A stretch of 34,464 nt of DNA from an uncultured cyanobacterium (lineage in GTDB: Bacteria > Cyanobacteriota > Cyanobacteriia > CACIAM-69d), in NCBI GenBank assembly GCA_937883785.1, contig CALGDE010000087.1, positions 1 to 34,464 on the forward strand. The letters are read 5' to 3'. The translations under genes were made by a program, and so were the position numbers. The notes beneath the pieces were generated by a model that was given only the letters and a program-made list of their open reading frames with translations, was not told the origin of the DNA and ran no database searches. Positions 1-34,464 of this stretch are shown piece after piece; the stretch's first letter is position 1; every line of letters starts with the position of its first letter.

Positions 1-210
1 TTAGAAGAAAACAGCTTTCTTCAGTATGTCTTAACTCACTCCGTCGCTGCTATACTCTGACGATTGTGCGCAGTGGGGATATTGAACAGGATTCTTGCCC
101 GTTAATCGCCCCAAGAAAGATCGCCCCCACCGTACCTAATTTCAATCATCAAAATTGGTTGGTGAAGGCGATCGCCGTAGTCGCAATCTTTAAGCTACTG
201 ATTCAGGAAT

Positions 211-942
211 TTACGCATCGGTGGACTGCTTACGCTTTTTCAGAGCAGGAACACCAGCCAAACCCAGGGCAAATAACGCCGCCAGGGAAGTGGGCTCGGG
301 CACATCCACCTCATCGGCATTCACGCTGGAAATAGCGGCGATCGCATCAATATCCGCCCCCGCCTTAGAGTTTTGGTACTTGTTCGTTCCCCCATCGGTG
401 ACGCGCACATAACGGAATAACGTATCAAGGCTTAAGGACTCCTCCGCCGCAATCCTGGCATCAATATCCATGCCAATGCCGAACTCTTGCTGAGCATTCT
501 GGCGTTCGGCAATGCCTACTTCGTACCAAGTTTCATTGTCAGTACTGATTTCAACCTTCATCGCTTCCACAGCAGAACCGATCTCAAAAATCCACAGGTC
601 AGCAGCATCATCACCGCCACCCACCAGGTAGTTGTCGGTAAACTCCACGGTCAAAAAACCGTTCTGTCCCAGGGAAGTTCCAATATCTTTGTTCCATCCC
701 CCCAAAGAGCCTCGAGTGGTCATCTCAGAGGTCCAGTTTTCAGCGCCTAGGGCTGCATTGGGATCGTGGGTCCAGTTTGCATTGCTCCCTGCCTCAGCGC
801 CGTAAGTACCATTGCTATAGTCAACAACCGCGTCTGCATAGGAACTGGGATCGAAAGACATGGCAGAGGCTGCGGGAGCTAGAAGCATCGCTGCTGAAGA
901 AGTTGCCAAGGCGGAAACAAGAATGGAAGAAAGACGTTTCAT
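211..942 (-). CDS. PEP-CTERM sorting domain protein (secreted)
   Basis: Predicted secreted protein of 243 residues. The start is the ATG opening MKRLSSILVSALATSS, because this gives a classic signal peptide (basic n-region, hydrophobic core, AxA-type end near ASA at about residue 26-28); the frame is open 32 codons further upstream but that would bury the signal. The C terminus has the PEP-CTERM tripartite signal: VPEPTSLAAL, a hydrophobic stretch, then the basic cluster KKRK near the end. PEP-CTERM proteins are exported, then processed by exosortase (not encoded here) and placed on the surface or in matrix. The middle (about residues 40-205) looks like a beta-sandwich, with phrases such as FLTVEFTDN and DLWIFEIG that recur in cyanobacterial PEP-CTERM proteins. 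Ligand unknown. No strong ribosome site is seen. Neighbouring genes do not explain its role. Confidence 0.85.
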   Translation of the reverse strand: MKRLSSILVSALATSSAAMLLAPAASAMSFDPSSYADAVVDYSNGTYGAEAGSNANWTHDPNAALGAENWTSEMTTRGSLGGWNKDIGTSLGQNGFLTVEFTDNYLVGGGDDAADLWIFEIGSAVEAMKVEISTDNETWYEVGIAERQNAQQEFGIGMDIDARIAAEESLSLDTLFRYVRVTDGGTNKYQNSKAGADIDAIAAISSVNADEVDVPEPTSLAALFALGLAGVPALKKRKQSTDA

Positions 943-1036
943 TGTTATTGCGGAGTTGGAGTGGGTGCAAATGTATTCGTTTCGGAGCCCCTTACTGTGT
1001 TGCTCACATTTCAACTGTATGAAACCCCAGTCCCAC

Positions 1037-1071
1037 AAAAAAGGCTCTCAAGACAAACTTCTTGGAGCCTT
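1037..1071 (-). terminator. Rho-independent terminator downstream of znuA
   Basis: Read on the minus strand this is an 11-base arm AAGGCTCCAAG, an 8-base loop, a pairing arm CTTGAGAGCCTT with one bulged base, and a run of T. It lies about 110 bases past the znuA stop and before the PEP-CTERM gene start, so it probably ends the znuA transcript and insulates the next gene. Stem, loop and T-run are directly visible; function is inferred. Confidence 0.75.
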
Positions 1072-1178
1072 CATAACTTTGCAAACCCTTGTTATATGAA
1101 CTGCGCTTCGTAATGGCTTTAAACTCAAAAATCCACGCTAGCGGCCCACAAGGGTCTGTGATTATCCCTTGGATAGCC

Positions 1179-2369
1179 TTACTTTCTAGAGGTGCATTTT
1201 CCGCCTAGGGCATCGGTAATGGCACAGGTATTCACCTCCAGCATTTCCTGATAGGTGGGCGCTTCTGAGGCATCATCACCAGGACCATCCACAAACAGCG
1301 GCGTTTCAGCCAACTTCACCTCCGCTGCCTTCGCCACCGTTTCCAAAGGCGCCAAGTTCGTGGTGAGACTTTCAGAGAAAATTGCCGGCACCTCGAGGTC
1401 TTTTACCTTGTCGGTCAACTTTGCTAAATCCTGCGCCGACGGAGTTTCGTGATTCACCCCTCGCAAGGTGCCGGGCACTTCCATCCCATAGGCAGCAGCA
1501 TAATACTGAAATGCATCGTGGGATGTGACCAACTGTCGCTGCCCTTCAGGAATGGTTGCAATTTGCGTTTGAATCCACCCGTCAATTTCTCCCAGCTCCT
1601 CAGCGATCGCGGTCGCCCGCTCCTGATACTGAGCCGCATTCTCCGGGTCTAACTCCGCCAAAGAATCGCCAATCACTTTGACGCTAGCCGCCCCCAACTC
1701 TGCATCGTGCCACACGTGAGGATCGGGCACCTCACCCTCACCCTTCTCGCCAGCGTGGTCGTGACCGTCATGGTCTTCCCCTTTTTCGCCAGCGTGGTCG
1801 TGACCGTCATGGTCTTCCCCTTTTTCGTCGGCGTGGTCATGGTCGCTGTGATCTTCCCCTTTCTCCTCGCTGTGGGCTGCATGGTCATGATCATCATGAT
1901 CACCTTTTTCTTCACTGTGCCCGTGCTCATCCTTTTCCCCACCGTGCCCATGTTCGTGGTGGTGGTGCCCCTCACCCATCAGCGGTTCAGCCACCGCCTC
2001 CTCGTAAACGGCGACGGAGTCTCCCCCACTGGCTTCCAGTACCTTAATTAGTCCTTCCTCCAGCATGTACCCGCCGTAAACAATCAAATCCGCATCTTCT
2101 AATTCGCGGCGATCGCTAGAGGTTAGCTGAAAGGCGTGGGGATCCTGTCCCGGCTCCATCAGGCAGGTCACGTTTAAATCGTCGGCGGCCACTTGCTTCG
2201 TCAAATCACACACCACTCCGCCGGACACTACCACAGACTTCTTATCGCCTGACTCCCCAGCCGATGTCTCGCTAGCAGCTCCTGCCCCACCCGCATTAGA
2301 GCCGCCGCCACTGCCACAGCCCACGGCACCTAACAGCATCAAACCCAACGCCAGCGTCTTCAGTTTCAT
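1179..2369 (-). CDS. znuA: Zinc ABC transporter substrate-binding lipoprotein ZnuA, with expanded His-rich loop
   Basis: Periplasmic metal-binding protein (cluster A-I) that hands zinc to a ZnuBC importer. The chosen ATG gives MKLKTLALGLMLLGAVGC, a lipoprotein signal with the lipidated Cys at residue 18; the frame is open 10 codons upstream. Conserved family features are visible: DPHAFQLTSSDRRELEDAD with the first metal His, DPHVWHD with the second, VTSHDAFQYYA with the third, and an acidic site near the C terminus (FVDGPGDDAS). Between the first two His sites is a loop of about 85 residues rich in His, Asp and Glu, built from repeated HDGHDHAGEKGED-like units; such loops are typical of zinc-specific members, but this one is long. 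At 396 residues it exceeds the usual 300-350 because of that loop. No znuB or znuC is adjacent. A Zur-type palindrome lies upstream, so zinc repression is likely. Confidence 0.93.
   Translation of the reverse strand: MKLKTLALGLMLLGAVGCGSGGGSNAGGAGAASETSAGESGDKKSVVVSGGVVCDLTKQVAADDLNVTCLMEPGQDPHAFQLTSSDRRELEDADLIVYGGYMLEEGLIKVLEASGGDSVAVYEEAVAEPLMGEGHHHHEHGHGGEKDEHGHSEEKGDHDDHDHAAHSEEKGEDHSDHDHADEKGEDHDGHDHAGEKGEDHDGHDHAGEKGEGEVPDPHVWHDAELGAASVKVIGDSLAELDPENAAQYQERATAIAEELGEIDGWIQTQIATIPEGQRQLVTSHDAFQYYAAAYGMEVPGTLRGVNHETPSAQDLAKLTDKVKDLEVPAIFSESLTTNLAPLETVAKAAEVKLAETPLFVDGPGDDASEAPTYQEMLEVNTCAITDALGGKCTSRK
1747..1902 (-). repeat. 39-bp in-frame tandem repeats coding the His-rich loop of ZnuA
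   Basis: Bases 1747-1785 and 1786-1824 are identical 39-mers. Bases 1825-1863 form a third, diverged copy and the sequence beyond is a further degraded copy with an insertion. The period of 13 codons keeps the reading frame and encodes repeats of the type GEDHDGHDHAGEK. Perfect identity of two copies at the nucleotide level suggests recent slippage or unequal recombination. Confidence 0.9.
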
Positions 2370-2431
2370 GGGGTCGCCCTCGAAAATTTTGTATGTCAAA
2401 GAATGTTGTCTGCAAAATCTATCACAAAAAA

Positions 2432-2448
2432 ATGAGAATGATTCTCAT
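2432..2448. promoter_or_regulatory. Zur/Fur-type operator upstream of znuA
   Basis: ATGAGAAT-G-ATTCTCAT is a perfect 8-1-8 inverted repeat 62 bases upstream of the znuA ATG. The inner part, TGAGAAT-N-ATTCTCA, matches the 7-1-7 architecture of cyanobacterial Zur boxes (TGATAATNATTATCA type). A Fur-like reading cannot be excluded from sequence alone, but a zinc-binding target gene favours Zur. cofH starts 107 bases away on the other strand, so an effect on cofH is possible. Confidence 0.85.
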
Positions 2449-2554
2449 CCTCTTCTTTTCTTTCTATTCGGTCTTTCCATTAGCTCTTTATTACTCCTAT
2501 TGCTTTAGGAGGGAGCGAAATTAGTACACTGACAGAGCGCAAGAGGGCTTAGGC

Positions 2555-3850
2555 ATGGCAAAGAAAACGGTGGCGACAAAAAAGCGAAACATGGGCTACT
2601 ACTCAGGCGGCGCAGCGGATGCTTACCAGTCTGGGGCGTTGAATCAGGCCACATTAAGGCAGGCGGCGTTGGATCCGGCGGCGGTTAATCGGGCGGCGGT
2701 GAATGGCGATGTGGACCAGATTCTGGGACGGGCGTTGGATGGGGTGGATTTGAGCCCGGAAGAGGGGGTGACCCTGCTGCTACAGACGGATCCGACGGCG
2801 ATCGCCCAAATTCGCTCCACGGCTGATCAGCTGCGCCAGCGACAGGCAGGCAATACGGTGACCTACGTAATCAATCGCAATATCAATTTCACCAATATTT
2901 GCGAGCAGCATTGTAGCTTTTGTGCGTTCCGACGGGATGAGGGGGAGGATGGGGCGTTTTGGCTCGATGCGGGGGCGATCGCGGAGAAGGCAGCCGGGGC
3001 TCTGGCGCTGGGAGCCACGGAAATTTGTATGCAGGGGGGGCTAAATGCGGTGGCGAAGCGGAATGGGCGATCGCTGGACTATTACGCCCATTTGCTCAGC
3101 ACCTTAAAAAGCCAATTTCCCGAGCTGCATTTGCACGCCTTTTCCCCCCAGGAAGTGGAATTTATTGCTCGGGAAGATGACCTGGATTTTTCCACGGTAA
3201 TTCGGGAGCTAAAGGCGGCAGGGGTGGGCTCCATGCCAGGGACAGCGGCGGAGGTGTTGGATGATTCGGTGCGGCGGATTTTGTGCCCGGAAAAAATCAA
3301 CGCGGCAATTTGGCTTGATATCGCTGAAACCACCCATAGAGCCGGCATCCCCACCACCAGCACCATGATGTCCGGGCATATCGAAACCCCGGCGCAGCAG
3401 GTGATGCACCTGGACACCCTGCGGCGATTGCAACAGCAAGCAAAACAGCGGGGCGATCGCGGCATTACGGAATTTATCCTGCTGCCCTTTGTGGGACAAG
3501 ACGCCCCCAAAGCCCTACGCCGCCGAGTGAGCCGCGACCAGCCCGACCCTAACGATGCGCTGTTGCTAATGGCGGTGGCGCGGATTTATCTGGGCAACTG
3601 GATTCCCAACCATCAGCCGAGCTGGGTGAAGCTGGGCTTGGATGTGGCGGTGGAGTCGTTAACCTGGGGCTGCAATGATATTGGCGGCACCTTGATGGAA
3701 GAACATATCACCACCATGGCAGGGGCTACCGGGGGCACCGGCAAAACCGTCGAAGAATTGCGGGAGGCGATCGCCACCTTACCCAACCGCCCCGCCCAAC
3801 AGCGCGACACCCTGTATCAGCCCATGTCCATCCCCGCCCCAGTGGTGTAG
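2555..3850 (+). CDS. cofH: 7,8-didemethyl-8-hydroxy-5-deazariboflavin (FO) synthase subunit 2, CofH
   Basis: Radical SAM enzyme that couples a tyrosine-derived radical to 5-amino-6-ribitylaminouracil; with CofG it makes FO, the deazaflavin that cyanobacteria use as the antenna pigment of some DNA photolyases. The radical SAM cluster motif CX3CX2C is at Cys116, Cys120 and Cys123 (context [17 protein letters not shown]), as expected for CofH. Later CofH-like segments include [37 protein letters not shown] and [12 protein letters not shown]. The first 90 residues form a helical N-terminal region as in the family; 431 residues is a little long. The ATG used follows a weak purine-rich site; a second ATG 12 codons in is possible. 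cofG is not in the window. A membrane-protein gene follows after only 6 bases, so the two are probably co-transcribed. Confidence 0.93.
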
Positions 3851-3856
3851 CGAAAA

Positions 3857-4801
3857 ATGCCGAACCGCCTCCTCAAAACTCTGAAACCTTTCCTCCGCTG
3901 GGTGATTTTAGGAGCCGTCGTTGTATTTCTCGTTAAAACCATTGGCGATCGCGCCGCCGATGTAGCTGAGCTATCTTTCACTGGTACCACCTGGATTTGG
4001 CTCGGGGGCGCATTGATTGTGACTTCCCTAGCTCACCTATGGTCTGGCTGGGTATGGCGCTGGATTTTACGGGAATTCGGTCAGCCCGCCCCCTTAATCC
4101 CAGTAATGCAGGTGTACCTCAAAACCAATATCGCCAAATACCTACCGGGAAACGTGTGGCATTTTTACGGACGCATCCGCGCTGCCCACCAATGGGGAAT
4201 GTCCTGGGCGGGGGCAGCGGCGACGGTGGTTTTGGAACCGTTATTGATGGCGGCAGCGGCGTTGATTTTGGGTACCGTGGCGGCACCTCAAGGTAATTGG
4301 TGGATTCAAGGGGCGATCGCAGCAACAGTCCTAATCGGCGTCCATCCCAAATTCCTAAACCCGCTGCTAAAAAAACTAGGGCGCAGCAAACTCAAATCAT
4401 CAACGCCCACCGAAACCGAAGAGGCTCCAGTCCCCGATCAGTTCACCACAGCGGGAATGAAACGTTATCCAGCCCTACCGTTCTTGGGAGAAGGCGGATT
4501 CCTACTGCTGCGGGGAGCCGGATTTTTGTGCGTAGTCGCCGCCTTTGATTCCAATGCTCTAATTCACTGGCCCCAGCTACTAAGCGGCTTCGGACTGGCA
4601 TGGTTAGTGGGCTTGGTCGTCCCCGGTGCCCCCGGTGGCGTTGGCGTGTTCGAAGCAACGGCATTGGGATTGCTTGGAAAATTGGTTGCACCGGGGGCTT
4701 TGTTGGCAGGAGTGGCTTGTTATCGGTTGGTTAGCGTTATTGCTGAGGCGGGGTTGGCGGCGATCGCTTACATTCCCCTGGGCGATCGCTCCACAATTTG
4801 A
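3857..4801 (+). CDS. Lysylphosphatidylglycerol synthase TM-region-like membrane protein (UPF0104 type)
   Basis: Polytopic inner-membrane protein of 314 residues with about eight hydrophobic segments, starting with LRWVILGAVVVFLVKTI and ending with VACYRLVSVIAEAGLAAIAY. The segment VYLKTNIAKYLPGNVWHFYGR is a hallmark of cyanobacterial members of the family related to the flippase-like membrane half of MprF. The late motif VPGAPGGVGVFEA is also characteristic. There is no soluble aminoacyl-transferase domain, so it is not a full MprF; the reaction or transported substrate is unknown. A hydrophilic insert at about residues 170-195 separates two membrane blocks. It begins 6 bases after the cofH stop, so translation may be coupled, though no functional link to FO synthesis is apparent. 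Confidence 0.8.
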   Translation: MPNRLLKTLKPFLRWVILGAVVVFLVKTIGDRAADVAELSFTGTTWIWLGGALIVTSLAHLWSGWVWRWILREFGQPAPLIPVMQVYLKTNIAKYLPGNVWHFYGRIRAAHQWGMSWAGAAATVVLEPLLMAAAALILGTVAAPQGNWWIQGAIAATVLIGVHPKFLNPLLKKLGRSKLKSSTPTETEEAPVPDQFTTAGMKRYPALPFLGEGGFLLLRGAGFLCVVAAFDSNALIHWPQLLSGFGLAWLVGLVVPGAPGGVGVFEATALGLLGKLVAPGALLAGVACYRLVSVIAEAGLAAIAYIPLGDRSTI

Positions 4802-4863
4802 CGAATATGTGAATCGGCTTATCTTTGTTAGCCTAAAATCACCTCTTCATCAGCAGAAAAGCA

Positions 4864-5736
4864 ATGGCAGTAAACACGGAAAAAGTGCTCTGGGCGGTTG
4901 GGCTAATTGTCTTCTCGGGAGGTGTTTGGCTAGCTAAAACCTTTGATGTATTTGATAGTTCGGGGGCAAATGCTTCGGTCCTAGTCGCAATTCAATCAGA
5001 ATTAGAAGTTACAACCCAATGGAATGAGGCCATGACCGATTACAGAGCATCAATCCCAATTGAGCCTAATGACCATGACGCTTACTATAATCGCGCGAAC
5101 ATGTACGCTAGGCGGGGAAGATTCGAGGAAGCGGTCGCCGATTACAATACTGCGATCCGCATTAAACCTGATAAAAGTGAGGCTTACAATAATCGCGGGC
5201 ATGCACATTCCCAGCAGGGAGATTATGAAGCAACACTCGCAGACTACAGCGCTGCTGTTCGCATTGATCCAAGCAATTACAGGGCCTATTTCAATCGCGG
5301 GAATAGATACTCTGACGAGAGAGGATATGAGGAAGCGATTGCCGACTACACCGAAGTCGTTCGCATTGAGCCCGATTATCACAAGGCTTATTACAACCGT
5401 GGGTATATCTACTTGATGCAGGAGAAGTACGATGATGCGATCACCGACTATACTTCCTCACTTCGCATTAATCCCGAGGAAAGCGCAGCCCATTACAACC
5501 GTGGGACTGCGTATTTCCAGCAACGTAAATACGAGGAGGCGATCGCCGACTATGATGTCGTGATCCGTCTCGACCCCAATGACTACAGCTCGTACTTACG
5601 GCGGGGAGCAAGCCACATGCAGCAAGGCGATTTAGCACTAGCAAGACAAGATGCAAAAGCAGCGGAACGCCTCGCTTGTAACCGTGATGCTAAAGCCTGC
5701 GACCAGGCAAGTGCACTGTTACAAGCACTTAACTGA
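4864..5736 (+). CDS. Membrane-anchored TPR-repeat protein
   Basis: 290-residue protein with one N-terminal hydrophobic segment (residues about 7-25, VLWAVGLIVFSGGVWLA) that could be a membrane anchor or uncleaved signal. From about residue 71 there are at least five full 34-residue tetratricopeptide repeats, each carrying the AYYNRG...G.YEEAIADY...IRI.P signature, followed by a degenerate repeat to the C terminus. One further degenerate unit precedes them. TPR arrays are protein-interaction scaffolds; the partner is not identifiable. The start ATG sits 62 bases after the preceding stop. The downstream long inverted repeat lies between this gene and the convergent SDR gene. No catalytic domain is seen. 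Confidence 0.85.
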   Translation: MAVNTEKVLWAVGLIVFSGGVWLAKTFDVFDSSGANASVLVAIQSELEVTTQWNEAMTDYRASIPIEPNDHDAYYNRANMYARRGRFEEAVADYNTAIRIKPDKSEAYNNRGHAHSQQGDYEATLADYSAAVRIDPSNYRAYFNRGNRYSDERGYEEAIADYTEVVRIEPDYHKAYYNRGYIYLMQEKYDDAITDYTSSLRINPEESAAHYNRGTAYFQQRKYEEAIADYDVVIRLDPNDYSSYLRRGASHMQQGDLALARQDAKAAERLACNRDAKACDQASALLQALN

Positions 5737-5764
5737 TCGCTTTTGACCTGATACTCCAACACAA

Positions 5765-5824
5765 ATGCCCTTACGAGAGTTTATTGCGACTTGCTTTAGG
5801 GGCAGTAAACTCTCGTAAGGGCAT
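5765..5824. terminator. 19-bp perfect inverted repeat between convergent genes
   Basis: Arms ATGCCCTTACGAGAGTTTA (5765-5783) and its exact reverse complement (5806-5824) enclose a 22-base loop. It lies between the converging ends of the TPR gene and the SDR gene, so a bidirectional transcription stop is plausible. Neither arm is followed by a T-run, which is unusual for a rho-independent terminator; a repeat element or a protein-binding hairpin is the alternative. Confidence 0.6.
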
Positions 5825-5845
5825 CATGGTTAGGACGACACAGGA

Positions 5846-6508
5846 CTAGGCTACCGATGCGAATAACTCAGGCCATGCCTGCTGAGGGGCATCATCGCTA
5901 GCGACGATTTCTACGATTTTGTTCGCTGCATCTGGCTGACTTAAGGCTTCTGCACACACTTCAGCCACCTGCGATCGCGGAATACTGCCTTCAAACAAAC
6001 TATCCGCCCCTTTCATAATCACCGGCATCTCCGAATCCTCATTCTTCAAGCCACCGGGACGAACAATGGTGTAATTCAACCCGCTATTTTTTAGGTAAAT
6101 TTCTGCCTGAAGCTTCCAATACAGCACCAGCCAGAACAAATTCAGCGGATGGAAAAATTGGGAGACGCACAACGACGACACCATAATAAATTTATCGATG
6201 CCCTGGTCTTTCGCTGCGTCCACTAGTTTTTTGGTGCCGTCGCAGTCCACTTTGTAAGGACCGGTCACATCTAAACTAGGGCGAGCTCCCGTGGCGGAAA
6301 TAATGCCATCGCAGCCAGCTATCGCCTGCCCCAGTTCCTCGCGACTTGCCAGGGATGCACTCACAAACTCCACCCCCTCCGGCAGAATTTCTTTAGCCGC
6401 CGACTCATCGCGAACCAGTGCTTTGACACTGATATCCCGATTCAGGAGCGATCGCACCACCCGTCGCCCGGTTTCCCCCGTCGCCCCCGCCACAAAAATC
6501 GTCGTCAT
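5846..6508 (-). CDS. NAD(P)-binding atypical SDR (NmrA/Ycf39-like)
   Basis: 220-residue Rossmann protein. The dinucleotide-binding glycine motif is at the N terminus (VAGATGETGRRVV, residues 6-18), followed by beta-2 with Arg-32 near ALVRDE, which is typical of NADP preference. Later features are GCDGIISATG, KFIMVSSLCVSQF and the motif LNYTIVRPGGL of atypical extended SDRs. The usual YxxxK catalytic pair is present only in altered form (YWKLQAE), so it may bind nucleotide without classical dehydrogenase chemistry, as in NmrA- or Tic62-like proteins. A GGAGG ribosome site lies 8 bases before the ATG, which fixes the start. It converges with the TPR gene. Substrate unknown. Confidence 0.85.
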   Translation of the reverse strand: MTTIFVAGATGETGRRVVRSLLNRDISVKALVRDESAAKEILPEGVEFVSASLASREELGQAIAGCDGIISATGARPSLDVTGPYKVDCDGTKKLVDAAKDQGIDKFIMVSSLCVSQFFHPLNLFWLVLYWKLQAEIYLKNSGLNYTIVRPGGLKNEDSEMPVIMKGADSLFEGSIPRSQVAEVCAEALSQPDAANKIVEIVASDDAPQQAWPELFASVA

Positions 6509-6572
6509 GGTTTGCGCCTCCCTACGATGCTCTAGTCCAGTTTTCCTGCCTAAAGTCTAGAGAATTTTTACC

Positions 6573-7475
6573 CTAAGCGACGGCAAGGGGCTCAATATAG
6601 CGAGCTGCTGGGCGAAAATCCAGGGTATTTACCGTGTAAACCTCAGTGGATTCGCCGGTGTTGGGGTTGGTGGAAATAATGCCATCGCCGCCGGTCCACA
6701 GAATATTGCCATTGCTTAGCTCGTGGACGCCGCGTACCCGCTTGGCAAACCCTTCGGCAATATCGTAAAGCCCCACCTGATTGCCGTCGCTATCGTACTC
6801 ATAAATGCCGCCAGGGTCGGAAAATCCCGCCACCAACACATTGCCGTTGGCTCGCCGCGCCATTTGCTGGGGAAAATCAATGCCCGCCCCGCCGGACTCA
6901 TGGAACGACCCCAACAGATGCCCCTCCAGGTCGTAGCGGTCAATATTTTCGCCCCCCTCATCGCCCCGCCGGGTGTCGTTAATCAACAGCTCACCATCAA
7001 AAAACAAAATATCGAAGGCTTTACCCACCTCAAAAAAGCCCAGATGGTTCCCCTCCGCATCAAATTTAATGACTACTTTTCCATTACCAGGAGCCCCGTT
7101 TTCACCCCCAGCATTGGTCACATAAACTACGCCGTTGACGTATTCCATACCGCGAATATTATCTAGCCCCTCAGCGATCGCCCCCAGAAACCTCCCGTCC
7201 AGGTCATAGCGAAAAATACTGTCAGCAACCTGGTCCGACACCCAGATTTCATTCTCAACTTGAATCGCATTTAGGGGCGTGGAAAACAGCCCGCTGCCAT
7301 CAATAAATTTGTCGTCAATCAGCGAACCGTCTTCACCATTAAGCAAAAGGACGCGATCGCCCACGGAGTCAGGAACCATCAAAAAGCGAGGTGCAAAGGA
7401 CTGGCACATATGGAAAGGAACCAAAAGGAAAACAATTTGGAACTGAAAAATGGTCAAAATATCCACAGGGAACAT
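6573..7475 (-). CDS. NHL/SMP-30-like beta-propeller protein
   Basis: 300 residues built from repeated beta-sheet blades with phrases such as SIFRYDLDGRFLG, KVVIKFDAEGNHLGFF, NIDRYDLEGHLLGSF and GIYEYDSDGNQVGLY, each about 45 residues apart. This is typical of six-bladed NHL or SMP-30/vitellogenin-receptor-like propellers. A hydrophobic N-terminal stretch (IFQFQIVFLLVPFHM) may act as an export signal if the upstream ATG is used. No clear ribosome site supports any of the candidate starts; ATGs at residue 23 or 33 would give a cytosolic protein that begins just before the first blade. Function unknown; no enzyme residues are identifiable. It lies 64 bases upstream of the SDR gene on the same strand, so the two may form a transcript. 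Confidence 0.65.
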   Translation of the reverse strand: MFPVDILTIFQFQIVFLLVPFHMCQSFAPRFLMVPDSVGDRVLLLNGEDGSLIDDKFIDGSGLFSTPLNAIQVENEIWVSDQVADSIFRYDLDGRFLGAIAEGLDNIRGMEYVNGVVYVTNAGGENGAPGNGKVVIKFDAEGNHLGFFEVGKAFDILFFDGELLINDTRRGDEGGENIDRYDLEGHLLGSFHESGGAGIDFPQQMARRANGNVLVAGFSDPGGIYEYDSDGNQVGLYDIAEGFAKRVRGVHELSNGNILWTGGDGIISTNPNTGESTEVYTVNTLDFRPAARYIEPLAVA

Positions 7476-8360
7476 TCAACACTTTTCGCATTGTCTTATT
7501 GAGAATAATTAACAGCAAAGATTTTGTCTACGGGGAACTTTTGCCTAGAAATCGCCCGTACTTCACCACAAACCAGGCTCCCGTTCACATTCCCCCGTCC
7601 CCGAAAAAGCCCGCCCACCAGGAACCTGAGCCCCTAATCTAGTGGGCACATCCATCGAAATGCTGATTAAAGCGCTCTAAACCCTTTTTCGTCTTAAGCA
7701 ATTCTCAATAAAAGTTAGTAACTCTTTATAAATCACTATTTGTCCCGCCCGGAAGCTATTCCATCATCCTTGATGGCAGATTTGCCAGCGTATTTATCAA
7801 AGCTGTTTTACCTTCTTTAGTGGGCTTTTAAAGGGACCCAATCGTGCCTACCTCGCTTCACTTTTTTGGGGCAGTTTTTATGTTGCGGTATGTCCAGCAC
7901 CGTTAAAAATCCCTGGGGGCGTGGGTATGCTGGACATAAGCAGTTGTGCTTAGCCATTTTCGTCGGGGAATTTTCGATGCCCCTGGGCAAGGTTATTGGC
8001 TCTAAGAGCTGGTTACTTTTGCCCATAAACGAAAGGGGTAGTCAGAAGCAGCGTTGCTGCATTTCTTGCGCTTATTTCGGCGCTGTTTCTAGAGATCGCC
8101 CCCTCGTCTCAATAACGATGGTGTTCCCTGATACCCACCCTGGGGTAGCGTTGCCATAAAAATGGCTTCAGCCTGAGGCGGTGTAAGGATTGAGCCTTAT
8201 CAGCGGCTCAATGGTGATGTAATCATGTTGTTGGCTATGTGGCAGCAAGGTGATGACAATGTGCCCAGTGGCTTTTGAGCGCGGCCCAAGGCAATTTTCG
8301 GCAGCTTTTCCTTAGCGGTTTTTAAATTTCCAGATTACTGGGGAGTTTAAGCGAAAACCT
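7476..8360. other. 885-base intergenic region with small hairpins, no supported gene
   Basis: Open frames here are short (up to 97 codons) and have no recognisable domains or ribosome sites. Several small inverted repeats are visible: 7761-7776 (6-bp stem, 4-base loop), 7889-7899 with 7928-7938 (11 bp, TATGTCCAGCA), 8153-8166 (GCCAT-AAAA-ATGGC) and 8189-8212 (8-bp stem). Together they could mark an untranslated RNA or degraded repeat sequence. The promoter for the downstream DUF1997 gene must be at its right end. None of tmRNA, RNase P RNA, SRP RNA or 6S RNA signatures was seen. Confidence 0.4.
7889..7938. repeat. 11-bp inverted repeat with 28-base loop
   Basis: TATGTCCAGCA at 7889-7899 pairs perfectly with TGCTGGACATA at 7928-7938. 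The loop contains a G/C-rich run. It lies in a long non-coding stretch and could be the stem of a small RNA; no promoter or T-run is evident next to it. Confidence 0.5.
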
Positions 8361-9017
8361 ATGACTCATATGCACAGTGCACCAGTTGGTTCAGATGTTG
8401 ATCCGAAAATGAAGCAGGAAAAAGCCTTGGACAAAAATCGTCCGATGCGATTTCACAACAGCTATGAGGACCATATGGAAATCAATGCTGATGCGGAAAC
8501 CTATGCTCGTTATTTAGATATTCATCAGAAGTGGTTTTCTCGCTGTGCGGATCCGATGGCGGTCAAGGCTTTGGATGACCAAAGTTATGCCATTACTATC
8601 GGTCACTACGGGGCGTTTGATTATTTTGTGGAGCCGAAGATCGGGCTGCGGTTGTTGCCGGAAGATGGGGGCGTTTATCGCATTCATTCCATTGAGGTGC
8701 CGGATTATGAGCCCCAGGGGTATGCGGTAGATTTTAAGGCGTCTATGGTGCTGGTGGAGGTGCCCCCTAGGGGCGATAAGGGGGTGACGACTAATGTGAC
8801 CTGGACGTTGGATTTAGAAGTGGACGTGTGGTTTCCTCGGTTTGTGCGGATTTTGCCTGATGGGCTGTTGCAGTCTACGGGCGATCGCCTGCTGAGCCAG
8901 ATTGTGCGCCAGGTGTCAAAGCGCCTGACCCGAAAAGTGCAGCTAGACTTTCACGAGGCGATGAATTTACCAATGCCGCAACAAACGAAGTGGGTTTCTG
9001 GTGACGATGTATCCTAG
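8361..9017 (+). CDS. DUF1997 family protein
   Basis: 218-residue soluble protein. The segment from about residue 30 to 200 matches my memory of the DUF1997 family, which occurs in cyanobacteria and plants: HQKWFSRCADPMAVKALDD, YAITIGHYGAFDYFVEPKIGLRLLPE, then GVYRIHSIEVPDYEPQGYAVDF. The fold is thought to resemble lipid- or ligand-binding SRPBCC-like proteins; no biochemical role can be given from sequence. The N-terminal 30 residues are polar and variable; a downstream ATG at about residue 29 (MRFHNSYEDHM) is an alternative start. glcD begins 49 bases after the stop, so they may share a transcript. Confidence 0.8.
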   Translation: MTHMHSAPVGSDVDPKMKQEKALDKNRPMRFHNSYEDHMEINADAETYARYLDIHQKWFSRCADPMAVKALDDQSYAITIGHYGAFDYFVEPKIGLRLLPEDGGVYRIHSIEVPDYEPQGYAVDFKASMVLVEVPPRGDKGVTTNVTWTLDLEVDVWFPRFVRILPDGLLQSTGDRLLSQIVRQVSKRLTRKVQLDFHEAMNLPMPQQTKWVSGDDVS

Positions 9018-9066
9018 CTCTACGGATATTTCTTGGCACTAGCTTTACCTTCAGCTTCACTGATCT

Positions 9067-10599
9067 ATGGCTTCCATTTTTGCTGCTTTAACTGGTCTTG
9101 TTAGTAAGCCCGCAGCATCAGATGGAGAGTCCTCTGGAGAAATCAACTGGGCGCAGGTTTATAAAAAATTAGCGGATATTTTGGGCGATCGCTACGTCAT
9201 TCGCCGCAAAGAAGAGCTGCTCACCTATGAATGTGATGGGCTAACCAGCTATCGCGAACGTCCCAAACTGGTGGCGCTACCTAACAGCACTGAGCAAGTG
9301 GCAGCGGTGGTCAAGGTTTGCGACTCCCTCAATATCCCCTTTGTGGCGCGAGGGGCTGGAACCGGATTGTCGGGGGGCGCATTGCCCGTGCCCGACTGTG
9401 TGCTAATCAGCACTACCCGTATGAAGCGGGTTCTGAAGGTGGACTACGACAACCAGCAAATTGTGGTGCAGCCGGGAATTATTAACAACTGGGTTACCCA
9501 GGCGGTTCGCGGCAAGGGGTTTTACTATGCGCCGGACCCGTCCAGCCAGATTATTTGCTCTATCGGCGGCAACGTGGCGGAAAATTCCGGCGGCGTTCAT
9601 TGCCTGAAATATGGCGTCACCACTAACCATGTGCTGCGTCTAACGGTAGTGCTGCCCAATGGCGAGGTGACCCAGTTGGGGGGAATGGTGCCGGAAATGC
9701 CCGGTTATGATTTGACGGGAATTTTTGTGGGGTCCGAGGGCACCTTGGGCATTGCCACGGAGGTGACCCTGCGAATTTTGCGCACTCCCGACTGCATCAA
9801 GGTGATCCTGGCGGACTTTACGACCATGGAAGCGGCGGGGAAAGCGGTGGCCGATATTATCGGAGCGGGGGTTATCCCTGGCGGCATGGAAATTATGGAC
9901 AACCTCAGCATCAATGCAGTGGAGGATGTGACCGGTAGCGCTTGCTATCCCCGCGACGCTGAGGCGGTGCTGCTGGTGGAGATGGATGGGCTGGAGGTGG
10001 AAGTGGACGCCAATATTGAAAAGGTGCGCAAGATTTGCCTGGATGATGGGGCGCGGGAGGTTACTGTGGCGACGGATCCGGGCGATCGCCAAAAACTCTG
10101 GCAAGGTCGCAAAGCTGCTTTCGCCGCCGCCGGAAAAATGAGCACTAATTATTACGTGCAAGACGGCGTGGTACCTCGCACCAAATTGGCGTGGGTGCTG
10201 CGGGAAATTGCGGCGATCGCGGAAAAATATAACTACCAAATCGCCAATGTGTTCCATGCAGGGGACGGCAATTTGCACCCCCTAATTTTGTACGATCGCA
10301 GCGTACCCGGCGTGATGGAAACGGTGGAGGCGATCGGCGGAGAAATCCTCAAGCGCTGCATCCAAGCGGGGGGGAGCCTGTCTGGCGAACACGGCATCGG
10401 CACCGACAAACAGTGCTATATGGGACAAATGTTCTCCGACACGGACCTGGAAACCATGGGCTGGGTCACCGAAGCCCTTAACCCCAAAGGACTCGCCAAC
10501 CCCGGCAAAATCTTCCCCACCCCCAGAATGTGCGGAGAAGCCGCCAACGCCGCCCAAAAGAATCCCCCAGAAGCTTTCAAAAACATTGAAAACTTCTAG
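9067..10599 (+). CDS. glcD: FAD-linked glycolate oxidase/dehydrogenase subunit GlcD
   Basis: 510-residue flavoprotein that oxidises glycolate (and in some cyanobacteria D-lactate), part of photorespiratory 2-phosphoglycolate recycling. The PCMH-type FAD domain occupies about residues 60-240 with [17 protein letters not shown] binding the FAD diphosphate, followed by [27 protein letters not shown] and [16 protein letters not shown]. The C-terminal cap has the family signatures [17 protein letters not shown] and [12 protein letters not shown], with the His-Gly-Asp-Gly-Asn cluster near the flavin. The length agrees with bacterial GlcD (about 500) apart from a variable N-terminal 35 residues. glcE and glcF are not present; cyanobacterial GlcD often stands alone from them. 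Converges with ggpS, whose stop is 68 bases away. Confidence 0.93.
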
Positions 10600-10635
10600 A
10601 GGACGTCGCTAATTGAGAGATTGCTCGGCGATTAT

Positions 10636-10680
10636 TAACGCTTCTTGCCCAACTGCTGGACTAATCCTTAGGAAGCGTTA
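10636..10680. terminator. Possible terminator hairpin between glcD and ggpS
   Basis: TAACGCTTC (10636-10644) pairs with GAAGCGTTA (10672-10680) across 27 bases. The right arm overlaps the last codons of ggpS. It sits between converging genes, but the loop is long and there is no T-run, so the call is weak. Confidence 0.35.
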
Positions 10681-12200
10681 CCGGCAAGGGTTTTCGGCTC
10701 AGCACCGTTAAGGTCAGCATTGGGACGGGTCTGCCCAAACAAATCAAACAACCGCCCCGCCCAATAATCCACATCGTAAGTGGTCACAGTTTTATACATA
10801 GCCTGCATGCGACGTTTTTGCTCCTCTTCGGACATATCCAACGCCAAATCCAGCGACGCATCCATCTTGTCCATGGAATAGGGATTGGTGAGCACCGCCT
10901 CCGGCAGCTCCACCGCCGCCCCCACAAACTCAGACAAAATCAGCGCCCCTTTCTCGCCATTTTTAGCAATCACATACTCCTTCGCCACCAAATTCAACCC
11001 GTCCCGCAAAGGCGTAATCCAGCAAATATCCGCCAAATGGTAATAGCTCATCAAGTCCGCCATACCGATGGACTGGGTAAACAGCAAAATTGGCGTCCAA
11101 TTTAACCGGGCATACTTACCGTTAATTTTCCCGACGAGCTGCTCAATTTGATTTTGCGCCGTCTTATAAACTCGCATCCCCTCCGCTGGAGACGCACAGG
11201 CTAACAACAACTGCACCTTGCCGTGAAGCTCGGGGCGGCGCTCCAACAATCGCCCGTAGCACTGGAGCAGTTCCTGGTTTCCTTTTACGTAGTCGATACG
11301 CCCTGCCGACACGATTAATTTGCGATCGCCTAACTCCTCGCGAATCGCCTTCATGCGCTCCTGGGTTTCGGGAGCCGCCACCGTATTGCGCACATGGTCA
11401 GGATTCGTTCCCACTGGGAATGCGTCAACCGTTACCGTGCGTCCCTTGTAAGACACCTGGGTCACCGCCCGCTGTTCCGCCAGCGCCATTCCCACCGGAG
11501 CCATATGACTGGTGTCTGCCACCTTCACCTGCTTAACAATTTCCACCTCGCGCAGGCTGCACGCCACGTTGACAAAATTTTCGCTGTACCGGGGAATGTG
11601 AAAGCCCACAATATCGCAGGACAATAGGCTATCTACAATTTCTTCACGCCACGGCAAAATATTAAAAATATCCACCGACGGGAACGGCGTGTGGTGGAAA
11701 AAGGCAATGCGGGCATTAGGTTTCTTCTGGCGAATGTAGTAAGGAGCCAGCCACAAATTGTAGTCGTGAACCCAGATTAAAGCGTCTTCCGCTGCCTCGT
11801 CACAGGCAGCCTCGGCAAACATCCGGTTGATATTTTTAAAGTTCTCCCAGTTGGACGACTCATAGGTGAAGTGGTAAGGAAAAGAGTGCAAAATCGGCCA
11901 AAAGGCTTCCTTTGAAGTGATGTGATAGAAATGCTTAACTTGGTCCGCCGTCAGGGGAATACGGCGAACATTATAGTTAGCATCATCAACGTTGATGCGC
12001 TCTTGAAACTTAGCTTTTTGGCGAGCTAAGACCTGAGTCCAAGCAATCCAGGTTCCCTGTTGAACACCGGAAAAGAAGCTCTTGAGAGTGGGAACAATAC
12101 CATTAGGGCTCTTTTTATCCCGGAATCTAACCTGACCATTTTTGTCAGTGTATTCGTCGTAGGGTTGACGGTGGTACAGAATAACTAAAGAAGATTTCAT
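10668..12200 (-). CDS. ggpS: Glucosylglycerol-phosphate synthase GgpS
   Basis: GT20-family enzyme of 510 residues that transfers glucose from ADP-glucose to glycerol 3-phosphate, giving the precursor of the compatible solute glucosylglycerol. The N terminus (MKSSLVILYHRQPYDEY), the stretch KSPNGIVPTLKSFF, the donor-binding part VSAGRIDYVKGNQELLQCYGRLLERRPEL and the C-terminal DGLNLVAKEYVIAKNGEKGALILSEFVGAAVEL are those of GgpS/OtsA-type proteins; the opening and the length (Synechocystis protein is about 500 residues) favour GgpS over trehalose-phosphate synthase. IWVHDYNLWLAPYYIR is the acceptor-side motif. The ATG lacks a clear ribosome site. The upstream region is very long and contains a small ORF in the same direction, recalling the GgpR arrangement in Synechocystis. 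Salt induction is expected from family knowledge. The ADP-glucose producer glgC is in the same window. Confidence 0.93.
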   Translation of the reverse strand: MKSSLVILYHRQPYDEYTDKNGQVRFRDKKSPNGIVPTLKSFFSGVQQGTWIAWTQVLARQKAKFQERINVDDANYNVRRIPLTADQVKHFYHITSKEAFWPILHSFPYHFTYESSNWENFKNINRMFAEAACDEAAEDALIWVHDYNLWLAPYYIRQKKPNARIAFFHHTPFPSVDIFNILPWREEIVDSLLSCDIVGFHIPRYSENFVNVACSLREVEIVKQVKVADTSHMAPVGMALAEQRAVTQVSYKGRTVTVDAFPVGTNPDHVRNTVAAPETQERMKAIREELGDRKLIVSAGRIDYVKGNQELLQCYGRLLERRPELHGKVQLLLACASPAEGMRVYKTAQNQIEQLVGKINGKYARLNWTPILLFTQSIGMADLMSYYHLADICWITPLRDGLNLVAKEYVIAKNGEKGALILSEFVGAAVELPEAVLTNPYSMDKMDASLDLALDMSEEEQKRRMQAMYKTVTTYDVDYWAGRLFDLFGQTRPNADLNGAEPKTLAGNAS

Positions 12201-12206
12201 GGTTTG

Positions 12207-12240
12207 GATTCTAATAACTCACTGATTCTAATAACTCAAT
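12207..12240. repeat. 17-bp tandem duplication just upstream of ggpS
   Basis: GATTCTAATAACTCACT (12207-12223) is directly followed by GATTCTAATAACTCAAT (12224-12240), one mismatch in 17. It lies 7 to 40 bases before the ggpS ATG, inside the expected leader, where it could influence ribosome access or be the mark of a slippage event. Confidence 0.85.
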
Positions 12241-12286
12241 GATCACTGTAATCGAGACGCTATCTGCGCCAGAGAAATAAATGAAT

Positions 12287-12314
12287 CTTAAGAATGGAAT
12301 CTGATGTTCTTAAG
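12287..12314. promoter_or_regulatory. Leader hairpin between small ORF and ggpS
   Basis: CTTAAGAA (12287-12294) and TTCTTAAG (12307-12314) form a perfect 8-bp stem with a 12-base loop. It lies between the stop of the candidate upstream small ORF and the ggpS start. It could be an RNA hairpin or an operator; nothing further can be decided from sequence. Confidence 0.45.
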
Positions 12315-12329
12315 GAAGCAAATAATATC

Positions 12330-12446
12330 TCAGGATTTCTTTAAGGAAATCACTTTTGGGCTCCGCAGCATTTCAAAACAGCTTGATACTTCCTGGTTTT
12401 TAACCAAGCGAACGTCAGAAATGCTAAATAGCCCAATCCTAAGCAC
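12330..12446 (-). CDS. Candidate small basic protein upstream of ggpS (possible GgpR analogue)
   Basis: A 38-codon frame, GTG start, encodes a basic peptide beginning MLRIGLFSISDVRLVKNQ and ending KVISLKKS. A GAGGTG ribosome site lies 7 bases before the GTG, much better than the site of ggpS itself. The frame ends 129 bases before the ggpS ATG in the same orientation. In Synechocystis a small basic protein, GgpR, is encoded directly upstream of ggpS and represses it under low salt; position, size and charge agree here, but I cannot verify sequence similarity. An overlapping frame (12350-12436) also reads a hydrophobic/basic 28-residue peptide but lacks a suitable start. Treat as a candidate. 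Confidence 0.35.
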   Translation of the reverse strand: MLRIGLFSISDVRLVKNQEVSSCFEMLRSPKVISLKKS

Positions 12447-12820
12447 GCATTTTCACCTCAATTGAAACTAATCTCGCTCATCAAAACTGACAAAAAACAA
12501 GTCAAACCAGAAATTCATATCTATGTCTTTTGACACATGTTTGAGCTTATTTTACTTTAGTTTTGTCTATTACATTAGCAGCTAGTTATTGCCTCGTTCA
12601 AGTTTTTGAGGATTATTGTCAGAATCCTTTGGCTTAAACGACAACAGCCAATGACTTTGCTAATCTGAGCTGCATCAACGGCTCTGCGTCCGTAGAACTT
12701 CGAACCATAGGCAGCCCCCTATATAGAGGACCACAATCACGAACGCTTTACTTTGATTTATGGGATTTCATCATAAAACTCAGTAAATAGGCAAAAGGCA
12801 GTTCCCATCAATGCCCAGCC

Positions 12821-12862
12821 TTTCTGCATAGTTCTTTCTGCATAATTCTTTCTGCATAATTC
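12821..12862. repeat. Three tandem copies of a 14-bp unit
   Basis: TTTCTGCATAGTTC is followed by two copies of TTTCTGCATAATTC with no gaps. The unit is longer than one DNA turn (about 10.5 bp), so consecutive sites would not be on the same helical face. Located about 620 bases upstream of ggpS and 800 upstream of the ABC gene; could be an iteron-like binding array or simple slippage. Confidence 0.9.
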
Positions 12863-13070
12863 AAATTAGGTGGTTGTAATTAAGGCACCTTAGAAAATAG
12901 AACGCAGAATAAATTAATAGACGTTTTGGACGTTAAAACTCACTGAATCTGATGGGATGCGATCTCTTTTAGGAGCTACTGACAGCGTGATTCAAAAAAC
13001 ATTAATCTTTTACTTTTACTTGTTCCTGTAAGTCAATTAACAATGGTCAAATATGACAGGGGGAAATAAA

Positions 13071-13169
13071 GTGAATTGCCAAATAACTGACGCGTTGAAG
13101 CATGTATTCCCAACTGCGTATCTTATCAATTACGTATTCCAGAAAAAACAGATAAGAAAACAGATATAG
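13071..13169 (+). CDS. Possible 32-residue small protein
   Basis: GTG start preceded at 7 bases by a strong AGGGGGA ribosome-binding sequence. The peptide runs from MNCQITDALKHVFPTAYLIN to KKQIRKQI and looks like an amphipathic helix with a basic end. There is no recognised domain. It stands alone in a long intergenic region, 500 bases before the ABC exporter gene on the same strand. The ribosome site is the only positive evidence. Confidence 0.25.
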   Translation: MNCQITDALKHVFPTAYLINYVFQKKQIRKQI

Positions 13170-13667
13170 GTGAAGTTTTCAAAAACTATCAGGTTTATTC
13201 ACTATCTCCAAAACAATGTTTAGAGATTTTTTCCACCTGTCTGCGCCAAAAGGTCCGGAGTGAGGTGATCGCGATTGTTCCTGTAAAGCTGTCTTTAATA
13301 CTGAATTCTGGATAAATACCAAAGTCCTGTGCCCACGGGATTCACAGCGCCTAATTTATTTTTGGACGAGACTTGAATTTCCTTGCGGTGTAAAGCTTCT
13401 AAGGGTGATTGTGATGCGTCGGCTTAACACCTCCGGAAGCCCTACCGGAAGGTGGGAAGGGGAAATAGGATAGATAGTGCTATTACCATGGTGCGCCATC
13501 GACTAATTTCGGACGCTTTTTGCCGTGGGGGGCAACGCCTCCATCGCAGCAAGGGGCTTGGGGGTGCACGCTCCGTGGCGTAAGACGTTGAAATTACATT
13601 GATGACCGCCCTTATTGTCTTGATCAGGGGCGGACGCCGTTGGGGAATTTGCCTTTTTTGTGAAGCT

Positions 13668-16547
13668 ATGACTATTTCTCCGGGAACGCGATTATTACTG
13701 GACATCGCCAACAAAAATCGGTTCTGGATCGCCAGCACCATTGTTATCAGCTTTTTCACCGGGGTATTTAACGGGGTAAGTGTGGCGCTGTTAGTGCCGG
13801 TTTTATTGGGATTTGTGGGGGCCCAGGAAGGGTTTGGCGGTGCTCCCGGGGTTGTGGGCGAGGTGCTGGGGCTGTTTAGCGGAATCCCTGAAGATCAGCG
13901 GCTGATGGTGATGCTGGGGATCATTATTGGGGCGATCGTTGCGAAAAACTTTATGCAGCTTGTCAATACGGCGGTGGGGGGGCACTTGTCACGGCAGTTG
14001 GTAAATGAGGCCACCTTTCGGGGGCTGCGACTGGTTCTGGGGGTGGGAATCGATTTCTACAGTCAGGTGAAAACTGGGGATTTGATTCAGCGCTTGGGCT
14101 CGGAAAGTAGTGGGGCTGTGGGAACTATCAATACCATTGTGCAAATTTCGGCGACGACGGTGACTCTGCTGACGTTTATGGGGGTGCTGTCGTCCATTTC
14201 CTGGCAGCTGACCCTGTTGGCGATCGCCTTTGGGGGCGTGGTGGTAGTGGCGAATCGCTGGTTTTCGCTGACGGCGAGGGCCCTGGGGCGACAGGCAATT
14301 TTGCTGGGGCGGCAATATACCAGTCAGCTGGTGGAAACCATTGGTGGGATTCGGCTAATTAAAAGCACCAGTAATGAGCCTGAGGAGTTTGAGCGGTTGA
14401 CGGGGACAATTTTGCAAAAGCAGCGGGTGGAGTTGCGGTCCCAAGGATTTCGGTCGGTGGTGGCATCGGTCAACGAGCTGATGGTGGTGGTGGCGTTGGT
14501 GTCCATTGTGGTGATTGGGCAGTGGATTTTTGCCAATCAAACGGAAGTGTATGCGGCGATCTTGCTCACTTACTTATTTTTACTGTCCCGGGTACTGGGG
14601 ATGGTGACTACCTTGGGCAAGGCGCTTAATAATTTGGCGCTATGTACGGCGGCGGTGAATGCCCTGGTTAGTTTGCTGCGTACGGACAATAAACACCAGG
14701 TACCTAACGGTTCGGTGCCCTATCGTCCTCTGGAAGATGCCATTCAGTTTGTTGATGTGAGCTTCCACTATCCCACCCAGAAAAAGCGCAAAACTCTGCA
14801 AAAGGTGAACTTGACCATTGCCAAGGGGCAGACGGTGGCGCTGGTGGGCACGTCGGGGGCAGGCAAAACCACAATGACTGACCTGATTACTCGCTTTTAC
14901 GATCCGGTGAAGGGAAAAATTTTGCTGGACGGACATGATTTGCGGGATTTAGATTTGCCGTCCCTGCATCGGGCTATGGGCATTGTTAGTCAGGATACGT
15001 TTTTGTTTAATGATACGGTTCGGAACAATATTGCTTACGCCTGGAGCGGGGCAACGGACCAGGCGGTGCGGGAGGCGGCGCAGCGGGCCAATGCGGATGA
15101 GTTTATTAATGAGCTGCCGGACAAGTACGAAACGGTGTTGGGCGATCGCGGGGTGCGCCTGTCAGGGGGGCAACAGCAACGTATTGCGATCGCCCGGGCT
15201 TTGCTGCGGGACCCGGATATTTTGATTTTGGATGAAGCCACCAGCGCTTTGGATACGGTGTCGGAGCGCATGGTGCAGGAGGCGCTAACAGAGCTAAGTC
15301 GCGGGCGCACAGTGTTGGTGATTGCCCACCGCTTATCTACGGTGCAAAGTGCCGACCAAATTGTGGTGATGGAAAAGGGCACAATTGCGGAGCAGGGCAC
15401 CCATAGTGAGCTGCTGGCGTTAAACGGTAAGTACGCTCGCCTTTACACGATGCAGTTTAGCGATAGCGCTACTCCCACGGCGATTCACTGTGAAAATGTG
15501 CTGGAGCAGGTGGTGCTTCAGGAGGCTTTTGCTCAAATGTCTCGTTGGCGGGCGATCGCCGGCGTGTCAGAGCCGCAGAGTAATGGCGCAAAAAACGGCG
15601 CAGCGCTGGGTAAAGCTTCGAAGAAAAAAAGCAAACAGTCTTCGGAGGAGGAGCGAAAAGAAGAGAAAAATAACGGGCACAAAAACGATGCAGCCCCTGC
15701 GGGCTCTGACGAGAACGCCCTAGGGAAACCCGACTTTAATCTGATTGGGACAGAGAAGGATTTACCTCCCGATGAGCTCAAGGCAATCGCCCGGGCAGTG
15801 GTGCGCAGCGTTGATGTGAGCAGCATTATGGCCTACACCTTAAATCAGTTGCCAGCTCTCTATGCCACTAGCCGCGAGGGCGTTAAGTTTCAGCAGCAGC
15901 GCATTGATCAGGAGCTACGGGAAACGATTCGGGAACAGGTGGCGGAGGCCATTGAGCACCATCGTGCCAACCCGGATTTCGAGGTGGAGCGCCAAAAGCT
16001 AGCCACCATCGGGCCAGTGGGAAAAGGCGTAGGGGGTTCAGTGCTTGAACGGCTGTCCTATGAAGTGCGAACCCACCTAAACACGCTGATTGGCGTTCTA
16101 ACGCTGCTATCGGATGACTTGGCGGACCGTAAGGAACGTCAAGAGCTATTGCAGGAAGCCTACGGGGCATCGATGCAGATTTTAACGGTGTCAGAGCTGC
16201 TGCGGGAAACCCTTAAGCGTCGTCAGCTAACCCTGGACGGAAATGGCGCATTGACCAGCATGTTGTCTCCCGGTCAGCGAAAAACCATTGTGGGCGAAAA
16301 TATGCGGCGGGTGGAGACCGTGGGGCGGCTGGTAGATAAATTGACCCAGGGGCTAGAGCGACTAACGGACCAACTTTTAGATGACCTGTTGCGGCGATCG
16401 CCTGGCATTTCTCGCCGACTGATGGACAATGCGATGGATACCTTGGTTATTTCTCCCGAAACGCCCCTATTCCAAGAAATCTACAGCGATGTAACGGCGC
16501 TGCTGAACCAAATTGAGCACCTAGAAAAGTCAACGATTGAGGTGTAG
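13668..16547 (+). CDS. ABC exporter (type I half-transporter) with ComFB-like and pseudo-HisKA C-terminal extension
   Basis: 959 residues from the ATG before TISPGTRLLLDIANKNRF; the frame is open to TTG 13599/ATG 13602, which would add an unlikely 22-23 residues. Residues 1-320 hold six membrane helices. The ATPase has Walker A GTSGAGKTT (Lys400), signature LSGGQQQR (498-505), Walker B ILILDEATSALD (Asp522, Glu523) and switch His554, so it should hydrolyse ATP as a homodimer. A normal exporter ends near residue 590. The remaining ~370 residues start with ENVLEQVVLQEAFAQM (609-624), continue through a Lys/Glu-rich linker (about 630-700), then have SSIMAYTLNQLPALYATSRE (about 717-736), strongly reminiscent of ComFB, and LSYEVRTHLNTLIGVLTLLS (about 796-815), which resembles a HisKA helix with Tyr798 in place of the phospho-His. 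The tail ends in helical sequence. Glycosyltransferases follow, so a polysaccharide or glycolipid substrate is inferred. Confidence 0.85.
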   Translation: MTISPGTRLLLDIANKNRFWIASTIVISFFTGVFNGVSVALLVPVLLGFVGAQEGFGGAPGVVGEVLGLFSGIPEDQRLMVMLGIIIGAIVAKNFMQLVNTAVGGHLSRQLVNEATFRGLRLVLGVGIDFYSQVKTGDLIQRLGSESSGAVGTINTIVQISATTVTLLTFMGVLSSISWQLTLLAIAFGGVVVVANRWFSLTARALGRQAILLGRQYTSQLVETIGGIRLIKSTSNEPEEFERLTGTILQKQRVELRSQGFRSVVASVNELMVVVALVSIVVIGQWIFANQTEVYAAILLTYLFLLSRVLGMVTTLGKALNNLALCTAAVNALVSLLRTDNKHQVPNGSVPYRPLEDAIQFVDVSFHYPTQKKRKTLQKVNLTIAKGQTVALVGTSGAGKTTMTDLITRFYDPVKGKILLDGHDLRDLDLPSLHRAMGIVSQDTFLFNDTVRNNIAYAWSGATDQAVREAAQRANADEFINELPDKYETVLGDRGVRLSGGQQQRIAIARALLRDPDILILDEATSALDTVSERMVQEALTELSRGRTVLVIAHRLSTVQSADQIVVMEKGTIAEQGTHSELLALNGKYARLYTMQFSDSATPTAIHCENVLEQVVLQEAFAQMSRWRAIAGVSEPQSNGAKNGAALGKASKKKSKQSSEEERKEEKNNGHKNDAAPAGSDENALGKPDFNLIGTEKDLPPDELKAIARAVVRSVDVSSIMAYTLNQLPALYATSREGVKFQQQRIDQELRETIREQVAEAIEHHRANPDFEVERQKLATIGPVGKGVGGSVLERLSYEVRTHLNTLIGVLTLLSDDLADRKERQELLQEAYGASMQILTVSELLRETLKRRQLTLDGNGALTSMLSPGQRKTIVGENMRRVETVGRLVDKLTQGLERLTDQLLDDLLRRSPGISRRLMDNAMDTLVISPETPLFQEIYSDVTALLNQIEHLEKSTIEV

Positions 16548-16551
16548 AGCT

Positions 16552-16558
16552 AGGAAGG
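16552..16558 (+). promoter_or_regulatory. Ribosome binding site deciding a GTG start
   Basis: AGGAAGG lies 12 bases before GTG 16571 and directly abuts the upstream in-frame TTG 16559, where it could not function. It therefore supports the GTG as the start of the GT2 gene. Confidence 0.6.
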
Positions 16559-16570
16559 TTGAGGCACACT

Positions 16571-17548
16571 GTGGACGACGAGCTAATTTCAATTATTATC
16601 CCGGTCTTTAATGGGGCGAATACCCTGGCGGAAACGGTGGCGTCCCTGCGGGCACAGACGGATCAGCATTGGGAAGCGGTTATTGTTAACGATGGCTCGA
16701 CAGATAATACCGAGGGAATTGCCCAGAACTTGGCGCGCCAGGATCAACGGATACGGGTGATTTTTCAGGAGAATGCGGGACAGGCGATCGCCCGCAACCA
16801 TGGGTTAAAAACAGCACGGGGCTCCTTTATCGGATTCCTTGATGCAGATGATTGGTGGACAGGGGATAAGCTGGCAGATCAGCGACAGGCGCTGCGGGAC
16901 AATCCCCAAGCGGGCTTTGTCTATAGCTGGACAGACTACGTAGATGATCGCAATCAACTGCTGCACCCGGGCTTTCATAGGGGTCCCAGCGGGCAGATTT
17001 TTTTGGATTTGCTTGCCAATAATTTTATTGAAAATGGATCCAATCCTCTGGTGCGGCGATCGGCCCTAGAGGCGGTGGGGGGCTTTGAGTCCAGCTATAT
17101 TCCGGCGGAGGATTGGGATCTATGGCTAAAGCTAGCGGCAAACTTTGAGGGGATCGCCGTTGCCAAACCCCAAATTCGATATCGCGTTTCCGCCACCTCT
17201 TCCTCTGCCAGTTTGCATCGATTAGAAAAGGCCTGTGTGCGGGTGTTGGATCGCCATATTGACACTGCCCCCTCCCAATTCGCCGTTGAAGCTAGGGCAT
17301 TGAAACGCCCCGCTAAAGCTAGATTTTACAAAGGACTTGCCTGTAAAGCGTTAACCGCAGGGGCACCCAATCGTCAGCGAGGGTTAAATTCTGCTCGGTT
17401 GCTGGGGCTGGCGATTATTCACAACCCCCAGCTACTGGTTGAAATTAAGTTTTTGATAGTAATGGCGGTGAAAATTGGGCTGGTTTTGGTACTTTCTGTG
17501 GGGGGAATGGAGCGATCGCGCCAGTGGTTTAAAGCCCTCAAAGCCTAA
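16571..17548 (+). CDS. Family 2 glycosyltransferase
   Basis: 325-residue GT-A inverting glycosyltransferase. The N-terminal domain shows ISIIIPVFNGANTLAETVASL (residues 6-26), the nucleotide-binding NDGSTDNT (40-47), ENAGQAIARNHGL (67-79) and the metal-binding DADD at 91-94, followed by WTDYVD and the acceptor-side EDWDLWLKLA. A hydrophobic stretch close to the C terminus (FLIVMAVKIGLVLVLSV) may tether the protein to the membrane. It starts 23 bases after the ABC exporter stop, so the two are very likely co-transcribed, suggesting that the sugar it adds belongs to the exported molecule. Donor sugar cannot be deduced. Confidence 0.88.
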   Translation: MDDELISIIIPVFNGANTLAETVASLRAQTDQHWEAVIVNDGSTDNTEGIAQNLARQDQRIRVIFQENAGQAIARNHGLKTARGSFIGFLDADDWWTGDKLADQRQALRDNPQAGFVYSWTDYVDDRNQLLHPGFHRGPSGQIFLDLLANNFIENGSNPLVRRSALEAVGGFESSYIPAEDWDLWLKLAANFEGIAVAKPQIRYRVSATSSSASLHRLEKACVRVLDRHIDTAPSQFAVEARALKRPAKARFYKGLACKALTAGAPNRQRGLNSARLLGLAIIHNPQLLVEIKFLIVMAVKIGLVLVLSVGGMERSRQWFKALKA

Positions 17549-17869
17549 AAACATGACCCCGAGAGCGTGCCCTTGCCACTCCCGCTGCGATATCTGTTAA
17601 AGGCAACTAAAAAATAAAGGCTGACTTTATCAATTTCTTAGGATTCCGCTTGGAGATCCCGTCCAAAGGAAAACCACTTCAAGAGGCGCTTAAAACCCTA
17701 GGGGCTGTCGTCATTTAGACTTCAAAGTCTTTGACCGTAACGGTTTCAGCTCCTAGCGTTTTTTTGTTTTAAAAGGGCGTGTACTCCCCACTGTGTAAGG
17801 CTTTTAGCACTTAATTGGTGACACGCCCTAGGTTATCCTTGAGGCGACTAGTAGCCGGAAGTAGGGTTA
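17549..17869. other. Intergenic region holding a MITE-like element
   Basis: 321 bases between the GT2 gene and the amidase gene. Most of the right half is the repeat element at 17702-17828. The left half has a short hairpin (ATAAAG-GCTGA-CTTTAT, near 17612) but no gene. The amidase promoter and ribosome site (AGTAGGG shortly before the ATG) lie at the right end. Confidence 0.6.
17702..17828 (-). mobile_element. MITE-like repeat, copy A
   Basis: 127-bp sequence that on the minus strand runs from GGGCGTGTCACCAATTA to GACGACAGCCC. It aligns along its whole length with copy B at 30896-31021, with shared blocks such as GGGCGTGTC, CAATTA, AGGAGCTGAAACC versus GAGGCTGAAACCC, and GACAGCCC. The ends are imperfect inverted repeats (GGGCGTGTCxxCA against GGGCTGTCxTCA). 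CTA or CTAG flanks both ends, compatible with a short target duplication. It has no coding capacity, so it would need a transposase in trans. Confidence 0.7.
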
Positions 17870-19210
17870 ATGGGGCGAATTTTTTTGTCAGCGGGGCACG
17901 GCGGCGTTGAACAGGGCGTTGTGGACCTGGGGGTGCAGGTGGGGGAACTTACCGAAGCCGAACAGATGATACTGCTGCGGGACCAGGTGGCGCAGACGCT
18001 GGAATCGCGCGGGATTGCGGTGCTATCCGTGCCGGATGAGCTGAGCCTGCAACAGACGATCGCTTGGATCAACGCCCGGGCCCGCACGGGAGATTTTGCT
18101 GTGGAAATTCACGGGGATTCGTCAGACAATCCCTCCGTGCGCGGCATGACCGCCTATTACATTGCCAATAATCGCGATCGCCAACTCCACGCCGAATTAT
18201 TGCTGCGGTCCGTTTTTGCGCGGGTGCCCCAATTGGCCAACCGGGGAGCCCGCTCCGATACGGAAACGGGATTGGGCAGTCGGGTGTTTTGTCGCGATCC
18301 GAAAATTCCGTCCCTGTTGCTGGAGGTGGGCTTTCTAACCAACGCCGCCGATGCTTGGGTGATTCAAAATCGCCGCACGGAAATTGCAGCGGGCATCGCC
18401 GACGGCATGGGGCGAATTTTGGGGGTGCTGCCGGATATTGCCGCCCCCACCTATGAACAAATTGGCATTCGGGTGAACAATCAAACCTATCCGGAGCGGG
18501 GCTATTTAATTAACGGCAATTCCTACATTCCGATTAATTTGGCGGAGCGGTTGCGATCGCAAATTGGCGGCGATCTTTCCATTATTCGCGTGCGCTACCG
18601 CAACGTGGTTTACATCAAAGCGGTGGATTTGCGGGAATTTAACATCGCCGTGGGCTGGGATAACCCTAATCGCACCGTGGTGCTGCGCACGGTGCTGGAT
18701 ATTTGTGAAGGGATGATCGGGCGCATTATGGGGCACGGCAGCACGTCAGACTTTCAACTGATGGCGTTTTTGACCCGGGAGAATCCCAGCGCTCGGGAGC
18801 AGTTTCCCGATTTGCCCAACCTTTACCGGGAGGAAGCCAGCGCTGAGGGAGTTAGCTACGACGTGGCTTTTGCCCAAATGTGTACGGAAACGCGATTTTT
18901 ACAGTTTGGCGGTGGGCTGCAGTCGAGCCAAAATAATTTTGGGGGATTGGGGGATATTAGTGGTTTCGCCGACGGAGCATCGTTTATTAGCGCTCGGTTA
19001 GGGGTTCGGGCTCACATTCAACATTTAAAGGCCTACGCTAGTACAGAACCCTTGGCGAAGGAGGTGGTGGATCCGCGCTTTAGCTTTGTGCCACGGGGGT
19101 CGGCGGCGGAGGTGCAGCAGTTAACGGGACGATGGTCCGATGACCCAAATTATGGGGATAAGGTTATTTCGCGTTTACGGCAGCTTTATGAGTTGGCTCA
19201 GTTTTTGTAG
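17870..19210 (+). CDS. tftA: N-acetylmuramoyl-L-alanine amidase / glucosaminidase-like protein, TftA type
   Basis: 446 residues with three parts. Residues 1-185 are an Amidase_3 zinc amidase: FLSAGHGG with His10, VEIHGDSS with His81 and LLLEVGFLTN with catalytic Glu152. Residues about 200-280 resemble a substrate-binding YLINGNSYIPINLAERL segment of the copper-amine-oxidase-N type. Residues about 285-446 resemble a GH73-like glucosaminidase with candidate catalytic Glu340 in QMCTETRFLQFGG and the RLGVRAHIQHLKAYAS motif. This architecture matches, from memory, the cyanobacterial hormogonium tapered-terminus morphoprotein TftA, which shapes filament ends; the symbol is given on that basis. No signal peptide is visible at this start, although the substrate is periplasmic. 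Ribosome-like AGTAGGG precedes the ATG. Confidence 0.75.
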   Translation: MGRIFLSAGHGGVEQGVVDLGVQVGELTEAEQMILLRDQVAQTLESRGIAVLSVPDELSLQQTIAWINARARTGDFAVEIHGDSSDNPSVRGMTAYYIANNRDRQLHAELLLRSVFARVPQLANRGARSDTETGLGSRVFCRDPKIPSLLLEVGFLTNAADAWVIQNRRTEIAAGIADGMGRILGVLPDIAAPTYEQIGIRVNNQTYPERGYLINGNSYIPINLAERLRSQIGGDLSIIRVRYRNVVYIKAVDLREFNIAVGWDNPNRTVVLRTVLDICEGMIGRIMGHGSTSDFQLMAFLTRENPSAREQFPDLPNLYREEASAEGVSYDVAFAQMCTETRFLQFGGGLQSSQNNFGGLGDISGFADGASFISARLGVRAHIQHLKAYASTEPLAKEVVDPRFSFVPRGSAAEVQQLTGRWSDDPNYGDKVISRLRQLYELAQFL

Positions 19211-19357
19211 GGAATTTTTTTGCAGGGAGGTCCGCAGAAGGACCGATTACGCTACTGATTACGCCACCAATAGTTACGCCACCCATTTCGACGTTAACGA
19301 TGATCGGGATGATGCCGATGGTTACAACACTGGCGATCGCGGCGGGGCAAGTCACCG

Positions 19358-21337
19358 ATGGTAAATTCCTCGTCCTTAGGATCGCGCTTTAGAACCCAGA
19401 TTCCTCGGGGGCGATCGCCCAAGGAACGCCCCACCTTACGCACCTTACAAGTGGCCGCCTTGGTGGGCATCATTATCGTGGCACTGCGGACCCTGGGACT
19501 TTTGCAGGGGCTAGAGCTAGGAGCATTCGACAACATGGTGGAAGCCCTGCCTTTGGCTCCCCCCGACGATCGCGTGGTGATTGTGGAATTTTCCGAAACG
19601 GATTTGCAACGCTTTCAACAGTGGCCCCTAACGGACCGCACCCTGGCGGAGTTGCTGCGCACCATTCAATCGGGAAACCCTCGGACCGTAGGGCTGGATA
19701 TTGTGCGCGACTTTGCCGTGCCTCCCGGTAAACGGCAGCTCGACGACGTTTTCCAAACCATGCCCAACCTGGTGGGCATTCGCAGCGTCACCTGGGGAAA
19801 AGAGGACAGTCGTATAGAAGCGCCGCCCCTACTGCTGGAACAGGGGCAGGTGGCCGCATCGGATTTGCTGCTGGACGATGATTTGCGGGTGCGGCGAGGG
19901 CTATTGTCCCTGGTGGACGAACGGGGGGAGCTTTGGTTTGGGCTGGGGGCTCGGCTCGCCTTGGATTACTTAGCCGCTGATGATATTTACCTGGAGCCCA
20001 TCGCGGAAAAGCAGGGGGTTTATCGCCTGGGGGAGGGGCTTTTTAAGGAGCTACACCGCACCGTGGGCAGCTATATCAACCTGTACACGGCGGGCTACCA
20101 GGTGCTGTTGCGCTACCGTGGTTTGGGCTGTGCGGATCCCCAAATGACCCCAGGATGTCGCTTTCGACGGATTCGGGCAACGGAGCTGCTGCGGGGGGAG
20201 GTGGATCCGTCGGTATTGCGCGATCGCCTGGTGCTCATTGGAGTCACCGCCGACAGCCTTAAGGACACCTATGCCACTCCGTACCGCATTGACGGGCAGC
20301 GGGCTGAATCGGTACCGGGGGTGGAAATTCATGCCACCATCGCCAGCCAGGTGCTGTCCACGGCCATCGACGGTGAATCGAGCCTGAAAACCTGGTCCGA
20401 TTCCCTAGAGGTGGGGTGGATTTTGCTGTGGGCCCTGGTGGGCGGGGTCACCATCGGCAAGCTAAAGCGTCTGGATTTAAGCGTGCTGTCCCTGCTGGGG
20501 CTCTCCACCCTGCTGGTGGGCATCAGCTACGGAGCCCTGGTGATAGGCTTTTGGATTCCCCTGGTGCCGCCACTGATGGCATTTTTGGGGGGCTCAGTGG
20601 CCAATTTGGCGGAAATTGCGAACCGGGAGCGGCGCGATCGCCAATTACTGATGGGAATGTTCGAAAAATACGTGGCTCCCCAGGTGGCGGAGTTAATCTG
20701 GCAAAGCCGCAGCCAGGTGATTCGCCAGGGGCGATTTGTGGGACAGGAAATGATCGCCACCGTACTCTTCACCGACCTGGTGGGCTTTAGTACAATCGCC
20801 ACTAAAACCACCCCCAACGAACTGATGGCTTGGCTTAATGAATATATGAACGCCATGACCCAGGTGGTGGTAAGCCACAATGGGGTCGTCAATAAGTTTA
20901 TTGGCGATGCCATTATGGCGGCTTTCGGCGTGCCTTTACCGCGATCGCGCCAGGGTCAAATGCAACAGGACGCCATCAATGGGGTGCGATGTGCCGTGGA
21001 AATGGCCGAGCAACTGCGCCAACTCAACATTATGTGGAAGCAACGGGGCTGGCCCACCGTGTCCATGCGCATCGGTATCGCCACAGGACTAGTCACCACA
21101 GGGTGTTTGGGCGGGGCACGGCGGCTAGAATTCACCATTATTGGCGACACGGTAAACGTAGCCTCCCGCCTGGAAGGCTTCGACAAAGAATCTTTTCAGG
21201 GAGAATGCCGAATTCTAATTTCGGAAGAAACCCAACAGTATGTGTCCACTCGCTTTTCCACAGCGTTTTTCGCCGACGCCGTTCTCCGGGGACGCAAGAC
21301 CCACAGCAACATTTATCAGGTGTTTCCCGAGTGGTAG
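19358..21337 (+). CDS. CHASE2-domain class III adenylate/guanylate cyclase
   Basis: 659-residue membrane sensor. One N-terminal membrane helix (about residues 28-48) precedes an extracytoplasmic CHASE2 domain (about 50-345; EFSETDLQRFQQWPLTDRTLAELL and LVLIGVTADSLKDTYATPY are typical). Membrane helices (about 350-415) lead into a class III cyclase domain (about 465-625). Metal-binding Asp473 (FTDLVGFS) and Asp517 (NKFIGDAIM) are present. Lys513 and Thr593 (EFTIIGDTVNVASR) occupy the base-specifying positions; the Lys/Thr pair is found in cyanobacterial adenylate cyclases, so cAMP is the likely product. The transition-state Asn600 and Arg are also retained, so it should be active. It lies in the polysaccharide block, and a signal that it senses is unknown. 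Confidence 0.9.
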   Translation: MVNSSSLGSRFRTQIPRGRSPKERPTLRTLQVAALVGIIIVALRTLGLLQGLELGAFDNMVEALPLAPPDDRVVIVEFSETDLQRFQQWPLTDRTLAELLRTIQSGNPRTVGLDIVRDFAVPPGKRQLDDVFQTMPNLVGIRSVTWGKEDSRIEAPPLLLEQGQVAASDLLLDDDLRVRRGLLSLVDERGELWFGLGARLALDYLAADDIYLEPIAEKQGVYRLGEGLFKELHRTVGSYINLYTAGYQVLLRYRGLGCADPQMTPGCRFRRIRATELLRGEVDPSVLRDRLVLIGVTADSLKDTYATPYRIDGQRAESVPGVEIHATIASQVLSTAIDGESSLKTWSDSLEVGWILLWALVGGVTIGKLKRLDLSVLSLLGLSTLLVGISYGALVIGFWIPLVPPLMAFLGGSVANLAEIANRERRDRQLLMGMFEKYVAPQVAELIWQSRSQVIRQGRFVGQEMIATVLFTDLVGFSTIATKTTPNELMAWLNEYMNAMTQVVVSHNGVVNKFIGDAIMAAFGVPLPRSRQGQMQQDAINGVRCAVEMAEQLRQLNIMWKQRGWPTVSMRIGIATGLVTTGCLGGARRLEFTIIGDTVNVASRLEGFDKESFQGECRILISEETQQYVSTRFSTAFFADAVLRGRKTHSNIYQVFPEW

Positions 21338-21473
21338 GCAACCGTCAGTGGCATACAGCGGCTATGCCCTTCTTATAACGGTCTAATCCCAGGACAGCCT
21401 TAGGCGCTGGTCTAGGGCGCGTGGTATTTTGTCTGAGGATATTTGACGATCGCCGGGCGAGCGAACCAGACCT

Positions 21474-24400
21474 GTGGAATCAACAATTATTGTGGTGGCG
21501 GGGGTGCCGGCAGATTATGGCGATCGCCTCGGGTCGGTGCTGTGTAAAGCGGGTGGACAGCCGGTTGGGGCGGCATTGGACCAGTGGATTGATGATGCGC
21601 TGGTGTCCCAGGGGTTGGCGACCCCAGGAGTGTTGGCCCGGAACCCGGAGGCGGTGGGGGAAAGTTTAGCCCGCCGCGCTAAGGATTTGGGGGCACATTG
21701 GCAGGCGCGAGGCGGAATTATTGTGGCCTATGCGCCTCGGATTACGCTGTTTTTGCGCCAGTGGATGCAGTGGTTGCCGACGGCGAGATTTTTGCTCACC
21801 TATCGAGCCCCCTGGGTGTCTTTGGATAATTTATACGGACACCACAGCCATCGCGGTGGGGATGGGGCGGCGGATCCCTTTAGCCATGACCCAGAGCGGG
21901 CGGTGGGGGTAGTGGAGCACCATTATCGGGAATTGCTGAGTTTTCGTCGGGATTTTCGGGACCAAACGGCGGCGGTTAATCTAGATAGCTTTGAACAGCA
22001 GCCGGGGCGAGTGATTGATGCGCTGCTGGGGGATCGCCGGTTTATTCCGGTGCCGTCTCCCACCGAGCTGGTGCTGCCAGGAAATGATGATCGGGTGTGG
22101 CGGAGTCGCGTGCACCTGTTGAGCAAAAACCACTCAAAAACCTTGGCCCTTTACGGTGAGCTCAATGCGCTGGCGCTGGCGGAAGCGGCGATCGCCCCCT
22201 TGCCCAATCCGTTTACCGAAGCCGATCCGGCACCGTCGGATCAACCCCTGCGGGATTGGGCCCATAGCGCTCGCAGTCGGGGGTTGGCGGCGCGATCCCA
22301 GGAGGCGTTTGCCCAGCAAACCGACGAGGTGCGGATTCTGCGGAAACAGGTAAGGACCTTGGAGCTGGCGGTGGATCAGGCCCAGTTTCAAAAGCATCAG
22401 GCCCAAAGCAGTACGGGACAATTTCAGGCGCGCATTTATGATTTGGAGCCGGCGATCGCCCAGCTTCAGGAACAGCTTGAACAGTTGCACGCCCGCTATG
22501 AGCAACAGCGCACCTTGCTGGGCACCCACCATACCCAGGTCCAATATTTAACGGAGGCGCTGGAGGATAACAGGGAGCGTGATCGCCTAAAAGACGCCCT
22601 GGAAGATGCGCTGGTTAACCAGAAGCAAGTGGAGGCGGCCCTGGAGCGAGAGCACCAGCGCTATGAGCGGGCAAAAAATACCCTCGCCACCAGCCAGGCG
22701 CGGTTTAACGAAGCCCAGGTGCGGCTACACCAAGCCCAAGATGCCTTGACGGCCATGCGCACCAGCAAGTTTTGGAAGTTGCGCAATCGTTGGTTTAAGT
22801 TCAAAGGCAAGGTGGGGGGCGACAGTTTCCAGGATTTGGACCGTCGGCTGTTTCCCCAGTTATTAAAGGCGTTGGAGTTGGCACCGGTGCCGCCGCTGCC
22901 CCCCGATATTGAAATCGACGTGGAGGCGGAAAAGTCTACCATTCGCGCCACGTTGGATTTGCATTTTCCCCAGGTGTCCCACCCCCAAACCCGCATTGCC
23001 CTGGCCCTGTTTGACCGGGACTATTATTTGGAAACCTATCCTGATTTGGCGGAGGCGATCGCCCAATTGCGGTTTGTGGACCTGTTTAGCCACTTTATTC
23101 GCAGCGGGGCGGCGGAGGGGCGCAACCCCAGCCTGTTGTTTAACGCCCAGTACTATGGCGAGCAAAATCCCTCGGTGGCAAAGCAGGTGGCGGCGGGCAA
23201 ATACACCAGCTTTTTCGACCATTTTATTCAGGTGGGCATGGGCAAGGGGCTCAATCCCTGTGCCGCATTTGACAACGATTTTTATATCAACGAGTATCCC
23301 GATGTGGCGGGGCTGGTGGACGTGGGACAGGTGTCGTCTGCCTTTGAGCACTATGTGCTGTACGGCGGTCAGGAGGGGCGGTTGCCGCTTCCGCTGCCGG
23401 AAATGGAAGAGCGGCAGATGGAAGAGCTGGGCGATCGCCGCACCATGGTGGCGTTTATTTCGGGCTGTGCCGGTGCGCCTTACCGCTATCGCTGCGAACA
23501 TCAGGCGGCAATTTTGGAATCCTTGGGCTACACCGTGGCGCTATTTGAAGTGGGGCAATATCCCCATGACGAGCTGCTGGAGCGGTTCCGGGTGATTGTG
23601 ATGCACCGGGTACCTTACCATCGGGCCCTAGACGGGCTAATTTCAGACGCCCAGGAGCGGGGCATTCGGGTGATCTTCGAAACGGATGACTGGGTGTTTG
23701 AGCCAGAAATGCTCCACCAAATTGAGGATGCGCGGGAAAGCGACGGGGAGACCCAGCTGTTTTACACGGAAATGGTAAAGCAGTTCCAGCGGGCGATCGC
23801 CCAGTGTGACGGGGTAACGGTGAGCACGCCCCTGCTGAGGGATGCGGTGTTGGCGCAAAATCCTGAGGCGCGGGTGGCGGTGTTGCCCAATCGCATTAGC
23901 CCGGCCATGGAGCGGGTGGCGATCGCGGCCCTAGAACAAGAGCGCCCGGCGGCGGATCAGGATATTGTGCGCATCAGCTACTTCAGCGGCACCCGCACCC
24001 ACCAACAGGATTTTGAACAGTGCGTGGGGGCGATCGCCACGGTGCTGGATCAATTCCCCCAGGTGCGACTACGCATTGTGGGGCATTTGGAAGTGCCGGA
24101 AACCCTGGCGGAAACATTGGGGAATCGCCTGGAAACCTTGCCCATCGTGCCCTGGCAAAAACTGCCGGCGCTATACCGCGACACCGACATTAACCTGGCA
24201 CCGTTGAATCCCCACGTGCCCTTTACCGCCGGTAAAAGCGAGCTGAAATTTGTGGAGGCGGGACTAATGGGGGTGCCCACGGTGGCGTCGCAGTGGGGGC
24301 CTTACGCACAAACCATCACCAGCGGCCACAACGGCTGGCTTTGTGAAACGGAGGCGGATTGGGTTGAAGCACTGAGGCAGCTAATCGAAAATCCTGACCT

Positions 24401-25718
24401 GCGTCAGCAGCTAGGAGAAACGGCTCAGACGGAGGTGCGCGATCGCTACCTAACCCGCTCGGCGCTGGTGGATAGCTGGCAGGCGTGGCAATGGGTGCTA
24501 ACGGAGCCGCCCCTGTGCGGTGAGGCGCGGAAATTGACCTTAGGTATCGTCGTTTGGTGTGACAGCGCATTGGCGGAGGATTTGCATCGGTGGTCCTCCT
24601 GGGATTACGGCATTGCAGCGTTGGCGAAGCTCTTGGGCGACTCCGGCCACGAGGTCACGGTGTATCTCCAGGGGGATCCAGCCCTAAGCAATCACGATTT
24701 TCTGGAGCGGAAGCGGGTTTGGGATGACCGGTTGGCGGGCTCCGTGGCGGAGGTGGACTATTTTGAACATCGCCGCCAGCGTCCGGTGGTGTGTGATGTG
24801 GCGATCGCCACCCATTGGCAAACAGCCTACGCGGTGGCGGATTTGGAACGGGTGCGGCTGCGGGTGCAGTGGATGATGGCGGATCCGACGTCGTCGTCAC
24901 CGTTGGGCGATCGCCAGGGGGAGGCGAAAAACGCCAGTGTGTTCTTGCCCCTGCGTCCCATCGCCGTGGGAGAGGAACTGCGCCACACCCTGGTGCAAAC
25001 GCCGGGATTCCGCAATGTGGTGGACGCGGTGCCCCTACCCTTAGCGCCGGAATTTACGGAAACGGAGCCCCAGCCAGAGCGTCATTTACTCCCCGATGGC
25101 TCAGTAAATGTGCTGTGGTTCGACGACCCCAACACAGACCCGGCGGTGCGATTCCAGGTGTTGGCAACCTTGGCACAGTTGCAACGGGAATACGACGAAA
25201 AACTGCTTGTGCAGTGCTACGGACGCCCAGCGCCAGCAGGCTTCGAAGCGGAGCATGGACTGCGCCACTTAGGAAAGGTGGCCGATAACTCAACGCGATC
25301 CCAGCTCTTTAGCCTCAGCAATATTCACGGGGCGATCGCCCCATCATCGGTGCAGGTCACCGTTGAGGCGATCGCTTGTGGCTGCGTGGGGGTGGTGCTT
25401 GGGGAGGACCCCTTAGATGATTTGGGGGATTTTGTGGTGGAATCGCCGCTGGATCCAGATAGCTTTGCCAGCCATTTACGACAGTTAATTGACGATGCCC
25501 AGCGACGCAGTGCCCTGGCGGAAAAAGGTGCAGCTTGGGCAAGGGAATTAACCTGGGAAAAAACCGTCGAAGCCACCTTAGAAATTATTAACCAAATCAC
25601 ATTTTTAGGGGCTGATCTTTTAGGGGCTGATTCAGGAACCAGCAACACGATTCCATCTTCTAAGGATTCTGACAACTCGGAAGAAGAGAGACTTGAAAAG
25701 GGTGAAGATTGTGATTAG
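21474..25718 (+). CDS. Giant multidomain glycosyltransferase (sulfotransferase-like N terminus, coiled coil, YPDVA repeats, two GT-B regions)
   Basis: 1414 residues; GTG start, no clear ribosome site. Residues 1-200 resemble a sulfotransferase fold, but the 5'-phosphosulfate loop is degenerate (VVAGVPADYGDRLGSVL lacks SGT). Residues about 280-440 are a coiled coil rich in Gln, Glu and Leu, ending in TSKFWKLRNRWFKFK, a junction common in cyanobacterial polysaccharide glycosyltransferases. Residues about 515-640 contain three repeats of the DYYLETYPDLA...FSHFIRSGAAEGRNP kind. Residues about 655-1010 are a GT4-like domain (RYRCEHQAAIL; ETDDWVFEP; FTAGKSELKFVEAGLMGVPTV). Residues about 1020-1380 look like a second, more diverged GT-B protein ending in a family-like C-terminal helix. 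The next gene overlaps its stop by 8 bases. Acceptor and donor unknown; the tight operon indicates glycan assembly. Confidence 0.8.
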   Translation: MESTIIVVAGVPADYGDRLGSVLCKAGGQPVGAALDQWIDDALVSQGLATPGVLARNPEAVGESLARRAKDLGAHWQARGGIIVAYAPRITLFLRQWMQWLPTARFLLTYRAPWVSLDNLYGHHSHRGGDGAADPFSHDPERAVGVVEHHYRELLSFRRDFRDQTAAVNLDSFEQQPGRVIDALLGDRRFIPVPSPTELVLPGNDDRVWRSRVHLLSKNHSKTLALYGELNALALAEAAIAPLPNPFTEADPAPSDQPLRDWAHSARSRGLAARSQEAFAQQTDEVRILRKQVRTLELAVDQAQFQKHQAQSSTGQFQARIYDLEPAIAQLQEQLEQLHARYEQQRTLLGTHHTQVQYLTEALEDNRERDRLKDALEDALVNQKQVEAALEREHQRYERAKNTLATSQARFNEAQVRLHQAQDALTAMRTSKFWKLRNRWFKFKGKVGGDSFQDLDRRLFPQLLKALELAPVPPLPPDIEIDVEAEKSTIRATLDLHFPQVSHPQTRIALALFDRDYYLETYPDLAEAIAQLRFVDLFSHFIRSGAAEGRNPSLLFNAQYYGEQNPSVAKQVAAGKYTSFFDHFIQVGMGKGLNPCAAFDNDFYINEYPDVAGLVDVGQVSSAFEHYVLYGGQEGRLPLPLPEMEERQMEELGDRRTMVAFISGCAGAPYRYRCEHQAAILESLGYTVALFEVGQYPHDELLERFRVIVMHRVPYHRALDGLISDAQERGIRVIFETDDWVFEPEMLHQIEDARESDGETQLFYTEMVKQFQRAIAQCDGVTVSTPLLRDAVLAQNPEARVAVLPNRISPAMERVAIAALEQERPAADQDIVRISYFSGTRTHQQDFEQCVGAIATVLDQFPQVRLRIVGHLEVPETLAETLGNRLETLPIVPWQKLPALYRDTDINLAPLNPHVPFTAGKSELKFVEAGLMGVPTVASQWGPYAQTITSGHNGWLCETEADWVEALRQLIENPDLRQQLGETAQTEVRDRYLTRSALVDSWQAWQWVLTEPPLCGEARKLTLGIVVWCDSALAEDLHRWSSWDYGIAALAKLLGDSGHEVTVYLQGDPALSNHDFLERKRVWDDRLAGSVAEVDYFEHRRQRPVVCDVAIATHWQTAYAVADLERVRLRVQWMMADPTSSSPLGDRQGEAKNASVFLPLRPIAVGEELRHTLVQTPGFRNVVDAVPLPLAPEFTETEPQPERHLLPDGSVNVLWFDDPNTDPAVRFQVLATLAQLQREYDEKLLVQCYGRPAPAGFEAEHGLRHLGKVADNSTRSQLFSLSNIHGAIAPSSVQVTVEAIACGCVGVVLGEDPLDDLGDFVVESPLDPDSFASHLRQLIDDAQRRSALAEKGAAWARELTWEKTVEATLEIINQITFLGADLLGADSGTSNTIPSSKDSDNSEEERLEKGEDCD
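25698..25702 (+). promoter_or_regulatory. Ribosome binding site deciding the start of the tandem GT2 gene
   Basis: AAGGG is 8 bases before GTG 25711. That GTG overlaps the preceding stop (GTGATTAG), an arrangement typical of translational coupling, and makes the TTG at 25693 unnecessary. Confidence 0.6.
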
Positions 25719-27633
25719 AAAAATCGCCCGCAGAATCGCTCGTATTCCCACTATTCCAGGTCGCGCCGTTCGTCTTTGGCAACGGGAAGGAACATCGGGA
25801 GTGCGCGAAAAAATCCTTGACAAGCTATTTCCAAACCGCCCTAAATTCGACGACTGGGAACAATATCACGCAGGGTTACGCCCCCATGTTCGCCGACAGT
25901 TTCGGCGGCGTTTGGATCAGCTAGAAAATCCGCCGCGCCTATCAATAGTTATGCCCGTTTATAACACCCCAGAACGGTGGCTACGGGAGGCGATCGCGTC
26001 GGTACAAAACCAACTTTATCCCCATTGGGAGCTGTGTATTGTTGATGACGCATCACCGAAAAAACACGTCATCAAACTATTAGAAGACCTATCAAAAGCC
26101 GACCCGCGCATTCGAGTACAGCGCCGCCACCAAAACGGCGGAATTTCTGCGGCGTCTAACGATGCTTTAGCCATGGTCAATGGCGAATATATTGTGCTGA
26201 TGGATCACGATGATGTGATGCCGGAGCACGCGTTATTTCGCATTGCCGAAGTAATTCGCCAGGATAATCCCGACTTTTTCTACTCCGATGAAGCGTTAGT
26301 AACCCCCGATGGCGACGTTATTCAGTTTATGTTTCGCCCGGCATTTTCCCTGGAATTATTACGGTCCCATCCCTACATTGTTCACCTGGTAGGATTTCGG
26401 CGATCGCTATTAGAAAACATCAAAGGATTTCGCCCGTTCCTAACCGTTTCTCAAGATTATGATCTAATTTTGCGGGCATCAGAAAAAGCCGAGCGTATCT
26501 CCCATATTCCCGAAATTCTCTATTTGTGGCGGCAGCACGACACCAGCACCGGTCATGATCGCAAGTCCCAGGTTATGGAAATTTCCCAGGATTTACTGTC
26601 AGAACATTTACAGCGCAGCGGCGAAGCGGGGAGTATTTCCACCAGCTTCCGATTTAACTTTTTTCAAGTAAAATATCCCATCAAAAAATCGGTTAAAGTT
26701 GCCGTTATTATTCCCACTAAAAACTGCGGGCATCTTGTCAAACAATGCTTAGAAAGCTTTGCTAAATACCGAGGAAAAGTTGATTACGAAATCGTTTTGA
26801 TTAACCATCAATCTGATGATCAAGAAAGCATTAATTACTTTAATTCGATTCGCGATCGCCACACCGTTCTCTACTACGAAGGGGCGTTCAATTTCTCTGC
26901 CATTAATAACTGGGGCATTGAACAAATTCCTCTTCATTTTGATGAGTCCTTTACTCATTATTTATTTTGCAATAACGATATTGAGGCGATCGAAACGGGC
27001 TGGCTTGACCGCATGGTGGAGTATGGGCAAAAAGAGGATGTGGGCATTGTGGGGGCAAAGCTGTTGTATCCCGACGGTATTTCCATTCAGCACGCCGGCG
27101 TTTGTGTGGGAATGCACGGTATGGCGGAGCATTTTGCTAAGTTTATGCACGATCGCCTGCCCAACGGAGAACAGGAGCCGGGCTATGTGGGGGCGTTGAT
27201 TGCCAGCCATGAATTATCATCAGTAACCGCCGCCTGTTTATTAATGCGTCGCGATGCCTTTGAGGCGATTAATGGCTATGACGAAACCTTGGCGGTGGGC
27301 TTTGGGGACGTGGACTTATGTTTACGAACTCGAGCAGCAGGGTATCGGGTTATTTTCTGCCCCCAAGCCACTTTAATTCACCATGAATCTTACTCGCGCG
27401 GCAAGACATTCCAGGGCGATCCCCACCCAGAAGATTCGGCAAAATTCTTCAAACGTTGGAAGTCAATTATTGTTGCTGGTGACCCCTATTCCAACCCCAA
27501 TATTGCCATTTCTAGCCAAGAATGGGAGCCGAAAGAACGGTTAGAATTGCCCATCAAAACCCGATCGCGATGCTATGACTTAAACACCCATCAGTTTATT
27601 GGTCCCGACGCCCCATTCCAGGCTCCCGATTAG
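25711..27633 (+). CDS. Tandem-domain family 2 glycosyltransferase
   Basis: 640 residues, chosen GTG start overlapping the previous stop by 8 bases. The first GT2 domain begins at about residue 77 (LSIVMPVYNTPERWLREAIAS), has IVDDAS near 111 and the metal motif DHDD near 165. The second GT2 domain starts near residue 329 (VAVIIPTKNCGHLVKQC), with NNDIEAI near 420, TAACLLMRRDAFEAINGYDE and FGDVDLCLR near 533, the acceptor-site features of rhamnosyltransferase-like enzymes. Both domains look intact. Such double GT2 proteins add two sugars in O-antigen-like or exopolysaccharide assembly. The N-terminal 30 residues are Arg-rich, suggesting contact with the inner face of the membrane. Part of a four-gene translationally tight group. 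Confidence 0.9.
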   Translation: MIRKIARRIARIPTIPGRAVRLWQREGTSGVREKILDKLFPNRPKFDDWEQYHAGLRPHVRRQFRRRLDQLENPPRLSIVMPVYNTPERWLREAIASVQNQLYPHWELCIVDDASPKKHVIKLLEDLSKADPRIRVQRRHQNGGISAASNDALAMVNGEYIVLMDHDDVMPEHALFRIAEVIRQDNPDFFYSDEALVTPDGDVIQFMFRPAFSLELLRSHPYIVHLVGFRRSLLENIKGFRPFLTVSQDYDLILRASEKAERISHIPEILYLWRQHDTSTGHDRKSQVMEISQDLLSEHLQRSGEAGSISTSFRFNFFQVKYPIKKSVKVAVIIPTKNCGHLVKQCLESFAKYRGKVDYEIVLINHQSDDQESINYFNSIRDRHTVLYYEGAFNFSAINNWGIEQIPLHFDESFTHYLFCNNDIEAIETGWLDRMVEYGQKEDVGIVGAKLLYPDGISIQHAGVCVGMHGMAEHFAKFMHDRLPNGEQEPGYVGALIASHELSSVTAACLLMRRDAFEAINGYDETLAVGFGDVDLCLRTRAAGYRVIFCPQATLIHHESYSRGKTFQGDPHPEDSAKFFKRWKSIIVAGDPYSNPNIAISSQEWEPKERLELPIKTRSRCYDLNTHQFIGPDAPFQAPD

Positions 27634-27656
27634 TCCCTTTACTAGCAGTAACCGCC

Positions 27657-28217
27657 ATGACTGTAACCATTCCAGATGCGCCCTCATTCCAAGAAGCGAT
27701 CGCCTTAACTAATAAGTTAATCAAGGCAGCGGCTGATAGTAATGAGGATTTGGATCAAGGGGCGATCGCTAAATTAACCGGCAGCGTTAACGGGTCGCGG
27801 GGCTTTTTTGTGTCCTATCTCACGGTGGAAGAGTCGCCCGCTGCCCAGCCTACTGAACCGGTATTGGCCGCGCTGGCTAGCAACCCGGAAACAGTGAACG
27901 ACATCCTGGTGAAAAACGTGGTGATGGCGGCGGCGATGACGGTGACCCATGATCGCAACGGCGATCAGGCAATGGTGGCAGCGTCCCAGCGCACGAGTGA
28001 TCGCTCGGCAGCCCATGTGAATGCTCTGTTGGCGCGGACAGAGTTGGCGCGGACAGAAGCGACGGCGGATTTGGAAGTGCGGGTGCGCACCATGGGGCAG
28101 GCGCTGACCCATGGCACGGGCGATTATGCGGATTTTTTGGACAAGTGGAATTATGACGCTGAGCAGCGCATTGAGATGGCGAAGGCGATCGCCGCGATTA
28201 TGGATGATTTGGGCTAG
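27657..28217 (+). CDS. Unknown 186-residue protein in the glycosyltransferase operon
   Basis: No family recognised. The sequence is soluble, alanine-rich and mostly helical, with no signal peptide or membrane segment. Acidic overall. Notable segments are GSVNGSRGFFVSYLT in the N-terminal half, ILVKNVVMAAAMTVTHDRNG in the middle and DKWNYDAEQRIEMAKAIAAI near the C terminus. A short internal repeat LARTELARTEA appears near residue 124. It is 23 bases after the tandem GT2 stop and 5 bases before the next start, so it belongs to the same transcript. An accessory or scaffolding role in glycan synthesis is a guess from context only. Confidence 0.7.
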   Translation: MTVTIPDAPSFQEAIALTNKLIKAAADSNEDLDQGAIAKLTGSVNGSRGFFVSYLTVEESPAAQPTEPVLAALASNPETVNDILVKNVVMAAAMTVTHDRNGDQAMVAASQRTSDRSAAHVNALLARTELARTEATADLEVRVRTMGQALTHGTGDYADFLDKWNYDAEQRIEMAKAIAAIMDDLG

Positions 28218-28222
28218 CGACG

Positions 28223-29902
28223 ATGGGTAGCGACGGGCGATGGGGGCGGATGGCGATCGCCCTGGTGTTAATCCTGGCGGTGGTGTTCCGGCTGGCGGGG
28301 CTGTCTGGCAAGGTGTACTGGGGCGATGAGGTGTTTAGCTCCTTTCGGGTTGCAGGATTTACGCTGCCGGAGGTGGCAGAAATTTTGGCGGACGGTCAGC
28401 CGCGCACCCCCGCCGAGCTGCAATATTTTCAGATCCCTAATGGCGATCGCACCACCGCCGACACCGTTCGCGCCCTGGCTATCGACGATCCCCAACATCC
28501 GCCGCTTTATTTCGTCGCCCTCCGCTGGTGGCATCAAATTCTTGGTCCCGTCTTCGGTGACGGGCTTCCCCTACGGCGGCTCCTGTCCGTGGCGATCGGG
28601 CTAGCGGTGTTGCCCTGCGCCTACGGTTTGGCCTGGGAATTATTTGGGTCGCGGGTGATCGCCTGGACCGCCGTTGCCATCATCGGACTCTCGCCCTTCC
28701 ACGTGCTGTATTCCCTGGAAGTGCGCAACTATGGGCTGTGGACCCTGGAGATTGTCGGGTCGAGCTGGCTATTATTGCGCGCCCTACGCTTAAAAAATTC
28801 ACGCGCCTGGTTTGCCTATGCCCTTAGCGCCGCCAGTTTGTTGTACACCTTACTGTTCGGGCTGTTTACCCTAATGGGTCATGGCGCATTTGTGGGAATT
28901 GCCGCTATCCAACGACAGCTCCGGCGATCGCAATTTATCGGTTTTATCTGCGCGATCGCGATCGCCCTGTTCCTATGGCAGCCATGGCTACGCATCATCA
29001 TCATCGGCTTCGGCACCATCACCCAAACCACCGGATTTACCAGCCTGCCCGTCTCTCCAGCGATGCTGATCCAAAACTGGGGTTTAAATTTAGGGCGCTT
29101 GTTTATTGATTGGGATTCCCAGGGGCAGATTTTTCCCGCCGATTGGTCCTTAGCACCCGGTTTAGTCATTGGAGCGATCGTCGCCACTGCCGCCCTCACC
29201 GTTATCGCCGCCGCCGATTTAAACCGCTGGCAAGAAACAAAGAAAAATCCAGAATCCGGCATCAAAAGCCTAGCCCTCTGGTTCCTTCTTACCCTAATCT
29301 TTGCCCAATTCCTGCCTCTACTCATGCTAGACCTGCGCTCCGGCGGCTTCCGGTCCGGCGTTACTCGCTATTGGGTGCCTTGCTATTTGGGGCTGCAACT
29401 GCTGATCGCCTTCTATCTAGGACGGCGACAGTTCTGGGTACAGCAGCAAAACTGGGGGCGATCGCTCCTGGGATTAATCCTCGCCAGCCAAATTATTTCC
29501 TGCACTGCCAGCGGAATCGCCAACACCTGGTGGGTCGAACAAGGCAGCTACGACCATCCCGCCGTCGCCGACACCCTTAACGCCATCCTAGCCCCCGGCG
29601 ATCCCTATCCCTTAATCCTCAGCCAAGCCTATATCCCCCGCCTAATCTCCCTTAGCTATCAACTGCGCCTCGACGCCAGAATCGCCATTATCCCCGACGG
29701 CAACATCAGCATCGTCACCGACAGCCAGCCCAGCGATTTCCTGCTTTATCTTTACCGCCCGTCCCCAAAATGGCTCGCCCAAATCCAACAGCAGTACCCT
29801 GGGGCGATCGCCCAGCCTGTCTACCAATCTCCGCCACAGTTTCCATACCTCCCTCCCCTCGCTAACCATAGCGCCGTCCAAATTTATCAGCTAACCCTTT
29901 GA
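28223..29902 (+). CDS. GT39/ArnT-like polytopic membrane glycosyltransferase
   Basis: 559 residues with about 11 hydrophobic segments. After the first helix (IALVLILAVVFRLAGL) comes GKVYWGDEVFSSF with the Asp-Glu pair at residues 35-36, the catalytic acidic motif found in the first periplasmic loop of GT-C enzymes using lipid-linked sugars (GT39, ArnT, PMT). An early periplasmic loop carries DDPQHPPLYF, also typical. The C-terminal 120 residues are soluble and less conserved. The enzyme would transfer sugars from a polyprenyl-phosphate donor outside the cytoplasm, complementing the cytosolic GT2 and GT4 enzymes upstream. It begins 5 bases after the unknown 186-residue protein. Donor and acceptor cannot be deduced. 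Confidence 0.85.
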   Translation: MGSDGRWGRMAIALVLILAVVFRLAGLSGKVYWGDEVFSSFRVAGFTLPEVAEILADGQPRTPAELQYFQIPNGDRTTADTVRALAIDDPQHPPLYFVALRWWHQILGPVFGDGLPLRRLLSVAIGLAVLPCAYGLAWELFGSRVIAWTAVAIIGLSPFHVLYSLEVRNYGLWTLEIVGSSWLLLRALRLKNSRAWFAYALSAASLLYTLLFGLFTLMGHGAFVGIAAIQRQLRRSQFIGFICAIAIALFLWQPWLRIIIIGFGTITQTTGFTSLPVSPAMLIQNWGLNLGRLFIDWDSQGQIFPADWSLAPGLVIGAIVATAALTVIAAADLNRWQETKKNPESGIKSLALWFLLTLIFAQFLPLLMLDLRSGGFRSGVTRYWVPCYLGLQLLIAFYLGRRQFWVQQQNWGRSLLGLILASQIISCTASGIANTWWVEQGSYDHPAVADTLNAILAPGDPYPLILSQAYIPRLISLSYQLRLDARIAIIPDGNISIVTDSQPSDFLLYLYRPSPKWLAQIQQQYPGAIAQPVYQSPPQFPYLPPLANHSAVQIYQLTL

Positions 29903-29934
29903 CGGCTCTTGACAGCTTCCTTGCTTCGGCTCTT

Positions 29935-30822
29935 TTAGTCCGGGTTTTGGTCCCTGGGATCTTGGGCGATCGCCTCAGCCACCGCTCGCACCCTAGCTTG
30001 CGTCAACCCCGTTGCCCGGCACACCGTCTCCACATCCAGCCCCGCCAGCAACATCCCCCGCGCCGCCTCGATCAGCCCCTGCTCGATTCCCTGTTCAATC
30101 CCCTGCTCGATTCCCTCTTTGATGGCATAACTCATCTGTCCCTGGGCATCGAGCAGCTTCATCCGTTGCTTTTCCGCCAGCTCATATTCTTCCTGAGAGA
30201 GCTGACTTTCGTTGGCGAGCGCAAAAGCATCATCAAAATCAGACCCCGTCAGCACCTCCGGCACCTGGTCAACCTTTCCCGCCTGCTGAATAAAATATAG
30301 CCACAGCTCACTGCGCTTATCCAGCTGCTCCGGCAACTTAGGCAACTCAGCAAAAATCAGCTCCAGATGGTCGCTACAGCACCTTCCCGTATTGGCATCC
30401 AAAAGCTGATAGCGGGTGATGGGATTGGACTCGCCGTCGTCGCTGGGAAACAGGACAAAGTCGGTGATTGTAACTGAAATAACCGGCTTCAAACATAAAT
30501 ATCCTTCGCCGCGCTTAAGCTGACTGACGTAGGCTTTGGCGGTGTTATAAACCACTCGTTCGGCGAAGGCTTCCACCGGCAAAATTTGCATCTCGATAAT
30601 GACAATGGTTTCGTCGTCTAGGACGGCTTTGATATCGAGAATGCTTTGCTTGAGGCTGTAAAGATCGGGGTTTTGGTACGGATCAATGATTTCTAGATCG
30701 GCGATGCGAGGCTCATTGTCATAAATAATCGCGTTAAGGAATTTTCGCAAAATTGGCTTGCTGCGGCTGGAGCCAAAAATGCGCTTAAAACCAAAATCGG
30801 TGCGAGGATCTACGAAGCCCAT
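29935..30822 (-). CDS. Rpn-family PD-(D/E)XK nuclease (recombination-promoting nuclease / transposase-like)
   Basis: 295 residues; start is the ATG opening MGFVDPRTDFGFKRIFGS, the canonical beginning of the family, rather than the TTG 24 bases upstream. Nuclease core features are ILDIKAVLDDETIVIIEMQI (Asp, Glu and Gln of the PD-(D/E)XK fold, about residues 65-85) and ERVVYNTAKAYVSQLKRGEGY. In Escherichia coli, Rpn proteins promote RecA-independent recombination and sometimes mobility; cyanobacteria carry many copies. The C terminus has a repeated GIEQ unit encoded by a 12-bp tandem repeat (about 30079-30116), followed by a small helical DNA-binding-like end (ETVCRATGLTQARVRAVAEAI). It appears full length. 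It lies opposite the glycosyltransferase operon, beside MITE-like copy B. Confidence 0.88.
   Translation of the reverse strand: MGFVDPRTDFGFKRIFGSSRSKPILRKFLNAIIYDNEPRIADLEIIDPYQNPDLYSLKQSILDIKAVLDDETIVIIEMQILPVEAFAERVVYNTAKAYVSQLKRGEGYLCLKPVISVTITDFVLFPSDDGESNPITRYQLLDANTGRCCSDHLELIFAELPKLPEQLDKRSELWLYFIQQAGKVDQVPEVLTGSDFDDAFALANESQLSQEEYELAEKQRMKLLDAQGQMSYAIKEGIEQGIEQGIEQGLIEAARGMLLAGLDVETVCRATGLTQARVRAVAEAIAQDPRDQNPD
30079..30116 (-). repeat. 12-bp in-frame tandem repeat coding GIEQ units
   Basis: Three 12-base units (CTGCTCGATTCC, CTGTTCAATCCC, CTGCTCGATTCC on the plus strand) encode repeated EGIEQ-type residues in the Rpn-like protein. Such repeats vary in number between Rpn copies and could alter length by slippage. 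Confidence 0.8.
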
Positions 30823-30895
30823 GGTGCCATACAAAAAAGACGCCAATTTGATTCTGGCACAGGTTATGGCTCCCTCTGATCGGGTTTATTTCCCA

Positions 30896-31021
30896 GGGCG
30901 TGTCGTCAATTACAGTGCCAGAAGCCTGACATGGTGGGAAGTGCATGCTCTTTCAGCACAAGACATATTGAGGCTGAAACCCTCACCGCCACTGACTTTT
31001 AGGCTTAGATGATGACAGCCC
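30896..31021 (+). mobile_element. MITE-like repeat, copy B
   Basis: 126-bp sequence running from GGGCGTGTCGTCAATTAC to GATGATGACAGCCC. It aligns with copy A (17702-17828, opposite strand) over its full length, with gaps of one or a few bases. Terminal inverted repeats are imperfect. No matching target duplication is visible next to this copy. It sits in the gap between the Rpn gene start and the end of the DUF1838 gene, and contains no frame of interest. Confidence 0.7.
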
Positions 31022-31048
31022 TTGGGGATGTCCCCTAGATGTACGCCT

Positions 31049-31996
31049 CTAAACGCACTCATTTATTGGGAAGCGATCGCCCTCTAAATAAGCGTCAAAA
31101 TTGTCCTCGAAGTAGCGCCAGGAGGTCATATTGATTTTCTGGGTAAAGTTGTCAGGGGCGTGGCGATATTTCGGTAGTCGCTGCTCAATTTCCTGGCGCA
31201 ACATTGGCGACAGTTCGTCATAGCCCGATACCCGCCGACCATAAGCGTGATAAACCAACTGTCCTTGCAAATCTCCCATCTTCATCCACGGCAACCAGGG
31301 ACCAATACGATTCCACGCCAGGGTCATCGTATCCACCGTCGCTCGCTGCGGATCCTGTAGTTCATCGAGCGGCACCGTGATTTGGAAAAACTCCGACGCC
31401 ATGTAATCGGGGCTGGGGCTGTAATCGCGGAACTGGGGGTTGTTGCCCAGGGGATTGGGATAGGTAGGAAACATTTCCAGCACAAAAGACGCCGAATTCC
31501 CCGCCTGACGCGCTGGAATGGGATAGCGCAACTGATGCTGCACGGGATCATTAGCCACGTGCATCACCGTTAAAGATTCTTCCGTCCAAGGATTTTTCCA
31601 GCGATGGATCAACTCCCCCGACACCGGATCCGTGTAGTAATTCAACTCCCGCGTCACCAAACACCACACGCCGTTTTCGTCCTGAATTCCCCGCGCCACG
31701 TTCATTCCGGTGATATTAAACAGCCGCTCCTGGGGACGCCCCGGCACCATGGCATACACCGATCCGGTCCACTCGATAAATACGTCCTGCCCGTCAATTG
31801 CCGCCCGTGCCTTCAAAAATTCCCGAGGCTCAAACAGGATCGCCCCTTGCTGAGGTGCCATAATTCCCCGCGCTGCCTTACTGGGATTTACCTGTTTAGG
31901 GGCGGTTTTCGTGGCGGTTTTCGTGGCGATCGCCCCAGGGGAAGTACCGGTCATTGAAACAGCAGCAGAAGGAGACACAGCGTTTTGGCGGCTCAT
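31049..31996 (-). CDS. DUF1838 family protein
   Basis: 315 residues from the ATG opening MSRQNAVSPSAAVS, chosen because GAGGAA lies about 8 bases upstream; the frame is open further but is atypical. Residues about 55-315 match the DUF1838 family by recall: EWTGSVYAMVPGRPQERLFNITGMN, VWCLVTRELNYYTDPVSGELIHRWKNPW and VMHVANDPVQH, then GPWLPWMKMGDLQGQLVYHAYGRR. The family is common in cyanobacteria and some proteobacteria, with no established function. The first 45 residues are low-complexity (Ser/Ala/Thr/Lys), with a repeated ATKTATKTA encoded by a short duplication near 31905-31925; this could be a flexible linker. Divergent from glgC across 446 bases. Confidence 0.8.
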   Translation of the reverse strand: MSRQNAVSPSAAVSMTGTSPGAIATKTATKTAPKQVNPSKAARGIMAPQQGAILFEPREFLKARAAIDGQDVFIEWTGSVYAMVPGRPQERLFNITGMNVARGIQDENGVWCLVTRELNYYTDPVSGELIHRWKNPWTEESLTVMHVANDPVQHQLRYPIPARQAGNSASFVLEMFPTYPNPLGNNPQFRDYSPSPDYMASEFFQITVPLDELQDPQRATVDTMTLAWNRIGPWLPWMKMGDLQGQLVYHAYGRRVSGYDELSPMLRQEIEQRLPKYRHAPDNFTQKINMTSWRYFEDNFDAYLEGDRFPINECV

Positions 31997-32442
31997 AAAG
32001 AGGTTCCTCGTTTCTAGTCGGGTTAGCGACGGAATTAGCTGATTGGAAAAGTCAGTTTGGAAAAACCAGCTCATGGGCGATAACCCCATGGAAAACAAAC
32101 TGACCCTGCCTGTTATTCTTTGCCTATCCATTTTGGTGAATCAGCCAGAAACGGGAGAACAGGCGAGCAAAAGTCAACTAAATCGCAATCTTATTTAACT
32201 TATGTTAGCGAATGTTAACCGTATTGCCGACTACTAAATATCGCTTCCCGGTTAAAGCTCCGTTGAAGGACAGAGGCGCGATCGCAAAATCCCCTTAACA
32301 TCGCCATAAACTCAAGAGAAACTAGCGGTAAAAAGCATCAATAAAATCCTCCTTGGGGATCAAAAATCCTGATTTTCCTTGCCAAGAGCGACCTGCAAGC
32401 GGACACTAGTCTTGAACCGTGGGCAGCACCAGAGGTCGCGTT
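31997..32442. other. Intergenic promoter region between DUF1838 gene and glgC
   Basis: 446 bases between divergent genes. No gene is seen. It must hold the promoters of both. An AT-rich stretch near 32190-32240 is the most likely site of basal elements, but I cannot define a convincing -35/-10 pair. A HIP1-like GCGATCGC occurs at 32278-32285. Confidence 0.5.
32431..32435 (+). promoter_or_regulatory. Ribosome binding site deciding the glgC start
   Basis: AGAGG is 7 bases before GTG 32443. This GTG gives a 429-residue protein that begins as cyanobacterial GlgC does; the GTG 24 bases further upstream would add 8 residues with no ribosome site. Confidence 0.7.
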
Positions 32443-33732
32443 GTGAAACGAGTACTAGGCATCATTTTGGGTGGTGGAGCCGGCACCCGTCTCTACCCTT
32501 TAACAAAACTCCGAGCAAAGCCAGCCGTTCCCTTGGCTGGTAAGTATCGGTTGATTGATATTCCCGTTAGTAACTGCATCAATTCCGAAATTAATAAAAT
32601 CTATGTTCTAACCCAGTTCAATTCCACGTCCCTAAACCGTCATATTTCCCGGGCGTATCCCATGTCTGGGCTCACTGACGGCTTTGTGGAAGTGTTAGCC
32701 GCCCAGCAAACGCCAGAAAATCCCACCTGGTTCCAAGGCACTGCCGACGCCGTTCGTCAGTATTTGTGGCTGTTTTCGGAGCTAGATGTGGATGAATACG
32801 TCATCCTGTCTGGGGATCACCTTTACCGTATGGATTACAGCGATTTTGTGCGCCGTCACCGGGACACAAATGCTGATATCACCCTATCGGTAGTGCCTAT
32901 GGATGAAAGCCGCGCTTCGGATTTTGGTTTGATGAAAATCAACGATGCCGGTCGCGTAGTGGACTTCAGTGAGAAGCCTAAAGGGGATGACCTGAGAGCA
33001 ATGCAGGTTGACACCCAAAGTTTGGGGCTTTCGGCAGAGAAGGCGACCAAGATGCCTTACATTGCCTCGATGGGAATTTACGTCTTTAAAAAAGAAGTTC
33101 TAATCGACTTGCTAAAGTCTTCTCCCGATAGCACCGATTTTGGTAAGGAAATTATCCCTGCGTCCGCCGGAGACTATAACGTCCAAGCCTATTTGTTTGA
33201 TGGCTATTGGGAAGATATTGGAACCATTAAGGCGTTTTACGAATCTAATTTAGCCCTGACCAGTCAGCCTGCTCCGGCCTTTACGTTTTACGACAATGTG
33301 GCTCCGATTTTCACGCGATCGCGATATCTACCGCCCACAAAAATCCTCGATTGTCAGGTAACTGAGTCGATGATTAGTGAAGGTTGCATGGTGAAAGATT
33401 GCCAAATTCAGCGCTCTATTTTGGGCGTGAGATCGCGCGTGGGAGCCGGGTCGGTGATTGATAATTCCCTGCTAATGGGGGCGGATTATTACGAGCGCCG
33501 CGACGAGCGATTTGAGTTGATGACCCAGGGTAATATTCCCATTGGCATCGGTTCGAATACTACCGTTCGGGGGGCGATTGTGGATAAGAACGCTCGCATC
33601 GGCAACGACGTGCAAATTATCAACAAAGACCGTGTTGAAGAAGCTAACCGTGAAGACGAAGGCTTTATGATTCGCAGCGGAATCACCGTCATTGTGAAGA
33701 ATGCGGTAATTCCTGACGGCACCATCATTTAA
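32443..33732 (+). CDS. glgC: Glucose-1-phosphate adenylyltransferase (ADP-glucose pyrophosphorylase)
   Basis: 429 residues, the usual length for cyanobacterial GlgC. It makes ADP-glucose from glucose 1-phosphate and ATP, the first committed step of glycogen synthesis and the donor for GgpS. The GTG start gives [30 protein letters not shown] with the pyrophosphorylase loop GGGAGTR. Other signatures are [19 protein letters not shown], the [12 protein letters not shown] metal-binding site, SDFGLMKI and [10 protein letters not shown] near the glucose-1-phosphate pocket, and the C-terminal left-handed helix ending in [18 protein letters not shown] and [12 protein letters not shown]. The 3-phosphoglycerate-activation residues typical of the cyanobacterial class reside in this C-terminal part. 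A strong bidirectional terminator lies downstream. Confidence 0.97.
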
Positions 33733-33877
33733 GCGTCTTCTGATGCGGGCTTAGTCAAATAGATAACTCCGAACACACACACATCCTTTTCGAGCTTTAC
33801 TAGGCAATTTTTTATAATGATTTTTTGTCGAAAGTTTTTATAAAAATTCGGTTATCAAAGTAGCTAGAAAAACAAAG

Positions 33878-33925
33878 AAAAAGGGCAGTAACTTAGCGAA
33901 CAAAGCGTAAGTTACTGCCCTTTTT
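33878..33925. terminator. Bidirectional rho-independent terminator between glgC and cupin gene
   Basis: Arms AAAAAGGGCAGTAACTTA (33878-33895) and TAAGTTACTGCCCTTTTT (33908-33925) pair perfectly over 18 bases around a 12-base loop. The T-run follows the stem on the plus strand and the A-run supplies one on the minus strand, so it can stop both converging genes. Confidence 0.92.
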
Positions 33926-33984
33926 TAAGGGTGTTTTATGGCTAATTCATGTTATTTATGCCCAATCCATCAAGCCTTGCTGTG

Positions 33985-34464
33985 TCACACGCCAGCAATA
34001 ATCTTAGCTTCAGCGATCGCTTTGGACTTGAGCTGATCAAGGGCAAGTTGAGCTGCTTCAAGATCATAGGGAACTGGGGGTTTAATAGGTTCGTAGTCTG
34101 CCTCCATTGCTTCCCCATGGCGAATAACGGCATTGACCACGATGCAGGGCTCGTCGCTAAAGCTTAGGGCTCCGTGATAAACCCCTGGGGGAATGGTCAC
34201 CACTGTGGGGATTTGATCGCTCAAAGGAATGTATTCGTAGTGGTGATCGCGCAGAATAACTAACACAAAACTGCCTCGCACCGCTAGTAGCTGATCCGTC
34301 TGGTTTTGATGCATAAATAAGTCATCACGCACATGGGGTGGCACTTGCACCAACATAGTTTCATCGGATGCGGTGGGCGTGTAGAATTCTGCATTGCCAG
34401 AGCGCGTGAATTTATAGCGGCGACGGAGTGACTTAGGACAACAGTCTAAGACTTTGAGCAATGG
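33985..34464 (-). CDS. Cupin-domain protein, cut by window edge (partial)
   Basis: At least 158 residues on the minus strand; the frame is still open at the window end and the only internal start near there is a TTG, so the true start may lie outside. A cupin core is visible: YTPTASDETMLVQVPPHVRDDLFMHQNQTDQLLAVRG, with candidate metal-binding His, Gln and Asp/Glu, then VVTIPPGVYHGALSF with the second His motif. This is similar to sugar-epimerase-like or dTDP-sugar isomerase-related cupins, but no specific reaction can be assigned. A C-terminal helix (AQLALDQLKSKAIAEAKIIAG) follows. Converges with glgC across a shared terminator. Confidence 0.7.
   Translation of the reverse strand, partial: PLLKVLDCCPKSLRRRYKFTRSGNAEFYTPTASDETMLVQVPPHVRDDLFMHQNQTDQLLAVRGSFVLVILRDHHYEYIPLSDQIPTVVTIPPGVYHGALSFSDEPCIVVNAVIRHGEAMEADYEPIKPPVPYDLEAAQLALDQLKSKAIAEAKIIAGV

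Follow-up and report, generated by a model that had tools for sequence, protein, structure and literature searches.

A high-copy MITE family in an uncultured cyanobacterium and its probable IS427-group mobilising transposase

ISPssp5 is an 837-bp IS of the IS5 family, IS427 group, with the ends GGGTGTGTCATCAATTA and GGGCGTGTCATCAATTA and a TA target duplication (PMC6514802). Among short non-coding repeats, ERIC reaches 711 copies in Photorhabdus (PMC10969869). The window analysed here, 34,464 nt in full, is contig CALGDE010000087.1 of assembly GCA_937883785.1, from an uncultured cyanobacterium (own genome, G000; 4.84 Mb in 167 contigs), and it holds two copies of a short repeat. We consider it very probable that these copies belong to a high-copy, non-autonomous MITE family, most likely moved by an ISPssp5-type (IS427-group) transposase.

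Copy 1 occupies positions 17702–17828 on the minus strand, with its TA duplication directly outside (about 17699–17830), and copy 2 occupies positions 30896–31021 on the plus strand, where the flanking TA pair has eroded to CA and TG. The family profile, a sequence-only model built from 30 copies, matches the former at 17699–17830 (E 1.3e-33; 89% identity to the own-genome consensus) and the latter at 30895–31023 (E 7.4e-29; 79% identity). The two copies agree at 92 of 126 positions (73%) in a global alignment, and their local alignment score of 75 lies far above all 2000 shuffles (mean 14.4, sd 2.1, maximum 25; z about 29). The sequence-only reading, which had described two copies of ~127 bp, opposite in orientation and alignable over their full length, and had asked for a comparison with shuffled sequence, is thus upheld. 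It had also placed both copies outside coding sequence, and the neighbouring gene limits agree: one gene ends at 17548 and the next starts at 17870 around copy 1, while the corresponding limits are 30846 and 31049 around copy 2. No overlap with a plausible gene was found at either copy, and an 84-aa ORF across copy 2 was dismissed as mechanical. The left terminal inverted repeat of copy 1 (17811–17828, minus strand) reads GGGCGTGTCACCAATTAA, and the outer 9 bases of that of copy 2 (30896–30904, plus strand) read GGGCGTGTC. The imperfect repeats proposed earlier are therefore real, but the ends as then given are slightly short when the family serves as guide. Additionally, a decayed copy at 13490–13613 (plus strand; profile E 8e-7), outside the model-building set, was also present in the iterated profile, and a probable decayed partial copy lies at 13313–13403 (minus strand; E 4e-4, model positions 23–114). 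Window positions 13599–16547 encode an unusual-looking pairing, an ABC transporter protein whose C-terminal part carries a ComFB domain (PF10719).

Full copies of the family mostly measure 124–127 bp (range 120–133 bp) and carry no transposase gene. Their two ends are imperfect inverted repeats about 18 bp long, GGGCGTGTCATCAATTAA in the consensus at the left and GGGGCTGTCATCATTTAA at the right when read inwards, each adjoining a TA; the consensus starts with TAGGGCGTGTCATCAATTAAG and ends with AAATGATGACAGCCCCTA. Of 51 full copies, about 45 have the TA at the left and about 43 have it at the right. Specifically, a pyrimidine (C or T) precedes the left TA and a purine (G or A) follows the right one, which gives YTAR as the target and TA as the duplication; a longer duplication is argued against because the outer bases pair differently (TTA...CTAG, CTA...CTAA). 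Terminal inverted repeats, a fixed TA duplication, a short gene-less body in many copies and past mobility are all found together here, as in a MITE. Head-to-tail copies with a common CTAG junction were observed at L043:1001-1256 (G000:C162:32354-32613) and at L031, about 896–1130, so the TA next to an existing, older copy can itself serve as an insertion site. None of the 56 copies with sufficiently long flanks overlaps an ORF of at least 150 aa, versus 36–44 of 56 when their positions are shifted by 350–700 bp; this strong deficit of insertions within genes is what selection against them would produce.

The census draws on searches and on sampled stretches of the own genome. Copy 2 as query gave 41 matches there and the family profile at least 151, which answers the earlier call for further copies. 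The left-end 18-mer has 235 matches at no more than 3 mismatches and the right-end 18-mer 218, with a single match for the reversed control pattern in each case; the two counts overlap and are not additive, because a perfect right end fits the left pattern with 3 mismatches. A reasonable estimate is 150–235 copies. With at least 150 genome copies, inverted ends and a TA duplication, the cautious label "MITE-like" given to the repeat from sequence alone proves apt. At this density 1.1–1.7 copies are expected per 34-kb window, and under a Poisson model roughly 30–50% of such windows should hold two or more; the bracketing of a sugar-polymer operon by two copies is therefore unremarkable, and the flanking arrangement loses the special standing it had been given. 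The family also occurs, at other sites, in G001 (MAG SRR3401492_bin.38), the only congener compared. The other 4 searched genomes from the taxonomic family lack it, 3 more distant genomes gave short end matches only, and a plasmid collection gave no match; so far, the family is confined to one small cyanobacterial genus.

To follow its movement, the flanks of seven own-genome copies were joined and searched in the congener. Two of the seven sites are contiguous and empty there (flanks of L036 and L035), a third (L024) has matching spacing and lacks the MITE, and a fourth (L034) corresponds to an intergenic region whose MITE is oppositely oriented; the remaining three gave no information. At the site of copy 1, the congener sequence crosses the insertion point by 12 bases without a MITE; at that of copy 2, the neighbouring genes are present and the MITE is absent. 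The congener stretch (G001:C400) that corresponds to the gene region at 29935–30846 is likewise free of it; this gene, which adjoins copy 2, encodes a PD-(D/E)XK family protein (PF12784, Rpn-like). Since the congener copies occupy different sites, the MITE moved after the two species split. Sampled copies are 72% alike within the own genome (maximum 91%) and 82% alike within the congener (maximum 98.5%), values which, for samples picked by query similarity, would fit recent movement in the congener and older, decaying copies in the own genome. Copies stand at 67–91% of the consensus and 68% of the changes are transitions, an excess consistent with drift after insertion.

These sites also bear on whether the two window copies act as the ends of a recombining segment or of a composite transposon, which would invert or move the 13-kb amidase–glycosyltransferase segment. 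The copies do bracket this segment in opposite orientation, and copy 1 sits in a gap where gene order differs from that of the congener. Yet G001:C400 carries window 28694–29886 and 31059–34413 with order and orientation unchanged, which means that no inversion breakpoint lies at the right end, at copy 2. At the copy 1 site homology reaches only about 12 bases beyond the insertion point, too short a stretch to trace the gene-order change through the MITE. An identity of 73% over 126 bp makes a poor substrate for homologous recombination, no intact IS427-type transposase was found in the own genome, and two copies in such a window are expected by chance. A composite transposon would move the segment as a unit, with a duplication outside the pair; here each copy looks like a separate insertion, and neither is present at the matching congener site. 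Consequently, the inversion of 17.8–30.9 kb suggested by the sequence-only reading is not supported, given the uninverted right flank in the sole congener, where it had advised comparing orientation, and the low identity of the copies; nor is its composite transposon, with no intact transposase and with the pre-insertion site of copy 1 traceable without the segment. We regard both forms of the proposal as extremely unlikely, and we infer that the two copies give the intervening operon no specific function.

Gene order in the gap holding copy 1 (window 17549–17869) differs between the two genomes: in the congener a LysR-type regulator adjoins the amidase, and a 2-isopropylmalate-synthase-like gene adjoins the GT2 gene, names given by inspecting translations. 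MITE copies might seed gene-order change in the genus by recombination or aberrant transposition, with copy 1 marking one such break, but we think this unlikely; because copies are so many, a single change near one of them is no evidence of causation. If the idea were true, synteny breaks at MITE sites would exceed the number predicted from intergenic position alone.

For the MITE family itself, the ends and TA duplication match those of ISPssp5. Among the papers searched, one alone contains the exact end sequence. A scan of named genomes with a 21-base end revealed elements of about 785–950 bp with MITE-type ends in Psychrobacter, Acinetobacter, Moorena, Nostocales, Rickettsia, Nitrospira and others, and several of them proved to encode a two-ORF transposase. 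In the congener, transposase pieces that match Pfam DUF4096 lie against MITE-type ends, GGGCGTGTCATCAATTAAG (C104) and GGGCATGTCATCAATTAAA (C706), with a decayed instance at C149. A fuller IS427-type copy with related ends is present in G002, a member of the taxonomic family of the window genome; beside it, at L201:1802-1956 (G002:C10), we observed three end-like sequences (ggcttaGGGGCTGTCGTC...) in 68-bp steps. In the own genome a single 129-bp transposase relic is left, at C142:25177-25305 (E 2.2e-6), and the end that adjoins it, TAGGGCGTGTGCTCAGTTAGG, is eroded. An intact IS427-type transposase with MITE ends was not found across its 167 contigs, and these likewise yielded no complete autonomous partner that has both MITE ends; such a partner could in principle be hidden in a gap of the assembly. 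Among the complete ISs examined, none carries the right end GGGGCTGTC, and the ISs examined offer no likeness to the MITE interior past its outermost 20 bp, hence no demonstration of descent by internal deletion. The search for an IS with the same ends, suggested by the sequence-only reading, thus succeeded through the congener pieces and other bacteria, and yielded only a relic in the own genome; with the partner reduced to that relic, the MITE is likely a passenger of the IS427 group and not a member of it. C110, C5 and C82 of the own genome also hold IS5 elements, which were rejected as partners for their different ends, of type GAGGACGTCTGAAAAGT. ISL3 was rejected as parent: a transposase fragment lies beside an end in G049, but ISL3 is absent from the own genome.

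An autonomous parent of another family seemed to be offered at G000:C158, where an IS630 (DDE_3) transposase lies between matching MITE ends about 1.08 kb apart. IS630 elements duplicate TA, as the MITE does, and the nested element mimics an autonomous parent. Its own ends are different (TAGTCAYTC...), however, and it is inserted at a TA inside a MITE copy, with about 115 bp of the MITE on one side and the final MITE bases on the other; the family profile aligns positions 2–115 there. The nested arrangement, at L047:899-1973 (G000:C158), rules IS630 out as the parent, and the MITE does not class as an IS630 derivative; we lend this origin almost no credence. Mobilisation by an IS427-type transposase is the probable alternative on the comparison of ends and targets. 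Most likely, an ISPssp5-type DDE transposase would have recognised the MITE ends in trans, excised the element and reinserted it at YTAR targets with duplication of their central TA. The family now appears to be immobile and stranded in the own genome.

The form of the repeat raises a different question, namely whether it is kept as a functional RNA or as a regulatory hairpin, such as a terminator or a stabiliser of mRNA ends. Nearly the whole consensus is palindromic (-55 kcal/mol, z -6.5), the copies lie between genes, and conservation in two inner blocks, ACGCCCTTT and TAGGGGCTGAAACC, roughly equals that of the ends. Against this, the long palindrome shows 86.4% paired cells versus 85.7% in column shuffles of 74 full copies, the two-hairpin alternative shows no excess over shuffles in the same set, and the copies have drifted from the consensus chiefly by transitions. 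Double changes over the whole palindrome number 57 versus 40 in shuffles, an excess that falls largely on target bases and one variable column and is taken against shuffles that ignore relatedness. The two-hairpin RNA structure was rejected for its lack of covariation, there is no covariation support for an RNA function, and an Rfam search of the window gave no match. We therefore hold a retained RNA or regulatory role to be very unlikely, and individual copies may act as accidental terminators. For a mobile MITE, the likeliest reason for the conservation of the inner blocks is that they were needed by the transposing lineage, perhaps as candidate inner transposase-binding sites.

Together, these data give a high-copy MITE family a probable mobilising partner in the IS427-group transposases, and outline a history in which the family spread within a single small cyanobacterial genus, one species lost the partner, and the copies decayed. 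They also advise caution, since a genome-wide count is needed before a mechanism is proposed for repeats that bracket an operon. We hold with moderate confidence that the family is new and apparently undescribed, in a comparison that ISfinder entries and the Nezha sequence lie outside, while its kind is ordinary. Correia, ERIC and the cyanobacterial Nezha (PMC10969869) are likewise short and non-coding, with inverted ends, a short duplication and up to hundreds of copies; they differ from this MITE in end sequence and host, Nezha being compared without its sequence. REP and BIME palindromes are also intergenic, palindromic and of high copy number, but REPs, as described in PMC3733652, measure 20–40 bp and fall into two superfamilies with a tag at one end, unlike the 126-bp window MITE with its two transposon ends and TA duplication. 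The closest likeness is to ISPssp5, which shares with the MITE the end sequence GGGYGTGTCATCAATTA and a 2-bp TA target duplication (PMC6514802); ISPssp5 has 837 bp and two overlapping transposase genes, whereas the window MITE, at 126 bp, lacks genes, differs in its interior and has a modified right end, GGGGCTGTC.
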